From positions 1 through 64,000 of the forward strand of contig JAURYH010000028.1 in the NCBI GenBank assembly GCA_030653975.1: 64,000 nucleotides of DNA, in the 5' to 3' direction. The translations under genes and the position numbers were made by a program. How positions within the stretch are numbered: the first letter of the stretch is position 1; each line of letters starts with the position of its first letter. This DNA is from Hydrogenophaga sp. Its GTDB lineage: Bacteria > Pseudomonadota > Gammaproteobacteria > Burkholderiales > Burkholderiaceae_C. A model generated the notes under the pieces. That model was not told where the DNA came from and searched no databases. It worked only from the letters and a program-made list of their open reading frames with translations. Below are positions 1 through 64,000 of this stretch, piece by piece.

Positions 1-108
1 CAGCAGGGCCTGCATCGCTACATCCACTACTACAACCACCACCGAATCAAACTCAAACTAAAAGGCCTGAGCCCAGTTCAGTACCGGACGCAGGCCTTGA
101 GCTCCTAA
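1..108 (+). CDS. IS3-family transposase (OrfB), C-terminal end only
   Basis: The window opens inside a reading frame whose last 36 codons include [16 protein letters not shown] and LSPVQYR and end in TAA. This is the typical tail of the DDE integrase-type transposase (OrfB) of IS3-family elements, where YNxxRxKxxLxGLSPxxYR is widely conserved. The catalytic domain lies to the left of the window, so completeness cannot be judged. A terminal inverted repeat follows nine bases after the stop. Confidence 0.85.
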
Positions 109-116
109 CCTTCAAC

Positions 117-141
117 TGTCCAACTTCTTGGGGTCAGTTCA
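117..141 (+). mobile_element. Right terminal inverted repeat of the IS3-family element
   Basis: The 25-base stretch ends in GGGGTCAGTTCA, the complement of the usual IS3/IS150-group left end TGAACTGACCCC. It follows the transposase stop closely, as in intact elements, so base 141 is taken as the element boundary. The left end and any target duplication are outside the window. Confidence 0.7.
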
Positions 142-202
142 GAGTCCAGCGGGTTTTTTTGTTGCCCGGCTCCTGGAACCCAAAGGCACCAGGAACTTCA
201 GA

Positions 203-2197
203 TCAGTTGTTTTCCGACAACTGATCGAGGATGGCCGGGTTCTCCAGCGTGGAGGTGTCCTGGGTGATGGCTTCGCCCTTGGCGATCGAGCGCAGCAGGC
301 GGCGCATGATCTTGCCCGAGCGGGTCTTGGGCAGGTTGTCGCCGAAGCGGATGTCCTTGGGTTTGGCGATCGGGCCGATCTCCTTACCCACCCAGTCGCG
401 CAACACCTTGGCAATCGCCTTGGCCTCGTCGCCGGTGGGGCGTGAGCGCTTGAGCACGACGAAGGCCACGATGGCTTCGCCGGTCAGGTCGTCCGGGCGG
501 CCCACCACGGCGGCTTCAGCCACCAGGTCGGTCTTGCCGACCAGGGCCGATTCGATTTCCATCGTGCCCATGCGGTGGCCCGACACGTTCAACACGTCAT
601 CGATCCGGCCGGTGATGCGGAAGTAGCCGCGGTCAGGACTGCGCACCGCGCCGTCACCGGCGAGGTAGTAGCCCTTGAGTTCCTCGGGAAAGTAGCTCTT
701 CTTGAAACGCTCGGGGTCGCCCCAGATGGTGCGGATCATCGAAGGCCAGGGCCGCTTGACCACCAGAATACCCCCCGCACCATTGGGCACGTCCATGCCG
801 GCTTCGTCGACGATGGCGGCGGTGATGCCGGGCAACGGCAGCGTGCACGAACCCGGCACCAGCGGCGTGGCACCCGGCAGCGGCGTGATCATGTGGCCAC
901 CGGTTTCGGTCTGCCAGAAGGTGTCCACGATCGGGCAACGCTCGCCGCCGATGTGTTTGTAGTACCACATCCAGGCCTCGGGGTTGATGGGCTCACCCAC
1001 CGAACCCAGGATGCGCAGGCTGGACAGGTCAGAGCGCGCAGGGTGCACCTTTTCGTCGCCCTCGGCCGCCTTAATCAACGAACGGATCGCGGTCGGGGCG
1101 GTGTAGAAGATCGTGCACTTGTGGCGCTCGATCATCTGCCAGAAACGGCCGGCGTTCGGGTAGGTGGGCACACCTTCGAACACGATCTGGGTTGCGCCAG
1201 CGGCCAGGGGGCCGTAGGCCACGTAGGTGTGGCCGGTGATCCAGCCGATGTCGGCCGTGCACCAGAAGATGTCGCTGTCCTTCAGGTCAAAGGTCCAGTT
1301 CATGGTCAGGTTGGCCCACAGCAGGTAACCGCCGGTGCTGTGCTGCACGCCTTTGGGCGTGCCGGTGGAGCCTGAGGTGTAGAGCACGAACAGCGGGTGC
1401 TCGGCGCCCACCATCACAGCCGGGCAATCGGTGGACTCGGCCGCCATCACCTCGTGCATGAAGCTGTCGCGACCGGCCACCATGTTGCAGGCGGTGGGCG
1501 TGCGCTGGAAGACGATCACGTCCTTGACGCACTCGCAGCCGCCCATGGCAATGCCTTCGTCCACGATGGACTTGAGCGGCAGTTCCTTGCCACCGCGCAG
1601 CTGGTAGTTGGCGGTGATCACCGCCACAGCGCTGGCGTTTTGAATCCGTTCCTGCAGAGCCTTGGCGGAGAAGCCGCCGAACACCACGCTGTGCGTCGCG
1701 CCGATGCGGGCACAGGCCTGCATGGCCACCACGCCTTCAATCGTCATGGGCATGTAGATGACGACGCGGTCACCCTTCTTCACACCCCTGGCCTTGAGCG
1801 CGTTGGCAAACTGGGACACCTTGGCCAGCAGCTCCTTGTAGGTCACCTTGGTCACTTCGCCGCCATCGGCTTCGAAGATGATCGCCGTCTTGTTCTCCAC
1901 CGGCGTGCCCATGTGTCGGTCGAGGCAGTTGTAAGAGGCGTTCAGTTCGCCGTCTTCGAACCACGTGTAGAACGGCGCATTCGACTCGTCCAGCGTCTTG
2001 GTGAAGGGTTTGCTCCAGGTCAGTGTTTCGCGCGCGAGCCTGGCCCAGAAACCTTCAAAATCGTTTTCGGCCTCGGCGCAAAGGGCGTTGTAGGCGTCCA
2101 TGCCCGAAATGCGCGCTGCCTTGCGGGTGGCCTCGGTGGGTTCAAAAACACGGTTTTCGACCAGGGTGGATTCAATCGACGACGAAGGCGCGGACAT
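203..2197 (-). CDS. acs: Acetyl-CoA synthetase (acetate--CoA ligase, AMP-forming)
   Basis: The 664-residue protein activates acetate to acetyl-CoA through acetyl-AMP. The ANL-superfamily signature [11 protein letters not shown] is present, followed by the WQTETGGH and [14 protein letters not shown] motifs, and the C-terminal SGKIMRR places the catalytic, acetylatable lysine at about K629. Length fits the family (about 650 residues). The ATG at 2197 is preferred over an upstream in-frame ATG because GAGGAG lies seven bases before it and homologues begin here. The gene is divergent from a UPF0114 protein. Its 3' end is only 61 bases from the IS end, so the element inserted just downstream without visibly damaging the frame. 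Confidence 0.97.
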
Positions 2198-2382
2198 GAG
2201 CAGTCTCCTCAGGTGTTGTGGGAACAGGTAACACATGAATGTGCGCAAAGGCTCTTACGAGCCACTTACATGGACGCGACGGTCCCCAGCGCGCACCAAG
2301 CCGCCACTCTACAATGCCGCCAAAGCCCTGAGGCTCGATCGCCTTCTTCTGTACGTTCGCCCCCGGCAACACACCCATTTCC

Positions 2383-2982
2383 ATGACCGCTCCCGTCAAA
2401 ACTCCCGTCGCCATCCGCTCCCTGCCCAACCTGATTTTTGCCAGCCGCTGGCTGCAGTTGCCGCTGTATCTTGGCCTGATCCTGGCTCAGGCCATCTACG
2501 TTTTCCATTTCTGGGTGGAGCTGGTTCACCTGATCGAGGCGGCCTTCGGGAGCAAGGATGCGCTGGCCGCGCTGGTTCACAGCATCGGCTACAAGGAATC
2601 GGCCGATGTCACCTCGCTCAACGAAACCATCATCATGCTGGTGGTGCTGGCGCTGATCGACGTGGTCATGATCTCGAACCTGCTGATCATGGTGATCGTG
2701 GGTGGCTACGAAACCTTCGTGAGCCGCATGAACCTGGAGAGCCACCCGGACCAGCCCGAGTGGCTGAGCCATGTGAACGCTTCGGTGCTGAAGGTCAAGC
2801 TGGCCACCGCCATCATCGGCATCAGCTCCATCCACCTGTTGAAGACCTTCATCAACGCGGCCAACTACGATGAAAAGGTGCTCATGTGGCAGACCATCAT
2901 TCATGTGGTGTTCCTGCTCAGCGCCATGGCCATCGCCATGACCGACCGACTGATGGTGCATCCAGCGACCAACACCCACTGA
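2383..2982 (+). CDS. UPF0114 (YqhA-like, TIGR00645) membrane protein
   Basis: This 199-residue protein has three to four hydrophobic segments (about residues 27-48, 78-110, 135-158 and 163-180). The core motif IDVVMISNLLIMVIVGGYE and the downstream FVSRMNLESHPDQPEWL are hallmarks of the UPF0114/TIGR00645 family of small inner-membrane proteins. The biochemical role of the family is not established. The gene stands alone, is divergent from acs, and is closed by a strong hairpin shared with the convergent fumC. Confidence 0.9.
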   Translation: MTAPVKTPVAIRSLPNLIFASRWLQLPLYLGLILAQAIYVFHFWVELVHLIEAAFGSKDALAALVHSIGYKESADVTSLNETIIMLVVLALIDVVMISNLLIMVIVGGYETFVSRMNLESHPDQPEWLSHVNASVLKVKLATAIIGISSIHLLKTFINAANYDEKVLMWQTIIHVVFLLSAMAIAMTDRLMVHPATNTH

Positions 2983-3005
2983 TCGCCCGGACTCGCACAG
3001 GATGA

Positions 3006-3027
3006 AAAGCGGCCACCCGGCCGCTTT
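3006..3027. terminator. Bidirectional terminator between UPF0114 gene and fumC
   Basis: A perfect 9-bp stem (AAAGCGGCC / GGCCGCTTT) with a 4-base loop sits between two convergent genes. A-tracts and T-tracts at the two sides allow it to end transcripts from both strands. Confidence 0.8.
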
Positions 3028-3051
3028 ATTCGTTCTGCCTCCTGGGCAGCG

Positions 3052-4437
3052 TCAACGCCCGGTCATGTCGCCCGGCACCACCCACCGATCAAACTGCTCG
3101 GCGCTCACATGGCCGGAAGCCAGCGCAGCCTCTCGCAGGGTCGAGCCTTCCCGGTGTGCTTTCTTCGCAATCTCGGCGGCCCGGTCGTAGCCGATGTGCG
3201 GGTTGAGTGCCGTCACCAGCATCAAGGACCGCTCCAGCAACTCGTTGATGCGCGCGCGGTTGGGCTGGATGCCTGCAGCGCAGTGCGCGTCGAAGCTGGT
3301 CATGCCGTCGGCCAGCAAGCGCACGCTCTGCAGGAAGTTGTGGGCCACCATCGGACGGAACACGTTGAGCTCAAAATGGCCCGAGGCACCGCCGATGTTG
3401 ATGGCCACATCGTTGCCCATCACCTGGCAGCACAACATGGTCAGCGCCTCGCACTGCGTCGGGTTGACCTTGCCCGGCATGATGGACGAGCCCGGCTCGT
3501 TCTCAGGAATCGACAGTTCGCCCAGTCCGCTGCGTGGGCCACTGGCGAGCCAGCGCACATCGTTGGCGATCTTCATCAGACTCGCCGCCAGCCCTTTCAA
3601 CGCGCCATGGGCGTGCACCAGCGCATCGCAACCGGCCAGCGCTTCGAACTTGTTGGGTGCGCTCACCAGCGGCAGGCCGGTGTGCCGGGCCAGCTCGGCC
3701 GCCACCTGCTCGGCGAAACCCGCTGGCGCGTTGAGCCCGGTACCCACCGCCGTACCGCCGAGCGCGAGTTCGCACAGGTGCGGCAGTGCGGCGCGCACAT
3801 GGCGCTCAGCGTGCACCAGCTGCGCCGCCCAACCCGAGATTTCCTGCCCCAACGTGAGCGGCGTGGCGTCCTGCAGGTGGGTGCGACCGATCTTCACGAT
3901 GCCGTCAAAGTCCGTCGACTTGGCGGTCAGCGTGTCTTGCAGCGCGATCAGCGCCGGCAGCAATCGGTGGGTGAGTCCGTCCACCGCCGCCAGGTGCATG
4001 GCGGTGGGAAACACATCGTTGGACGACTGGCTGCGGTTGACGTCGTCGTTCGGGTGCACCAGCCGCCCCTCGCCACGCGTACCGCCCAACAGCTCGCTGG
4101 CGCGGTTGGCCAGCACCTCGTTGGCGTTCATGTTGGTCTGCGTGCCAGAACCGGTCTGCCAGATCACCAGCGGGAACTCGGCATCCCACCGCCCACCGAT
4201 CACCTCTTCGGCCGCGGCCTCAATGGCTCGCGCCTTGTCGGGTGCCAGACCGGCAAGGCTCTGGTTCACCACGGCACAGGCCCGCTTGACCTGGACCAGC
4301 GCACCGATCAGCTCACGCGGCATCCGCTCTCCAGAAATGTCGAAGTGCTGCAGGGAACGCTGGGTTTGCGCCCCCCACAGGTGGTCCGCAGGCACCTCGA
4401 TCGGTCCCATGCTGTCGCGTTCGGTACGGGTGTCCAT
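3052..4437 (-). CDS. fumC: Fumarate hydratase, class II (oxygen-stable)
   Basis: The 461-residue protein matches the usual FumC length (460-467). It interconverts fumarate and L-malate in the TCA cycle without an iron-sulfur cluster. The fumarase/aspartase superfamily motifs are all visible: [28 protein letters not shown] with the catalytic-region His, and the signature loop [10 protein letters not shown] near residue 325. The start at 4437 has GGAGG upstream and fits the family N terminus. The frame stays open far upstream over the divergent class I fumarase gene, but that part is a GC-rich shadow. Its neighbour being a second, unrelated fumarase suggests isoenzymes switched by iron or oxidative state. 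Confidence 0.97.
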
Positions 4438-4569
4438 GGTGGGCCTCCAGTCGTCAGCCGGTGAAAAGGCTGAGCCTGTCAAAATAACGGGCTGATCCCA
4501 CCGTAGCAGACCTTGCGCCGCGCCACCAGCGTGGCACCCGTTGTCCACGTCAACCAAACAGCCCACGCC

Positions 4570-6123
4570 ATGACCACGAGCATCCGCCAGAACGACCTGA
4601 TCGAATCCGTCGCCGCCGCCCTGCAGTACATCAGCTACTACCACCCGGCCGACTACATCGCCCACCTGGCCCGCGCCTACGAACGCGAGCAGAGCGTCGC
4701 CGCCAAAGACGCGATCGCGCAGATCCTGACCAACAGCAAGATGAGCGCCACCGGCCACCGTCCGATCTGCCAGGACACCGGCATCGTCAACGTCTTCCTC
4801 AAGGTCGGCATGGACGTGCGCTGGGAAGGCTTTTCCGGCAGCCTGGACGACGCCATCAACGAAGGCGTGCGCCGCGGTTACAACCACCCCGACAACACGC
4901 TGCGCGCCAGCGTCGTGGCCGACCCGCAGTTCGACCGCAAGAACACCAAGGACAACACGCCGGCCGTGATCTTCACCGAGATCGTGCCCGGCAACACGGT
5001 GGAAGTGACCGTGGCCGCGAAGGGCGGCGGCTCGGAAAACAAGTCCAAGATGGTCATGCTCAACCCGGGCGACAACGTGGTCGACTGGGTGCTGAAAACC
5101 GTGCCCACCATGGGCGCCGGCTGGTGCCCGCCGGGCATGCTGGGCATCGGCATTGGCGGCACCGCCGAAAAAGCCGTGCTGATGGCCAAGGAAAGCCTGA
5201 TGGACGACCTCGACATGTACGAGCTGCAGGCCAAGGCCGCCAAAGGCGAGAAGCTCAGCAAGGTCGAAGAGATGCGCCTGGAGCTGTTTGACAAGGTCAA
5301 CGCGCTGGGCATCGGCGCGCAGGGTCTGGGCGGCCTGACCACCGTGCTCGACGTCAAGATCAAGATGTACCCCACGCACGCGGCCAGCAAGCCCGTGGCC
5401 ATGATTCCCAACTGCGCCGCCACGCGCCACGCCCACTTCGTGCTCGACGGCAGCGGCCCGGTCTACATCGACCCGCCGAGCCTGGACCTGTGGCCCGACG
5501 TGGCCTGGACGCCCGACTACGTCAAGAGCAAGAAGGTGGACCTGAACGCCCTCACCGCCGCCGAAGTGGCGAGCTGGAAACCGGGTGACACGCTGCTGCT
5601 CAACGGCAAGATGCTCACCGGCCGCGATGCCGCGCACAAGCGCATCCAGGACATGCTGGCCAGAGGCGAGAAGCTGCCGGTGGACTTCACCAACCGCGTC
5701 ATCTACTACGTCGGCCCGGTTGATCCGGTCAAGGGTGAAGCCGTCGGCCCCGCCGGCCCCACCACCGCCACCCGCATGGACGGTTTCACCGAGATGATGC
5801 TGGCCCAGACCGGCCTGATCGCCATGGTCGGCAAGGCCGAGCGCGGCCCGGTCGCCATCGAAGCCATCAAAAAGCACAAATCGGCCTACCTGATGGCCGT
5901 GGGCGGCGCCGCGTACCTGGTTTCCAAGGCCATCAAGACCGCCCAGGTCGTGGGCTTCGCCGACCTCGGCATGGAAGCCATCTACGAGTTCGATGTGGTC
6001 GACATGCCGGTGACCGTGGCGGTGGATGCGGGTGGAACCAGCGCCCACATCACCGGCCCGGCCGAGTGGAGCAAGCGCATCGCCTCGGGCGAATTCAAGG
6101 GCATCGCGGTGGCCGCCGCTTGA
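4570..6123 (+). CDS. Fumarate hydratase, class I ([4Fe-4S]-dependent)
   Basis: This 517-residue single-chain class I fumarase carries both the alpha-type (TtdA/FumA N-half) and beta-type (C-half) domains. Candidate cluster ligands are Cys67 (RPICQDTG), Cys186 (GWCPPG) and Cys282 (PNCAATRH), which match the three conserved cysteines of the family. The C-half contains [15 protein letters not shown] and [19 protein letters not shown] motifs. The chosen ATG at 4570 gives the family N terminus; no strong ribosome-binding site is seen. The stop overlaps the murI start by one to two bases, so the two are co-transcribed and probably translationally coupled. Confidence 0.95.
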
Positions 6124-6932
6124 AGACCATCGGGGTCTTTGACAGTGGTCTGGGCGGCCTGAGCGTGCTGCACGCCCTGCTGCTCGAAATGCCGGATGCC
6201 CGCTACGTGTACCTGGCCGACGGGGCCTACACCCCCTACGGCGGACGCAGCACCGAGCAGGTGGCCGAGCGCGCGCACCGCATCACACAGCGCCTGCACC
6301 AGGATTACGCGGTCGACGCGCTGGTGGTGGCCTGCAACACGGCCACCGCCATGGCCATTGAATCCCTGCGCCAGGAGCACCCGGACTGGCCCATCGTGGG
6401 CGTGGAACCGGCACTCAAACCCGCGGCCGCGCTCAGCCGCAGCGGACACATCGGCGTGCTCGCCACGCGCGGCACGGTCGAGAGCGAGCGCTTTGCACGC
6501 CTGCGCGCCCGCGTCGAGTCAGAATCCAGACACCCACTGCACTTCAACTGCCAAGCCTGCGATGGCCTCGCCGACGCCATCGAGCGCGGCGACGAAGCCA
6601 CGACACGGGTGCTGTGTGCACGCTACCTAGACGCCTTGCGCGCCAATGCCAACACCCCGGCACCCATGGACACCCTGGTACTGGGCTGCACGCACTACCC
6701 GTTCGCGGCCGACATCCTGCAAGCGCTGTCGGGGCCTGACGTGCGTCTGGTGGAAACCGGCGCTCCGGTGGCACGCCGCACGCGCACGGTGCTGGGTCTG
6801 CCCGAGGCCAGCGCAGTTGTGAGCGGCACGCCGCAGATCACGCTGCTGTCCACTGGCGACCCGGCACCGCTGGCGCAAGCGTCGACCCGCTGGCTCGGCA
6901 CCACCGTGGGTGCGACACATCTGGACTTGTGA
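6120..6932 (+). CDS. murI: Glutamate racemase
   Basis: MurI makes D-glutamate for peptidoglycan. The protein of 270 residues starts with [15 protein letters not shown] and has both catalytic cysteines, C72 in ACNTATA and C190 in GCTHYP. No ATG fits the start: the conserved N terminus begins at a TTG (6120-6122) that overlaps the TGA of the upstream fumarase, so translation probably depends on termination-reinitiation. An upstream ATG at 6066 would add 18 unconserved residues inside the fumarase gene. Placement of murI behind class I fumarase links a cell-wall gene to a TCA-cycle transcript. Confidence 0.95.
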
Positions 6933-6964
6933 TCAGGCGCGCAAACCGCTGCGCAATGCAGGCA

Positions 6965-8278
6965 TCAGCCGTTCGCCGCGCCAGGGCCCGACAAGGCGGC
7001 CTGGCGCCCCCGCTCCATGTTCACCGGCAGCAGCAGAACGAGCCCGAGCAAAAACAGCAGCGCCGTGAACCCGATGGCCAGCCGCTGGTTGCCCCCGGTG
7101 GCCCAGGTGATGACCCCGTAGCTCAACGGCCCGATGATGCTCGCCAGGCGCGTGGCGAAGGTCCACAGTCCGTAAAACTCGGCCAGTTGCTTCGGGGGTG
7201 CCAGCATGCCCGCCATGGCGCGACCGGACGACTGGCTGGAGCCCATGCACAGCCCCGCGATCGCGGCCGCGTACCAGAAACCGCCTTTGGTGGTGGTGAG
7301 TGCGGCGATGATGCAGGTTGCGATCCAGCCGACCAGGGTGATGCCCAGTGCGAGCTTGTGACCCAGCCGGTCCTGCCAATAGCCAAAGGCAAACGCGCCC
7401 AATGCCGCCGCAATGTTGAGCACAAAAATCAGCACCATGGTTTCCTGCTGAACAAAGCCGATCACCTGTTCGGCGTAGATGGCCGCCAGCGTGATGGTCA
7501 CGGTCACGCCGCCCTGGTAAGCCGCCGCACAGGCCAGCAGCCACATGAAGTCACGGTAGCGCCGGGCATCGATGTAGGTGGCGCGCAACTGCGCCAGCGA
7601 TCCCATGAACCCGCCGGCCACGGTGTCCGCCCGCGGGACCGCGCGCTCCCGCAAGAGACTGAAGGTAAAAAGGGCCGCCACGGCGAAAAGGCCCGCGGTG
7701 ATCAACATGGTCACGGGAACGAACTGCGCCGCAGCCTGCCCTTGGCCCTGGGCATGGATCACATAGGCCAGACTCAGGCCGAGCGCCAGCATGCCACCGA
7801 AGTAGCCAAAGCTCCAGCCCCAGCCGCTGACCCGGCCCATCGCTGCCGGACGGGCCAGTTCGGGCAGGAACGCGGCAATCAGGGACTCGCCCCAGGCGAA
7901 GCAGACATTGGAAACAACGATCAACAGCACCGCCAGCGCCACCATCCCGGGCCCGATGAAAGCCAGTGCGGCCGTCGCCAGCACGCAGCCCAAGGTGATG
8001 AACAGCAGCAGCCGCTTCTTGGCGCCAAAGCGGTCAGCCCAGGCCCCCATGCCGGGCATGGTCACCATCACGATGGCATGCGACAGGCTGAGTGCCAGCG
8101 TCCAGGCAAACGTGGCCCAGACAGCGCCCCCGGCCACGGCGCCGACAAAATAGGCCGCAAACACCGCCGTCAGCACCACGGTCGTGTAGCCCGAGTTGGC
8201 GAAGTCGTACATGGCCCAGCCGAACACCTCGCGCCTGGACACGCCGGGGTTCAGGGCTTCGGTGGAAAACAGCGCCAT
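6965..8278 (-). CDS. MFS permease of the UMF1/Atg22-like family
   Basis: A 437-residue integral membrane protein with about 12 hydrophobic segments. The N-terminal EVFGWAMYDFANSGYTTVV is the signature of the UMF1 (unknown major facilitator 1) / Atg22-like group of the major facilitator superfamily, and GAWADRFGAKKR is the MFS loop 2-3 motif. Substrates in bacteria are unknown; efflux of amino acids is documented only for the yeast vacuolar relative. The gene is convergent with murI, with 32 bases between the stops. Confidence 0.88.
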   Translation of the reverse strand: MALFSTEALNPGVSRREVFGWAMYDFANSGYTTVVLTAVFAAYFVGAVAGGAVWATFAWTLALSLSHAIVMVTMPGMGAWADRFGAKKRLLLFITLGCVLATAALAFIGPGMVALAVLLIVVSNVCFAWGESLIAAFLPELARPAAMGRVSGWGWSFGYFGGMLALGLSLAYVIHAQGQGQAAAQFVPVTMLITAGLFAVAALFTFSLLRERAVPRADTVAGGFMGSLAQLRATYIDARRYRDFMWLLACAAAYQGGVTVTITLAAIYAEQVIGFVQQETMVLIFVLNIAAALGAFAFGYWQDRLGHKLALGITLVGWIATCIIAALTTTKGGFWYAAAIAGLCMGSSQSSGRAMAGMLAPPKQLAEFYGLWTFATRLASIIGPLSYGVITWATGGNQRLAIGFTALLFLLGLVLLLPVNMERGRQAALSGPGAANG

Positions 8279-8362
8279 CAGGGCCTCACGGGAGCACGCC
8301 GCGCCGATGACTCAAGGCCGGTGCCTGCGCTCAGCGCAGACCGCCGTTCCATCAGGCATGTG

Positions 8363-8989
8363 TCAGTGCAGATGGCGTGGCTTGCGCCCACCGCCGTGAC
8401 CCGAGGAACCACCACCATGCCCACGTGGCGGGCGGCCCAGCTGCATGGAGTTGACGAGGGCATCAAAGCGCTGCGAGAACAGCTTGTCGATCGAGCCAAC
8501 CACATCACCCAGTTCGGCCGCATCAAAGTGCCGCTCCATGATGTGCACCACATCCTGCACCAGCAGGTCGCGCTGCACCTGCATGATGGCTGCGGGCGTG
8601 GGGCCGACAAAACACATCATGAAGTCGTCACGCGCCTCTTCTTCCGAGGACTCGTCTTCTTCATCGAACTCGGTATCGTAGAAAGACACTTCAAGCGGCG
8701 CACCCGCCGATGCGATGTCGTTCAGGCCCATGCAGGCCTCTTCGATCACCTGGCGAAAATCTTCATCACCCGGCACCGTCCAGCACATCTGCAAGACGTG
8801 AGCTTCGGCGTCAAAGCGGATGCCTGGCTCGTCCTCGTAGCTGCTCTCGGCCGCTGCCGCCAGTGAGCGGGCACCGGCATACAGCCAGAGTGGCTTGAGC
8901 GCATCCTGAATCTGGCCGTAAGCCACATCCTCGCGCAATGGCACATCGCCATGCACGTGGATTTCAAAGGGTGCGTTGTATCGGGTCAT
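8363..8989 (-). CDS. Conserved hypothetical acidic protein with Gly/His-rich tail
   Basis: I do not recognise a functional family with certainty; it resembles small uncharacterised proteins of Burkholderiales. The 208-residue protein is soluble, with an acidic patch (DTEFDEEDESSEEEARDD, about residues 106-123) and a C-terminal tail rich in glycine and histidine (PPRGHGGGSSGHGGGRKP), which might bind metal. Codon use and third-position GC match the neighbours, so it is a real gene. It lies between the UMF1 permease and a tRNA cluster on the same strand. Confidence 0.75.
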   Translation of the reverse strand: MTRYNAPFEIHVHGDVPLREDVAYGQIQDALKPLWLYAGARSLAAAAESSYEDEPGIRFDAEAHVLQMCWTVPGDEDFRQVIEEACMGLNDIASAGAPLEVSFYDTEFDEEDESSEEEARDDFMMCFVGPTPAAIMQVQRDLLVQDVVHIMERHFDAAELGDVVGSIDKLFSQRFDALVNSMQLGRPPRGHGGGSSGHGGGRKPRHLH

Positions 8990-9033
8990 GAAAACTCACT
9001 GTACCGGTGAAACCGGAAAAAGCCTAGGGGATG

Positions 9034-9126
9034 TGGTGCCTCGAACCGGGGTCGAACCGGTACGCCCCCTCACGGGAAAGCGGCGGATTTTAAGTCCGCT
9101 GTGTCTACCAATTTCACCATCGAGGC
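9034..9126 (-). tRNA. tRNA-Leu (anticodon UAA)
   Basis: The minus strand reads as a 93-base class II tRNA starting GCCTCGATGG, with acceptor stem GCCTCGA paired to TCGAGGC and an encoded CCA. The anticodon loop CTTAAAA gives anticodon TAA. The variable arm is long, as expected for leucine. Confidence 0.95.
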
Positions 9127-9226
9127 CAGCCTGCCATTGTCGCAGGTTCGCCAACAGCGCCGCCTCATGGACAGACGCCTGCGAACACTGCGGGCAACGG
9201 CCCCGTGACCGCCCTGAGCAGAAACG

Positions 9227-9258
9227 AAAAAAAGGGGAAGCGCAGCTTCCCCTTTTTT
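9227..9258 (-). terminator. Hairpin terminator after tRNA-Gly
   Basis: A perfect 8-bp stem (GGGGAAGC / GCTTCCCC) with a 3-base loop is flanked by A and T tracts. On the minus strand it lies directly 3' of the first tRNA-Gly and ends in a run of Ts. Confidence 0.8.
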
Positions 9259-9263
9259 GATGT

Positions 9264-9339
<76 letters not shown>

Positions 9340-9362
9340 AATGCCTGATACCGACCAGTGAC

Positions 9363-9436
9363 TGGAGGCGCGACCCGGAGTCGAACCGGGCTAGACGGAT
9401 TTGCAATCCGTTGCATAACCGATTTGCTATCGCGCC
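9363..9436 (-). tRNA. tRNA-Cys (anticodon GCA)
   Basis: The 74-base tRNA has acceptor arms GGCGCGA / TCGCGCC, an encoded CCA, and loop TTGCAAA with anticodon GCA. It lies between two tRNA-Gly genes on the same strand. Confidence 0.96.
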
Positions 9437-9474
9437 CAATGCGATGAAACGGAGAACCCATTCATCGCAATCGA

Positions 9475-9500
9475 CAAAAAAGGGAAGCTCGGCTTCCCTG
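9475..9500 (-). terminator. Hairpin terminator between tRNA-Gly copy 2 and tRNA-Cys
   Basis: An 8-bp perfect stem (AGGGAAGC / GCTTCCCT, loop TCG) is followed on the minus strand by a T-run. It would end the transcript of tRNA-Gly copy 2 before tRNA-Cys, unless processing comes first. Confidence 0.7.
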
Positions 9501-9509
9501 ATTCAAAAC

Positions 9510-9585
<76 letters not shown>

Positions 9586-9662
9586 ATGTTTCTGATGTTT
9601 GTCAGAAGCTGGAATTCTAGCGCAAAAAATGCCCTGTTTTCAAGCCCCGACAATTTTTTGGA

Positions 9663-12095
9663 TCAGTGTTTCACCGCATCGGGTGCTGGCGTGGTCGCCG
9701 TCACCGTGGCAGCAGCCACCTGCGCGGCCACCTCTTCATCGGTCAGCGGTACCGGCTGCCGCTCCAGCGCAATGGCCAGTACCTTGTCGATCCATTTCAC
9801 CGGCACGATCTCCAGACCCTGCTTCACGTTGTCGGGAATCTCGGCTAGGTCCTTCACGTTCTCTTCCGGAATGATCACGGTCTTGATGCCACCACGCAAA
9901 GCCGCCAGGAGCTTTTCCTTCAAGCCACCGATCGCCGTCACTTCGCCGCGCAAGGTGATCTCTCCGGTCATGGCCACGTCGGCACGCACCGGGATGCCCG
10001 TGAGCGAGGACACCAGCGCCGTGGTCATGGCCGCACCGGCGCTCGGGCCGTCCTTGGGTGTGGCGCCATCGGGCACGTGGATGTGGATGTCGCGCTTGTC
10101 GAACTGTTCGTCCTTGATGCCGAGTGACCGGGCACGGCTGCGTACCACCGTGCGCGCCGCTTCCACCGACTCCTTCATCACGTCACCCAGCGAACCGGTG
10201 CGTGTGATGATGCCCTTGCCCGGCATGATGGCCACTTCGATCGTCAGCAAATCACCACCGACCTCGGTCCAGGCCAGACCCACCACCTGGCCGATCTGGT
10301 TCTGCGCTTCGGCGCGCCCGTAGCTGTACTTGCGCACACCCAGGAATTCGCTGAGGTTTTCAGCGTCGACCACCACGGTCGGCGTGTACTTCTTGAGCAG
10401 CAGACCCTTGACCACCTTGCGACAGATCTTGGAGAGCTCACGCTCCAGCGAACGCACACCGGCTTCGCGGGTGTAATAACGCACGATGTCGCGCACCGCA
10501 TCGTCCTTCACCTCCATCTCGCCTTCGCGGAGGCCGTTGTTCTTCAGCTGCTTCGGCAACAGGTAGCGGATCGCAATATTGGTCTTCTCCTCTTCGGTGT
10601 AGCCCGAGAGGCGGATCACTTCCATCCGGTCCAGCAGGGCTGGCGGGATGTTCATCGAATTCGAGGTGGCGACGAACATCACGTCGGACAGATCAAAATC
10701 CACCTCGACGTAGTGGTCGCCAAAGGTGTGGTTCTGCTCCGGATCCAGCACCTCCAGCAAGGCGCTCGACGGATCGCCGCGGAAGTCAGTGCCCAGCTTG
10801 TCGATTTCATCGAGCAGGAACAGCGGATTGCGCGTGCCGATCTTGGACAGACTCTGCAACACCTTGCCCGGCATGGCACCGATGTAGGTGCGGCGATGGC
10901 CGCGGATTTCGGCCTCGTCGCGCATGCCGCCCAGGGCCATGCGGACGTATTTGCGGCCGGTGGCCTTGGCCACCGACTGGCCGAGCGAGGTCTTGCCCAC
11001 ACCGGGTGGGCCCACCAGACACAGGATCGGCGCCTTGACCTTGTCAACCCGCTGCTGGACCGCGAGGTACTCAAGGATTCGGTCCTTGACCTTGTCCAGA
11101 CCATAGTGGTCTTCATTGAGCACGGTTTCAGCGTGCGCCAGATCGTGTTTGATCTTGGTCTTCTTGCTCCAGGGCAGAGCCACGAGGGCGTCGATGTAGT
11201 TGCGCACCACGGTGGCTTCGGCCGACATGGGCGACATCAGCTTGAGCTTCTTGAACTCGGCATCGGCCTTCTTGCGCGCCTCGGCGGGCATCTTGGCGGC
11301 CTTGATCTTCTTCTCGATCTCTTCGATGTCGGCGCCCTCTTCGCCTTCGCCGAGCTCCTTCTGGATCGCCTTGACCTGCTCGTTGAGATAGAAGTCGCGC
11401 TGGTTCTTCTCCATCTGGCGCTTGACGCGACCGCGGATCTTCTTGTCGACGTTGAGGATGTCCACCTCGCGTTCGAGCTGTTCGAACAGGTTTTCCAGAC
11501 GCTTGTTGACCAGATCCAGATCAAGCACGACCTGCTTGGATTCCAGCTTGAGCGGCAGGTGGGCAGCGATGGTGTCGGCCAGGCGGCCCGGATCGTCGAT
11601 GCTGGAGATCGAGGTCAGGATTTCCGACGGGATCTTTTTGTTCAGTTTGACGTACTGGTCAAACTGCTGCATCACGGCACGGCGCAGCGCTTCAAGTTCG
11701 GTCGACAACATGTCGGCACGCTCGATCGCCGGATCCACCGGATTGACACTGGCGACAAAGTGGGTCTCACCGTCGGTAATCGACAAGACCTTGGCACGCT
11801 GAACCCCCTCCACCAGCACCTTCACGGTGCCGTCGGGCAGTTTCAGCATCTGCAGGATGGTGGCGATGCAACCCATCTCGAACATGTCCTCCGTGGAGGG
11901 CTCGTCCTTGGCGGCGGCTTTCTGGGCCACCAGCATGATGCGCCGCTCCGCTTCCATGGCGGACTCCAGCGCCTTGATGCTTTTCGGGCGCCCCACAAAC
12001 AGCGGGATCACCATGTGCGGGAAGACCACCACGTCGCGCAAGGGCAGCAGTGGCAGGTCAACCGGCGTGCTGGGCAAAGGGGTTTGTCCGGACAT
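9663..12095 (-). CDS. lon: ATP-dependent protease Lon
   Basis: The 810-residue protein is a cytosolic AAA+ protease for misfolded and regulatory proteins. It has the N-terminal substrate-binding LON domain (PLLPLRDVVVFPHMVIPLFVGR), Walker A GPPGVGKTS with K368, and a C-terminal protease domain with the catalytic Ser685 (KDGPSAGAAM) and Lys728 (GLKEKLLAA), spaced 43 residues apart as in E. coli Lon. All key residues are intact. It is the last protein gene of the tig-clpP-clpX-lon group; 99 bases separate it from clpX, enough for its own promoter. Confidence 0.98.
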   Translation of the reverse strand: MSGQTPLPSTPVDLPLLPLRDVVVFPHMVIPLFVGRPKSIKALESAMEAERRIMLVAQKAAAKDEPSTEDMFEMGCIATILQMLKLPDGTVKVLVEGVQRAKVLSITDGETHFVASVNPVDPAIERADMLSTELEALRRAVMQQFDQYVKLNKKIPSEILTSISSIDDPGRLADTIAAHLPLKLESKQVVLDLDLVNKRLENLFEQLEREVDILNVDKKIRGRVKRQMEKNQRDFYLNEQVKAIQKELGEGEEGADIEEIEKKIKAAKMPAEARKKADAEFKKLKLMSPMSAEATVVRNYIDALVALPWSKKTKIKHDLAHAETVLNEDHYGLDKVKDRILEYLAVQQRVDKVKAPILCLVGPPGVGKTSLGQSVAKATGRKYVRMALGGMRDEAEIRGHRRTYIGAMPGKVLQSLSKIGTRNPLFLLDEIDKLGTDFRGDPSSALLEVLDPEQNHTFGDHYVEVDFDLSDVMFVATSNSMNIPPALLDRMEVIRLSGYTEEEKTNIAIRYLLPKQLKNNGLREGEMEVKDDAVRDIVRYYTREAGVRSLERELSKICRKVVKGLLLKKYTPTVVVDAENLSEFLGVRKYSYGRAEAQNQIGQVVGLAWTEVGGDLLTIEVAIMPGKGIITRTGSLGDVMKESVEAARTVVRSRARSLGIKDEQFDKRDIHIHVPDGATPKDGPSAGAAMTTALVSSLTGIPVRADVAMTGEITLRGEVTAIGGLKEKLLAALRGGIKTVIIPEENVKDLAEIPDNVKQGLEIVPVKWIDKVLAIALERQPVPLTDEEVAAQVAAATVTATTPAPDAVKH

Positions 12096-12194
12096 TTCTC
12101 AACCTCAACAAAAGGGTCATGGGCAGATGCGGGCGCTCGACACCGGGCGCATCATCAATTAGGCATGCACTCACTCGCGCATGCCCGCTACCGT

Positions 12195-13460
12195 TCAGGC
12201 CTGCTTGGCCGCTTCGCGGTAGACCAGCAGGGGAGGCTTGTTCTCTTCGATGGTGGACTCGTCCACCACGACTTTCTCCACGTTGCTCATGCCTGGCAGA
12301 TCGAACATGGTGTCGATCAGCGCGTTTTCCAGTATCGAACGCAGGCCGCGCGCACCGGTCTTGCGTGCCAGGGCCTTGCGGGCGATGGCTTTGAGGGCCG
12401 CCGGGCGGACTTCCAGCTCTGCGCCTTCCATGGACAGCAGCCGCGAGAACTGCTTGACCACGGCGTTCTTGGGTTCGGTCAGGATTTCGACCAGCGCATC
12501 CTCACTGAGCTCCGACAGCGCGGCAATCACCGGCACGCGGCCCACCAGTTCTGGAATCAGGCCGAACTTGATCAGGTCTTCGGGTTCGATTTCCTTGAAG
12601 GCGTCGGTCAGGCTGCGCTGCTTCTTGCTCTTGACCACCGCGCTGAAACCCATGCCCGAGGCCTCGGTGCGGTTTTCGATGATTTTTTCCAGCCCGGCGA
12701 AGGCGCCACCGCAGATGAACAGGATGTTGGTCGTGTCGACCTGCAGGAAATCCTGGTTCGGATGCTTGCGGCCACCCTGGGGCGGCACCGAGGCCATGGT
12801 GCCTTCGATCAGCTTGAGCAGGGCCTGCTGCACACCCTCGCCCGACACATCGCGCGTGATGGACGGGTTGTCCGACTTGCGGGTGATCTTGTCGATCTCG
12901 TCGATGTAGACGATGCCCTGCTGGGCACGCTCAACGTCGTAGTTGCAACTTTGCAGCAGCTTGGCGACGATGTTCTCCACGTCTTCGCCCACATAGCCGG
13001 CTTCGGTCAGCGTGGTGGCGTCCGCCATGACAAACGGCACGTTGAGCATGCGCGCCATGGTCTGTGCCAGCAAGGTCTTGCCCGAACCCGTGGGACCGAT
13101 CAGCAGGATGTTGCTCTTTGCCAGTTCCACCTCGTCCTTGCGGGCGGTCTGTTTGTGGCGCAGGCGTTTGTAGTGGTTGTAGACCGCCACCGCCAAAGCC
13201 CGTTTGGCCCCTTCCTGACCGATCACGTAACTGTCGAGATTGCCCTTCAGGTCGGCGGGCGTGGGCACGTCATCGCCCGACGCCTTGACCGATTCCAGTC
13301 CCGGCAGCTCGTCGCGGATGATGTCGTTGCACAGCTCGATGCACTCATCGCAGATGAACACCGAGGGCCCGGCGATCAGCTTCTTGACCTCGTGCTGGCT
13401 CTTGCCACAAAACGAGCAGTAAAGCGCTTTTTCACCGGAGGCGGCTTTTTTGTCGGCCAT
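12195..13460 (-). CDS. clpX: ATP-dependent Clp protease, ATP-binding subunit ClpX
   Basis: ClpX is the AAA+ unfoldase that feeds substrates to ClpP. The 421-residue protein has the N-terminal zinc-binding domain with C15, C18, C37 and C40 (CSFCGK and CDEC), Walker A GPTGSGKT near residue 125, Walker [12 protein letters not shown], and an LIGFG-type ClpP-binding loop region in the form [15 protein letters not shown]. Length is normal. It sits 166 bases downstream of clpP on the same strand. Confidence 0.98.
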
Positions 13461-13626
13461 GAGATTTGGGGTTCAGAAAGACGGAGAGATGCAACGGGAA
13501 CAATGATAGTTCAAGCCTGCAATGTGACAAATGCCGAAAAAGCACCTCTTTGGGCACGGATCAGGCGGTTCGGAGAAGATTCTGGACCGGTGGGCACCTT
13601 GACGGCCCCCATCAAGCCCATCGGCA

Positions 13627-14247
13627 TCAGGCTGCGATAGCCCCACGCTTTTCGATCACCTTGTCGATCAGGCCGTATTCGGCCGATTCGGCGGCCGACA
13701 TGTAGTAGTCGCGTTCCGTGTCGCGTGCAATGCGCTCCAGCGGCTGCCCTGTGCGTTCGGCCAGAATCTTGTTGAGCTGCTCGCGGGTCTTGAGGATTTC
13801 GCGGGCCTGGATTTCGATCTCGGTCGCCTGACCGCGGCTTCCACCTGACGGCTGGTGGATCATGATCTTGGAGTTGGGTAGCGAGAAGCGCTTGCCCTTG
13901 GTTCCCGCGGCCAGCAGGAAAGCACCCATGCTGGCAGCGAAGCCACAGCACAGGGTGGACACGTCGGGCTTGATGAAGTTCATCGTGTCGAAGATCGCCA
14001 TGCCGGCGCTCACGGAACCGCCGGGCGAGTTGATGTAGAACGAAATGTCCTTGTCGGGGTTTTCACTCTCCAGGAACAGCAGTTGCGCGACGACCAGGTT
14101 GGCCGAGTGGTCATTGACCTCACCCACCAGAAAGATCACGCGCTCCTTGAGCAGGCGCGAATAGATGTCGTAGGCGCGCTCGCCGCGGCCCGAGGTCTCG
14201 ATCACCATGGGCACCATGCCCAAGCCCTGAATGTCCATTGCGCTCAT
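13627..14247 (-). CDS. clpP: ATP-dependent Clp protease proteolytic subunit ClpP
   Basis: The 206-residue serine peptidase forms the tetradecameric Clp chamber. The catalytic triad is visible as Ser106 (GFAASMGA), His131 (MIHQPSGG) and Asp180 (DTERDYYMS). The start at 14247 ([10 protein letters not shown]) is preferred because GGAGA lies six bases upstream; an in-frame ATG at 14271 would add eight residues. The gene follows tig after a hairpin terminator, so clpP probably has its own promoter in the 227-base gap as well as read-through. Confidence 0.97.
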
Positions 14248-14379
14248 GCGTTTCTCCATGTGTTGATGCATAACATGCCACTACTGTAACCAACCTGCCA
14301 AAGCCGCCACACAGTCGCGGCTTTGGCCGAGGTATGCATATGGCGTGCCTGTTGAAAAAGGCAAGCGCCGGGGAACAAA

Positions 14380-14403
14380 AAAGGGCGGATTGCTCCGCCC
14401 TTT
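14380..14403 (-). terminator. Hairpin terminator after tig
   Basis: A 10-bp perfect stem (AAAGGGCGGA / TCCGCCCTTT) with a 4-base loop, followed on the minus strand by a further T-run. It separates tig from clpP although they form a conserved gene cluster. Confidence 0.8.
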
Positions 14404-14474
14404 CCAGTCCTGACGTGACCGCGGATCCCGACCGGTGCCGCAAGCGACCCGACCGCTGACCCGCTGTGGGCCAA

Positions 14475-15785
14475 TCAGGCCTGACCCATCAGCTCATCGA
14501 AGCTGATCGACTTTTGATTGATCTTGGCCTTGGACAGCACAAATTCGGTCACGTTGTTCTCGATCACGATGGCTTCCACTTCGGCCATGCGGCGGTTGTC
14601 GCCGGTGTACCAGCGCACCACGTCAGCCGGCTTCTCGTAAGAAGCAGCGAGCTCGTCGATGTGGGCCTTGATCTGCTCGGACGTGGCGTGCAACTCGTTG
14701 GCACGCACCAGCTCGGCCACCACCAGGCCCAGGCGCACACGGCGCTCAGCCTGGGGACGAAACAGGTCGTCGGGGATCGGTGCCTTGTCGGCGTCTTTCA
14801 CTCCGCGTTGCTTCAGGTCGGCGCGGGCGCCTTCGACCAGGCGGTCCAGCTCGGCCTGCACCACCGACTTCGGCAGGTCCAGCTCGGCCTTGGCGGCCAG
14901 GGCATCCATCGCAGCCTGCTTGTTGCGGGCCTGCAGGCGGTGTTTGACTTCGCGCTCCAGGTTTTTCTTGATGTCGGCGCGCAGGCCTTCGACCGTGCCT
15001 TCAGCGATGCCGAGCGACTTGGCCAGCGCCTCGTCCACATCGGGCAGGTGGGCGGCTTCGATCTTGTTCACGGTGACCAGGAAGTCGGCGGTCTTGCCGG
15101 CCACGTCCTTGCCGTGGTAATCCTCAGGGAAGGCCAGGGGGAAGGTCTTGGACTCGCCCGACTTCATGCCGCGCACGGCGTCTTCAAATTCCTTGAGCAT
15201 CTGGCCATCGCCAACGATGAACTGGAAGCCTTCGGCCTTGCCGCCTTCAAAAGCTTCGCCGTCGATCTTGCCGGCGAAGTCGATGGTGACGCGATCGCCG
15301 TCGACGGCGGCCTGGTCCTGCGCGCGTTGCGCAAAGGTGCGGCGCTGCTTGCGCAGGATGTCCAGCGTGCGGTCAATGGCGGCATCGTCCACTTCGGCCG
15401 AAATCTTCTCGACTTCAGCGGTGGACAGGTCTTCGATCTTGACCTCGGGGTACACCTCGAAGACGGCGTCAAAAGCCAGCTGGCCTTCGGGCGATTCTTC
15501 CTTTTCGGTGATCTTGGGCTGACCGGCGACACGCAGCTTGGCTTCGTTGGCGGCGGTGGCAAAGGCCTCGCCCACCTTGTCGTTCATGACCTCGTAGTGC
15601 ACCGAATAACCATAACGCTGGGCCACCACGTTCATGGGGACCTTGCCGGGACGGAAGCCATCCATCTTGACATCGCGGGCCAGGCGCTTGAGGCGCTTGG
15701 ACACTTCGCTCTGGATCACTTCGGCCGGCAGTGTCAGCGTGATCTTGCGCTCGAGCTTTTCCAGGGTTTCAACGGTCACGGTCAT
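14475..15785 (-). CDS. tig: Trigger factor (ribosome-associated chaperone / PPIase)
   Basis: The 436-residue protein has the three-part structure of trigger factor: N-terminal ribosome-binding domain (MTVTVETLEKLERKITLTLP and the following region; the signature loop is GFRPGKVP), central FKBP-type PPIase domain (about residues 150-245), and helical C-terminal domain. The start at 15785 has GGAGA upstream; the longer frame adds nine residues without a ribosome-binding site. It heads the tig-clpP-clpX-lon protein quality-control cluster. Confidence 0.97.
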   Translation of the reverse strand: MTVTVETLEKLERKITLTLPAEVIQSEVSKRLKRLARDVKMDGFRPGKVPMNVVAQRYGYSVHYEVMNDKVGEAFATAANEAKLRVAGQPKITEKEESPEGQLAFDAVFEVYPEVKIEDLSTAEVEKISAEVDDAAIDRTLDILRKQRRTFAQRAQDQAAVDGDRVTIDFAGKIDGEAFEGGKAEGFQFIVGDGQMLKEFEDAVRGMKSGESKTFPLAFPEDYHGKDVAGKTADFLVTVNKIEAAHLPDVDEALAKSLGIAEGTVEGLRADIKKNLEREVKHRLQARNKQAAMDALAAKAELDLPKSVVQAELDRLVEGARADLKQRGVKDADKAPIPDDLFRPQAERRVRLGLVVAELVRANELHATSEQIKAHIDELAASYEKPADVVRWYTGDNRRMAEVEAIVIENNVTEFVLSKAKINQKSISFDELMGQA

Positions 15786-15856
15786 GGCTTTCTCCAAAAG
15801 GATGTCGGTCAACCAGCCACTCTGGCCAACCGGTAAGAATCTGTTCGTCTGTGAGG

Positions 15857-15943
15857 TGGTGCGCGGGGGGGGACTCGAACCCCCACACCATTGCTGGCGT
15901 CAGGACCTAAACCTGGTGCGTCTACCAATTTCGCCACCCGCGC
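15857..15943 (-). tRNA. tRNA-Leu (anticodon UAG)
   Basis: An 87-base class II tRNA with acceptor GCGCGGG / CCCGCGC and an encoded CCA. The loop TTTAGGT gives anticodon TAG. It lies just upstream of tig on the same strand. Confidence 0.95.
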
Positions 15944-16015
15944 GCCTGACACTCGGGCAAGTCACGGCAGCGGTTGAAGGCTGTGCAACTTGGAACCCTG
16001 CTTTTCGGCAACCTT

Positions 16016-16714
16016 CTATTGTAGCGGTTGCCCGCCCTCGCCTTTCACCTGTTGCCCATCGATGCCCAGTCGTTGCCGCAGCGCGCGCACCGCGCTGCCG
16101 GGCGTGGTCAGCACCGGCAGTCCCAGTGCCTGCTGCACCGCAGCCTGCGCACGCGCCATGCTGAACTGCGCCAGGGCGATCACGGTGCAGCCCTGTCGGG
16201 CCAGCGCCGCGGCGGCCAGCACCACACGGGCGTCGTGGGCTGCGGTATCGCCCCGGTTCAAAGACTCCATCGCACCGGCAGCGAGCTCGGCGCGCAGGTC
16301 CGTGCCAGGCGGGAACTCGGGAGGCATGGACGTCAGCGTCGGCGCAAACGAGGCGATCAGCCCGACCCGTCCGCCCAGCGCCACCGCTTCGGCCACCATG
16401 GCCTCGTTGGGCTTGAGCACCGGCATGTGCGGTCGGCGCAGCGCCACCGCCTCGATGCAGGGCCCGAAGGCCGAGCAGGTGAACAGGATGCCCTGCGCGC
16501 CCGTGCCCTCGGCGTACGCGGCCAGCGCTTCAAAACGCTGGTGCATGGCGGTATCGAGCCCCTGACCACCCAGTGCGGAAGTTCGGGCGAGGTCGGATGA
16601 CAGGCTGTCATCGAGCAGGTTCATGCGCTGCGCCTGGGGCCATTCGCGCTCCAGCTCGGCGTTGATGGGCGCCACCGAGTGCATCAGCGCATGAATGAGC
16701 GCGATGCGCGTCAC
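16016..16714 (-). CDS. Asp/Glu/hydantoin racemase superfamily protein
   Basis: This 232-residue protein belongs to the Asp/Glu racemase fold (PF01177-like). The first half keeps the catalytic-type cysteine in GILFTCSAFGPCIE, but the position of the second cysteine (GCTHYP in MurI) reads ALAQFSMA, so the classical two-cysteine racemase pair is incomplete. It may be a one-base epimerase, a lyase-like relative or a specialised racemase. The start is a GTG at 16714 that overlaps the TGA of the TRAP permease (GTGA), so it is coupled to transport; the longer upstream frame is not supported. Its operon partners point to uptake and processing of an amino- or oxo-acid. Confidence 0.8.
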   Translation of the reverse strand: MTRIALIHALMHSVAPINAELEREWPQAQRMNLLDDSLSSDLARTSALGGQGLDTAMHQRFEALAAYAEGTGAQGILFTCSAFGPCIEAVALRRPHMPVLKPNEAMVAEAVALGGRVGLIASFAPTLTSMPPEFPPGTDLRAELAAGAMESLNRGDTAAHDARVVLAAAALARQGCTVIALAQFSMARAQAAVQQALGLPVLTTPGSAVRALRQRLGIDGQQVKGEGGQPLQ

Positions 16715-19287
16715 GCCGGCACGCCCTCGCGGGGCCGCCGGGCACGTTGCAGCCCCATCACCAGCAGCAACAAGACCATGGCAGGCAAGAACAACCACTC
16801 TTTGGCCGGGCGTTCAGCCGGCACTTCGGCCGACACGATGCGGAAGCCCTGCTCCATGCCCAGCTTTTCAGCCGGGCTGCCAAACTTCACGGCGGCGATC
16901 AGCAGCTCGTCGCCCTGCGCCATCACCGTCAGGCCCGCGTTGGCCATCCGCTCGCGCGCTGTGCCGGGTTGACCCAAGGGCAACAGCACCCCTTTGCGGA
17001 TGTCCTTGCCATCCAGGTTCATGCCTTCGATCCAGATCCGCTTGCCCGCACCGGCCGGCGCTTGCTCGATGAGCGACGTCATCTGGGCGGCGGGCACCTC
17101 GTCAAACGGCGGATAGAGCATGTCCCACCAGAAACCGGGCCGGAACAAGGTGAAGGTGATCAGCAACAAGGCCAGGGATTCGTACCAGCGCGACTTGACC
17201 AGGAAAAAGCCTTGCGTGGCTGCGGCAAACACCAGCATGGCCACCGTGGCACTGACGACGGTGAGGATGAGGTGCAGGGGGCCGGACAGCCCGATCAACA
17301 ATAACTGGGTGTTGAAGATGAACAGGAACGGCAGGATGGCCGTGCGCATGCTGTAGTAGAAGGCCGTGATGCCGGTCTTGATGGGGTCGGCGCGCGCAAT
17401 CGCCGCCGCTGCAAACGAGGCCAGCCCCACCGGCGGCGTGACGTCGGCCATGAGGCCGAAATAAAACACGAACATGTGCACCGCGATCAGCGGCACGATC
17501 AGGCCGCTCTGCGCGCCCAGCTCCACCACCACCGGCGCCATCAGTGTGGACACCACGATGTAGTTGGCCGTGGTGGGCAGGCCCATGCCCAGGATCAGGC
17601 TGATGAGCGCCACCAGCACCAGCATGAGCATGAGGTTGCCGCCCGAGAGCAGCTCCACCAGTTCGGTCATCACCAGGCCCACGCCAGTGAGCGACACCGT
17701 GCCCACGATGATGCCGGCCGCCGCGGTGGCCACGCCGATGCCGATCATGTTGCGCGCGCCGGTGGCCAGGCCATCCACCAGGTCGGCAAAACCCTGCCGG
17801 GTGGCCGCACCCAGGCCACCGTGGCCGCGAAACACCGCGGTGATGGGCTTTTGCGTGAGCATGACGAAGATCATGAAGAGCGTGGCCCAGAAGGCGGACA
17901 GGCCTGGCGACATCTGCTCGACCATCAGGCACCAGATCAGCACCACCACCGCCAGCAGGTAGTGCAGGCCGGACTTCACGGTGGGCCCGGTTTCGGGCAG
18001 TTCGAACACGGGCGCGTTCGGGTCGTCCAGCTCCAGGACGGGCTGTCGGGCACCGAACCAGAGCAGGCCGACGTAGCTGGCCAGCAGACCGGCACCCACC
18101 ACCCAGACGGCGGCATCGCCCATGACGGTCTTGATCCAGCCAATGCCCCAATACACCGCGCCGGAGAGCACGATGAATCCCGCCACCGTCATGGCAAACG
18201 ACATCATGCGCTGCCCCGCCGTGGCGGTGCCGCGTCGCGGCAGGCCGACCATGTTGGCCTTGAGGGCCTCCAGGTGCACGATGTAGACCAGTGCGATGTA
18301 GGAAATGATGGCCGGCAGGAATGCGTGCTTCATCACCTCGATGTAGGGAATGCCGACGTACTCCACCATCAGGAAGGCGGCCGCGCCCATCACCGGCGGC
18401 ATGATCTGGCCATTCACCGAGCTCGACACCTCGACCGCGCCGGCCTGGTCGGGCCGGTAGCCCACCCGCTTCATGAGCGGGATGGTGAAGGTGCCGGTGG
18501 TCACCACATTGGCGATCGACGAACCGGAAATGATGCCGGTGGCCGCCGACGACAACACCGCCGCCTTGGCCGGGCCGCCACGCATGTGACCCAGCAGCGC
18601 AAAGGCCGACTTGATGAAATAGTTGCCGGCACCCGCCTTGTCCAGCAGCGAGCCGAACAGCACGAACAGAAAGATGAAACCGCTGGACACCCCCAGCGCA
18701 ACGCCGAACACGCCCTCGGTGGTCAACCACTGGTGGCTCATGGCGCGGTTGAGCGAGAACCCGCGGTGGGCAATCATGTCGGGCATGTAGGGCCCGCCAA
18801 AGGTGTAGCCCAGGAACACCAGCGCCACGATCACCATGGGCAGGCCCAGCACGCGCCGGGTGGCTTCCAGCAGCAACACGATACCGACCGCGCCGGTGTA
18901 GACGTCCATCGGTGTGGGCTGGCCGGGCCGGGTGGCCAGTTCCTTATAAAACAGGAACAGGTAGGCGGCACAGAAGGTGCCAACCAAAGCGAACACCCAG
19001 TCCGTGACCGGCACATAGGCGCGCGGCGAGCGCCTGAACGCGGGGTACGCCATGTACGACAGGAACACCGCAAAGGCGAGGTGGATGGCGCGGGTTTCGG
19101 TGTCGTTGAACACCAGAATACCCAGACTGAACGGCAGCGGCGAGGCGATCCAGAGCTGGAACAACGACCAGGCCAGCGCGACGGCCAGCAGCATGCGGCG
19201 CATCCAGGGACCGGGTTCGCGACCGCCGGTGTCGTTGTCGGCAACCAGCTGGTTGACATCGACTTCGGGTGCGGTGTGGGTTTTCAT
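16711..19287 (-). CDS. TRAP transporter, fused small/large permease (TAXI type)
   Basis: An 858-residue membrane protein of the 4TM/12TM fusion class of TRAP permeases (TIGR02123-like). The N-terminal four-helix DctQ-like part is followed by the DctM-like core with GIISGSSIANVVTTGTF and LGMGLPTTANYIV, typical of TAXI-TRAP. A soluble C-terminal extension of roughly 150 residues contains a PDZ-like segment (GSPAEKLGMEQGFRI). It uses the sodium gradient to move the ligand brought by the periplasmic protein encoded just upstream. The ATG at 19287 gives the family N terminus. A terminator hairpin lies between binding protein and permease. Confidence 0.95.
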   Translation of the reverse strand: MKTHTAPEVDVNQLVADNDTGGREPGPWMRRMLLAVALAWSLFQLWIASPLPFSLGILVFNDTETRAIHLAFAVFLSYMAYPAFRRSPRAYVPVTDWVFALVGTFCAAYLFLFYKELATRPGQPTPMDVYTGAVGIVLLLEATRRVLGLPMVIVALVFLGYTFGGPYMPDMIAHRGFSLNRAMSHQWLTTEGVFGVALGVSSGFIFLFVLFGSLLDKAGAGNYFIKSAFALLGHMRGGPAKAAVLSSAATGIISGSSIANVVTTGTFTIPLMKRVGYRPDQAGAVEVSSSVNGQIMPPVMGAAAFLMVEYVGIPYIEVMKHAFLPAIISYIALVYIVHLEALKANMVGLPRRGTATAGQRMMSFAMTVAGFIVLSGAVYWGIGWIKTVMGDAAVWVVGAGLLASYVGLLWFGARQPVLELDDPNAPVFELPETGPTVKSGLHYLLAVVVLIWCLMVEQMSPGLSAFWATLFMIFVMLTQKPITAVFRGHGGLGAATRQGFADLVDGLATGARNMIGIGVATAAAGIIVGTVSLTGVGLVMTELVELLSGGNLMLMLVLVALISLILGMGLPTTANYIVVSTLMAPVVVELGAQSGLIVPLIAVHMFVFYFGLMADVTPPVGLASFAAAAIARADPIKTGITAFYYSMRTAILPFLFIFNTQLLLIGLSGPLHLILTVVSATVAMLVFAAATQGFFLVKSRWYESLALLLITFTLFRPGFWWDMLYPPFDEVPAAQMTSLIEQAPAGAGKRIWIEGMNLDGKDIRKGVLLPLGQPGTARERMANAGLTVMAQGDELLIAAVKFGSPAEKLGMEQGFRIVSAEVPAERPAKEWLFLPAMVLLLLVMGLQRARRPREGVPA

Positions 19288-19324
19288 GCAGATCGGTGTG
19301 TTGTGGTTTTGAAGAAAGAGCAAC

Positions 19325-19354
19325 AAAAAAGCCCTGACGAGTCAGAGCTTTTTT
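19325..19354 (-). terminator. Attenuating hairpin between TAXI binding protein and TRAP permease
   Basis: An interrupted stem (AAAAAAGC / GCTTTTTT with inner CTGAC / GTCAG) followed on the minus strand by a T-run. Because the two flanking genes encode parts of one transporter, it probably lowers permease expression relative to the binding protein. Confidence 0.75.
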
Positions 19355-19394
19355 GCGGCGTCAGTCCGGCAGGACCTCGGCAGTCAGCCGGACC

Positions 19395-20381
19395 TTACAT
19401 CCAGCCTTTTTCCTTGTAGTACTTCACGGCACCGGGGTGCAGCGGGGCCGACAGACCGTCCTTGATCATGTTCTTCGGATCGAGCGCAATGAAAGCGGGG
19501 TGCAGTTTCTTGAATTCGTCGAAGTTCTCGAACACGGCCTTGACCAGTTCGTACACCGCCACGTCAGGCACTTTGGCCGAGGTCACGAACGAGGCCAGCA
19601 CGCCGTAGGTGGGCGTGGGGTTCGGGTGACCGGCGTACAGGCCGCCGGGGATGTTGACCTTGGCGTAGTAGCTGTTGGCCGCCACCAGCTTGTCCACCGC
19701 CGGGCCGGTCAGGGGAACCAGCCTGGCGCCGCAGGTGGTGATCGGGTCCTGGATGTTGGCGCTGGGGTGACCCACGCCGTAGAAGAAGCCGTCGATCTTG
19801 TTGTCGCACAGCGCGGCACCGTGTTCGTCGGCCTTGAGCTCGGCGGCCAGGCCGAAGTCGCTGATCTTGCCACCGCTGCTGGCCAGGTACTCGTCCATGG
19901 CGGCGCGCGTGCCCGAGCCCGGGTTGCCGACGTTGAAACGTTTGCCCTTCAGATCGTCAAATTTGGTGATGTTGGCTTCCTTGCGGGACAACACGGTGAA
20001 GGGCTCGGGGTGGATGGAGAACACCGCGCGCAGGTCGGTGTGCTTGCCGTCTTTCTCGAACTGTTTGGCACCGTTGTAAGCGTTGTATTGCACGTCCGAC
20101 TGGGAGACGCCGAAATCCAGCTCGCCGGCCTTGATGGTGTTGATGTTCACCACCGAACCGCCGGTGGATTCCACCGAGCAACGGAAGCCGTGCTTGGCGC
20201 GGTCCTTGTTGACCAGGCGGCAGATGGCACCGCCCGCGGCGTAGTACACGCCGGTCACGCCACCGGTGCCGATGGTCATGAATTTCTGCTGCGCCTGAAC
20301 GGGGGCCAGAGGGGCCGACAGCGCCAGCACGGCGGCAGCGAGCGAGAGGCGGGAAGCGGTGGCTTTCAGGGAAATGGTCAT
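19395..20381 (-). CDS. TAXI-family TRAP transporter solute-binding protein
   Basis: The 328-residue protein has a Sec signal peptide ending near APVQAQQ (residue 27) and then the TAXI family start [31 protein letters not shown] and [15 protein letters not shown] are further family motifs; known TAXI proteins bind glutamate-like or other carboxylate ligands. The ATG at 20381 has AAGGAG seven bases upstream. It is the first gene of the transport operon; the 248-base upstream gap should hold the promoter. Confidence 0.95.
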
Positions 20382-20629
20382 GCTGACTCCTTGTGATTGA
20401 ACGTGATGGTCATGGAACCCTTGTGAGGTCAGGCCAGTGAGGGGACAACGGCAACGCCAGCGGGTGACCCGCTCAGCGCGCAGCAACGGTGTGCAGGCGG
20501 GTCTGCTGCAAAACGCCATGCTAACCCGCAACAACAGAGGGTCAGACCGGGTTTCACCTTGGTTTTCATATCTGTAATGGTTCAGCAGGAAAACTTATAC
20601 ATCAAGCCGGCTCTGCAGGAAAGTGCCCC

Positions 20630-21976
20630 TCAGGCGGTCGCGGCAATGGCCCGGTCCACGCTGACCCGCAGGCGCTTCACGATCTGGGACAGCTCGGCCT
20701 CGCTGGCGATGAAGGGTGGGGCCAGCAGCACGTGGTCACCGCTTCGCCCGTCCACCGTGCCGCCCATGGGATAGACCATCAGGCCTTCGGCCATGGCTTC
20801 GCTCTTGATGCGCGCGTGCAGGCGCCGCGCCGGGTGAAACCACTGTTTCGTGCCCCGATCGGCCACCAGCTCGATGCCCCAGAACAGGCCGCGCCCGCGG
20901 ATGTCCCCCACGTGCGGGTGATCGCCAAAGCTGTCTTGCAGCAAGATCGACAACGCCTGCCCGCGAGACTTCACCTGGTCCAGCAGGCCATCGCGCTGGA
21001 TCACGCGCTGCACCGCCAGCGCGGCTGCGCAGGCCACCGCATGGCCCAGGTAGGTGTGGCCATGCTGAAACAGGCCACTGCCTTGCCGGAACGCTTCCAC
21101 CAGCCGGCCCTGCGCCAGCACAGCACCGATCGGCTGGTAGCCGCCGCCCAGGCCTTTGGCAATGGTCAGCAAGTCGGGCACCACGCCTTCCTGCTCGCAG
21201 GCGTGCAGCGTGCCGCTGCGGCCCATGCCGCACATCACTTCGTCGAGGATGAGCAGGATGCCGTGGCGGTCGCACAGCTCGCGCACGCCCTTGAAATACC
21301 CCGGAACCGGTGTCAGCACACCGGCCGTTGCGCCGCCGATGGTTTCGGCCACGAAGGCCATCACGTTCTCGCCGCCGAGCCGATCAATGGCCCCAGACAG
21401 CTCGGCCACGAGTCGCTGGCCATACTGCTCAGGCGTCTCGCCATCGCTGCGGTCCCGGTACTCGTAGCACGGTGCGACATGGGTCACATCGATCAACAGC
21501 GGCTTGAACTGCTCGCGCCGCCAGGCGTTGCCGCCCACGGCCAGTGCGCCCAGCGTGTTGCCGTGGTAGCTCTGGCGCCGGGCGATGAAATGCTGGCGCT
21601 GTGGCTGCCCGATCTCGACGAAATACTGGCGCGCCATCTTCAGCGCCGCTTCCACGGCTTCAGAACCACCGCTGACGAAATAGACGTGGCTCATGCCCGC
21701 GGGCGCGGTGTCAATCAGCAGGTCGGCCAGTTCCTCGGCCACGGTGGTGGTGAAGAAACTGGTGTGCGCGTAGGCGAGCTGGTCGATCTGCCGGTGCATG
21801 GCTGCGACCACATCGGGGTGACCATGACCCAGGCAAGAGACGGCAGCACCACCCGAGGCGTCGAGGTAGACGCGGCCATTCTGGTCGGTGATGGAAATGC
21901 CCTGGCCGCTGACGGCGACGGGCAAATCGTGGTGCAACTGGCGGTGGAAAACGCGGGATGTCGGGGCGGTGGACAT
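20630..21976 (-). CDS. Class III PLP-dependent aminotransferase
   Basis: The 448-residue fold-type I enzyme has the class III pattern: YFVSGGSEAVEAALKMARQ, the RRQSYHGNTLGAL segment, LILDEVMCGMGRSGT with the PLP-contacting Asp, and TIAKGLGGGYQPIGA with the Schiff-base Lys. It transfers an amino group from an omega- or alpha-amine, usually to pyruvate or 2-oxoglutarate; the substrate is not evident. The ATG at 21976 is chosen from alignment with the family. It is divergent from the FAD oxidase and upstream of the TAXI-TRAP genes, which suggests a shared catabolic role. Confidence 0.92.
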   Translation of the reverse strand: MSTAPTSRVFHRQLHHDLPVAVSGQGISITDQNGRVYLDASGGAAVSCLGHGHPDVVAAMHRQIDQLAYAHTSFFTTTVAEELADLLIDTAPAGMSHVYFVSGGSEAVEAALKMARQYFVEIGQPQRQHFIARRQSYHGNTLGALAVGGNAWRREQFKPLLIDVTHVAPCYEYRDRSDGETPEQYGQRLVAELSGAIDRLGGENVMAFVAETIGGATAGVLTPVPGYFKGVRELCDRHGILLILDEVMCGMGRSGTLHACEQEGVVPDLLTIAKGLGGGYQPIGAVLAQGRLVEAFRQGSGLFQHGHTYLGHAVACAAALAVQRVIQRDGLLDQVKSRGQALSILLQDSFGDHPHVGDIRGRGLFWGIELVADRGTKQWFHPARRLHARIKSEAMAEGLMVYPMGGTVDGRSGDHVLLAPPFIASEAELSQIVKRLRVSVDRAIAATA

Positions 21977-22058
21977 GCGGGCTCTTGCGGGTGGTGAAAA
22001 CGACCGCAGTGTAGGCAGTGAAGCACCGTTTCGGAAAATGCCTTTTTGAACAAGCCCC

Positions 22059-22073
22059 ATGAATTCGCGGCAT
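22059..22073. promoter_or_regulatory. Candidate LysR-type operator (T-N11-A) in divergent region
   Basis: The 155-base gap between the divergent aminotransferase and FAD-oxidase genes holds the interrupted dyad ATGAATTCGCGGCAT, which fits T-N11-A. A wider inverted repeat (GAAAATGCC at 22034-22042 and GGCATTTTTC at 22090-22099) surrounds it. The LysR gene 1.3 kb away is the natural candidate regulator. Motif evidence only. Confidence 0.35.
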
Positions 22074-22131
22074 GGATGGCACCGCGATCGGCATTTTTCA
22101 CCCGATCGGGCCTTGGCTACATTCGATCCCC

Positions 22132-23391
22132 ATGAACCTCTCGACAGAAAAGCCTCGGCATGTCTGCGTGCTGGGCGCGGGCATCGTCGGCCTGGCCACG
22201 GCCTGGCAACTCCAGCGCGCCGGGCACACCGTCACCGTGATCGACCGTGCCCGGGCCGGCACTGGAGCCAGCGCCGCCAACGGCGCGCAACTGAGTTACG
22301 CCTACGTACAGCCACTGGCCGATCCCGGCATCTGGCAGCAGTTGCCCCGGCTGCTGCTGGCCAGCGACTCACCGCTGAAGCTGCGCCTGATGCCCGATCT
22401 GCACCAGTGGGCGTGGGGCCTGCAGTTCCTGGCCGCGTGCCGCGCCAGCGTCTCACAGCGCACCACCGTCAGCCTGCTCGCGCTGGCGGCCGAAAGTCGG
22501 CAGGGTTTCGACCACATGATGGCCGAGGAACGCATCGCATGCGACTTCTCCGCCACCGGCAAGCTGGTGCTCTACCCCGATGAAGCGGCCTTTGCCGGCG
22601 CGCGCCGGCAGATGGAACTGCAGCGCCCACTGGGCAGCGTGCAGCACGCGCTTTCACCGACCGAAGCCGTGGCGGTGGAGCCTGCACTGGCGGGCTGCGC
22701 GCAGCGCTTCGCCGGCGCCATCCACACACCGGGCGAGTGCGCAGCCGATTGCCACCAGGTCTGCCTGGCACTGGAGCGCCTGCTGCAGGCACGCGGTGTG
22801 CGCTTCGCGTTCGACTCATCCGTCAACCGCCTGCTGCGTTCGGGCGAAAGGGTCGTGGCCGCCGAAACGCCGCGCGGCGCGATCGAGGCCGACGCGTTCG
22901 TGGTCGCGCTCGGCACGGGCTCGCACCCGCTGGCGCGCTCGCTGGGCCTGCGCGTGCCGGTCTACCCGCTCAAAGGCTACAGCCTCACGGTGGACGCCAA
23001 CGATGCGCCAGGGGCCACACCGCGCGTGAGCGTGACCGACGCGGCGCGCAAGGTGGTGTTCGCGCGCCTCGGGCAGCGCCTGCGCGTGGCGGGCATGGCG
23101 GAACTGGTGGGCGAAAACACCGCCATCCCCGCCGACCGCATTGCCTCACTGCTCGCCACCGCGCGCGACCTGTTTCCCGACGCCAGCCGCTACGAGGACT
23201 TGCAACCCTGGGCCGGCCTGCGACCCGCCACCCCCACCGGGTTGCCGGTGATCGGCCGTCTGCGCGGCGGGCCCGACAACCTCTGGTTCAACACCGGCCA
23301 CGGCGCCCTGGGTTTCACCCTGGCCTTCGGCAGCGCGCAGCGCATCGCCAGGCAACTGACCGGTTCGGCACACACCGGGCCTTCACACTGA
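22132..23391 (+). CDS. FAD-dependent D-amino acid dehydrogenase-like oxidoreductase
   Basis: The 419-residue protein has an N-terminal dinucleotide-binding motif (VCVLGAGIVGLATAWQLQRAG), the DAO-family SAANGAQLSYAYVQP, and the C-terminal GHGALGFTLAFGSAQ, as in the small subunit DadA of D-amino-acid dehydrogenases. It probably oxidises a D-amino acid or related amine to the 2-oxo acid and passes electrons to the respiratory chain. The ATG at 22132 starts the conserved region; an upstream in-frame ATG adds 20 residues. It is divergent from the aminotransferase and convergent with the LysR gene. Confidence 0.9.
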   Translation: MNLSTEKPRHVCVLGAGIVGLATAWQLQRAGHTVTVIDRARAGTGASAANGAQLSYAYVQPLADPGIWQQLPRLLLASDSPLKLRLMPDLHQWAWGLQFLAACRASVSQRTTVSLLALAAESRQGFDHMMAEERIACDFSATGKLVLYPDEAAFAGARRQMELQRPLGSVQHALSPTEAVAVEPALAGCAQRFAGAIHTPGECAADCHQVCLALERLLQARGVRFAFDSSVNRLLRSGERVVAAETPRGAIEADAFVVALGTGSHPLARSLGLRVPVYPLKGYSLTVDANDAPGATPRVSVTDAARKVVFARLGQRLRVAGMAELVGENTAIPADRIASLLATARDLFPDASRYEDLQPWAGLRPATPTGLPVIGRLRGGPDNLWFNTGHGALGFTLAFGSAQRIARQLTGSAHTGPSH

Positions 23392-23445
23392 GGGGCCGCC
23401 CGGCGTCGTCTGTGCGGCTACCCGGCGTGACCGAACGCCGTCCGC

Positions 23446-24345
23446 TCAGGCGGTTTCCAGCAGCGCCTGCTGCATGCAGCGGGTGAAGGCGCGGATGGGC
23501 AGCGAGTTCGGCCGCGCCGTGGACCGCAAGGCATGAACCCGGGTCGGCAAAGCCGGCTCCAGCGCCAGCACGTCGACCTTGCTGCGGTCGGCCGAGGCAG
23601 CCGTGCAGCTCTCCACCAGGGCCACGCCCACACCGTGGTGCGCCAGCGCCAGCGCCACGTGGTAGGTCTGCACCGTCATCACTTCCTGCAACCCCGCGCC
23701 ACTGTCGCGCACCGCGTGGGCCAGCAACTGGCCCAGCGGGTCCTGCCCGTCGAGCGCGATGACCGGCAGCTTGGCAAGCTGGGCCAGCGTGAGGGTGCCG
23801 GCCTTGAGCTGGCGCGCCGTCAGCAAGCCCCTGGGCACCACACACACCACCTGCCGCTCAGCCAGTTGTTCCTGCGCCAGCGAGGGGTGCGAGACCGCGC
23901 TGAAGACATAGCCCACGTCGGCCTCCTGCAGGGCCAGCGAGGCCACGATCTGCGGGGAATGCAGGGCCTCGTGGTGCACCATGACCTGGGGGTGTTTCTC
24001 GCGAAACAGCCGCATGGCGCGCGGGAACACCTCGTAGCTCAGCGCGAGCACGGTCAGCACGCGCAACTCACCCTGGCCGCGCCCGGCCTTGAGGCTGGCC
24101 GAAAGGCGCTGCACCTCGTCGAGCTGTGAAAACAGGCGCTCGATGTGCGGGTACAGGGTCTGCGCCTCCAGCGTGGGTTTGAGCCGCCCGCCCACACGCT
24201 GGAACAGCTGGAAGCCGAGCTGGATCTCGGCATGTTGCAGCGTGCGGCTGACCGCCGGCTGCGTCACGTTGATCATGCGCGCGGCCGCGCTCACGCTGCC
24301 GGTGAGCATGACGGCATTGAAGACTTCGATGTGTCTGAGGCGCAT
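23446..24345 (-). CDS. LysR-family transcriptional regulator
   Basis: The 299-residue protein has the N-terminal winged helix (RHIEVFNAVMLTGSVSAAAR, MINVTQPAVSRTLQ) and a periplasmic-binding-like effector domain. It lies next to the DadA-like oxidase and aminotransferase, which it probably controls through the divergent region at 21977-22131. Unlike most LysR genes it is convergent with its likely target rather than divergent. Confidence 0.93.
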   Translation of the reverse strand: MRLRHIEVFNAVMLTGSVSAAARMINVTQPAVSRTLQHAEIQLGFQLFQRVGGRLKPTLEAQTLYPHIERLFSQLDEVQRLSASLKAGRGQGELRVLTVLALSYEVFPRAMRLFREKHPQVMVHHEALHSPQIVASLALQEADVGYVFSAVSHPSLAQEQLAERQVVCVVPRGLLTARQLKAGTLTLAQLAKLPVIALDGQDPLGQLLAHAVRDSGAGLQEVMTVQTYHVALALAHHGVGVALVESCTAASADRSKVDVLALEPALPTRVHALRSTARPNSLPIRAFTRCMQQALLETA

Positions 24346-24449
24346 GGCCTATTGTTGATCAGGTATGAGAGGTCTTCTCCGGCCGATACGGTCATCGGCG
24401 GCCGGGGCATCCGGCTCCGCGAATGTCCTCCGCCAAGGGCTTCGCCCTT

Positions 24450-24582
24450 GTCTCCCCCTTGACTTCGCTGCGCCAGACACCCCGACCACCGATGACCTCA
24501 AGGGGATTCGAAATGTGGGAGCGGAATCACTGCCTCGCGCGAAGGCGCAAGGTGCTCTGCGCAGCGACGTGAAGGAGGAGAC
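24450..24582. repeat. Inverted repeat element in 334-base intergenic stretch
   Basis: The gap from 24346 to 24679 has no gene. It contains two diverged inverted arms (24450-24476 and 24557-24582) that share GTCTCC(C/T)CCTT and TCGCTGCGC, plus short hairpins AAGGGC-TTC-GCCCTT at 24435-24449 and GACCCGGC-GCA-GCCGGGTC at about 24580-24598. It looks like a dispersed intergenic repeat rather than a promoter. Confidence 0.5.
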
Positions 24583-24679
24583 CCGGCGCAGCCGGGTCGG
24601 GGGACAGTCGCGGAGCAGAGCGCCGCCCGCCTCCGAGCCCGCGAGGTGAAGGAGGTATTCCGTCCTCAGTCCTCCGCCC

Positions 24680-27600
24680 TCAGCCCGCGACCGGCTCCCG
24701 CTTCACCCGGAACCAGGCCGCATACATCGCCGGTAGTGCCAGCAAGGTCAGCACGGTGGCCACGATCAGACCGCCCATGATGGCCACGGCCATCGGACCC
24801 CAGAACACGCTGCGTGAGAGCGGGATCATGGCCAGCACGGCGGCCGCGGCGGTCAGCACGATGGGCCGCATGCGGCGCACGGCGGCTTCCACGATGGCGT
24901 CCCAGGCCGGCACGCCGCGCGCGCGGTCCTGCTCGATCTGGTCGATCAGGATCACCGAGTTGCGCTGGATCATGCCCATGAGCGCAATCACGCCCAGCAG
25001 CGCCACGAAGCCAAACGGCCGGTTCAGCAGCAGCAGCGCGCCGGCCACCCCCGCCAGGCCCAGCGGGCCGGTCAGGAACACCAGCAGCGAGCGGCTGAAA
25101 CTCTGCAACTGCAACATCAGCAGCGTGAAGGTGAGGAAGAGCATGATCGGAATGCCTGCAGCGATGGACGACGAACCCTTGCTGCTCTCTTCCACCGCAC
25201 CCGCCACCTGCACCTGGTAACCCGCCAGACCGCGCCCGGCCCAGCTGTCGCTGATCTGCTTCAGAGCCGGTTGCAGTTGTGCCGTGACGGTGGCGCCCTG
25301 CAGGCCCTCCACCACGTCGCCCTGCACCGTGATGGCGAAGTCGCGGTTTTCGCGCCAGATCACACCCGGCTCCCAGCCCAGCACCGGCCGCGCGATCTGC
25401 AGCAGCGGGATGCTCTTGCCGCTGGCAGTGGGCAGGTAGCCGTTGCCCAGGCTGGAGATGGCATCGCGCTCGTCCAGCGGCTGGCGCAACACGATGTCGA
25501 TCAGCTTGTCGCCGTCGCGGTACTGGCCCACCGTGCTGCCCGTGAGGATGGTGCGCGAGGCCTGGGCGATGGACTGGCTGCTCACGCCCAGCGCGCGCGC
25601 CTTCGCCTGGTCCACCTCCAGACGCAGCACCTTGACCGACTCGTTCCAGTTGTCGTTCACGCCGCGCATGTTTTGATTCTGGCGCACCGCGTCCTTGACC
25701 TCGTCGGCCAGCCCCCGCAGCACCGCGGGATCGGGACCGATCACGCGGAACTGAACCGGGTAGGGCACCGGTGGCCCGTTGGCCAGCAGCTTCACACGCC
25801 CACGCACCTCGGGGAATTCGGTTGCCAGCAAGCCCGGCAAGGCCTTACGCAGTACTTCGCGCGTGGCGAGATCCTGGGGCAACACGATCAGTTGCGACAC
25901 GTTGGACTGCGGAAAAATCTGGTCGATCGGCAAATAGAAACGTGGCACACCCGATCCCACCCAGGCGCTCACGCTCTGCACACCCGACTCTTTCGACAGG
26001 CGCTGCTCCAGCCGCAAGCTCACCTCGTCCATGGCCTGGATGTTGCTGCCTTCGGGCAGCCAGATGTCCACCATGATCTCCGGCCGGCTCGAATCGGGGA
26101 AGAACTGCTGCTGCACCTGGCCCATGCCCACCATGCCGAGCACAAAGGTTCCGATGGTCAGGCCGATGGTGATCCAGCGGTGTTGCACGCACCAGTTGAC
26201 CAGGGCGCGAAAGCGCACATAAAACGGACCGTCAAACACCTCGTGCGCCGGGCCCACATGGGGCTTGACCTTGAGCAGCTTCACACCCAGATAAGGCACG
26301 AACATCACCGCCACGATCCACGACAGCACCAGCGCGATCACCGTGACCGCGAAGATCGCGAAGGTGTATTCGCCCACCGTGGAGTTCGCCATGCCGATGG
26401 GCAGGAAACCAGCCGCTGTGATCAGCGTGCCGGTGAGCATGGGCATGGCGGTGGCTTCCCAGGTGAAGGTCGCGGCCTTCATCATGGTGTAGCCCTCTTC
26501 GAGCTTGCGCACCATCATCTCGACCGCAATGATCGCGTCGTCCACCAGCAGGCCGAGCGCGATGATGAGCGAACCCAGCGAAATCTTGTGCAGACCAATG
26601 CCCCAGTACTGCATGGCCAGAAACGTGATGGCCAGCACCAGCGGGATGGTGATGAACACCACCAGGCCGGGCCGCATGTCCAGCACGTAACGGCGCAGGC
26701 CGCGACCGCCCTCGCGCCGGTGCAGGCCAAGCGCCAGGAAGCTGACCGCGAGCACGATCACCACCGCCTCGATCAGCACCTTGACGAATTCGTTCACCGA
26801 GCGCGCCACCGCGGTCGGCTGGTCCTGCACCTGCACCAGGGCCATGCCGGCGGGCAGGTGCGCCTCAATGTCGGCCACCGCCAGCTTCAGGGCCTTGCCC
26901 AGCGCGATGATGTCGCCGCCCTTGGCCATGGAAATGCCCAGCGCGATGCTGTCGAGCCCGTTGTGGCGCACCTTCACCTGCGCCGGGTCCACATAGCCCA
27001 GGCGGATGTCGGCGATGTCGCCCAGACGCATCTGGGTGCCGTTGGCGGCGCGGATCGGCATGGCGCGCAACTGCTCCGTCGAGGTGAAAGCACCGCCCAC
27101 ACGCACCTGCACCGCATCGGCCGGCGCCTGCACCGCGCCCGCCGATTCGACCACGTTCTGCTGGCCCAGTGCTGCCAGCACCTGCGGCATGTCCAGCCCC
27201 AGCACCGCGAGGCGTTTCTGGGAAATTTCGATGTAGAGCTTCTGATCCTGCGCACCAAAGAGCTCAACCTTGTTGACGTCTTTCACGCGCAGCAGGCGCT
27301 GGCGCACTTCGTCGGCCACCTGCTTCTTGTCCGCGGGCGAAAAACCCTCGCCTTGCAGCGCGTAGATGACACCGAAAACATCGCCGAACTCGTCATTGAA
27401 GAACGGTCCGACCACGCCCTGCGGCAGCGTGCTGCGCATGTCACCGATCTTCTTGCGTGTCGTGTACCAGATCTGTTGCACCTCGCCCGGCGGCGACGAG
27501 TCCTTGACCTGGAACAGCACGACCGACTCGCCCGGCTTGGAGTAGCTGCGGATCTTGTCGGCGTAGGGCACTTCCTGCAGCGTCTTCTCGATCCGGTCCG

Positions 27601-27844
27601 ACACCTGCTCGGCCATCTGCTGCGCCGTGGCGCCCGGCCAGTAGGCGCGCACGACCATGGCACGGAAGGTGAACGGCGGGTCTTCGTCCTGACCGAGCTG
27701 GAAGTAGGCCGCCACGCCCAGCAACATCAGCACGATCATCAGGTAGCGGGTGAAGGCCTGGTGGTCCAGTGCCCACTGCGAGAGGTTGAACCGCGAGACC
27801 CAGGAGCGGGCCCCGTCGGTGGTGTTCGGATGGTGTGCGCTCAT
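24680..27844 (-). CDS. RND efflux permease (AcrB/MexB superfamily), system 1
   Basis: The 1054-residue inner-membrane proton antiporter has the RND layout: TM1, periplasmic loop, TM2-6, second loop, TM8-12. TM4 carries the proton-relay pair in LGLLVDDAIIAVEMM. Periplasmic features such as GATAQQMAEQVSDRIE match the HAE family. With its adaptor gene eight bases upstream it forms a pump; no outer-membrane factor is in the window, so a TolC-like partner must come from elsewhere. Substrate unknown. Confidence 0.95.
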   Translation of the reverse strand: MSAHHPNTTDGARSWVSRFNLSQWALDHQAFTRYLMIVLMLLGVAAYFQLGQDEDPPFTFRAMVVRAYWPGATAQQMAEQVSDRIEKTLQEVPYADKIRSYSKPGESVVLFQVKDSSPPGEVQQIWYTTRKKIGDMRSTLPQGVVGPFFNDEFGDVFGVIYALQGEGFSPADKKQVADEVRQRLLRVKDVNKVELFGAQDQKLYIEISQKRLAVLGLDMPQVLAALGQQNVVESAGAVQAPADAVQVRVGGAFTSTEQLRAMPIRAANGTQMRLGDIADIRLGYVDPAQVKVRHNGLDSIALGISMAKGGDIIALGKALKLAVADIEAHLPAGMALVQVQDQPTAVARSVNEFVKVLIEAVVIVLAVSFLALGLHRREGGRGLRRYVLDMRPGLVVFITIPLVLAITFLAMQYWGIGLHKISLGSLIIALGLLVDDAIIAVEMMVRKLEEGYTMMKAATFTWEATAMPMLTGTLITAAGFLPIGMANSTVGEYTFAIFAVTVIALVLSWIVAVMFVPYLGVKLLKVKPHVGPAHEVFDGPFYVRFRALVNWCVQHRWITIGLTIGTFVLGMVGMGQVQQQFFPDSSRPEIMVDIWLPEGSNIQAMDEVSLRLEQRLSKESGVQSVSAWVGSGVPRFYLPIDQIFPQSNVSQLIVLPQDLATREVLRKALPGLLATEFPEVRGRVKLLANGPPVPYPVQFRVIGPDPAVLRGLADEVKDAVRQNQNMRGVNDNWNESVKVLRLEVDQAKARALGVSSQSIAQASRTILTGSTVGQYRDGDKLIDIVLRQPLDERDAISSLGNGYLPTASGKSIPLLQIARPVLGWEPGVIWRENRDFAITVQGDVVEGLQGATVTAQLQPALKQISDSWAGRGLAGYQVQVAGAVEESSKGSSSIAAGIPIMLFLTFTLLMLQLQSFSRSLLVFLTGPLGLAGVAGALLLLNRPFGFVALLGVIALMGMIQRNSVILIDQIEQDRARGVPAWDAIVEAAVRRMRPIVLTAAAAVLAMIPLSRSVFWGPMAVAIMGGLIVATVLTLLALPAMYAAWFRVKREPVAG

Positions 27845-27851
27845 GCCGTCC

Positions 27852-28967
27852 TCACTGCGCAGCGGGTGCGGCGAAACGCGTCACCTTCTGCCCCGGCGAG
27901 AGCACATGCGTGCCCGCGGCCACCACCTCTTCACCCGGCTTCAAGCCCTCGGCGATCACGATCAGGTTGCCATGGGCCCCCGCCACCACCACCGGGCGCG
28001 GCTGCACCGTCTGGCTCACCGCGTCGAACACCCAGACCGCGCTGCCATTGGGCTCACCCGAGGCGGAGGCCATGAGCGCACTGGTGGGCAACTGGATCAG
28101 CGCTGGCCCCGCGCCTTCCTGCGCCGGCAGCGTCACATAGGCGGTCGCGCCCAGGGGCACCGCCGCCCCGTCCGGCAGCGACAGCTTGACCTGGTAGGTG
28201 CGCGTGGCCGCGTCGGCGCTCGCCGCCACCTCACGCACCACGCCACCGAGCGGGGCCCCGTTGCCAGGCGCACCCGCGGCCGCCGCCCACAGGCGCACCT
28301 GAGCCAGCTGGCCCACGCGCAACTGCGCCAGCCGGTCTTCCGGCACGGCAAACACCACATCGCGGGCACCGTCGCGCGCGACGCGCACCACCGGCGTGCC
28401 CGCAGCCACCACCTGACCCACCTCGGCGTCTACCGACAGCACCACACCGGCCGCATCGGCCAGCAAGCGGGTGTAAGCGGCCTGGTTGCCCTGCACCGCG
28501 CCCTGGGCCTGGGCCTGACGCAGGGCGGCTTCGGCGGCCTGCAGCGTGGCCTGGCGGCGCTCGATTTCAGCGCCACTCACGAAACCCTGGGCCTTCAGGT
28601 CGGTGAAACGCTTCAGGTCGGCCGCGGCCAGATGGCGCTGCGTCTGCGCCGCGCTCACCTGCGCCTGGGCGGCCTGGCTGGCCAGGGCCAGATCGTTCGC
28701 ATCCAGTTGCGCCAGCAACTGCCCCACTTTCACCCGCTGACCCACCTCGGCCGGGCGCTGCAGCAGCTTGCCACCGACCCGGAAGCCCAGCCGCGACTCG
28801 ACCCGGGCGCGCACCTCGCCGGCGTATTCGTTCTGCGCCGCCACTGCCGAGGCCGACACGGTGATCAGCTTGACCGAGCGGATCGGCTCCTGGGGCGCTT
28901 CCGGCCGCGAGCAGGCGGCCAGGGCCAGCGCAGCGGTCACGGCAAAGACAAAATGCGGTGTTTTCAT
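27852..28967 (-). CDS. RND efflux periplasmic adaptor (lipoprotein), system 1
   Basis: The 371-residue membrane-fusion protein has a lipoprotein signal with lipobox LAAC (Cys about 19), then a barrel-sandwich/lipoyl half (GKLLQRPAEVGQRVKVGQLLAQLD), a coiled-coil hairpin (about residues 85-155), and beta-barrel and membrane-proximal domains. It bridges the permease and an outer-membrane channel. The ATG at 28967 is chosen because it starts the signal sequence. The promoter at 29047-29075 lies about 70 bases upstream. Confidence 0.94.
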   Translation of the reverse strand: MKTPHFVFAVTAALALAACSRPEAPQEPIRSVKLITVSASAVAAQNEYAGEVRARVESRLGFRVGGKLLQRPAEVGQRVKVGQLLAQLDANDLALASQAAQAQVSAAQTQRHLAAADLKRFTDLKAQGFVSGAEIERRQATLQAAEAALRQAQAQGAVQGNQAAYTRLLADAAGVVLSVDAEVGQVVAAGTPVVRVARDGARDVVFAVPEDRLAQLRVGQLAQVRLWAAAAGAPGNGAPLGGVVREVAASADAATRTYQVKLSLPDGAAVPLGATAYVTLPAQEGAGPALIQLPTSALMASASGEPNGSAVWVFDAVSQTVQPRPVVVAGAHGNLIVIAEGLKPGEEVVAAGTHVLSPGQKVTRFAAPAAQ

Positions 28968-29046
28968 GACGTTGCAAAGTTCCAGTGAAATCGGACGTGG
29001 AAATGCGCCAAAAATGCGGTATTTCCGTGGCCCGTCGGTTGTGCCA

Positions 29047-29075
29047 AAATTAATGACTGACTGGTTAGTAACCAA
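29047..29075 (-). promoter_or_regulatory. Promoter with TetR-type operator between the RND systems
   Basis: On the minus strand, TTGGTT and TAATTT are separated by exactly 17 bases, a good sigma-70 promoter for the system 1 pump. The spacer contains the near-perfect palindrome ACTAACCAGTCAGT (29056-29069), similar to operators of TetR-type efflux repressors. No TetR gene is present in this window. It could also control the divergent hpnC operon. Confidence 0.55.
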
Positions 29076-29204
29076 AATTGTAGTGCAATTGACGGACGCT
29101 GGTGCGCCCGCAGCAGCCAACACTCTGCACAATGCAGCCCTTTGATGTCGTCAGGCACCGGCAAGCCTGACACCCCACCCCGAAACGCCGTCGTCTCCCA
29201 GCCC

Positions 29205-30122
29205 ATGACCCGTCCGACACCGACCGCAGAGACCACCGCCGCGCCCACCCCGGGCGCTGCGCCGCTGTCTGCCGGCGTCGGTCATTACGAGAACTTTCCG
29301 GTCGCCTCGCTGCTGTGCCCACCCGCCTTGCGCCCCGCGGTGATGGCCATCTACCACTTCGCCCGCACGGCCGACGACATCGCCGATGAAGGCGACGCCG
29401 ATGCAACGGTGCGCCTGGCCGAGCTCGCCGCCTACCGGCAGGCGCTGCAAGACAGCCTCATGGCCGGGGCGCCCATCAGCAGCCGCTGGAGCGGCATTTT
29501 TTCGCCACTGCGCCAGGCCGTGCAACAGCACGGCCTGCCCGCCCCGCTGCTGCACGACCTGATCAGCGCGTTCGAACAGGACGTGCGCCACACCGCCGCC
29601 GGCCACCACTACACCGACACCACCGAGTTGCTGGACTACTGCCGCCTATCGGCCAACCCGGTGGGCCGCCTGCTGCTGCACCTGTATGGCGTGCACGACC
29701 CTGCCTCGCTGGCGCAGAGCGACCAGATCTGCAGCGCGCTGCAACTCATCAATTTCTGGCAGGACATCAGCGTGGACCTGCCGCGCCAGCGCCACTACCT
29801 GCCCACCGAGCTGCTGCGGCGCCACGGCCTGCCGCGCGAGGCCTTCGACGCCGGCGCCAGCCCCGATGCCGCCACCCAGGTGCGCATGGCCCACTTGGTG
29901 ACCGAGCTGTGTGCCCAGGCACGCATGCTCATGCAGCAGGGTGCGCCACTCGCCAGGCGCATCCCCGGGCGCGCCGGCTGGGAGCTGCGGCTGGTGGTTC
30001 AGGGCGGCCTGCTCATCCTTGACAAGATCGCTGCGCTGCAGCACCGCAGTTGGCAACAACGCCCCCGGGTGGGCGCTGCCGACCTGCCGCGCCTGGTCTG
30101 GCGCGCCCTGCTCATGCGCTGA
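29205..30122 (+). CDS. hpnC: Squalene synthase HpnC (hydroxysqualene synthase type)
   Basis: The 305-residue protein belongs to the trans-isoprenyl diphosphate synthase fold. The start of homology is HYENFPVASLLCPP; the two aspartate-rich motifs are DDIADEGD and NFWQDISVD, followed by LPRQRHYLP. In the bacterial three-enzyme route HpnD makes presqualene diphosphate, HpnC converts it to hydroxysqualene, and HpnE reduces this to squalene. hpnD and hpnE lie 9 kb away on the same strand. In-frame starts at 29145 and 29205 are both possible; the second is nearer to the homologous region. The next gene in the operon encodes an RND adaptor. Confidence 0.9.
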   Translation: MTRPTPTAETTAAPTPGAAPLSAGVGHYENFPVASLLCPPALRPAVMAIYHFARTADDIADEGDADATVRLAELAAYRQALQDSLMAGAPISSRWSGIFSPLRQAVQQHGLPAPLLHDLISAFEQDVRHTAAGHHYTDTTELLDYCRLSANPVGRLLLHLYGVHDPASLAQSDQICSALQLINFWQDISVDLPRQRHYLPTELLRRHGLPREAFDAGASPDAATQVRMAHLVTELCAQARMLMQQGAPLARRIPGRAGWELRLVVQGGLLILDKIAALQHRSWQQRPRVGAADLPRLVWRALLMR

Positions 30123-30185
30123 ACCCGAAATACCCGCTGCCCCGCCATGAACCCGAACACCTGCCCGCCACCACAGGAAACCGCC

Positions 30186-31295
30186 ATGCGACGCCCTCAA
30201 CACCTGACCCTGGTCGCTGCCCTGCTCTGCTGCGGCCTGTCTCTGCCCGGCTGGGCGCAGCAGGCCCCCGGGGTGTCCGCACAAGCCGCCACGGTGCCCA
30301 GCCGGACCAGCGTGGGCGTGGCCCGGCTGGACACGGTCTGGATCCAGCCCGAGCGCGAAGCACCCGCCAGCGTGATCGCCCGCAACGAGTCAAAACTCTC
30401 GGCCGAGGTCTCGGGCACGCTGCTGCGCTGGACCGCCGATGTGGGTGCCCAGGTCGCGCGCGGCCAGGTGCTGGCGCAGATCGACCCACGCGATGCCGAG
30501 CTGGCCGTGCAACGCGCACAGGCCGCGCTCGACGCCAGCCAGGCGCGCCTGAAGCTCGCCCAGGCGCAGCTGCAGCGCTCGCGCGATCTGGTGGCCCAGG
30601 GCTTCTTCTCGCAGGAAGCGCTGGCCCAGCGCGAGACCGAGGTGACGCTGGTTCAGACCGAGCTCAGCACCAGCCGCGCCCAGCTCGCCACCGCCCAGCG
30701 CCAGCTGGCCAAGACCACGCTGCGCGCGCCGTTCGCCGGCAGCGTCAAAGAACGGCTGGCGCAGACCGGTGAATCGGTGGCGCCCGGCAGTGTGCTCTAT
30801 GTGCTGAGCGAGTCGGGTGCCGCCGAGCTCCAGGCCATCCTCAGCCCGGCCGACGTGCCCGGCCTGCGCGCCGGCAGCGAGCTGCGCTTCGACGCCGCCG
30901 GGGAGCAGTTGCCGGTCAGATTGCTGCGCGTGGGCAGCACGCTCAGCGCCCCGGCACGCACCCAGACCGCGCGCCTCGCTTTCGCGCCAGCCGCCTCAAG
31001 CTCAACACCGCCCGCGGGCACCAGCGGCACGCTGCGCTGGCGCGAATCGCGGCCCCACCTGCCGCCCGCGCTGATGGTGCGCCGCAACGGCGCGCTCGGC
31101 GTGTTCGTGCAACAAGGCAGCGGCGCGCAGGCCACGGCCCGCTTCGTCGCGATTCCCGGCGCCCAGGAAGGCCGGGCGTCCGCCCTGCCCGCGGCGCTGG
31201 GCGCCGAGACGGTGGTGGTGGTGAACGGCCAGGCCGCCCTGCAGCAGGGCGCGGCCATCGATGCCAGGCCGGCCGCCGGCCGAGCGACGAACTGA
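30186..31295 (+). CDS. RND efflux periplasmic adaptor, system 2
   Basis: The 369-residue membrane-fusion protein has a signal peptide (cleavage near LPGWAQQA, residue 25), lipoyl-like halves (LRWTADVGAQVARGQVLAQID and TTLRAPFAGSVKERLAQTGESVAPG), and an alpha-helical hairpin (about 95-150) rich in Ala and Gln. It is not a lipoprotein, unlike the adaptor of system 1. The ATG at 30186 has AGGA upstream. It lies 63 bases after hpnC and overlaps the upstream extension of the permease frame, so the three genes form one operon. Confidence 0.92.
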   Translation: MRRPQHLTLVAALLCCGLSLPGWAQQAPGVSAQAATVPSRTSVGVARLDTVWIQPEREAPASVIARNESKLSAEVSGTLLRWTADVGAQVARGQVLAQIDPRDAELAVQRAQAALDASQARLKLAQAQLQRSRDLVAQGFFSQEALAQRETEVTLVQTELSTSRAQLATAQRQLAKTTLRAPFAGSVKERLAQTGESVAPGSVLYVLSESGAAELQAILSPADVPGLRAGSELRFDAAGEQLPVRLLRVGSTLSAPARTQTARLAFAPAASSSTPPAGTSGTLRWRESRPHLPPALMVRRNGALGVFVQQGSGAQATARFVAIPGAQEGRASALPAALGAETVVVVNGQAALQQGAAIDARPAAGRATN

Positions 31296-31308
31296 GGCGG
31301 GACGTCCC

Positions 31309-34300
31309 ATGAAATTCATGCGCGCCCTCCTCACCAACCACCCGCTGGCCAACATCGCCTTCGTGGTGGTGTTTCTGCTCGGACTGGTGAGCTACAACAC
31401 CATGCCGCGCGAGCAGGACCCCGAGATCAACTTCAACTGGGTCAGCGTCACCGCCGTCCTGCCCGGCGCCAGCGCCGAAGAGGTCGAGCGCCTGGTCACC
31501 AACCCGCTGGAAGACGCGATCAAAGGCGTGGCCGACGTGCGCTTCGTCATCTCCAGTTCGCGCGAAAACATCGCCAGCATGCTGGTGCGTTTTCGCGAGA
31601 TCAACGAGCGCACTTTCGACAAGCGCATGGCCGACCTCCGGCGTGAAATCCAGAACAAGGCGTCGAGCGAACTGCCGCTGGACGCCAAGGACCCGATGAT
31701 CCTGGAGATCACCACCAGCAACGGCTTTCCCACCGCCGCGCTGATGCTCAAGGGCCAGGCCGACGACGAGGTGCTGCGCCTGAACGCGCGCCGCATCAAG
31801 GCCGACCTGGAACGCCAGGCCGGTGTGGACCAGGTCTATGCCTCCGGCCTGCGCGACCCGGAAATCCTCGTCAGCCCGAACGCCCAGGCGCTGGCGGCAC
31901 GCGGCCTGCTCGCTTCCGACGTGGCCGACTCGGTGGCCGCCTGGTGGCGCGACACCAGCGGCGGCACGCTCAAGACCCAGGGAGGCGCCTGGTCCATCAG
32001 CGTGAAGGGGGTGCTGACCGATCCGCAGTCCCTGGAAAACCTGCCCGTCACCTCGGCCAGCCGGCCCGGCGCATCGGCCCGGCTCGGCGATGTGGCCCGC
32101 ATCGAGCGCGCCCGGGCACCCGCCGCGCAATACGCCGCCACCGAAGGCCAGAGCGCCATCTCGCTGGCCGTGACCAAGAAATCCGGCACCAACACCCTGG
32201 AACTCGTGGACCGGCTCAAGAGCTACATCGACAGCCAGAACAGCGTGCTCCGTGCGAGCGGCCTGGAACTGGTGCTCACAGACGACCAGACCGTGCCCAC
32301 GCGCGACGCCATCGGCGTGATGGAAACCAACGCCCTGGTCGGCATGTTCATGGTGCTGGCGGTGTGCTGGACGTTTCTGGGCTGGCGCATCGGCCTGCTG
32401 GTGACGATGGGCATCCCGTTTTCGCTGCTCGGCACCTTCGCCGTGCTGGGCACCCTGGACCACACGGTCAACGTCTCGGTGCTGCTGGGCGTGGTGATCG
32501 CGCTGGGCATGCTGGTGGACGATGCGGTGGTGGTTGTCGAATCCATCTACTACCGCATGCAACGCGGCCAGGAGGCCCTCGCGGCCAGTCTGGACGCCAT
32601 CGCCGAAGTGTGGAAACCGGTGGTTGCCTCGGTGGCCACCACCATGGCGGCCTTCCTGCCGCTGATGCTGCTGCCCGGCATCATGGGCAAGTTCATGTTC
32701 GTGATCCCGTTCGTGGTCACGATGGCGCTGGCGATCTCGCTGATCGAAGCCTTCTGGATGATGCCGGTGCACGTGAGCGCGATCGGCGTGCGCTTTGACC
32801 GCCCCTCACGCGTGCAGGCCTGGCGCGAGCGCTTCAACCGCGGCATCCGCCTGCGCTACGGCCAGTGGCTGGGTTATGCGCTGCGCCGACCCAAACGTTT
32901 TGCGCTGCTGGGTCTTGCCGCGGTGATGGCCGCCGTGGCCCTGCTGGCCACCGGGATCATCCGGGTGCAGTTTTTCGCCTTCGACCCGATCCGTGCGTTT
33001 TACGTGAACGTGGACATGCCGCCGACCGCATCGCTGGAAGACACCCTGCGCGAAACCCAGCGCGTGGAAGCCGTGGTGCGCGAACAGTTGCGCGGCGTGG
33101 GCCTGGAGGGCGAAGCCCGCGCGGTCACGTCCACCGCCGGGCTCAAGTTCACCGAGACCGAGCCGGTCTATGGCGACCTCTATGGCCAGGTGTTCGTCTC
33201 GCTCAACCCGCGCACCGACAGCGCCCGCGAAGTCACCGCCGTGGTCGAGGACATGCGCCAGACCATCGAGACCCTGCCCGGCCCGGGGCGCAAGAGTTTC
33301 ACCGTGCTGTCCGGCGGACCGCCGGCGGGCAAGGCCATCAGCGTCAAGGTGCGCGGCGACGACTTCGACCAGATCCAGCGCGCAGCCGATGCCCTGAAGA
33401 GCATCGTGGCCACCATCCCGGGCGCCAAGGACGTGCAGGACGACAACCTGCCGGGGCGCAACCAGCTGCAGCTCACGCTGGACCGCGACGCCGTGCGCGA
33501 CGCCGGACTGAACGCCGCCCAGGTGGCGCGCCTGGTGCGCCTGAATGTGGACGGCGAAGTGGTGGCATTCACCCGCGACGGCGGCGACAAGATCGAGCTG
33601 CGCGTGCGCTCCGACCAGGCGCTGCGCGGCGCCGGCAACCTGCGCACCGACCCGGCGAGCCTGCTCGACGAACCCATTGCGCTGCCGAACGGGCAGACCA
33701 CGCGCCTCGGTGCGCTGGTGCAGGCCGAGGCCACGCCGGGCCGCGGCTTCATCCGCCACTACAACATGCGCCGCACCACCACGGTGGAGGCCAATCTGGA
33801 CAAGGAAATCACCGACACCACGGTGGCCAACGACATCGTCAAGGCCGGGTGGGAGCAGATCCGCGCGCAGCACCCCGGTATCGACCTCGACTTCTCGGGC
33901 GAGCTCGAAGACATCGAAGAAAGCCTGGACTCGATGAAAGTGCTTTTCCTGTTGGGCGTGGGCCTGATCTACCTGATCCTGGCGGCGCAGTTCAAGAGCT
34001 ACTGGCAACCGCTGATGATCCTGGTGACCGTGCCACTGGCCTTCACCGGCGTGGCGTTTGGCCTGGCGATCTCGAACAACCCGCTCTCGCTCTACACGCT
34101 TTACGGCGTGATCGCGCTGACCGGCATCGCGGTGAACTCGGCCATCGTGCTGATCGACGCCGCCAACGACCGCCTGCAGCGCGGCATGAGCACCATCCAC
34201 GCCATCATCCAGGCGAGCCGGCGGCGCGTGGTGCCGATCCTGATCACCACCACCACCACCATCGGCGGCCTGTTCTCGCTCGCCTTCGGCATCGGTGGCC

Positions 34301-34467
34301 AGAGCCTGCTCTGGGGCCCGGTGGCGGCAAGCATCGTCTGGGGCCTGGCGTTCTCGACCGTTCTCACCCTGTTCGTGGTGCCGCTGCTGTATCTCGTGTT
34401 CATGCGCCCGAAAACCGCCCGCCCTGCGCGCCGGTGGTCACCCTGGCGAAGGCCGGCCACGGCCTGA
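31309..34467 (+). CDS. RND efflux permease, system 2
   Basis: The 1052-residue permease has the 12-helix RND architecture with the proton-relay pair in LGMLVDDAVVVVES (TM4) and typical periplasmic GASAEEVERLVTNPLED. The ATG at 31309 starts the conserved cytoplasmic leader MKFMRALLTNHPLAN; the preceding open frame overlaps the adaptor stop. It belongs to the HAE group rather than the HpnN hopanoid-transporter type, as far as can be judged by eye. Substrate unknown; co-transcription with hpnC makes a lipid or membrane-stress role possible. Confidence 0.93.
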   Translation: MKFMRALLTNHPLANIAFVVVFLLGLVSYNTMPREQDPEINFNWVSVTAVLPGASAEEVERLVTNPLEDAIKGVADVRFVISSSRENIASMLVRFREINERTFDKRMADLRREIQNKASSELPLDAKDPMILEITTSNGFPTAALMLKGQADDEVLRLNARRIKADLERQAGVDQVYASGLRDPEILVSPNAQALAARGLLASDVADSVAAWWRDTSGGTLKTQGGAWSISVKGVLTDPQSLENLPVTSASRPGASARLGDVARIERARAPAAQYAATEGQSAISLAVTKKSGTNTLELVDRLKSYIDSQNSVLRASGLELVLTDDQTVPTRDAIGVMETNALVGMFMVLAVCWTFLGWRIGLLVTMGIPFSLLGTFAVLGTLDHTVNVSVLLGVVIALGMLVDDAVVVVESIYYRMQRGQEALAASLDAIAEVWKPVVASVATTMAAFLPLMLLPGIMGKFMFVIPFVVTMALAISLIEAFWMMPVHVSAIGVRFDRPSRVQAWRERFNRGIRLRYGQWLGYALRRPKRFALLGLAAVMAAVALLATGIIRVQFFAFDPIRAFYVNVDMPPTASLEDTLRETQRVEAVVREQLRGVGLEGEARAVTSTAGLKFTETEPVYGDLYGQVFVSLNPRTDSAREVTAVVEDMRQTIETLPGPGRKSFTVLSGGPPAGKAISVKVRGDDFDQIQRAADALKSIVATIPGAKDVQDDNLPGRNQLQLTLDRDAVRDAGLNAAQVARLVRLNVDGEVVAFTRDGGDKIELRVRSDQALRGAGNLRTDPASLLDEPIALPNGQTTRLGALVQAEATPGRGFIRHYNMRRTTTVEANLDKEITDTTVANDIVKAGWEQIRAQHPGIDLDFSGELEDIEESLDSMKVLFLLGVGLIYLILAAQFKSYWQPLMILVTVPLAFTGVAFGLAISNNPLSLYTLYGVIALTGIAVNSAIVLIDAANDRLQRGMSTIHAIIQASRRRVVPILITTTTTIGGLFSLAFGIGGQSLLWGPVAASIVWGLAFSTVLTLFVVPLLYLVFMRPKTARPARRWSPWRRPATA

Positions 34468-34476
34468 GGGCGGACC

Positions 34477-36099
34477 TCAGCTTTGCCGGCCCGGTTCAAG
34501 AGCCTGCGAATCCCCAGCGTGCACGCTCTCGATCGCGCCCCAGTCCGAGGGCACGACGCTGCCCGCGATGTTCGGCAGCAGGAAATAGAAGGTGGCGCCC
34601 TGATTGAGCTTCGAGGTCGCCCAGATGCGCCCGCCGTGGCTCTCGACAATGCGGCGCACCAAGGCCAGGCCGATGCCATCGCCCTTGAACTGTGGATCGC
34701 TGTGCAGCCGCTGGAACATGCCGAACAGTTTTTGGGCGTGCGCCGGATCGAACCCGATGCCGTTGTCGCGAACAAAGAACACCGGGCCATCCGGGTGCGG
34801 GTGCCAGCCGATCTCGACCTCGCTGATGTCGCGCTGCCCGGTGTACTTCAGTGCGTTGTCCAGCAGGTTGATCCAGACCTCGCGCAGGAGCACCGTATCG
34901 CCCTGGATCGCCGGCAGATCCGGCGCGATGCGCCACTGGATGTTGCGCAGCCCCGCGTCGTCGTGCAGACCCACCACCACCTCGCGCAGCATCGCGTCCA
35001 GATCGACGCGTTCGACGTTCAGGCCTTCGCGCCCCATGCGCGAAAACGACAGCAGGCCTTCGATCAGGCTCTGCATCCGGCCGGTGGCCTGCATGATGCG
35101 GTCGCAAAAGTTCAGACTGTCATCGACAGAGCCCTTGGCCAGGTTCTCCTTGATCAGATGGGCATAACCGGCCAGGTGGCGCAGGGGCGAACGCAAGTCG
35201 TGCGAGAGTGCGTAGGAAAACTCTTCCAGCGCACGGTTCGACTCTTCCAGTTTGCGGGTGCGCTCCAGCACCAGTTGGTTCAGTTCTTCGTTGCGCTGCC
35301 TCTTTTCTTCGAGTCGCATCTTGTATAACGTGATGTCCTGGACCGAGCAGCTGCGCGGCAGCGTGTACCGGCCGTCTTCGCAAGCCGGCACACCTCGGCA
35401 ACGCACCCAGCGCTGCTGGCCATGCCGGCCGATGACACGGAACTCCACGTCGAGCTCTTCACCGGCTTCAACCCCCTCCGCCAAGCTGCGACGCAGATCC
35501 GCCACATCCTCAGGGACAGCGAACGCCAGCAGGCCTTCGAATTCGCGTGGTTCCTCGTCCGGCACCATGCCGAGGATGCGGAACACCTCGCTGGACCAGC
35601 GGGGCCGACCTGATTCCACTTCGGTGTCAATGCGCCCCAGCCGGGCCAGGCGCTGCGCCACCTCCAGGCGCTGCTTGAGCTCCGCGGTGTGGCGCTCCTG
35701 CAGACGGCGCTCCGTAATGTCCGATTGGATCGACAGGTAGGCACACACCTCGCCGTTGGCATCGCGAACGGGCTCAATGTTCAGCGCCACGTGGTACGGC
35801 TCGCCCGATTTTTTGTGGTTGACCAGTTCGAAATCGGACACCGACAGGCCCTGCCGCATGAGGGCGGCCAAGCGCAAGAGCTCCGCCGAACTGGTCTGCG
35901 GGCCATGCAGCAGTTCGCTCGGCCGCTTGCCGACGCACTCGGACAACGACCAGCCGGTCACCCGCGTGTAGGTGGCGTTGACCCACTTGATGCGCCGCTC
36001 TCGGTCAGTGACAACCACCATGTTGGTGCTGCCGTCCACCACCTTTTCCAGCATGTCCAGCCACAGCGAGAGGTTGAAGTTTCCGAGTGCATCGTGCAT
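34477..36099 (-). CDS. Soluble PAS/PAC sensor histidine kinase
   Basis: The 540-residue protein has two PAS domains (about residues 15-125 with VVVTDRERRIKWVNATYTRVTG, and 150-265), a coiled segment, then a HisKA domain (FSYALSHDLRSPLRHLAGY, phospho-His about 305) and HATPase_c with N box NLLDNALKY, G1 DNGIGFD and G2 GDGIGLALV. No transmembrane segment is present from the start at 36099, so it senses a cytoplasmic signal. A longer frame to 36204 would add a hydrophobic stretch (GLFSAIVCINLFVLC), which would make it membrane-bound; this start is less likely because the region looks like a promoter. No response regulator is adjacent. Confidence 0.88.
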   Translation of the reverse strand: MHDALGNFNLSLWLDMLEKVVDGSTNMVVVTDRERRIKWVNATYTRVTGWSLSECVGKRPSELLHGPQTSSAELLRLAALMRQGLSVSDFELVNHKKSGEPYHVALNIEPVRDANGEVCAYLSIQSDITERRLQERHTAELKQRLEVAQRLARLGRIDTEVESGRPRWSSEVFRILGMVPDEEPREFEGLLAFAVPEDVADLRRSLAEGVEAGEELDVEFRVIGRHGQQRWVRCRGVPACEDGRYTLPRSCSVQDITLYKMRLEEKRQRNEELNQLVLERTRKLEESNRALEEFSYALSHDLRSPLRHLAGYAHLIKENLAKGSVDDSLNFCDRIMQATGRMQSLIEGLLSFSRMGREGLNVERVDLDAMLREVVVGLHDDAGLRNIQWRIAPDLPAIQGDTVLLREVWINLLDNALKYTGQRDISEVEIGWHPHPDGPVFFVRDNGIGFDPAHAQKLFGMFQRLHSDPQFKGDGIGLALVRRIVESHGGRIWATSKLNQGATFYFLLPNIAGSVVPSDWGAIESVHAGDSQALEPGRQS

Positions 36100-36519
36100 C
36101 GCCAAATTTTCGACGCAAAGAACAAAGAGATTAATACAAACGATGGCAGAAAAAAGGCCGTATCCGCAGCCAAGGTGACCGGTCGCGCATTTCCTGGAAA
36201 ACACCCCGCGACAGGCAAAGTCAAAGGGCCAAGAATCGCCTCGCCCAGCATCGAAAACAAGAACAAATTAGGGAGTTCACCCTCCACTGGTGGCCCTGCC
36301 ACTTGTGAAGCCGCAATACGCAGCCATCTCCTCAGTGGCAAAAGTGAATATCAATGTGATCCAGAGCGCATTTCAAAGTGGGCTGCCCGCATTTTCACGA
36401 AGCAAACGCTCGCTTAATTCAGGTGGGTAAAAAAAACGTTGTCACGTCCTCGACGTTCATCCAGAAAAAATACAACCAGATATGAACCGGCGCGACAACA
36501 CGAGGATTCAGGCTCATTG

Positions 36520-37242
36520 ATGGGAACACTCCAGAAACAAACCGGGACCGCCAACTCTCCAGCCCAGTTAGCCCGCTGTCAGGTGTGCGCCACACGCTCG
36601 GTCTGCATCATGAGTTGTGTGGGCGAGACCACGGCCCAGGCACTGGCTGGCGTCATCCGCGAACGCCCTTTTCGCAAGTCGGACGTGGTACAGGTTGAGG
36701 GCGAGGTGGCCGACCAAATCGCCATCGTCAAACTGGGCACGGTCAAAGCCACGCGCCGGGGTGTCGATGCGATCGAACGGCCGGTGTCTCTCTTCGGCCG
36801 CGGACAGTTGATCGGCGCCTTCGGCCTTCTGGGCCAGCGCAACCAGGTCGGATGCAAGGCGCTCTCGGCGGGTCGCCTGTGCGTGATTGACATCGCGGCC
36901 CTGTACCGCCTGGGTGTCTTCAACCGGATGTTCCTGGGCTGTGTCCACACCATGATCTCGACATCGTTCGGCCATCTGGCCGACTGGGCTCACGTCATGC
37001 GCGTCAAGGGCATTCAGCAACAACTGCTGGGGGCCTTGCAGCTGATGTCACATGATCAAAGCAACCAGCTGACCCGCTTGCCCAGCCACGTGGCGCTGGC
37101 CGAGTTGCTCTCGACCACGCGCGAATCGGTGGCGCGCAACCTGCGTCTGCTGGAACAGCAAGGTCTGCTGATCCGCCGGGACCGCTGGCACTGCCAGCTC
37201 ATCGACCCACAGATCATCGACGTCCCCTCCCACCGATCCTGA
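36520..37242 (+). CDS. FNR/CRP-family regulator with N-terminal [4Fe-4S] cysteine motif, copy 1
   Basis: The 240-residue protein has a cyclic-nucleotide-type beta-roll and a C-terminal helix-turn-helix (HVALAELLSTTRESVARNLRLL). Its N terminus carries C20, C23 and C29 in the spacing C-x2-C-x5-C, and C121 lies in RLCVID; E. coli FNR uses C20, C23, C29 and C122. An oxygen-sensing [4Fe-4S] cluster is therefore likely. The recognition helix reads RESVAR, nearer to CRP (RETVGR) than FNR (VETISR). A further Cys33 and Cys112 are extra. The ATG at 36520 places the cysteines exactly at FNR positions; an earlier start would add 27 residues. Confidence 0.9.
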   Translation: MGTLQKQTGTANSPAQLARCQVCATRSVCIMSCVGETTAQALAGVIRERPFRKSDVVQVEGEVADQIAIVKLGTVKATRRGVDAIERPVSLFGRGQLIGAFGLLGQRNQVGCKALSAGRLCVIDIAALYRLGVFNRMFLGCVHTMISTSFGHLADWAHVMRVKGIQQQLLGALQLMSHDQSNQLTRLPSHVALAELLSTTRESVARNLRLLEQQGLLIRRDRWHCQLIDPQIIDVPSHRS

Positions 37243-37275
37243 TCGCCCCGTCCGCGACGCCCCGAGGCCCCTCGC

Positions 37276-38052
37276 TCAGGAAAAGACATCGATAGCTTTG
37301 CACAGCCGCGTGGTCGCATCACCACCCCGCTGGGTGACCGTGCTGGCAAGGCTGGCCTGGCGCGGCGCGCGCACGGCGGATTCGGTGCTGTGCTGAATGC
37401 CGCCGCTGAACTACTCCATCGAGGCCGCGGGTTCCTGCAGGTTCGCGGCCGTTTGCTCGGTGCGCGTGCTCAGGTCATCGCTACCTGTGGCGATCTCGCT
37501 GCTGGCGTCAGCCACCTGGATCGCGCGCACCTGCACGTCGTCCAGCAACGCCTTGAGGTTGAGCCATGCGACGCCCACAGGGCATCCACGCCGGCCCGGC
37601 CCTGCGCATCACCAAGCCCTGGCAAAAGCGCAGGTCACGGGCACGCCCCTCGCGAGAGCGCCGGTAGAGGGTGTCCGCCGCCGACACCTCTGCCCGCAGT
37701 GGCGTAGTTCGCACCGATATGTACACCACCAGCTGACCGCTGCGGTGAACCGGTCTGGCGCTGGCCCGTACCCAGCAGTGGTCAACGTTCTTGCGCCGGT
37801 TCTTCACCAGCGCCAACCACGCACGCTCCTGGTACAGCGTGTCCCACATGTCGGCTAAAGCCTCACGTGGCATGTCCGGGTGGCGCACGAGGTTGTGCTG
37901 CTGCCCCAGCAACTTCTCTCGCGAGAAGCCGCTGACCTGCCAAAGGCTTCGTTCACATAGGTGCCGTTGCCCTTCAGATCGGTGGTGGACATCGGTGTTG
38001 CATCCGCGCCAAGGACGAATTCCCGCTGGGTCACCGGCTCGATGTTTCGCAT
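37276..38052 (-). pseudogene. Decayed PAS-containing methyl-accepting chemotaxis protein
   Basis: Fragments of an aerotaxis-type receptor occur in order in different frames on the minus strand: an N-terminal PAS start (MRNIEPVTQREFVLGADA from 38052), then after a frame change HNLVRHPDMPREALADMW and LALVKNRRKNVDHCWVRA, then in a third frame the signalling-domain start EIATGSDDLSTRTEQTAANL, an in-frame stop in SME*FSGG, and a final stretch to a TGA at 37276. The transmembrane and HAMP region and most of the signalling domain are deleted. At least two frameshifts and one stop make it nonfunctional. It sits between the two FNR-like genes. Confidence 0.8.
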
Positions 38053-38229
38053 GAAATACCTCGCCTTCTTGAAAGTGGTTTGCGGCAACAGGTCCATTAC
38101 CGTTCTACAAACTTCAGCACCCAGCGGTGGGAATCCACGGCTACAGATGGGCACCGCGCAACAACCCGACACCAATGTGATGCCGGGCGCATTTCCGGGC
38201 GAAGACACGGCTCCAATTTAAGAATTGCC

Positions 38230-38243
38230 TTGATTTAATCCAA
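38230..38243 (+). promoter_or_regulatory. Possible FNR-type box upstream of the second FNR-like gene
   Basis: TTGATTTAATCCAA matches the FNR consensus TTGAT-N4-ATCAA at 8 of 10 defined bases and lies within an AT-rich stretch 118 bases before the ATG. It might serve autoregulation or control by another FNR. The recognition helices of the local regulators differ from FNR, which weakens the call. Confidence 0.3.
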
Positions 38244-38360
38244 GCATCAACCAGTCCCCTACGTATCTGAAGCGATACAGCCCAAGAAAAAGAACACCCA
38301 TCGCCCCAGCCCGGGGCCTCCAGAAACCTGCAACCGCGGAGCTCACGCCCGCAAGCGCCC

Positions 38361-39086
38361 ATGCCCACGACCGCCGCTGCCCAGCCTCTCAAGGCAGCCC
38401 ACCAACGCCACGTCCGGTGCAACCTTTGCGCCTCCCCCCAGAACTGCCTGATTGGACGCCTGCCCGACGAATATCGGGCCCGCCTCGCACCCTACACCCG
38501 GGACGTGGCCTTCCAGAAAGACGAATGCCTGATGACGGAGGGCATCGTTTCGGACGTCATCCGCATCATCAAACAGGGCACGGCCATCGCCACTCGCCTG
38601 GGCCCGAACCGGCAGAAGCACCCCGTGGCGCTGCTGGGTCGCGGGGACCTGATGGGAAAATTCGGCATCTTTGACCAGGCGACCCAACTCGGCGTGACCA
38701 GTGTGTCGGCCGGCCGCCTTTGCGAGATGCGCATCGATGACCTGTTGAAGACCCAGCCGATGGACCCCGTCTTCATACAGTCGCTGCACACCGCGATGGT
38801 CCGGGCCTTCGGTCGCCTGGCCGATTGGTCCCAGGTGGTTCAACTGCGCGGCTTGCAGCGCCAACTCGTGGTCGCCCTGCTGCTGAGCCAGGAACAAGGC
38901 AACGCCGTGATCCGGCTACCCAGTCGGGTGGTGCTCGCGGCACTGCTGAGCACCACGCGCGAATCGATCGCCCGCACCCTGAACCAGCTCGCCAAGCTGG
39001 GCTTGCTGCGCCGCATCGACCGAAGGCACTGCGAAGTCATGGTGCAGGATCTGAGCTGCTTCGCCGCGATCGACGAGAACGGCTGA
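38361..39086 (+). CDS. FNR/CRP-family regulator with N-terminal [4Fe-4S] cysteine motif, copy 2
   Basis: This 241-residue paralogue of the protein at 36520 has C20, C23 and C29 (CNLCASPQNC) and C121 (RLCEMR), again at FNR positions. The beta-roll (LLGRGDLMGKFGIF) and helix-turn-helix (VVLAALLSTTRESIARTLNQL) follow. The two proteins share RLADW, QRQL and LSTTRES segments and probably arose by duplication. The recognition sequence RESIAR is CRP-like. The gene ends 28 bases before hpnD on the same strand, so it may be co-transcribed with or control squalene synthesis genes. Confidence 0.9.
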   Translation: MPTTAAAQPLKAAHQRHVRCNLCASPQNCLIGRLPDEYRARLAPYTRDVAFQKDECLMTEGIVSDVIRIIKQGTAIATRLGPNRQKHPVALLGRGDLMGKFGIFDQATQLGVTSVSAGRLCEMRIDDLLKTQPMDPVFIQSLHTAMVRAFGRLADWSQVVQLRGLQRQLVVALLLSQEQGNAVIRLPSRVVLAALLSTTRESIARTLNQLAKLGLLRRIDRRHCEVMVQDLSCFAAIDENG

Positions 39087-39114
39087 TTACACTCAGGCAA
39101 CCCCGCCTGAGCCC

Positions 39115-39981
39115 ATGAATCCCCAAGACTACGTCCAGCAAAAAGCCGCCGCTTCGGGCAGCAGCTTTTATTACGCCTTTCTCTTCCTTCCGCCCGAGCG
39201 CCGCAACGCCATCACGGCGTTTTACGCTTTCTGCCGCGAGGTGGACGACGTGGTCGACGAAGTCAGCGACCCCGGCGTGGCGCAGACCAAGCTGGCCTGG
39301 TGGCGCAGCGAGGTGGCGAAGGCCTTTGCCGGCGAGAAGAACCACCCGGTGATGCAGGCGCTGATGCCGCACACCGCCACCTACGGCATCGAAGCGCGGC
39401 ACCTGCTGGCCGTGATCGACGGCTGCCAGATGGACCTGGACCAGAACCGCTACCTCGACTTCGCCAATCTGCAGCAGTACTGCCACCTGGTGGCCGGTGT
39501 GGTGGGTGAAGTGGCGGCCCGCATCTTCGGCCAGACCCAGGCACAGACCACCACCTACGCCCACCAGCTGGGCCTGGCGTTCCAGCTCACCAACATCATC
39601 CGCGACGTCGGCGAAGACGCGGCGCGTGGCCGCATCTACCTGCCGGTGAACGAGTTGCAGCGTTTCGACGTGAAGGCCCACGAGTTGCTCAAGCGCGGTG
39701 CCGCGCCGGGCATGGACGTTGCCGATTTCCAGCGCCGCTTTCAGGCCTTGATGAAGTTCCAGTGCGAGCGCGCCCTCAAGACCTACGACGAGGCCCTGGC
39801 CCTGTTGCCCGAAGCCGACCGCCGGGCGCAGAAACCCGGCCTGATGATGGCCAGCATCTACCGCACCCTGCTGCAGGAAATCGCCGCCGACCCGCTGCTG
39901 GTGCTGACCCGGCGCGTGAGCCTGACGCCGCTGCGCAAGTTCTGGCTGGCGTGGAAGGTGCAAGCCTTGGGTCGCCTTTGA
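39115..39981 (+). CDS. hpnD: Presqualene diphosphate synthase HpnD
   Basis: The 288-residue protein joins two farnesyl diphosphates to presqualene diphosphate. It has YAFCREVDDVVDEVSD (first Asp-rich motif), LAFQLTNIIRDVGEDAARGRIYLP (second) and the expected length. An in-frame TTG within its final codons starts hpnE, with overlap of the TGA. The pair is 9 kb downstream of hpnC, on the same strand. Confidence 0.95.
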   Translation: MNPQDYVQQKAAASGSSFYYAFLFLPPERRNAITAFYAFCREVDDVVDEVSDPGVAQTKLAWWRSEVAKAFAGEKNHPVMQALMPHTATYGIEARHLLAVIDGCQMDLDQNRYLDFANLQQYCHLVAGVVGEVAARIFGQTQAQTTTYAHQLGLAFQLTNIIRDVGEDAARGRIYLPVNELQRFDVKAHELLKRGAAPGMDVADFQRRFQALMKFQCERALKTYDEALALLPEADRRAQKPGLMMASIYRTLLQEIAADPLLVLTRRVSLTPLRKFWLAWKVQALGRL

Positions 39982-41348
39982 ACACCCGGCTGGCTGTCGT
40001 CGGCGCTGGCTGGGCCGGCATGGCCGCGGCCGTGGCGGCGGCCGATGCGGGCGCCGACGTGACCGTGTTCGAAGCCACCCGTGCCCTGGGTGGTCGTGCC
40101 CGCGCGCTGCCCGCCTTGCGGCCCGATGGTTTGCCGCTCACGCTCGACAACGGGCAGCACATCCTGATCGGTGCCTACAGCCAGTCGCTGGCACTCATGC
40201 AACGAGTGGGCGTGGACCTGGACCAGGCCCTGCTCAGCCTGCCGCTGGCCCTGCCCTACCCGGACGGCAGCGGCCTGCGGATGCCCGCCTGGGCAGCGCG
40301 CTGGCCGGCGCCCTTCGATGCGCTGGCGGCGATCACCCGCGCGCGCGGCTGGTCCTGGGGCGAGCGCCTGGCGCTGGTCCGGGCTTCGCTGGGCTGGCAG
40401 CGGTCCGGGTTTGCCTGCACGCCCTCGCTCACGGTGGCCCAGCTCTGCGCGGGCTTGCCAGCACGGGTGGTGGACGGGTTGATCGAGCCACTCTGCGTGT
40501 CGGCGCTGAACCTGCCCGGCGCGCAGGCCAGCGCCCAGGTGTTTCTGAACGTGATGCGCGATGCGCTGTTTGGCGCGGGCCATGCGGGGCTGCGTGCGTC
40601 CAACCTGCTGCTGCCGCGCACCGACCTCTCGGCACTGATGCCCGAGGCGGCGGCGCAATGGTTGCGGACCCACCACCCGGGCACCGCACGCCTGCGCACC
40701 GGCGAGCGCGTGCTGGGCCTGCGCCCGCAGGGCGACGCGTGGCAGCTGCACACCCTTGAAAGCACCGACAGCTTCGACCGCGTGATCTGGGCCACGGCGG
40801 CGGGAACGGCCGCACAGGCCATGGCGCATGCCGCTTCGCATGCCGGCGATGCGGGAGCCACCGGCAACGCCCGCCGTCTCGGTGCCTGGTCCCGCGACGC
40901 CGCGGCGCTGCGCTTCACCGCCATCACCACCGTCTACGCCTGGGCACCCGGCGCACGGCTGGCCGCGCCCATGCTGGCGCTGCCGGCCGATCCCGATGCA
41001 CGGCGGGCCCCGGCGCAGTTCGTGTTCGATCGCGGCCGGATCAACCCGCACGATGCGACCACACAAGGTGTTCTCGCCTTCGTGGTGAGCGCCAGCGAGG
41101 GTGAGCGCGACGCGCTGCAGGCGGCCGTGTTGCAGCAAGCCGCGGACCAGCTGGGTTTGAACAACCTGCGGGCGATCCAGACGGTGGTGGAAAAGCGCGC
41201 CACTTTCGCCTGCACACCCGGCCTGCAGCGGCCGGCTGCGGCCATCGCACCGGGTCTGTGGGCCGCGGGCGACTACGTGGACGGCCCCTACCCGGCCACC
41301 CTGGAAGGCGCAGTGCGCAGCGGCCTCGCCGCCGGCCTGGCGGTTTGA
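39978..41348 (+). CDS. hpnE: Hydroxysqualene dehydroxylase HpnE (FAD amine-oxidase fold)
   Basis: HpnE reduces hydroxysqualene to squalene. The 456-residue protein begins with an FAD-binding motif (LAVVGAGWAGMAAAVAAADA) and has DNGQHILIGAY and the C-terminal GLWAAGDYVDGPYPATLEGA that closes the flavin site. No ATG fits; the TTG at 39978 overlaps the hpnD stop (TTGA) and puts the flavin motif at the start of the protein. A longer open frame inside hpnD is a shadow. No squalene-hopene cyclase lies in the window. Confidence 0.93.
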   Translation: MNTRLAVVGAGWAGMAAAVAAADAGADVTVFEATRALGGRARALPALRPDGLPLTLDNGQHILIGAYSQSLALMQRVGVDLDQALLSLPLALPYPDGSGLRMPAWAARWPAPFDALAAITRARGWSWGERLALVRASLGWQRSGFACTPSLTVAQLCAGLPARVVDGLIEPLCVSALNLPGAQASAQVFLNVMRDALFGAGHAGLRASNLLLPRTDLSALMPEAAAQWLRTHHPGTARLRTGERVLGLRPQGDAWQLHTLESTDSFDRVIWATAAGTAAQAMAHAASHAGDAGATGNARRLGAWSRDAAALRFTAITTVYAWAPGARLAAPMLALPADPDARRAPAQFVFDRGRINPHDATTQGVLAFVVSASEGERDALQAAVLQQAADQLGLNNLRAIQTVVEKRATFACTPGLQRPAAAIAPGLWAAGDYVDGPYPATLEGAVRSGLAAGLAV

Positions 41349-41422
41349 CGGTTTGACGTCGGGGCTTGCGGAGCGCCCGGCGTTCCGAGCATCATGGGGC
41401 GTCACCACCCACGAGATGCCCC

Positions 41423-43843
41423 ATGACCGACATGCCCCTGAAGCCCGAGCAACTGCGCCTGAACATTGATCCGGCCACGCTCGGTTTTGCCGACACGGCC
41501 GAACTGCAAACGAGTGCCCTGCCCTGGATCGGCCAGGAACGCGCCCAGAACGCTGCGCGCTTCGGTCTCGCGATGGACCAGGCCGACTACAACCTGTTCG
41601 TGCTGGGTGAAGTGGGCAGCGGCCGCGCCTCGCTGCTGCGCCAGCTGACCCAGGCCGTGGCCGCCGGGCGCCCGGTGCCGCCCGACCTGTGTTACCTGCA
41701 CAACTTCGACACCCCCGAACGACCGCGCGCCCTGCGCATGCCTGCCGGCCAGGGCCGCGAACTGCGGCAGCTCATGACCCGGTTCTCGCGCGGGCTGCAG
41801 ACCGAGATTCCCCAGCGTCTGGGCAGCGAAGACTACAAGTCCGAGAGCGAGCGCATCAAGGCCGCGTACCAGGTCGAGGAGTCCAAGGCCTATGCCGAGC
41901 TGGATGCATTTGCCGAGTCCCTGGGCTTCAACCTGTTCCGCGAATCCGGCCACCTGGTGTTCACGCTCATGGGTGACAAGGGCAGCGCGCTGACCGAAAA
42001 CGAGGCCCGCGCCCTGTCCAAGGAACGGCGTGCCGAGATCGACAAGGCCGAAGAGGCGCTGCGCAAGGAGATCGCGCGCTTCCTCGACAAGACCCGGCCC
42101 ATGGAACGCGTGATGAGCGAGGCCCTCGCCGCGCTGCGCCGCCAGGTGATCAAACCCTGGCTGGACCACGAGATGCAGGAGATCCGGGTCAGCCTGAAGA
42201 AACAGATCAAGGACTCGGTCAAGCTCGGCAGCTACCTCGACCAGGTGCAGCACGACGTGCTGGAGCACATCGAACTCTTCATCGCGCAGGACAGCGACGA
42301 CGAGGTGCGCCAGGAAGCGCTGGCCCAGCTGCTGCTGGGCTACCGGGTGAACCTGGTGGTGGACAACGCCGGGCGCACGGGTGCGCCGGTGATCGTGGAA
42401 GACAACCCCGTGTTTCACATCCTCTTTGGCCGCATCGAGTACCAGGCCGAAGAAGACGTGATGCTGACGGACTTCTCGCGCGTGCGCGCCGGCAGCCTGA
42501 TCCGGGCCCACGGCGGCTTTCTGCTGCTGCACCTGCGCGACCTGCTGTCCGAAGAACTGGTGTGGGAAAAGCTGCGCCGCTTCCTGCGCTCGGGCCGGGT
42601 GCAGATCGAAGAACCCGGCAGTTCGCACATGCCGATGGCCGCCGTGTCGCTGCTGCCCGAGGCGGTGGACGTGGAGGTGAAGATCGTGCTGATCGGTTCG
42701 GTGGAGGAGTATTACGCGCTGCAGGAGGGCGACCCCGAGTTCTCGCGCCATTTCCGCGTCAAGGTGGACTTCGCCGAGAGCTTCCCTGCCAGCGACGACA
42801 CCCGCGCCGCCAGCGCGCAGTATGTGGCGCACACCTGCCGCAAGCTCGGCCTGCCGCATTTTTCGGCCGCGGCCGTGGCCCGGCTGCTGGAAGACTCGCA
42901 CCGCGAGGTGGACGACCAGGCCCGACAGAGTGCCATCTTCGCGCGCACCGAAGCGCTGGTGGTCGAGAGCGCCGCGCTGTGCCGCTCACGCGGCGCCGCC
43001 CTGGTGGACGCGGTGGATGTGGACGCTGCCCTGAACGCCCGGCGCCAGCGTCACGACTACCCGGAGCAACGCCTGCGCGAATCCATCGCCGACGGCGAGC
43101 GACTGATTTCCCTGCGGGGTGAACGCGTCGGCCAGGTCAACGGCCTGACCCAGATCGACCTGGGCGACTGGCGCTTCGGCCTGCCGGTGCGGGTGACGGC
43201 GCACAGCCACGCCGGCACGCGCGGCCTGCTCAACATCGAGCGCGAGGTCGAGATGTCGGGCCCCATCCACGACAAGGGCGTTCTGATCCTGCACAGCTAC
43301 CTGACGGCGTTGTTCACCCACCTGACGCCCCTGGCGCTGAACGCCTCCATCGTGTTCGAGCAGGAGTACCACGGCGTCGAGGGCGACTCGGCTTCGTGTG
43401 CCGAGTTGTTCGCGGTGCTTTCGTCGCTCTCCGGTGTGCCGCTGCGCCAGGGCATCGCCGTCACCGGCGCGCTCAACCAGCACGGCGAGGTGCTGCCCGT
43501 GGGCGGCGTGAACGAAAAAATCGAGGGCTGGTTTCGCGTCTGCGACGCGGCGGGACTGGACGGCACGCAAGGGGTGCTGCTGCCGCGACGCAACCTGCGC
43601 CACCTGATGCTGGACCGCGCCGTGGTGGATGCCGTGGCCGAAGGCCGTTTCCACATCCACACCGCCAGCCATGTCGGCGAAGGCCTGGATCTGCTGTGTG
43701 GCATGGCCTCGGGCATCACCGACGGAGAACCCGGCAACTACCCCACAGACAGCGTGCTGGGGCGCTGCGAACAGACCCTCAAGGCCTACCGGGAAGCGTG
43801 CCGGCAAGCCATGACGGACACGAAGGCTTCCTGGCGGCAATGA
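41423..43843 (+). CDS. Lon-like protease family protein with degenerate ATPase motifs
   Basis: The 806-residue protein has an AAA_32/LonB-like N-terminal half and a C-terminal Lon protease domain. The dyad is intact: Ser in GVEGDSASCAE and Lys in GGVNEKIEGWF. The Walker A position reads GEVGSGRAS, with Arg in place of Lys and Ala in place of Ser/Thr, and the Walker B-like strand reads GGFLLLHLRDLL without the acidic pair at its end. A long coiled-coil insertion spans about residues 140-260. ATP hydrolysis may be weak or absent, as in the LonC group. It stands alone downstream of hpnE and differs from true Lon at 9663. Confidence 0.85.
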   Translation: MTDMPLKPEQLRLNIDPATLGFADTAELQTSALPWIGQERAQNAARFGLAMDQADYNLFVLGEVGSGRASLLRQLTQAVAAGRPVPPDLCYLHNFDTPERPRALRMPAGQGRELRQLMTRFSRGLQTEIPQRLGSEDYKSESERIKAAYQVEESKAYAELDAFAESLGFNLFRESGHLVFTLMGDKGSALTENEARALSKERRAEIDKAEEALRKEIARFLDKTRPMERVMSEALAALRRQVIKPWLDHEMQEIRVSLKKQIKDSVKLGSYLDQVQHDVLEHIELFIAQDSDDEVRQEALAQLLLGYRVNLVVDNAGRTGAPVIVEDNPVFHILFGRIEYQAEEDVMLTDFSRVRAGSLIRAHGGFLLLHLRDLLSEELVWEKLRRFLRSGRVQIEEPGSSHMPMAAVSLLPEAVDVEVKIVLIGSVEEYYALQEGDPEFSRHFRVKVDFAESFPASDDTRAASAQYVAHTCRKLGLPHFSAAAVARLLEDSHREVDDQARQSAIFARTEALVVESAALCRSRGAALVDAVDVDAALNARRQRHDYPEQRLRESIADGERLISLRGERVGQVNGLTQIDLGDWRFGLPVRVTAHSHAGTRGLLNIEREVEMSGPIHDKGVLILHSYLTALFTHLTPLALNASIVFEQEYHGVEGDSASCAELFAVLSSLSGVPLRQGIAVTGALNQHGEVLPVGGVNEKIEGWFRVCDAAGLDGTQGVLLPRRNLRHLMLDRAVVDAVAEGRFHIHTASHVGEGLDLLCGMASGITDGEPGNYPTDSVLGRCEQTLKAYREACRQAMTDTKASWRQ

Positions 43844-43941
43844 CCCCCCGATCAACAACTCGCACTTTTTCGGGAACCTGTGGCGTCGGAGGCCCTCACA
43901 CCTGCTTGTTTTTCCAACCCCAAGAGAAGGAGCCCCTGCGG

Positions 43942-44403
43942 ATGACTCGCCCCCATCACTTTCGAAACACCCTCGCCGCACTCGCCACCGGGCTGGCGCT
44001 GCTGTCAGCCCCCGCGGTGCATGCCCAGAACATGGTCAGCGTGAAAGGCAATGTCCTGAACATGCGCTCGGGTCCGGGCACCCAGACCGAGGTGCTGTGG
44101 GAGCTGAAAAAAGGTTACCCGCTCCAGGTGGTCAACCGCAAGGGCAACTGGCTGCAGGTGCGTGATTTCGAGAACGATCGCGGCTGGGTCGCGCGCGCGC
44201 TCACCGGCAGCACGCCCCACCACGTCGTCAAGGCCAGGACCGCCAACGTGCGCCAGGGGCCGGGCACCCAGCACCGCATCGTCGGCAAGGCCGAATATGG
44301 CGAGCTGCTGCGCACACGCGAAAAGCGCTCGGACTGGGTGCGCGTCGAACGCGACAACGGCAAGACCGGCTGGATCGCCAAGCGCCTGCTGTGGGGCTGG
44401 TGA
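43942..44403 (+). CDS. Secreted protein with two bacterial SH3 domains
   Basis: The 153-residue protein has a signal peptide (cleavage near SAPAVHAQN, residue 28) and two tandem SH3b repeats, each with the (L/A)NxRxGPGTQ motif (VLNMRSGPGTQTEV and TANVRQGPGTQHRI) and a closing GWVA/GWIA strand. Such domains bind peptidoglycan or envelope partners, so it is probably periplasmic. GAGAAGGAG lies upstream of the ATG at 43942. It is monocistronic: a terminator follows. Confidence 0.88.
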   Translation: MTRPHHFRNTLAALATGLALLSAPAVHAQNMVSVKGNVLNMRSGPGTQTEVLWELKKGYPLQVVNRKGNWLQVRDFENDRGWVARALTGSTPHHVVKARTANVRQGPGTQHRIVGKAEYGELLRTREKRSDWVRVERDNGKTGWIAKRLLWGW

Positions 44404-44425
44404 ATACACGGCCGGGTTCAAGAAT

Positions 44426-44452
44426 AAAGGCGGACCCGGTGTCCGCCTTTTT
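44426..44452 (+). terminator. Terminator after the SH3-domain gene
   Basis: A perfect 10-bp stem (AAAGGCGGAC / GTCCGCCTTT) with a 5-base loop and a T-run starts 22 bases after the stop. Confidence 0.85.
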
Positions 44453-44481
44453 CATGCCGCTTCCAGCCCCTGGTGCAGCCG

Positions 44482-44613
44482 TCAGCGCGCCTCGGCAACG
44501 GCCGCATCGGGCGCGGCTTGCGGGTTCGCCGGCACGATGGCGCCAATGATGTCGCCCATGCTGATCGTGCCCAGGTGCCGGCCCTTGCTGTCGCACGCAA
44601 ATACTGAGGTTTT
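44482..44613 (-). pseudogene. Remnant of a CBS-domain protein (about 40 codons)
   Basis: A start-less frame encodes VFACDSKGRHLGTISMGD followed by IIGAIVPANP and a TGA, resembling the end of a CBS domain (DxxGxxxGxIxxxDIxxAI). A stop lies directly upstream in frame and there is no room for the rest of the gene before the GST stop at 44637. It is probably a truncated leftover. Confidence 0.4.
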
Positions 44614-44636
44614 TCATATAACGATATCCGAGAACT

Positions 44637-45314
44637 TCACTCGACATTTGGGGATTTGTCCAGCGCCTTCAAAGACGCGTGCGCCGGCCGCCCCAGACAC
44701 CGGACCAGCCAGCCATGGGTGAGCGGGTGCGCCGCCATCAGACTGCGCGCCGGTCGCGCCCAGTTCAGCACGCTGGCCACGCACAGGTCGGCCACGGTGA
44801 AGCGCGACGCCGCCAGGTGCGCTTCACCACGTTCCTGCTGCTGTTGCAGGTGCCGCTCGATCACCCGCAGCGCCACCGCCAGGCGCTTCTCGGCAGCGGT
44901 GGCCAGCTCGGGCTTGCGCCGTTCGGCGGGCATCACCATGCGGTGCATCAACACCGTGAGCGCGTCGGCTTCGCACTCGTTCACGGCCCAGAAGCTCCAG
45001 CGCAGCGCCTCGGCGTCTTCACGGGCATTGGCGGGTGTGATGCTGGCGCCATCGGGCTGCCCGTGGTGGCGCGCGAGGTAGAGCGCGCAGGCCATGCTTT
45101 CCCACACCACGACCTCACCACCCTGCTCCGGCGGCCGCACATCGACCACCACCGGGATGTGGCCGTTGGGGTTGATCGCCAGGAATTCGGGCGTGCGTGT
45201 GGCGCCGCCCTGGTAAGGCGTGGGCACGTGGGTAAAGTCCAGACCGAGTTCGGTGGCGGCCCAGAGCGGGCGCACCGCGCGCGAGGCGGGGATGCCGTGG
45301 ATGGTGAGGCTCAT
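44637..45314 (-). CDS. Glutathione S-transferase family protein
   Basis: The 225-residue protein has an N-terminal thioredoxin-like domain (LTIHGIPASRAVRPLWAATEL, NPNGHIPVVVD, the cis-Pro, and WESMACALYLAR with the gamma-glutamyl-contact Ser) and an all-helical C-terminal domain with FTVADLCVASVL. The N-terminal Ser (PASR) is the likely catalytic residue. Substrate unknown. It is 21 bases downstream of the HAD gene and in the same direction, so they are co-transcribed. Confidence 0.92.
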   Translation of the reverse strand: MSLTIHGIPASRAVRPLWAATELGLDFTHVPTPYQGGATRTPEFLAINPNGHIPVVVDVRPPEQGGEVVVWESMACALYLARHHGQPDGASITPANAREDAEALRWSFWAVNECEADALTVLMHRMVMPAERRKPELATAAEKRLAVALRVIERHLQQQQERGEAHLAASRFTVADLCVASVLNWARPARSLMAAHPLTHGWLVRCLGRPAHASLKALDKSPNVE

Positions 45315-45335
45315 GAAATCCAGATGGGGGACAGT

Positions 45336-46079
45336 TCAGCCCAGCGCACGGCACAGGGCCCGCAGCTCGGACACGGTGATGTGGGGCGCGAGCGGCGCGT
45401 GGTCCCAGACCTGGTCTTCGCGGTTCACCCACGCGAGCTGCATGCCGGCGTTCAGCGCGCCCACGCCGTCCAGGTGGGCGTCGTCGCCGATGTGCAGCAC
45501 CTGCGACGTTTCGACGCCGGCGGCCTGTGCAGCGGCGTGGAAGATGCGCGGATCGGGCTTGCCCACGCCGAAATTACCCGCGTTCAGCGACGCGTGGAAA
45601 TGGGCGCCGATGCCGACCCGGTGCACGTCGGCATTGCCGTTGGACAGTGCCACCACCGGAAAGCGGCTGGCCAGGAATTCGAGAGCGGGCAGCGCGTCGT
45701 CAAACAGCTCCACCCGGTGCCGCTCGGCGAAAAACACCTCAAAGGCGGGCTCGGCCAGCGCCGGGTCGTCGCCCGCGCGCTGCAGCAGCCAGCGGATCGA
45801 TTCTCGGCGCAGGCCGCTCATGTCCAGCGCCAGGTCGGGTCGCATCGTCACCATCTGGTTGCGCGCGTCGCGCAAGGTGTTGCGGTCGCGGCCCAGCGCC
45901 GCGGTGGCCGGGGCATGTTGATCCAGCCAGGCCTGGAGCGCACCTTCGGCACGCGTGATCGTGGGCCAGATCGGCCACAGCGTGTCGTCCAGGTCGAGTG
46001 TGATGGCACGGATGCGCGAGACGTCCAGGCCGGTGTCGTTCACCGGTGTCGCGGGCGGGCGGGATTCGGGGGTGTTCAT
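45336..46079 (-). CDS. HAD-superfamily hydrolase
   Basis: The 247-residue phosphatase-fold protein has all four HAD motifs: DLDDTLW (nucleophile Asp), VVALSNGNAD (motif II Ser), GKPDPRIF (motif III Lys) and HIGDDAHLDGVGA (motif IV acids). The cap domain is helical (C1 type). The ATG at 46079 has GGAGG upstream. Substrate unknown; the gene is divergent from hemH. Confidence 0.92.
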   Translation of the reverse strand: MNTPESRPPATPVNDTGLDVSRIRAITLDLDDTLWPIWPTITRAEGALQAWLDQHAPATAALGRDRNTLRDARNQMVTMRPDLALDMSGLRRESIRWLLQRAGDDPALAEPAFEVFFAERHRVELFDDALPALEFLASRFPVVALSNGNADVHRVGIGAHFHASLNAGNFGVGKPDPRIFHAAAQAAGVETSQVLHIGDDAHLDGVGALNAGMQLAWVNREDQVWDHAPLAPHITVSELRALCRALG

Positions 46080-46163
46080 CGGAGTACCTCCGCCTTTCAG
46101 GCTGCGGTGCGAGCTTGTTTGGGAGCGGCCCGGCACGCGCTCCTGTCTGCGGGAGAATAGCGC

Positions 46164-47255
46164 ATGACCTTCCAGCCAGAACCTCCCTTCTCCCATGGCC
46201 AGTCGGCCGGTACGGCCGTTGTGCTGTGCAACCTCGGCACCCCCGACGAAGCCACCGCCCCGGCGGTGCGCCGCTACCTCGCCGAGTTCCTGGGGGACCA
46301 CCGCGTGGTCGAGATCCCCAGGCCGATCTGGTGGCTGATCCTGCACGGCATCATCCTGCGCACCCGACCGGCCAAGTCGGCCGCCAAGTACGCCAGCGTC
46401 TGGACGCCCGAAGGCTCGCCGCTGAAGGTGTGGACACAGAAACAGGCGACACTCCTGCGCGGCTACCTGGGCGAGCGCGGCCACCAGGTCACGGTGCGCT
46501 ACGCCATGCGCTACGGCAACCCGTCCATCCCCGCCGTGCTCGACGAACTCAAGGCGCAGGGCATCACGCGGGTGCTGATCCTGCCGGCCTATCCGCAGTA
46601 CAGCGGCACCACCACCGCCAGCGTGATCGACGCCGTCGCCAGCTGGAGCCTGAAGGTGCGCCATCTGCCGGAGCTGCGCTTCGTCAACCGCTACCACGAC
46701 GACGCCGGCTACATCGAAGCGCTGACCCGGAAGATCCGCGCGCACTGGATGCACCACGGCCAGGCCGAGCAGCTGGTGATGAGCTTTCACGGCGTGCCCG
46801 AACGCACCCTGCAACTGGGCGACCCCTACCACTGCGAATGCCACAAGACGGCGCGCCTGCTGGCCGAACGCCTGGGGCTCGCGAAAGACCGCTACAAGGT
46901 CACTTTCCAGTCGCGTTTTGGCAAGGCCAAATGGCTGGAGCCCTACACCGAACCGACGCTGATCGCGCTGGCGCAGCAAGGCGTGAAGAGCGTGGACGTG
47001 GTCTGCCCGGGCTTCACCAGCGACTGCCTGGAAACGCTGGAAGAGATCAACATGGAAGCGCGCGAAGCCTTCCTGCACGCTGGTGGCCAGGCCTTCCGGT
47101 ACATCGACTGCCTGAACGACAGCCCCGACTGGATCCGCGCGCTGACCGACCTGGCCGAACGCCACCTGCAGGGCTGGCCCACGCAACACGCCGACGACCC
47201 GATGGCGCAGAAGGAAAGCCGCGCGCTGGCGCTGGCATTGGGCGCGAAGGACTGA
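46164..47255 (+). CDS. hemH: Ferrochelatase
   Basis: HemH inserts Fe2+ into protoporphyrin IX, the last step of protoheme synthesis, at the inner membrane face. The 363-residue protein shows VVLCNLGTPDEATAPAVRRYL, LPAYPQYSGTTTASV, MSFHGVPERTL with the catalytic-region His, and VCPGFTSDCLETLEEI with the conserved Glu. Length is normal. It is convergent with the alpha/beta hydrolase; only six bases separate the stops. Confidence 0.97.
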   Translation: MTFQPEPPFSHGQSAGTAVVLCNLGTPDEATAPAVRRYLAEFLGDHRVVEIPRPIWWLILHGIILRTRPAKSAAKYASVWTPEGSPLKVWTQKQATLLRGYLGERGHQVTVRYAMRYGNPSIPAVLDELKAQGITRVLILPAYPQYSGTTTASVIDAVASWSLKVRHLPELRFVNRYHDDAGYIEALTRKIRAHWMHHGQAEQLVMSFHGVPERTLQLGDPYHCECHKTARLLAERLGLAKDRYKVTFQSRFGKAKWLEPYTEPTLIALAQQGVKSVDVVCPGFTSDCLETLEEINMEAREAFLHAGGQAFRYIDCLNDSPDWIRALTDLAERHLQGWPTQHADDPMAQKESRALALALGAKD

Positions 47256-47261
47256 CAGACC

Positions 47262-48134
47262 TCAGTGCACGCCGGCCAGAAACCGGTGCACCAGATCCAG
47301 CTGCTCCGGCACGTTGAGCGCCGGCGCATGTCCGCAGCCAGCGATCGTCACCACCAGCGCACGCGGCCCGCGGTCGCGCATGGCTTCGGCCGTGTCGGCC
47401 AGCAGCAGGTCCGAATCGGCGCCGCGCAGGCACAGCACCGGCACATCGATGCGGTCGTAGGCATCCCACAGCTCGTAGTCGTCCGGGTGCTGGGTGAACT
47501 GCATCACCATGGCCGGGTCGTAATGCGGCGTCACGCGGCCATTGGGCAGGCGGCGGGTGGAGCTTTCGGTGAGCAGCGTCCACTGTGCATCGGTGAGGAA
47601 TCCGTAGGGCTTGTAAATGCTGCGGAAGTACTGCTCCAGCTCACCCACGGTGTCGAATGAAGCCGGGTTGCCCGCGTAGCTGCGGATGCGCTCGATGGCC
47701 GCGTCAGCGATCTGGGGTCCGATGTCGTTGAGCACCAGGCGCTGGATGCGGCCCTGCAACGGACCGGCCGCGCACACCATGCCGATGGCGCCACCCATGG
47801 AAGTGCCCACCCATTCGAAGCGCTCGATCCGGAGCTGGTCCACCAGCGCCGTGGCGATGCGCGCGTAGAAGTCCAGGCAGTATTCGGTTTCGGGCTTCGG
47901 ACTCCATTGTGAAAACCCTCGGCCAATGGTGTCCGGGCAGATCACGCGGTGGCCCAGGGCGCTCAGGTGCGCGGCCAGCGCATCCATGTCGCGACCGGTG
48001 CGCGCCAGGCCGTGCCAGGCGATCACGGGCACCGATTCGGCCACGCCGGGCGCCGGCGCCCAGTCCATGAAATGGATCTCGCGGCCTTCGCACGCGAGGT
48101 AGCGCGACTGGGGAACCACAGCGGAGGTGTTCAT
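47262..48134 (-). CDS. Alpha/beta-fold hydrolase, last gene of the liv-type operon
   Basis: The 290-residue protein has an oxyanion-hole segment (IAWHGLARTGRD), nucleophile elbow GTSMGGA with Ser about 112, a likely acid Asp (CLRGADSDLLL) and the catalytic His in IAGCGHAPAL. Family members cleave esters, amides or C-C bonds; the substrate is unknown. Its ATG overlaps the livM TGA (ATGA), so production is tied to the transporter, suggesting that it acts on the imported compound. Confidence 0.9.
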   Translation of the reverse strand: MNTSAVVPQSRYLACEGREIHFMDWAPAPGVAESVPVIAWHGLARTGRDMDALAAHLSALGHRVICPDTIGRGFSQWSPKPETEYCLDFYARIATALVDQLRIERFEWVGTSMGGAIGMVCAAGPLQGRIQRLVLNDIGPQIADAAIERIRSYAGNPASFDTVGELEQYFRSIYKPYGFLTDAQWTLLTESSTRRLPNGRVTPHYDPAMVMQFTQHPDDYELWDAYDRIDVPVLCLRGADSDLLLADTAEAMRDRGPRALVVTIAGCGHAPALNVPEQLDLVHRFLAGVH

Positions 48135-49231
48135 TTCAAGCCCCTGAGTTTCGCAAGGACCGAGCGCTCGCGCAGCTTGCCGACGATGCCGGTGGGAAAG
48201 TAATAGACCGACAAGACGAACAGCACACCCATCCAGAGCAGCCAGCGGTCGGGTGTGAGCAGCGCGGGCAGCAGCGGGATGCCCGTCGAGGCCTCACCCG
48301 CCAGGCGCAGCAGGTCCTGCAGATAACTTTGCGCCAGCACGAAGAGCACGCTGCCGATCAGCGCGCCATACAGCGTGCCCATGCCGCCGATCACGACGAT
48401 GAGCAGGATGTCGAGCATGATCTCGAACGACAGCGAGGTGTCCGGCCCGTTGTAGCGCAGCCAGAGCGCGAGCAGGCAGCCCGCGAGCGTGGCGAATCCG
48501 GCCGAGAGCACGTTGGACAGCGTGCGGTAGACGACGGTTCGGTAGCCCAGCGCCTCGGCGCGGAAGTCGTTTTCTCGGATCGCCTGCAACACGCGGCCGA
48601 AGGGCGAATTCACGATGCGCAGAATGGTCAGGAAGATCGCCGTGACGGCCGCGAAAATCAGGTAGTAGGTGATCAGCTTGCCGTTCAGATCGACCTCGCC
48701 CAGCGGCGTCACCAGCGGCTCTTCGGTCAGCGTGAAACCGGGCGAGAGCAATTCAGGCACACGGAAACTCAAGCCGTCTTCACCGCCGGTGAAGTCCGAC
48801 AACTGCGACGCCAGCGTGAGGAAGGCCGAGGCCACGGCCAGCGTGATCATGGCGAAGAAGATCGCCTTCACCCGCAGCGAAAAGAGACCGATCATCAGCG
48901 AAAGCACGAGCGAAATCAGCAACGCACACAGAACGCCCAGCGCGATCGCACCCCACGACGGTTCTTCGGCCGCGTTGAGCGCAATCGCCACACCGTAAGC
49001 ACCGATGCCAAAAAACATGGTATGTGCAAAGCTCACGATGCCGGTGTAGCCCAGCAGCAGGTCGAAGCTGGCCACCAGCGCCACGAACACCAGCACCTTG
49101 GCCGCCACGTTGAGCGCCTTCACGCCCGGGAACAGGAAAGGCGCAAACGCCAGGCCGAGGAACAGGATGATCAGCAGCGCAGCCAGCCAGCGGCTGCGCG
49201 GGAGGTCTTTGGAGAGGAGACGGCTCAGCAT
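48131..49231 (-). CDS. livM: Branched-chain amino acid-type ABC transporter permease LivM
   Basis: The 366-residue protein has about ten hydrophobic helices and the LivM signature GYTGIVSFAHTMFFGIGAY and AIRENDFRAEALGY (coupling helix). It forms the channel with LivH. Translation starts at 49231 after GAGGT; a second ATG two codons upstream is also possible. A structured repeat separates it from livH. Confidence 0.94.
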   Translation of the reverse strand: MLSRLLSKDLPRSRWLAALLIILFLGLAFAPFLFPGVKALNVAAKVLVFVALVASFDLLLGYTGIVSFAHTMFFGIGAYGVAIALNAAEEPSWGAIALGVLCALLISLVLSLMIGLFSLRVKAIFFAMITLAVASAFLTLASQLSDFTGGEDGLSFRVPELLSPGFTLTEEPLVTPLGEVDLNGKLITYYLIFAAVTAIFLTILRIVNSPFGRVLQAIRENDFRAEALGYRTVVYRTLSNVLSAGFATLAGCLLALWLRYNGPDTSLSFEIMLDILLIVVIGGMGTLYGALIGSVLFVLAQSYLQDLLRLAGEASTGIPLLPALLTPDRWLLWMGVLFVLSVYYFPTGIVGKLRERSVLAKLRGLK

Positions 49232-49263
49232 GGGCAAACCTCGGGTATCAGGGGAGTTGCGTC

Positions 49264-49343
49264 CAGGGCAGCCGCGGAACCGGCTTTGCCGGGCCCAGGC
49301 TGCGCCCCTTGGGGGGTGACGCCGAAGGCGGCGCGGGGGGTGC
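49264..49343 (-). repeat. Structured intergenic repeat, copy 1 (after livH)
   Basis: Directly after the livH stop, reading on the minus strand, come a GC-rich box, a CCCC/GGGG hairpin and the stem CCGGC-N3-GCCGG. The same blocks in the same order occur at 51906-51987 and 54935-55010. Confidence 0.65.
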
Positions 49344-50330
49344 TCATCTGTTGGTCACGGGGTACACGCCTTGGGGGCGCCACAAGAGAATGGCAACCAT
49401 CAGCGCGATGTTGGAGAACAGCGCGACCTTGGGGGCCAGGAAGCCGGTGTAGTTGGCCATCAGGCCGACCAGAAGTGCGCCGATGAGCGCGCCCAGCGTG
49501 GAGCCCAGGCCGCCGATGATGATGACGATGAAGATCAGCACGTTGACCTGCGCGCCCATCTGCGGCGTCACGCTCTGCTGGTACAGGCCCCACATCACGC
49601 CGCCCAGGCCGGCCAGCGCAGAGCCGGCCACGAACACGCCGACGAACAGGCGCTTGATGCGGTAGCCCAGCGACTCGACCATCTCGCGGTCCTGCACGCC
49701 GGCGCGGATCAGCAGGCCGACCTTGGTGCGGTTGAGCGTCCAGACCATGGCGGCGAACACGGCCGCACCCACCAGCACCGCCATGATGCGGTAGCGCTCC
49801 ACCGAGGCATCGCCCAGCAGCAGCGAGCCACGCAGCGCCTCCGGCAAGGGCAATGCAATCTGCTCGGGGCCCCAGATGACCTTGATCATCTCTTCGCCAA
49901 TGATCATGCCGCCCATGGTGATGAGGATCTGCTTCAGGTGCATGCCGTACACCGGGCGGATGATGAAACGCTCGAACACCAGGCCCAGCGCCCCCGCCAC
50001 CGCCATGGCCACCAGCATGGCCGGGAACAGCGCGAGCAGGTTCAGCCACAGGCTGTCGGCCGATGTGTAGCTGCCCATGCTGGCGAGCACCGTGGTGGCC
50101 ACGAAGGCGCCGAGCGCGATGAACACGCCGTGGCCGAAGTTGAGCACGTCCATCAGGCCGAACACCAGCGTGAGGCCCGAGGCGATGATGAAAACGATCA
50201 TGCCCATCGCCAGCCCGGCCACGGTGAGCGTGAGCCAGGTGGCCGGGCTGCCGATGGCCGGCAAGGCGGCCAGCGCCAGCACCGGCACCAGCGCCATGGG
50301 TTTCCAGTCGAGGTCTTTGAAAAGGCTCAT
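49344..50330 (-). CDS. livH: Branched-chain amino acid-type ABC transporter permease LivH
   Basis: The 328-residue membrane protein has GLTLVFGLMDVLNFGHGVFIALGAF, the LivH family signature, and VQDREMVESLGY as coupling motif. Its ATG overlaps the livF stop (ATGA). An insertion near residues 100-160 adds length relative to E. coli LivH (308). Confidence 0.94.
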   Translation of the reverse strand: MSLFKDLDWKPMALVPVLALAALPAIGSPATWLTLTVAGLAMGMIVFIIASGLTLVFGLMDVLNFGHGVFIALGAFVATTVLASMGSYTSADSLWLNLLALFPAMLVAMAVAGALGLVFERFIIRPVYGMHLKQILITMGGMIIGEEMIKVIWGPEQIALPLPEALRGSLLLGDASVERYRIMAVLVGAAVFAAMVWTLNRTKVGLLIRAGVQDREMVESLGYRIKRLFVGVFVAGSALAGLGGVMWGLYQQSVTPQMGAQVNVLIFIVIIIGGLGSTLGALIGALLVGLMANYTGFLAPKVALFSNIALMVAILLWRPQGVYPVTNR

Positions 50331-51064
50331 TGATGCGCTCCGAGGGACAGGCCGAGCAATCTCGACTGCATCGATTCATCGGCGGCCAGTTCGGCCATCG
50401 GGCCGCTGTGCACCACGCGCCCGTCGTCCATCACGGCGACCGTGTCGCCGAGCTGGCGTGCGAAGTTGAAGTTCTGCTCCACCAGCAGGATCGTGGTCTG
50501 CGCCGCCTTGAGCTGGCGAAAGGCTTCGATCATGTTCTGGATGATGGCCGGGGCCAGGCCCTTGCTGGGTTCGTCGATCAGCAGCAGCTGGCGCGGTTCG
50601 ACGATGGCGCGCGAGACCGCCAGCATCTGCTTCTGCCCGCCGCTGAGTTTGCCGGCAGGGTGGGTCCAGAACTTCTTCATGGCCGGGAACAGGCCGAAGA
50701 TCCATTCCAGCCGCGTGGTGTCGATGTGGTCCAGCGTGCGCGCGCCGCGTGCGGCCAGCAGCATGTTCTCGCGCACCGAGAGGTCCGAAAAGATGCCCAT
50801 GCTCTCGGGCACGTAGGCCACGCCGCTGTGGGCGATGTCGGGTGTGGGTTTCTGCGTGATGTCCTGGCCGTCGAGCACCACCGTGCCCTGGCTCGCATGC
50901 CACAGGCCCATGATGGTGCGCAGCGTGGTGGTCTTGCCCGCGCCGTTGCGGCCGAGCAGCATGGTCAGCTGGCCCTTGGGCACCACCAGGTCGACGCCGT
51001 GCAGGATGTGGTACGCGCCGATGTGGGTATGGACACCGTTCAGTTTAAGCAGGGTCTCGCTCAT
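50327..51064 (-). CDS. livF: ABC transporter ATP-binding protein LivF
   Basis: The 245-residue ATPase has Walker A GRNGAGKTT, signature KLSGGQKQM, Walker B LLLIDEPSKGLAP and the H-loop His replaced by Gln-context LLVEQNF, as is usual for LivF. It starts at an ATG that overlaps the livG stop (ATGA). Confidence 0.96.
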   Translation of the reverse strand: MSETLLKLNGVHTHIGAYHILHGVDLVVPKGQLTMLLGRNGAGKTTTLRTIMGLWHASQGTVVLDGQDITQKPTPDIAHSGVAYVPESMGIFSDLSVRENMLLAARGARTLDHIDTTRLEWIFGLFPAMKKFWTHPAGKLSGGQKQMLAVSRAIVEPRQLLLIDEPSKGLAPAIIQNMIEAFRQLKAAQTTILLVEQNFNFARQLGDTVAVMDDGRVVHSGPMAELAADESMQSRLLGLSLGAHQ

Positions 51065-51828
51065 GCGGCGACCTCCTCTTTGTCTTCAGGGTTGATGCCG
51101 AGATAGGCCTGCTGCACCACCGGCGAAGCAATGACCGTGGCCGGGTCGCCGTCGGCCACCAGCTCGCCGTTGTGCAGCACGATGATGCGGTCCGAGAGTT
51201 CGCGCACCACGTCCATCTTGTGTTCCACCAGCAGGATGGTCTTGGTCTTGTCGGCCTTGAGCTGGCGGATCAGGTTCAGGATCACGGGCACCTCGTCCAC
51301 GCTCATGCCGGCCGTGGGTTCGTCGAACATGAACACCTGCGGTTCCAGCGCCATCAGGATGCCGACCTCCAGCTTGCGCTGGTCGCCGTGCGGCAGACTG
51401 GACGCCAGCGCGTCGCCCTTGTCCCCAAGCGCCACGGCGTCCAGCACCTCATCGGCGCGCACCATCAGGTCCTTGCGGTCGCTCCAGATGCGCCAGAGGT
51501 TCAGCCCCGCACCCGCCCTCGCCTGCACCGCCAGGCGCACGTTCTCGCGCACGGTCAGATTGGGGAACAGGTTGGTCAGCTGGAACGCGCGGCCCAGACC
51601 CGCCTGCGCCCGCGACGGCGCACCCAGCGCCGAGATGTCCACACCGTTCAGGCGAACGCTGCCCGTCGAGGCCTTGATCTGCCCCGAGATGAGGTTGAAA
51701 TAGGTCGTCTTGCCGGCCCCGTTGGGACCGACGATGGCGGTCAGCGTGCCCGGCTCGAAAGCGCAGGACACGGCGTTCACCGCCACGTGTCCGCCGAAGC
51801 GGACCGTGAGATCGCGTGTTTCAAGCAT
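51061..51828 (-). CDS. livG: ABC transporter ATP-binding protein LivG
   Basis: The 255-residue ATPase has Walker A GPNGAGKTT, a Leu/Pro-type signature (LPHGDQRKLEVG), Walker B VFMFDEPTAGMS and H-loop LLVEHKMD. GGAG stands nine bases before the ATG at 51828; the longer frame runs into the repeat upstream and is not supported. It pairs with LivF in the heterodimeric ATPase. Confidence 0.96.
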   Translation of the reverse strand: MLETRDLTVRFGGHVAVNAVSCAFEPGTLTAIVGPNGAGKTTYFNLISGQIKASTGSVRLNGVDISALGAPSRAQAGLGRAFQLTNLFPNLTVRENVRLAVQARAGAGLNLWRIWSDRKDLMVRADEVLDAVALGDKGDALASSLPHGDQRKLEVGILMALEPQVFMFDEPTAGMSVDEVPVILNLIRQLKADKTKTILLVEHKMDVVRELSDRIIVLHNGELVADGDPATVIASPVVQQAYLGINPEDKEEVAA

Positions 51829-51905
51829 GAGGTCTCCAGGCGCCGCCAACTGGCGCGGCGCAATTGCGGGAGCAGTTGTGGCAGGTGCCGCAACCTTCCA
51901 GAACA

Positions 51906-51987
51906 CGGCGGAACCGGCTTCGCCGGGCCGCTCGTGTTGCCCCCTTGAGCAAGGGGGTGACGCGCCCTCAGGCGCGGCGCGGGGGTG
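51906..51987 (-). repeat. Structured intergenic repeat, copy 2 (after the binding-protein gene)
   Basis: Directly after the TAA of the binding-protein gene, on the minus strand: CACCCCCGCGCCGCG, an 8-bp hairpin (CCCCCTTG / CAAGGGGG) and CCGGC-N3-GCCGG with GGTTCCGC. It lies between a gene needed in excess and the rest of the operon, so it may stabilise or attenuate the mRNA. Confidence 0.65.
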
Positions 51988-53184
51988 TTATCGCTTGTTC
52001 CGGATCGGAATCGCCAAGTCCTCAGGCTTGATCTCCCGCACCAGCTCCGGCACACCCCAGGCAAACGCCGGGTCCACCTTGATCTTGAAGTGGTACATGC
52101 TCTGCATCGCCTGGTGGTCTTCCTTGCGGAAGGTCATCTTGCCCTTGGGCGTGTCGAAGCTCATGCCTTCCATGGTCTGGATGAGCTTCTCGGTGTTGGT
52201 GTCGCCGTTGGTTTTCTTCAGCGCCGTCACCACCGCCATCGCAGCCGAGAAACCCCCGGCCGTGAAGAAGTCCGGCGGTGCCTTGTACTGCTTGTAGTGC
52301 TCGGCGACCATGGCGTCGTTCACCGGGTTCTTGGGGATGCCGAAGTAGTAATACAGCGCGCCTTCCATGCCGGGGAACTGCTTGTAGGCCACCATGGCCG
52401 GCAGGATGTTGCCGCCGGTGGCGAGCTTGATGCCATAGCGTTTTTCCAGGTCCAGCTCGGCGATCTTGGCAAACGGCGTCGGCGCACCCGACCAGCCGAC
52501 CGAGATGTACTTGGTGCCGGGCTGGTCTTTCAGCTTGTCGACGATGCGCAGCAGGCCGGCGGTGAAGTCGGTCGTGCCCACGGGCAGGTATTCCTCGTGC
52601 ACGATCTTGGCCTTCTTCATGAAGTCCTTGGCGGCCTTCACGCCGTCGCGACCGAAGGCGTTGTCGTTCGCCAGCATGGCGACCACGTTGCCCGGCTGGT
52701 CCAGCGCCACGGCGTTGGCGGCGGCGTCCTGGCTGCTGTTGCGGCCGGTGCGGAAGATGTATTTGTTCCACTTGTCGCCGGTGATGGAATCGGCCACCGC
52801 CGGCTCGACCAGCAGGATCTTCTTGTATTCCTCGGCCACCGGCAGCATGGCCAGCGCCACCGGCGATGCCGTCGGGCCAATCGCCAGATCGACCTTGTCG
52901 TCGGCGTAGGCCGCGGCGAGCAGGCTCTTGCCCACATCGGGCTTGCCCTGGTCGTCCTTCTCGAGCACCACGATCTTCTTGCCGCCCACCATCATGGTGC
53001 CGCCGGTGGCGTAGCTCAGGCCCATCATCAGGCCGGCCTGCGTCTGCTTGGCATAGGCCTCCAGCGGGCCGGTCTTGCTGTGGATGTGGGCGATGCGGAT
53101 CTCGCCCTTGTTCGACTGGGCAAAGGCCAGCGAAGCCGTGCAGGCGAGCGCGATGACCGCCAGACGGCGGGTGGTGTGGTGCAT
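51988..53184 (-). CDS. Liv-type ABC transporter substrate-binding protein
   Basis: The 398-residue periplasmic protein has a signal peptide (cleavage after SLAFA, residue 22) and the Peripla_BP_6 fold (IAHIHSKTGPLEAYAKQTQAG, GPTASPVALAMLPVAEEYK). It belongs to the group that binds branched-chain amino acids, amides, urea or aromatic acids; the ligand is not evident. AGGAG lies seven bases before the ATG at 53184. It is the first gene of the operon and is preceded by a sigma-54 promoter. Confidence 0.94.
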   Translation of the reverse strand: MHHTTRRLAVIALACTASLAFAQSNKGEIRIAHIHSKTGPLEAYAKQTQAGLMMGLSYATGGTMMVGGKKIVVLEKDDQGKPDVGKSLLAAAYADDKVDLAIGPTASPVALAMLPVAEEYKKILLVEPAVADSITGDKWNKYIFRTGRNSSQDAAANAVALDQPGNVVAMLANDNAFGRDGVKAAKDFMKKAKIVHEEYLPVGTTDFTAGLLRIVDKLKDQPGTKYISVGWSGAPTPFAKIAELDLEKRYGIKLATGGNILPAMVAYKQFPGMEGALYYYFGIPKNPVNDAMVAEHYKQYKAPPDFFTAGGFSAAMAVVTALKKTNGDTNTEKLIQTMEGMSFDTPKGKMTFRKEDHQAMQSMYHFKIKVDPAFAWGVPELVREIKPEDLAIPIRNKR

Positions 53185-53236
53185 GTCTTGTCTCCTGGTT
53201 GGATGTTTTCCGGCGCCGGGTGCCGTGCTTGTGCAT

Positions 53237-53252
53237 TGCAGGGTCCGTGCCA
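53237..53252 (-). promoter_or_regulatory. Sigma-54 (-24/-12) promoter of the liv-type operon
   Basis: On the minus strand the sequence TGGCACG-N4-CTGCA matches the sigma-54 consensus TGGCACR-N4-TTGCW at all but one position. Its -12 element lies about 53 bases before the ATG at 53184. The gene of a sigma-54 activator ends 97 bases upstream, and three palindromes lie in between or overlap its 3' end. Confidence 0.85.
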
Positions 53253-53303
53253 AGCCAGAAGCCGATTGATTTCAAACAGGTTTTTCAAGCATTGCCCAGA
53301 ACA

Positions 53304-53374
53304 TGCCTGAACTTCAGACATATTTCGGGCGACAAAGATGTCTGATTTTCAGACGTTTGTCTGAACCTCAGACA
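53304..53374. promoter_or_regulatory. Three upstream activator palindromes for the sigma-54 regulator
   Basis: Sites at 53304-53320, 53339-53355 and 53358-53374 follow TGTCTGA-N3-TCAGACA; the third is perfect and the other two have one mismatch each. They lie about 50-140 bases upstream of the sigma-54 promoter. The last overlaps the 3' end of the regulator gene and encodes part of its VSEVQTNV tail, so coding and operator sequence are shared. Confidence 0.8.
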
Positions 53375-54863
53375 CATCCGCTGAAGCGAACGCAGCACCC
53401 AGCTTGTCGTACAGGCTGGCGCGCGAGATGCCGAGCAGGCGCGCCGCGGCCGCCCGGTTGCCACCACTGCGCTGCAGCGCCGCCGCGATCGCGCGTTGCT
53501 CCAGTTCGGCGATCTGCGCCGGCAGGGGTCGGGTATCGACGCCGCCCACGGCCACAGCCTGCACGGGTGCGGGCATCACGGCGGGCTCGATGCGGTCCAG
53601 CCCCGATTCGCGCAACACCGCCTCCACCTGCGGTGCGGCGATCTGCGGCGAGTCGCTGCGCAAGGCCAGTTGCTCCAGCACATTGCGCAGCTCGCGGATG
53701 TTGCCACGCCAGGGCTGGGCCGCGAGCAACGCGCGGGCGCAGGGCAGGAGGTCGAGCTGTTCGCCCGCACCGCGCGCGGCAATGTCCTCGCACAGGGCCT
53801 CGATCAACAGAGGCACGTCGTCGCGCCGCTCGCGCAGCGGCGGCACCCGGATCGGCAGCACGTTGAGCCGGTAGTACAGGTCTTCGCGAAAACTGCCCTC
53901 GCGCACCATGTGCTGGAGATCGCGCGAAGTGGCGGCCACCACGCGCACGTCGAAGCGCACCAGCTTGTTGGAGCCCAGCGGTTCGATCTCGCCCTCCTGC
54001 AGCGCGCGCAGGAGCTTGACCTGCACGGCCATCGGCATGTCGCCCAGTTCGTCGAGGAACAGCGTTCCGCCGTCGGCCAGTTTGAACTTGCCGTCGCGGC
54101 CCTTCTTGTCGGCCCCGGTGTAGGCGCCGGGCGCCACGCCGAAGAACTCGGCCTCCAGCAGCGCCTCGGGCACCGCCGCCATGTTCACGCTCACGAAGGG
54201 CCGTCCCGCGCGTGGCGACGCGGCGTGGATGGCGTGCGCGAGCAACTCCTTGCCGGTGCCGGTTTCGCCCAGCAGCAGCACCGGGCTGCTGGAACACGCC
54301 GCGCGCCGCGCCTGGCGCTTCACCTCCAGCGCGCCCGGGCTGGTGCCGACGAAGCTGGCAAAGGTGTATTTGGTGCGGCGCTGGCTGGCGAGTTCGCGCC
54401 GCGCGTCACTCAGGTCCTGCTCCAGCCGCGCGAATTTCGCGATCAGCGGTTGCAGGGTGGTTTCGGGGTGATCAAACAGCACGATGCCGAGCACGCCGAT
54501 CACCTCGCCGGCGTCGTCGCGCAACGGGATGCGGCTGACCACGAAGGTGCCGGCCTTGTTGGTCAGCAGGTCGATCAGGATCGGCTTGCCGGTGGCCAGC
54601 ACCTGGTGCATCTGCGTGTTCTGCACCACGCTGGAGACCGGGTGGCCGACGAAGTCTTCCTCGCGCTCGAAACCCAGCGCCGGCAGGAAGCGGCGGTACT
54701 GGTCGTTGATCCAGACCACGCGCGCCTTGCGGTCCACCAGCATCATGCCTTCGCTGGCGGTGGCGAACAGGTCGAACATGGAGCGCGCGGCCAGCTCCAG
54801 GATGCTCTGCGCGTCGCGGGGGAGTCGGTTGTCGGCGGTCATGGGTGGCATGGTAGCGCCCAT
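53349..54863 (-). CDS. Sigma-54-dependent transcriptional activator with PAS domain
   Basis: The 504-residue enhancer-binding protein has an N-terminal PAS domain (about residues 25-130; MMLVDRKARVVWINDQYRRFLPALG), a linker helix, and the AAA+ domain with Walker A GETGTGKE, GAYTGA (usual GAFTGA, with the Tyr variant known in the family), Walker B GTLFLDELGDMP and R-finger region. A Fis-type helix-turn-helix ends the protein (AAARLLGISRASLYDKL). The signal is probably a small molecule bound by PAS. The start at 54863 follows AAGGG; ATGs at 54851 and 54842 are alternatives. It is the obvious regulator of the downstream liv-type operon. Confidence 0.93.
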   Translation of the reverse strand: MGATMPPMTADNRLPRDAQSILELAARSMFDLFATASEGMMLVDRKARVVWINDQYRRFLPALGFEREEDFVGHPVSSVVQNTQMHQVLATGKPILIDLLTNKAGTFVVSRIPLRDDAGEVIGVLGIVLFDHPETTLQPLIAKFARLEQDLSDARRELASQRRTKYTFASFVGTSPGALEVKRQARRAACSSSPVLLLGETGTGKELLAHAIHAASPRAGRPFVSVNMAAVPEALLEAEFFGVAPGAYTGADKKGRDGKFKLADGGTLFLDELGDMPMAVQVKLLRALQEGEIEPLGSNKLVRFDVRVVAATSRDLQHMVREGSFREDLYYRLNVLPIRVPPLRERRDDVPLLIEALCEDIAARGAGEQLDLLPCARALLAAQPWRGNIRELRNVLEQLALRSDSPQIAAPQVEAVLRESGLDRIEPAVMPAPVQAVAVGGVDTRPLPAQIAELEQRAIAAALQRSGGNRAAAARLLGISRASLYDKLGAAFASADVSEVQTNV

Positions 54864-54934
54864 TACCGATGCCCTTGCTTGCCCAAGCCGATCCTCTGTC
54901 GGAGCGTCACCCCTGCGAGTGAAACGGTGCCAGC

Positions 54935-55010
54935 CAGGGCACCGCCGGGCCGGCTCTGCCGGACGGCCAGTGCCGCCCCCTGGGGTCGCGCGCAGCGCGG
55001 CAGGGGTGTT
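54935..55010 (-). repeat. Structured intergenic repeat, copy 3 (after tctA)
   Basis: Starting five bases after the tctA stop, on the minus strand, the element shows a GC-rich box, CCCC/GGGG hairpin and CCGGC-N3-GCCGG stem, as in the two liv copies. It is the most diverged copy. Confidence 0.55.
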
Positions 55011-55015
55011 CTGGC

Positions 55016-56509
55016 TCACGACCGCCGGTGCCAGGCCAGCAGGCGCGGCGTGACCAGCACCAGCACCACGATGGCCAGCAGCGTGGCCGACATGGGGCGC
55101 TGGAAGAACACCGCCACGCTGCCCTCGCCGATCGACATCGCGTTGCGGAACTGCGCCTCGGCCAGCGGGCCCAGGATCAGGCCCACGATCACCGGCGCGG
55201 TCGGAAAGTCGAACCGGCGCAGCACCACGCCCACCAGCGCCAGGCCGAACATGACGAACAGGTCGAACGCGCTCTGGCGCATGCCGTACACGCCCACCGT
55301 GGCAAAGATCAGGATGCCGGCGTACAGCGGCGCCTTGGGGATCTTCAGCAGCTTGACCCACAGCCCCACCATGGGCAGGTTGAGCACCAGCAGCATCACG
55401 TTGCCGATGTAGAGCGAGGCGATCAGCGCCCACACCAGCGTGGACGAGGTCTCGAACAGCTGCGGGCCGGCGTTGATGCCGTAGTTCTGCAAAGCGCTCA
55501 ACAGGATGGCGGCGGTCACCGAGGTGGGGATGCCCAGCGTGAGCAGCGGCACCAGGGTGGCCGTGACAGCCGCGTTGTTGGCGGCCTCCGGGCCGGCCAC
55601 GCCTTCGATGGCGCCGGTGGTGCCGAACTCCTTCTGGTGTTCGGGGTCGGCCAGCTTGCGTTCGGTCGCGTAGCTCAGGAAGGTCGGGATCTCGGAGCCG
55701 CCCGCCGGGATGGTGCCGAAGGGAAAGCCGATGAAGGTGCCTCGCAGCCAGGCGGGCCAGGAACGGCGCCACTCGGTCTTGGTCATGTGCGCCTTGTTCA
55801 TCTTGTTCAGGCTGGCTTCGCTCCTGCCTTCGTACAAGGCGTTGTAGAGCGCCTCGGTGACGGCAAACAGGCCCACGGCCACCAGCACCACTTCGACACC
55901 GTCCAGGAATTCGATGACGCCCGCGGTGTAACGCACCTGGCCGGTGATCTGGTCCATGCCCACCAGGCCCAGCGCCAGGCCGAAGAACAGCGCCGTGATG
56001 CCGCGTAGCGTGCTCTGCCCCAGCACCGCGCTCACGGTGGTGAAGGCCAGCAGCATCAGGCAGAAATACTCGGGCGGCCCGAGCTTGACGGCGAACTCGG
56101 CCAGGATGGGCGCGAACAGCGTCACCAGGATGGTGGCGATCGTGCCGGCCACGAAAGAGCCGATGGCCGAGGTGGCCAGCGCCGCACCGGCGCGACCGTT
56201 TTTGGCCATCTTGAAGCCTTCGAGCGCGGTCACCATGGTGCCGGTTTCGCCGGGCGTGTTGAGCAGGATGGAGGTGGTCGAGCCGCCGTACATGGCACCG
56301 TAGTAGATGCCTGCGAAGAAGATCATCGAGGCCGTGGCCTCGACCTGGCCGGTGATCGGCAGCAGCATGGCCACTGTGACCGCCGGGCCGAGTCCGGGCA
56401 AAACGCCGATGGCGGTGCCCAGCGCACAGCCGGCCAGCGCCCACAGCAGGTTGATGGGGGTGCCCGCGGTGGCAAAGCCACCGAGCAGGTTGTTCCAGAG
56501 GTCCAGCAT
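55016..56509 (-). CDS. tctA: Tripartite tricarboxylate transporter permease TctA
   Basis: The 497-residue membrane protein is the large subunit of a TTT-family transporter, with about twelve helices and the motifs [37 protein letters not shown] and [14 protein letters not shown]. It imports citrate-like or other carboxylates together with TctB and TctC. AAAGGA stands nine bases before the ATG. Confidence 0.96.
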
Positions 56510-56539
56510 GGTGAATTCCTTTCAGGTCCGTCGCGGGGC

Positions 56540-57076
56540 TTACAGCCAGCCGGTGCCTGTGAGGCCCGGCAGGTTGACGGCGAGGAATTTGGTGAACAGC
56601 CAGAAGGTGGGTGCCGAGATCAGCATGCCGATCACCGCGTCTTTCACCGTCTGAATCGCGTTGCCCGCGGGCTTGCCTTCGCTGATGCGCAGGCCACGCA
56701 CCGCCAGCGTGAAGCACAGCGCGCAGCTCAGCACGAAGCCGATGCTGGTGATGAGCGCCGCATTGCCCAGGATGCCGGCCGACACCCAGGCCATGGCGTG
56801 CCAGTCGCCGCGCGCCGCGCCCGAAGGCTCCGGCATGTTGCGAAAGCCCCCGGTGCGCACCTCCCAGATCAGCAGCACGCCACACAGCCCCATCGCAGCC
56901 GACACCACCCAGGGCAGGAAGTCAGGGCCCACGCCCGCATAACCCGCGTCCGACGGGATGTTGGCCGCGCCGTAGGCCAGTCCGGCGGCCAGCAGCACGG
57001 CGGCGATGCCCAGGGCCAGCTGACCCGGGCTGTGGTTTGCGCGTGCAGGTGGGTCTCGGGATTCGGTGGTGTTCAT
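56540..57076 (-). CDS. tctB: Tripartite tricarboxylate transporter small subunit TctB
   Basis: The 178-residue protein has four hydrophobic helices (about residues 20-38, 52-72, 90-125, 150-172) and GPDFLPWVVSAAMGLCGVLLI, typical of TctB. GGAGG precedes the ATG at 57076. It is placed between tctC and tctA, in the usual order tctCBA. Confidence 0.93.
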   Translation of the reverse strand: MNTTESRDPPARANHSPGQLALGIAAVLLAAGLAYGAANIPSDAGYAGVGPDFLPWVVSAAMGLCGVLLIWEVRTGGFRNMPEPSGAARGDWHAMAWVSAGILGNAALITSIGFVLSCALCFTLAVRGLRISEGKPAGNAIQTVKDAVIGMLISAPTFWLFTKFLAVNLPGLTGTGWL

Positions 57077-57083
57077 GTGGACC

Positions 57084-57121
57084 TCCAAAAAAACAAGGCC
57101 GCGACAAAATGTGCCGCGGCC
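57084..57121 (-). terminator. Attenuating hairpin between tctC and tctB
   Basis: Reading on the minus strand, GGCCGCG and CGCGGCC form a 7-bp stem around an 11-base loop, followed by TTGTTTTTTT. It lies in the 78-base gap between binding protein and permease genes. Confidence 0.7.
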
Positions 57122-57154
57122 GGTGGGCAGCGCGCCGGGCGCGGCGCTGCCGCG

Positions 57155-58114
57155 TCAGGCCATGCCGGCGCGCACCATGGTGGCCCGCAGGCTGGAGAAG
57201 TCGCGGTCCACGAACTCGTCAAACGCCTTGCCGGTCAGCAGCGCGGGCGTCCAGTTGTTCTTGACCAGCGCATCGGCCCAGGCCTTGCTATTGGTGGCCT
57301 TGACGATCATCTCGGTGAGTGCATCGCGCTGTGCCGGGGTGATGCCGGCCGCGCCGTACACGCCGCGCCAGTTCCCGATCTCGACGTTGATGCCCTGCTC
57401 CTTGAGCGTGGGCACATCGATGCCCTTCACGCGTTCGCCCGAAGTGATGCCGACGGCGCGCATCTTGCCGCTGTCGATGTACTGCTGGAACTCGCTGTAG
57501 CCGCTGCCGCCGATGGTGACGTTGCCGCCCAGGATGGCCGCCACCGCCTCGCCGCCGCCACGGAAGGGCACGTAGTTGATCTTGGCCGCGGGCACACCCA
57601 CCGACTGCGCGATCTGCGCCGCCGCGATGTGCTCGGTGGCGCCGCGCGAACCGCCGCCCCACTTGACGCTGCCGGGGTCCTTCTTGAGCTGTTCGACCAC
57701 GTCTTTCATGGTCTTGAAGGGCGAGTCGGCCGGCAGCACGAACACGTTGTATTCGGTCGTCAGGCGGGCGATCGGCGTCAACTGGGTGATCGACACCGGC
57801 GGCTTGCCGGTGATGATGCCGCCGAGCATGACGGCGCCCATCACCATCAGCGCGTTCGGGTCGCCCTTGCTCCCGTTGTAGAACTGGGCCAGGCCGATCG
57901 CGCCCGCGGCGCCGCCCTTGTTTTCAAAGGTCACCGAGTCGGCGACCTTGGCGTCGCGCAGGGCTTCGCCCAGGGCGCGGCCCGTGCCGTCCCAGCCGCC
58001 GCCCGGGTTGGCGGGAATCATCATCTTGACATTGGCGGCGGCCCAGGCCAGGTTCGGCAGGGCGCCGGCAGCGGCCATGGCGGCCAGGGATTTGAGGAAG
58101 GTATCGCGACGCAT
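57155..58114 (-). CDS. tctC: Tripartite tricarboxylate transporter substrate-binding protein TctC
   Basis: The 319-residue Bug-type periplasmic protein has a signal peptide with twin Arg at positions 2-3 (cleavage near LAWAAA, residue 26) and MIPANPGGGWDGTGRALGEAL, the ligand-binding signature of the family. IGGSGYSEFQQYI and PTLKEQGINVEIGNWRG are also typical. It delivers a carboxylate to TctAB. A motif shared with the porin/tctD intergenic region lies about 50-85 bases upstream. Confidence 0.95.
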   Translation of the reverse strand: MRRDTFLKSLAAMAAAGALPNLAWAAANVKMMIPANPGGGWDGTGRALGEALRDAKVADSVTFENKGGAAGAIGLAQFYNGSKGDPNALMVMGAVMLGGIITGKPPVSITQLTPIARLTTEYNVFVLPADSPFKTMKDVVEQLKKDPGSVKWGGGSRGATEHIAAAQIAQSVGVPAAKINYVPFRGGGEAVAAILGGNVTIGGSGYSEFQQYIDSGKMRAVGITSGERVKGIDVPTLKEQGINVEIGNWRGVYGAAGITPAQRDALTEMIVKATNSKAWADALVKNNWTPALLTGKAFDEFVDRDFSSLRATMVRAGMA

Positions 58115-58162
58115 GTGGGTCTCCTTGTCGGTGATGGGATGCTGGGATCATCTGGCGAGGGC

Positions 58163-58199
58163 CTGTCAGTTGGCTGTCCAGTTCATCGGGACAAACCCT
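58163..58199. promoter_or_regulatory. Candidate TctD binding site upstream of tctC
   Basis: The blocks CTGTCAGTTGGCTGT and AACCCT are separated by the same distance as in the porin/tctD region (33 bases between block starts). The first block contains a direct repeat TGTCAG/TGTCCA with an 11-base period, as OmpR-family regulators prefer. Confidence 0.65.
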
Positions 58200-58237
58200 A
58201 GGACGGCCAAAGGTCCCGGCCAGACGGCCGGCCCTGA

Positions 58238-59254
58238 TCAGAAACGGTGGCGAATACCGAACTGGATGCCGCTGGAGTTGCTCCCGGCCACCGGGCTGTT
58301 GAAGCCCAGCGCAGCGCTGCCCTCGTTCGACACCGCTGTCAGGTGCGAATACAGCGCCGTGCGCTTGGACAGGTTGTGGCTGGCCTGCAGGGTGTAGATG
58401 CGGGCGTCGTCGGCCATGGCGCCGGCCGATCCGTTGACGTTGCGCGCCTGCGCGGCCCCGACCGACACCGTGGTCTCACCCAGCTTGAATGCCGCGGCCA
58501 CCCCCATCACCTTCAGCTTCTCGGCGGCCTTGTCTTCCTGATCGACATAGGCCGAGAGCTTGACCGAACCGAAGTCGTAGGCACCGACCAGCAGCACCGC
58601 GTCCTTGCCCTGTTTGCCCGCTGCCGTGCCGTCGGCATCGGCGACCTTGATGAACCCCGCACCGAGCGTCAGCGGGCCGCTCGCGTGCAGCACGTTGGCG
58701 CTGACGAGCCGGCCGAAGTCCGGGCTCGCATCGCTGCGGTCGCGCTGGGCCCCAAAGCCGTACTGCAGCTGGAACGTGGTGTTGCCCACCGAAGGCGACA
58801 GGTAGTTGATCGCGTTGTTGACCCGGTTGTAGTCACCGTTGCCGATGATGGGCACCACGCTGAGCACGTCGTAGGTCTTGGTGCCGATCACGCTCGCGAT
58901 GTCGTCCATGGGCGAATACTGGCGCCCGGCGCGAATGGCACCGAAGCCACCCGCCAGACCGACATAGGCCTGCCGTCCAAAACCCAGTCCCCCCTGCCCC
59001 AGGGCACCGGTGTTGAGACTCAGACCGGCCTCGATCTGGAACACCGCCTTGAGGCCCCCGCCAAGGTCTTCACTGCCCCGCATGCCCCAGCGCGAGCCCT
59101 GCTGCTGCCCCGAAGCCATGCGCACCGTCGAGGTGGCGCCCTTGACCCGTTCGACCGCCGCGTCAGCGACTCCGTACAAAGTCACGGAGGATTGGGCCGA
59201 TGCGAACCCACCCACCAGGCCCAACACCGCAAATACCGTCAGATTTCTGTTCAT
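58238..59254 (-). CDS. Gram-negative porin (16-stranded type)
   Basis: The 338-residue outer-membrane protein has a signal peptide (cleavage near GGFASAQSS, residue 21) and the porin start SSVTLYGVADAAVE; RWGMRGSEDLGGGLKAVFQIE and GRQAYVGLAG follow, and the protein ends in the beta-barrel Phe (GIRHRF). It is divergent from tctDE and shares an operator motif with tctC, so it probably admits the Tct substrate, in the manner of OpdH/BctA-type systems. Confidence 0.94.
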   Translation of the reverse strand: MNRNLTVFAVLGLVGGFASAQSSVTLYGVADAAVERVKGATSTVRMASGQQQGSRWGMRGSEDLGGGLKAVFQIEAGLSLNTGALGQGGLGFGRQAYVGLAGGFGAIRAGRQYSPMDDIASVIGTKTYDVLSVVPIIGNGDYNRVNNAINYLSPSVGNTTFQLQYGFGAQRDRSDASPDFGRLVSANVLHASGPLTLGAGFIKVADADGTAAGKQGKDAVLLVGAYDFGSVKLSAYVDQEDKAAEKLKVMGVAAAFKLGETTVSVGAAQARNVNGSAGAMADDARIYTLQASHNLSKRTALYSHLTAVSNEGSAALGFNSPVAGSNSSGIQFGIRHRF

Positions 59255-59386
59255 AGTCTCTTTCTGATTGAGTCAACAAGATGGCCATCGCGCCCGCCAC
59301 CAGGACAGGCTCAAGACCCCAAGGCACACGTGAGTGATCGCGGCTCCTGCGCAGGCACTTCACGGAATCAGATGCTCGGTTTCAGC

Positions 59387-59430
59387 GCTGTCAGTTGGCT
59401 GTACAACCTCCTATGGAAAACCCTGACAGC
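59387..59430. promoter_or_regulatory. Candidate TctD binding site between porin and tctD
   Basis: An inverted repeat GCTGTCAG / CTGACAGC spans 44 bases. Inside it are CTGTCAGTTGGCTGT and AACCCT, each found also upstream of tctC with identical spacing and the same orientation relative to the downstream porin and tctC genes. Confidence 0.65.
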
Positions 59431-59501
59431 GGGCCCCGGGCGAGGAGCGGCTGCGAGCCAGGCTCGCGGCCGGCCGCCGGTGTGTTGATAATCCGCACAG
59501 C

Positions 59502-60191
59502 ATGAAACTGCTCCTGATCGAAGACAACCCGACCATGCAGACCACGCTGCGGCGCACGTTTGAACGGCGCGGCATGCAGGTACTGACCTGCAGCGAGGGC
59601 GACCGCGCCCTCGCGCTGTGGGAGGCGAGCCTGCCCGATGCCGTGCTGCTCGACCTGAGCCTGCCCGGGCGCGACGGGTTGCGCGTGCTGGAGGACGCAC
59701 GCGCCGCCGGCCTGAGCACACCGGTGATCATCCTCACTGCGCGCGGTACCGTGGGCGACCGCATCATCGGCCTGAACACCGGGGCCGACGACTACATGCC
59801 CAAACCCTTTGACCTCGACGAACTGGAAGCCCGCGTACGGGCGCTGGTGCGCCGCTCGCACAGCGCCGCGGACCCGACCCCCATGGGTGTCGGCAAACCC
59901 GTTGCCTGGTGTGGCATGCACACCGACCGCGACAGCGGTGCCGTGTACCACGAAGGCCAGGCCCTCGACCTCGCCCCACGAGAGCTAGCCCTGCTGCGAG
60001 CGCTGCTGGGCAAACCCGGCCATGCCATCGCCAAGGAACGCCTGTTCGAACTGGTCTTTCCCGGCGAGACCCAGGTGCAGCCCGAAGCCATCGAGGTGGT
60101 GGCCTACCGCCTGCGCAAGAAGATCGCCCACACGGGCGCCCAGCTGGTCACGCTGCGTGGTCTGGGCTACCTGTTGAAAGCCGCGGCGTGA
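59502..60191 (+). CDS. tctD: Response regulator TctD (OmpR/PhoB family)
   Basis: The 229-residue protein has a receiver domain with acidic pocket (LLIEDN), phosphoacceptor Asp in AVLLDLSLPG (about D51), Thr/Lys switch residues (ILTARG and PKPFD), and a C-terminal winged helix (LDLAPRELALLRALL, VVAYRLRKKI). The stop overlaps the GTG of the kinase. With the neighbouring tct transporter it fits TctD, activator of tricarboxylate uptake. Confidence 0.93.
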   Translation: MKLLLIEDNPTMQTTLRRTFERRGMQVLTCSEGDRALALWEASLPDAVLLDLSLPGRDGLRVLEDARAAGLSTPVIILTARGTVGDRIIGLNTGADDYMPKPFDLDELEARVRALVRRSHSAADPTPMGVGKPVAWCGMHTDRDSGAVYHEGQALDLAPRELALLRALLGKPGHAIAKERLFELVFPGETQVQPEAIEVVAYRLRKKIAHTGAQLVTLRGLGYLLKAAA

Positions 60192-61624
60192 GTCCGGCCC
60201 CGACCCGCCAGCGGTCCCTGTCGCTGCGGCGCACCCTGCTGCTCGGCATCCTGCTGCCGATGTTTGGTTTTGTGCTGATCAACACGGTGGTGCTCTACCG
60301 GCAGGCGCTGGCCGCGGCCGACACCGCCTACGACCGCACCCTGCTGGCCACGGCCAAATCCCTCGGGGAACAGCTGGTGCTGGTGGGCAGCGGCGCGCAG
60401 GCGCAGGTCCAGTCGTCGCTGCTGTACTCCGCGCTCGAAGCCTTCGAGACCGACAACCGCAGCCGCATCTTCTACCGGGTGAACGACTTTTCCGGCGCCA
60501 TGGTCACGGGCTTTGAAGACCTGCCCGCTGTCCGCAAGCATTTGCCCGAGCAGAAGATCTACGCGGCCCTGGTGCACTTCTACGACGACCAGTACCGCGG
60601 CGTTCCCGTGCGCATGGCCGTGCTGCTGCAGCCCGTCGCCGGCGCCGACACCCAGGGCATGGCAACCATCCAGGTGGCAGAGACGCTGGAGCTGCGCGAA
60701 ACCCTGGCACGCCAGATCCTCATCGACACCCTGTGGCGCCAGGCGGCGCTGGTGATCGTGATCGCCCTGGTGGTGGTGTTCGTGGTGCAGCGTGCCACCC
60801 GCCCGGTCCGCGCGCTCAGCCTGGCGCTGGCCTCGCGCGGCGAGAACGAGCTGACCCCGCTGCCCACCGAGGGCGCGCCGCGCGAACTGCTGCCCCTGGT
60901 CGAAGCCACCAACCAGCACATGCAGCGCCTGTCGCAGCTGCTGGAACACCAGAAGCGCTTCGTGCGCGACACCTCGCACCAGCTGCGCACGCCCCTGGCC
61001 GTGCTCAAGACCCAGGTGCAGTCAGCCCGCCGGGGCGATGTGGAGCCGCTGCTGGCGCTGGAAGAAATCGGCCACACGGTCGAACGCGCCACCGAGCTGG
61101 CCAACCAGATGCTGGCGCTGGCCAAGGTCGAGCAACTGCGCCAGGAGACCGACGCACCCGTGGTGGACTGGGCCGACGTGGTTCGCGCCGTGGGACTCGA
61201 TCTCTCGCCACTGATCGCCGAATACGCGCTCGACTTCTCGCTCGACGTCGTCAGCGCGCGGGTGCGCGCGCACGAGTGGGCGCTTCGGGAACTCAGCCGC
61301 AACCTGCTGCACAACGCCATCAAGAACACGCCCGAAGGCTCCCGCCTGGCGGTGACACTGGTGCGCGACGCCCGCACCGCGGCGCTCACCATCAGCGACA
61401 GGGGCCCCGGCATCTCGGCCGCGCTGCGCGAGCGCCTGTTCCAGCCCTTCGCCACCGACCCGCAGCGCGCGGGCGCACCGGGCAGCGGCTCGGGCCTGGG
61501 ACTGGCCATCTGCCACGGCGTCACGCTGTCGCTCGGCGGCAGCATCGACCTGGTCAACCGCGAAACCCACGGGCAGGTGCGAGGGCTCGACGCCACCGTG
61601 CGCCTGCCACTGGCCACCGCCTGA
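60188..61624 (+). CDS. tctE: Sensor histidine kinase TctE
   Basis: The 478-residue kinase has an N-terminal TM (LLLGILLPMFGFVLINTVVLY), a periplasmic domain of about 140 residues, a second TM (ALVIVIALVVVFVVQ), then HisKA (FVRDTSHQLRTPLAVLKTQ, phospho-His about 265) and HATPase_c (NLLHNAIKNTP, DRGPGI, GSGLGLAI). The GTG start at 60188 overlaps the tctD stop (GTGA), so the pair is coupled. It senses the external carboxylate or TctC. Confidence 0.93.
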   Translation: MSPAPTRQRSLSLRRTLLLGILLPMFGFVLINTVVLYRQALAAADTAYDRTLLATAKSLGEQLVLVGSGAQAQVQSSLLYSALEAFETDNRSRIFYRVNDFSGAMVTGFEDLPAVRKHLPEQKIYAALVHFYDDQYRGVPVRMAVLLQPVAGADTQGMATIQVAETLELRETLARQILIDTLWRQAALVIVIALVVVFVVQRATRPVRALSLALASRGENELTPLPTEGAPRELLPLVEATNQHMQRLSQLLEHQKRFVRDTSHQLRTPLAVLKTQVQSARRGDVEPLLALEEIGHTVERATELANQMLALAKVEQLRQETDAPVVDWADVVRAVGLDLSPLIAEYALDFSLDVVSARVRAHEWALRELSRNLLHNAIKNTPEGSRLAVTLVRDARTAALTISDRGPGISAALRERLFQPFATDPQRAGAPGSGSGLGLAICHGVTLSLGGSIDLVNRETHGQVRGLDATVRLPLATA

Positions 61625-61642
61625 ACGCCACAAACCCTTTCA

Positions 61643-62104
61643 ATGAAAAACGCCCCACCCTCCAGCGCTGGCAGCGGCAAGATCCGGCTCGACAAGTGGC
61701 TCTGGGCCGCGCGCTTCCACAAGACCCGCAGCCTGAGCTGCGAAGAAATCGACAAGGGCCGTGTGCGGCTCAATGGCCAGCCGGTCAAGCCCTCGCACGA
61801 CGTGAAGCCGGGCGACACGCTGGAGATCCGGTCCGGCCCCATCGTCCGCACCGTGCTCGTGCGCGCGCTCAGCGGCGTGCGCGGCCCGGCCCCGGTCGCT
61901 GCCCTGCTCTACGAAGAAACCGCCGAGTCGGTGGCACTGCGTCTGGCCGCTGCCGAGCAGCGGCGCCTGGCGCCCGAGCCGGCCCACAGCCTCACACAGG
62001 GTCGCCCGACCAAACGCGACCGACGCCACATCGAAGGCCTGCGCGACGAGGGCAAGGCCCCGGGCTGGAATGAACGCTGGAGCGCCTCGATGGACGATGA
62101 CTGA
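61643..62104 (+). CDS. S4-domain RNA-binding protein (Hsp15/HslR type)
   Basis: The 153-residue protein has the S4 fold at residues 13-75 (IRLDKWLWAARFHKTRSLSCEEI, GRVRLNGQPVKPSHDVKPGD), as in heat-shock protein 15 that rescues stalled 50S subunits with attached peptidyl-tRNA. The C-terminal basic tail (TKRDRRHIEGLR) is also typical. It begins 18 bases after tctE on the same strand; a shared transcript is probable but a shared function is not expected. Confidence 0.92.
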   Translation: MKNAPPSSAGSGKIRLDKWLWAARFHKTRSLSCEEIDKGRVRLNGQPVKPSHDVKPGDTLEIRSGPIVRTVLVRALSGVRGPAPVAALLYEETAESVALRLAAAEQRRLAPEPAHSLTQGRPTKRDRRHIEGLRDEGKAPGWNERWSASMDDD

Positions 62105-62119
62105 TCGTCGAGCGGCCAG

Positions 62120-63031
62120 TCAATTTTTTCGAGTGCCCAGCCACACCACCGTGGCCACCACCAGCAGGCCACCGGCCACCTGCACCGGGGCGATGCTCTG
62201 ACCCAGGATCGCCCAGGCCAGCATCAGCGCAAAAATGGGTTCGATGTTCATGATCGCCGAGTTGCCCACCACGCCCAGGCGCGGCAACACGGTGAACATG
62301 ATGGTGAAGGCCGTGCCATACAGGACCGTGAGTCCGAGCAGGCCCCACCAGCCCGCGGCAGCCACCGGCAGGTGGAACCCGCCCTGTGTCGCCACCCCGG
62401 CCAGGGCCAGCACCGCCACGATGCCCATGGTGCTCGCGGTGCGCAGGCGGCCATCCAGATCGGCCGTCTCGTGCTGGGTCAAGACCAGCGCCAGGCCAAA
62501 CGTCGCGGCGGCGGTGAGCGCGAAGGCCACGCCCACGCCAATCTGCGCCCAATGCCCCGAAGCGCCCAGGCCCGAGGCGGCACCGGACACATCCAGCGCC
62601 AGAGCCAGACCGAGCAACATCACCGGCATGGCGCGCACCATGCGGGCCTCGGGCCGGTGGCCATAGACCACACGCGCCCAAAGCGCAGTCCACAGCGGGT
62701 AGGTGTTGAACGCCAGCAGCGCCAGCGCCACCGGCAGGCGGGCCACCGACGAATACAGGCACAGACTCTGAACACCGACCAGCAGGCCAATCGCAGGCAG
62801 CGCCCTGCGGTGCCGCGGCCCGAGCCGTACCGGCACACGGAACCAGTGCAGCAGAAACGCAACCGCCAGCGCCGTGACACCGCTGCGAAAGACCACCGCG
62901 GTGGCAACATCGACGCCGTTGTCGAACGCCATGCGCGCCGCCACGTGGTTGGCCCCCATCATGAAGGCGATCAGCAGCAGGGTGGCAAAGGCAGCGCGCG
63001 ACAGCGCGGCTGGTGTTGGGGAAGAAGACAT
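62120..63031 (-). CDS. EamA/DMT-family transporter
   Basis: The 303-residue protein has ten hydrophobic helices in two EamA repeats (first with MMGANHVAARMAFDNG, second with GTAFTIMFTVLPRLGVVGNSAIMNIEPIF). DMT exporters carry amino acids, nucleosides or small amines; the substrate is not evident. It is convergent with the S4 gene; the start at 63031 follows GGACAATT without a strong ribosome-binding site, and 63052 is an alternative. Confidence 0.9.
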   Translation of the reverse strand: MSSSPTPAALSRAAFATLLLIAFMMGANHVAARMAFDNGVDVATAVVFRSGVTALAVAFLLHWFRVPVRLGPRHRRALPAIGLLVGVQSLCLYSSVARLPVALALLAFNTYPLWTALWARVVYGHRPEARMVRAMPVMLLGLALALDVSGAASGLGASGHWAQIGVGVAFALTAAATFGLALVLTQHETADLDGRLRTASTMGIVAVLALAGVATQGGFHLPVAAAGWWGLLGLTVLYGTAFTIMFTVLPRLGVVGNSAIMNIEPIFALMLAWAILGQSIAPVQVAGGLLVVATVVWLGTRKN

Positions 63032-63063
63032 GCGGGAATTGTCCTTGAGCAAGCAGCCCCAAG

Positions 63064-63098
63064 AAAAAACCCGTTCCAGCTTGCGCTGAAACGGGTTT
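63064..63098 (-). terminator. Terminator after tRNA-Ser
   Basis: A long imperfect stem (AAACCCGTT / AACGGGTTT with inner CAGC / GCTG) followed on the minus strand by a T-run. It separates tRNA-Ser from the EamA gene. Confidence 0.8.
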
Positions 63099-63105
63099 CT
63101 CTGAT

Positions 63106-63198
63106 TGGCGGAGCGAGAGGGATTCGAACCCTCGATGAGGCTCTACACCCCATACTCCCTTAGCAGGGGAGCACCTTCGGCCACTCGGTCATCGCTCC
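63106..63198 (-). tRNA. tRNA-Ser (anticodon GCU)
   Basis: A 93-base class II tRNA with acceptor GGAGCGA / TCGCTCC, encoded CCA, and loop CTGCTAA with anticodon GCT. The long variable arm is typical of serine tRNAs. Confidence 0.95.
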
Positions 63199-63264
63199 GG
63201 AGCCTCATATTATGCCTCAAGTTGCCAGCCTCTCGCGAGGGAGCAAGGGCTGTCGCTGCCGGAT

Positions 63265-64000
63265 TCAGCCGGCGATGCTGTCCTCGGTGCGGTCCAGGTC
63301 GAACTCGCGGTGCAGTGCGCGCACAGCCAGCTCCATGTACTTCTCGTCGATCACGACAGAAGTCTTGATTTCCGAGGTGGAGATCATCTGGATGTTGATG
63401 CCCTCGTCGCTCAGGCACTTGAACATGCGGCTGGCCACGCCCACGTGGCTGCGCATGCCGATACCGACGATGCTGACCTTGCAGATGCGCGCGTCACCCA
63501 CCACGTCGGCCGCACCCAGCTCCGGCACGACCTTGCTCTTGAGCAGGTCCATGGCCTTCTGGAAATCGTTGCGGTGCACCGTGAAGCTGAAGTCGGTCTT
63601 GCCGTCCTTGCTCAGGTTCTGGATGATCACGTCGACCTCGATGTTGGCCTCGGCCACCGCGCCCAGGATCTGGTAGGCAATGCCGGGTTTGTCGGGCACG
63701 CCCAGCACGGAGATCTTGGCCTCATCGCGGTTGAAGGCAATGCCGGAAACGACGGCTTGTTCCATTTGTTCGTCTTCCTCAAAAGTGATCAGGGTGCCGG
63801 AGGCGGCTTCTTCATTCAGGTCGATGTCCCAGGGCGTGAAGCTCGAAAGCACGCGCAGGGGCACCTTGTACTTGCCGGCGAATTCCACCGACCGGATCTG
63901 CAGCACCTTGCTGCCCATGCTGGCCATTTCCAGCATTTCTTCAAAGCTCACGCGCAACAGGCGGCGCGCCTCGGGCACCACGCGCGGGTCCGTCGTGTAG
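63265..64000 (-). CDS. lysC: Aspartate kinase, C-terminal part (runs off the window)
   Basis: The 245 visible codons are the 3' part of LysC, the first enzyme of the aspartate-family amino acids. YTTDPRVVPEARRL and SFEEMLEMASMGSKVLQ belong to the kinase domain; two ACT regulatory domains follow (ISVLGVPDKPGIAYQILGAVAEANIEVDVI and VSIVGIGMRSHVGVASRMF), which bind lysine/threonine. The 5' part lies beyond base 64000. Lysine-sensitive regulation is expected from the family. Confidence 0.95.
   Translation of the reverse strand, partial: YTTDPRVVPEARRLLRVSFEEMLEMASMGSKVLQIRSVEFAGKYKVPLRVLSSFTPWDIDLNEEAASGTLITFEEDEQMEQAVVSGIAFNRDEAKISVLGVPDKPGIAYQILGAVAEANIEVDVIIQNLSKDGKTDFSFTVHRNDFQKAMDLLKSKVVPELGAADVVGDARICKVSIVGIGMRSHVGVASRMFKCLSDEGINIQMISTSEIKTSVVIDEKYMELAVRALHREFDLDRTEDSIAG

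Follow-up and report, generated by a model that had tools for sequence, protein, structure and literature searches.

A putative sigma-54 control circuit of a Liv-type transporter operon in Hydrogenophaga and its proposed role in 3-hydroxybutyrate uptake

Described systems closest to the locus

A PAS/AAA+ activator acting from an enhancer on a sigma-54 promoter is a textbook type of control circuit. In Pseudomonas, HbcR (PA2005) is an RpoN-dependent activator that is reported to be activatable by (R)-3-hydroxybutyrate (3HB) (PMC10482368), and growth of P. aeruginosa on (R)-3HB is reported to require the dehydrogenase and its sigma-54 activator (PMC13390443). By analogy, the activator examined here may likewise serve (R)-3HB use as a dedicated sigma-54 regulator; unlike in the HbcR regulon, the target would be a Liv-type ABC transporter with a hydrolase, joined in some relatives by a PHB depolymerase. 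The HbcR-type trait of 3HB or acetoacetate genes near the regulator was found at four of seven distant orthologues of the activator and, in the form of PHB enzymes, in 19 of 75 operons (best 80 of 328 activator loci). Apart from the unassigned hydrolase, it is missing from the operon in the window, by which we mean the whole 64-kb stretch of DNA analysed.

For GcsR, a tandem row of three palindromes that serve as activator sites is described ahead of an RpoN site (PMC4894688). Such GcsR/TyrR-like circuits share the triple palindromes and the RpoN site with the present locus, in which the palindrome and the targets are different. LivKHMGF and UrtABCDE consist of the same five parts (a binding protein, two permeases, and two ATPases), but the proteins of the window scored under the curated cut-offs among the models listed, and the amino-acid-binding residues are unconserved. 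Type-2 depolymerase and 3HB-oligomer hydrolase, the enzymes of extracellular PHB degradation, occur singly or together in the operons of some relatives, whereas the operon of the window contains neither. In Ruegeria, an organic-acid transporter is reported to serve for 3HB (PMC11374999). A search of mainly open-access literature showed, among the titles listed, neither a Liv-type 3HB importer nor this operon, and no PHB degradation system with a coupled ABC transporter and sigma-54 control.

Activator, promoter, and palindromes

On the minus strand of the window, the genes are arranged in the order activator, binding protein, LivG, LivF, LivH, LivM, and alpha/beta hydrolase. The activator gene (53349–54842, minus strand) encodes a protein of 497 amino acids, for which a PAS-type sigma-54 activator with a Fis-type helix-turn-helix (HTH) had been proposed in a preliminary description of this DNA; the Pfam domains bear this out, with matches to Sigma54_activat (PF00158; 223.8 bits), HTH_8 (50.6 bits), and PAS_4 (25.5 bits; cut-off, 23.1), and to PAS_9 at 25.8 bits, under the cut-off of 27. 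The loop read from the window translation is GAYTGA, a variant of GAFTGA, and the protein thus combines the features of a sigma-54 enhancer-binding protein, namely an AAA+ domain, a GAFTGA-type loop, a Fis-type HTH, and an N-terminal sensor domain. The genome of the window holds one RpoN match and 18 matches to PF00158 (13 above 220 bits and five below 30 bits). A TctABC-type transporter (window positions 55016–58114; named by eye) precedes the activator in the same orientation, and a TctA homologue is likewise found upstream of the activator in 44 of the 64 loci with enough sequence, at less than 400 bases in 20 of them (best 80 of 328).

The near-perfect −24/−12 promoter claimed ahead of the binding-protein gene was recovered as TGGCACG-GACC-CTGCA (53252–53237, minus strand); no other stretch of the window matches TGGCACGNNNNYTGCW exactly. 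The last base of the box is 53 bases away from the A of the ATG (53184). At up to two mismatches, 34 such −24/−12-like patterns were seen in the window against 41 expected, showing no excess over chance. The three palindromes TGTCTGA-N3-TCAGACA described at enhancer distance were also present, all on the minus strand as putative enhancer sites: the distal site 1 (53358–53374) is exact and falls within the 3' end of the activator coding sequence, the middle site 2 (53339–53355; one mismatch) is 19 bases from site 1 and overlaps the activator stop codon, and the proximal site 3 (53304–53320; one mismatch) begins 68 bases before the −24 element, counted to the first base of the latter. If the second G of the box is numbered −24, their centres fall near −86, −121, and −140 relative to the expected start of transcription. 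The regulatory DNA thus partly dictates the C-terminus of the protein, since the final codons of the activator contain the distal palindrome and its stop codon is overlapped by the middle palindrome; the spacing is similar in many loci.

At up to three mismatches, these three are the only palindromes of the 64-kb window, all inside 71 bases, although three such lax matches per window are not improbable in themselves (shuffle mean, 1.53; at least three in 19 of 100 shuffles). Across the 74 contigs of the genome (4.09 Mb), there is no other palindrome with zero or one mismatch, and one extra site appears at two mismatches. This extra site lies between LysR-type and LigB-like genes (open reading frames read and named by eye) and is taken as chance or as the site of another regulator. 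The −24/−12 consensus, the upstream sites, and the RpoN gene in the genome are the elements of a sigma-54 promoter, and judged from the sequence, the locus almost certainly carries a sigma-54 control circuit.

Conservation of the circuit was surveyed in relatives of the activator, of which 328 were confirmed and the best 80 loci were analysed, from Hydrogenophaga, Ramlibacter, and other Burkholderiales. The binding-protein gene stands downstream of the activator in 75 of these 80 loci; in the other five (L047, L048, L061, L064, and L085), the contig ends first. A Liv-type transporter with a dedicated sigma-54 activator had been called uncommon, a view that does not hold within its own group, where this pairing accounts for the same 75 of the best 80 of 328. 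The full order of SBP, LivG, LivF, LivH, and LivM is present in 65 of the 75 loci and absent in 10. In L073, a TonB-dependent receptor gene (2157–4373) intervenes between activator and binding protein, possibly as an outer-membrane route for oligomers. A second Liv-type binding-protein gene (17167–18297) occurs between LivM and the hydrolase in L078, and gaps of about 1.8 kb separate the same two genes in L050 and L071.

The promoter scan covered 75 regions (74 loci, L073 being excluded for its intervening gene, and the window). A box with up to two mismatches was found in 73 of them, compared with a mean of 0.6 and a maximum of 4 in 200 shuffled sets; L020 and L040 have no such box in the region cut, and in L040 a box lies two bases before the set start, which is therefore probably mis-set. 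Within the 150 bases before the box, these 73 regions, the window included, contain 167 palindromes with up to three mismatches, and since 100 shuffled sets gave a mean total of 0.77 and a maximum of 3, a chance origin of the palindromes is untenable. At least one palindrome is present in 70 of the 73 regions, so that the expected recurrence of the palindrome at orthologous loci was observed within the group; 36 regions have three. The site starts cluster at about −122/−103/−68 or about −111/−92/−68 from the first base of the box, the distal pair keeping its constant 19-base spacing and being shifted in some loci by about 10 bases, or one helical turn. In the 10 of 73 regions in exact register, conservation is 0.93 in the palindrome arms, 0.99 in the promoter, and 0.57 at the remaining positions, which is the pattern that a putative working enhancer and promoter would be expected to show.

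In a draw of 200 genomes, the exact palindrome was found in seven and stands between activator and binding protein in five. The other two are G110 and G084, the contig of the latter ending soon after the site. In G110 (L117, about position 5206; G110:C250:9205), the exact palindrome is located between IclR-type regulator and acyl-CoA dehydrogenase genes (named by eye) and may be the site of another regulator.

Transporter, hydrolase, and PHB enzymes

The Liv-type periplasmic binding protein (51988–53184, minus strand; 398 amino acids) matched Peripla_BP_6 at 186.6 bits and is followed on the same strand by the LivG-type ATPase (51061–51828) and the LivF-type ATPase (50327–51064), both assigned by profile match and synteny, the LivH-type permease (49344–50330; BPD_transp_2, 129 bits), and the LivM-type permease (48131–49237; BPD_transp_2, 118.7 bits; TTG start as listed, provisional). 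Against NCBIfam, every transporter part remained below the curated cut-off of every model among the matches listed, the binding protein reaching 63.7 bits with the LivK-type model (cut-off, 477). A urea transporter UrtABCDE was ruled out by scores that were all under the Urt cut-offs (in bits, score versus cut-off: UrtA, 61.7 versus 492.75; UrtB, 161.6 versus 250.3; UrtC, 121.3 versus 296.2; UrtD, 208.2 versus 304.1; UrtE, 218 versus 285.8).

The last gene of the operon codes for an alpha/beta hydrolase (47262–48134, minus strand; Abhydrolase_1, 70.3 bits). The coupling of this hydrolase with the transporter, noted at the outset, recurs in the relatives: the gene lies at most 200 bases from LivM in 49 of the 65 full operons, farther away in seven, and was not found in the sequence stretch in nine (best 80 of 328). 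Ser112, Asp242, and His269 are invariant in 57 sequences and are inferred to have a catalytic role. We propose that the enzyme is an intracellular 3HB-oligomer hydrolase.

The nearest solved chains to the binding protein are 3n0x (526 bits) and 3nnd (505 bits), labelled 'possible substrate binding protein' and presumably from Rhodopseudomonas palustris; weaker relatives include 4ey3, 4evq, and 4f06 among others, a group that includes aromatic-acid binders. Identity to E. coli LivK and LivJ is 20–21%. In an alignment at this low identity with five family members, Ser79 of LivJ is kept, and Thr102 and Glu226, which we take to hold the ammonium group of the amino acid, are replaced by Val and Ile, respectively; read cautiously, since the aligned proteins are so distant, this argues for a carboxylate ligand without an amino group. 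The protein is proposed to be a binder of 3-hydroxybutyrate or its oligomers.

The binding protein of the window shares 95% identity with that of L017 and 96% with that of L028, but no more than 81% with the L013 and L016 proteins; for the other operon proteins, identity to L013 and L016 is 91–97%. The binding-protein gene (51988–53184) is thus a recombinant, mosaic piece in an operon that otherwise tracks its nearest relatives L013 and L016. Over 56 loci, distance correlations are 0.40–0.52 between the binding protein and the other genes, as against 0.71–0.90 among the latter. By hand count in L013–L046, a depolymerase is absent from the window and from all 14 loci whose allele resembles that of the window (at least 89% identity), and five loci with the other allele have one, an association confounded by phylogeny.

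In 14 of 70 eligible loci (best 80 of 328), a PHB depolymerase gene adjoins the binding protein, flanked on its other side by LivG in 13 cases and by a contig end in L020. The inserted gene matches NF050059, the type-2 extracellular short-chain PHA depolymerase (L015, 378.8 bits; L056, 413.5 bits; cut-off, 280). A 3HB-oligomer hydrolase gene follows LivM in 11 loci of the same set, with PF10605 scores of 933.9 bits in L072 and 1028.2 bits in L049. Depolymerase or oligomer hydrolase is present in only 19 of the 75 operons, some contigs ending short.

When the L015 depolymerase was used as a query against 250 family genomes, 44 matches were obtained at E ≤ 1e-60, the best 30 of which were examined with 1.5 kb flanks. 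Of these 30, 24 stand between the binding protein and LivG of this operon, a figure that leans to in-operon enzymes because the query itself came from such an operon; without the query's own locus (L119 = L015) and L120 (= L078), the count is 22 of 28. The depolymerases outside the operon are L127, L134, L138, L143, L144, and L145. That of L144 (G147) lies about 52 kb from the activator, binding protein, Liv genes, and oligomer hydrolase, and has its own box with one mismatch and palindromes 91 bases (two mismatches) and 67 bases (four mismatches) upstream, in a register also found in operons; the G147 operon has three palindromes (2, 2, and 3 mismatches) after the activator, 102–144 bases from a poorer, three-mismatch box. 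For L138, L143, and L145, neither a box nor a site with up to three mismatches was found in the 700 bases searched, and their genomes have no activator match at E ≤ 1e-130. The depolymerase of L127 (G212) adjoins a second activator copy and has a two-mismatch box only, with no site found. In L134 (G046), the activator is present in the genome and the stand-alone depolymerase has neither box nor sites in the 700 bases searched, which speaks against a simple regulon.

The data did not show vertical descent of the depolymerase as a part of the operon: on the activator tree (72 rows), its distribution requires 12 changes, seven of them forced by starred branches, compared with a shuffled mean of 13.0, and Mantel correlations are 0.06–0.07 with the binding protein and 0.24 with LivG (6 of 1000 permutations). 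This scatter and the low Mantel values make it probable that the depolymerase was lost and/or replaced several times, in each case at this one position. The nearest activator relatives of the window, L013 and L016, have an operon without the depolymerase, and the next-nearest, L014 and L015, have one with it, fitting a possible loss in the lineage of the window.

The genome of the window contains a 3HB dehydrogenase (L149; 354.6, cut-off 307.05) and two type-1 depolymerase-like family members above cut-off, L112 (G000:C54) and L113 (G000:C1); no palindrome with up to two mismatches was found at these three genes in the stretches searched. A −24/−12-like box with one mismatch lies 305 bases upstream of the L112 open frame. 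The same genome has no type-2 depolymerase (best match, E 1.3e-4) and no match to the 3HB-oligomer hydrolase with a model that detects the relatives' genes, the latter absence being less certain because the control genomes were also empty of this enzyme. With neither enzyme found, the organism may use oligomers freed by others.

Distant orthologues were sought in a class-wide draw of 369 genomes, eight of which, that of the window included, have an activator match at E ≤ 1e-95. The seven distant activators show 45–57% identity, and 3HB or acetoacetate genes lie near four of them. L203 has TRAP genes upstream and a 3HB dehydrogenase (TIGR01963, 353 bits; cut-off, 307.05) one gene away on the opposite strand. 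L202 has an acetoacetate-CoA ligase (804.5; cut-off, 520.9) and Liv-type ATPases. L200 has a TRAP permease and a CoA-transferase (PF01144, 111.2 bits; NCBIfam FadX, 421.7, under the cut-off of 750), together with a two-mismatch palindrome 59 bases past the end of the activator frame. The L199 activator has a GntP-type permease and an acetoacetyl-CoA reductase (386.9; cut-off, 302.1) as neighbours, a setting that resembles the permease and bdhA genes around PA2005. TRAP genes only are found at L201, and no clear 3HB gene adjoins L204, with its acyl-CoA ligase neighbour, or L205, with neighbours unrelated by eye. The class of transporter thus varies among the distant activators and the 3HB/acetoacetate theme persists in four of the seven.

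A phylum draw gave binding-protein orthologues (E ≤ 1e-110) in 23 of 398 genomes, the window's included. None of the 16 outside the family (L165–L180) has a palindrome with up to three mismatches within 300 bases. An activator homologue (52–54%) stands upstream in L169 and L170, the only two of the 16 with a −24/−12-like box (two and one mismatches, 244 and 202 bases upstream), and a CoA-transferase gene upstream in L166 (PF01144 confirmed) and L168 (by eye). These four loci are from one genus of another class, probably Alphaproteobacteria.

Substrate, rival explanations, and meaning

Because PHB-degrading enzymes sit inside the same gene cluster in relatives, 3HB is the most likely substrate, and a 3HB-type substrate is in our view likely. 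On the sequence evidence, it is likely that the operon serves the dedicated uptake of (R)-3-hydroxybutyrate and/or its short oligomers under an HbcR-like sigma-54 switch; that oligomers are imported rather than the monomer has about an even chance. The preliminary description had instead suggested a nitrogenous substrate, and the corresponding explanation is import of a branched-chain amino acid, an amide, or another nitrogenous compound under sigma-54, which would agree with the Liv-type components throughout the operon, the weak UrtA and LivK family matches, and the general knowledge that sigma-54 often controls nitrogen genes. Those matches are far under cut-off, however, and the presumed ammonium ligands Thr102 and Glu226 are unconserved, so that such a substrate is very unlikely; in addition, the enzymes inserted in the relatives' operons, PHB depolymerase and 3HB-oligomer hydrolase, act on PHB and 3HB oligomers. 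In sum, the earlier interpretation stands, as far as sequence evidence reaches, for the sigma-54 circuit, the adjacent activator, and the coupled hydrolase, and falls for the nitrogenous substrate. A ligand closer to 3HB, such as acetoacetate, 3-hydroxyvalerate, another short hydroxy acid, or an aromatic acid, with PHB genes having joined secondarily, would account for the relationship to the 4ey3/4evq/4f06 set, for the CoA-transferase and acetoacetate-CoA ligase adjoining some orthologues, and for the majority of operons without a depolymerase; the 3HB dehydrogenase and acetoacetyl-CoA reductase near distant activators, and two separate PHB enzymes at fixed positions that point to 3HB, make it unlikely.

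The palindromes themselves might bind another regulator, for example a repressor, with the activator acting elsewhere. The exact palindrome beside the IclR-type and acyl-CoA dehydrogenase genes of another family genome, and the lack of palindromes at L169 and L170, which lie outside the family and do have an activator homologue upstream, could be read in this way. On the other side, the sites lie at enhancer distance directly between the activator and its target, they usually number two or three, their distal pair is shifted in some loci by about one helical turn, they are the sole sites with zero or one mismatch in the genome, and they recur upstream of the distant G147 depolymerase gene, and we regard a different regulator as extremely improbable. 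A broader reading, put forward tentatively and with more doubt than conviction, is that of a locus for utilisation of the bioplastic polymer, in which one sigma-54/activator switch would govern a secreted depolymerase and an oligomer hydrolase together with a high-affinity ABC importer for 3HB oligomers and a hydrolase that cuts them in the cytosol, and from which window-like lineages would have lost the depolymerase, swapped the binding-protein allele, and come to scavenge the oligomers of their neighbours.

For the likely function in 3HB uptake, the following course can be proposed. The activator would sense 3HB or a breakdown product via its PAS domain, and its dimers would occupy two or three of the TGTCTGA-N3-TCAGACA sites, whose sequence is conserved, and open the likewise conserved sigma-54 promoter before the binding-protein gene. 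The binding protein and LivGFHM would then import 3HB or its oligomers, the latter to be cut to 3HB by the cytosolic alpha/beta hydrolase, and in some relatives a secreted-type PHB depolymerase and a 3HB-oligomer hydrolase from the same gene row would take part.

If this is true, a Liv-type transporter, of a kind that tends to be annotated as 'branched-chain amino acid', serves PHB/3HB turnover in Hydrogenophaga and related Burkholderiales, and a Liv-type ABC importer for PHB oligomers would be without precedent among the open-literature titles listed. PHB depolymerase expression would be under sigma-54 control in some of these bacteria. The locus would supply a regulator, a promoter, and an importer for oligomer uptake, a step of bioplastic breakdown for which neither transport nor regulation was found described among the open-literature titles listed, and the distribution of the enzymes suggests a split between producers and scavengers among close relatives.
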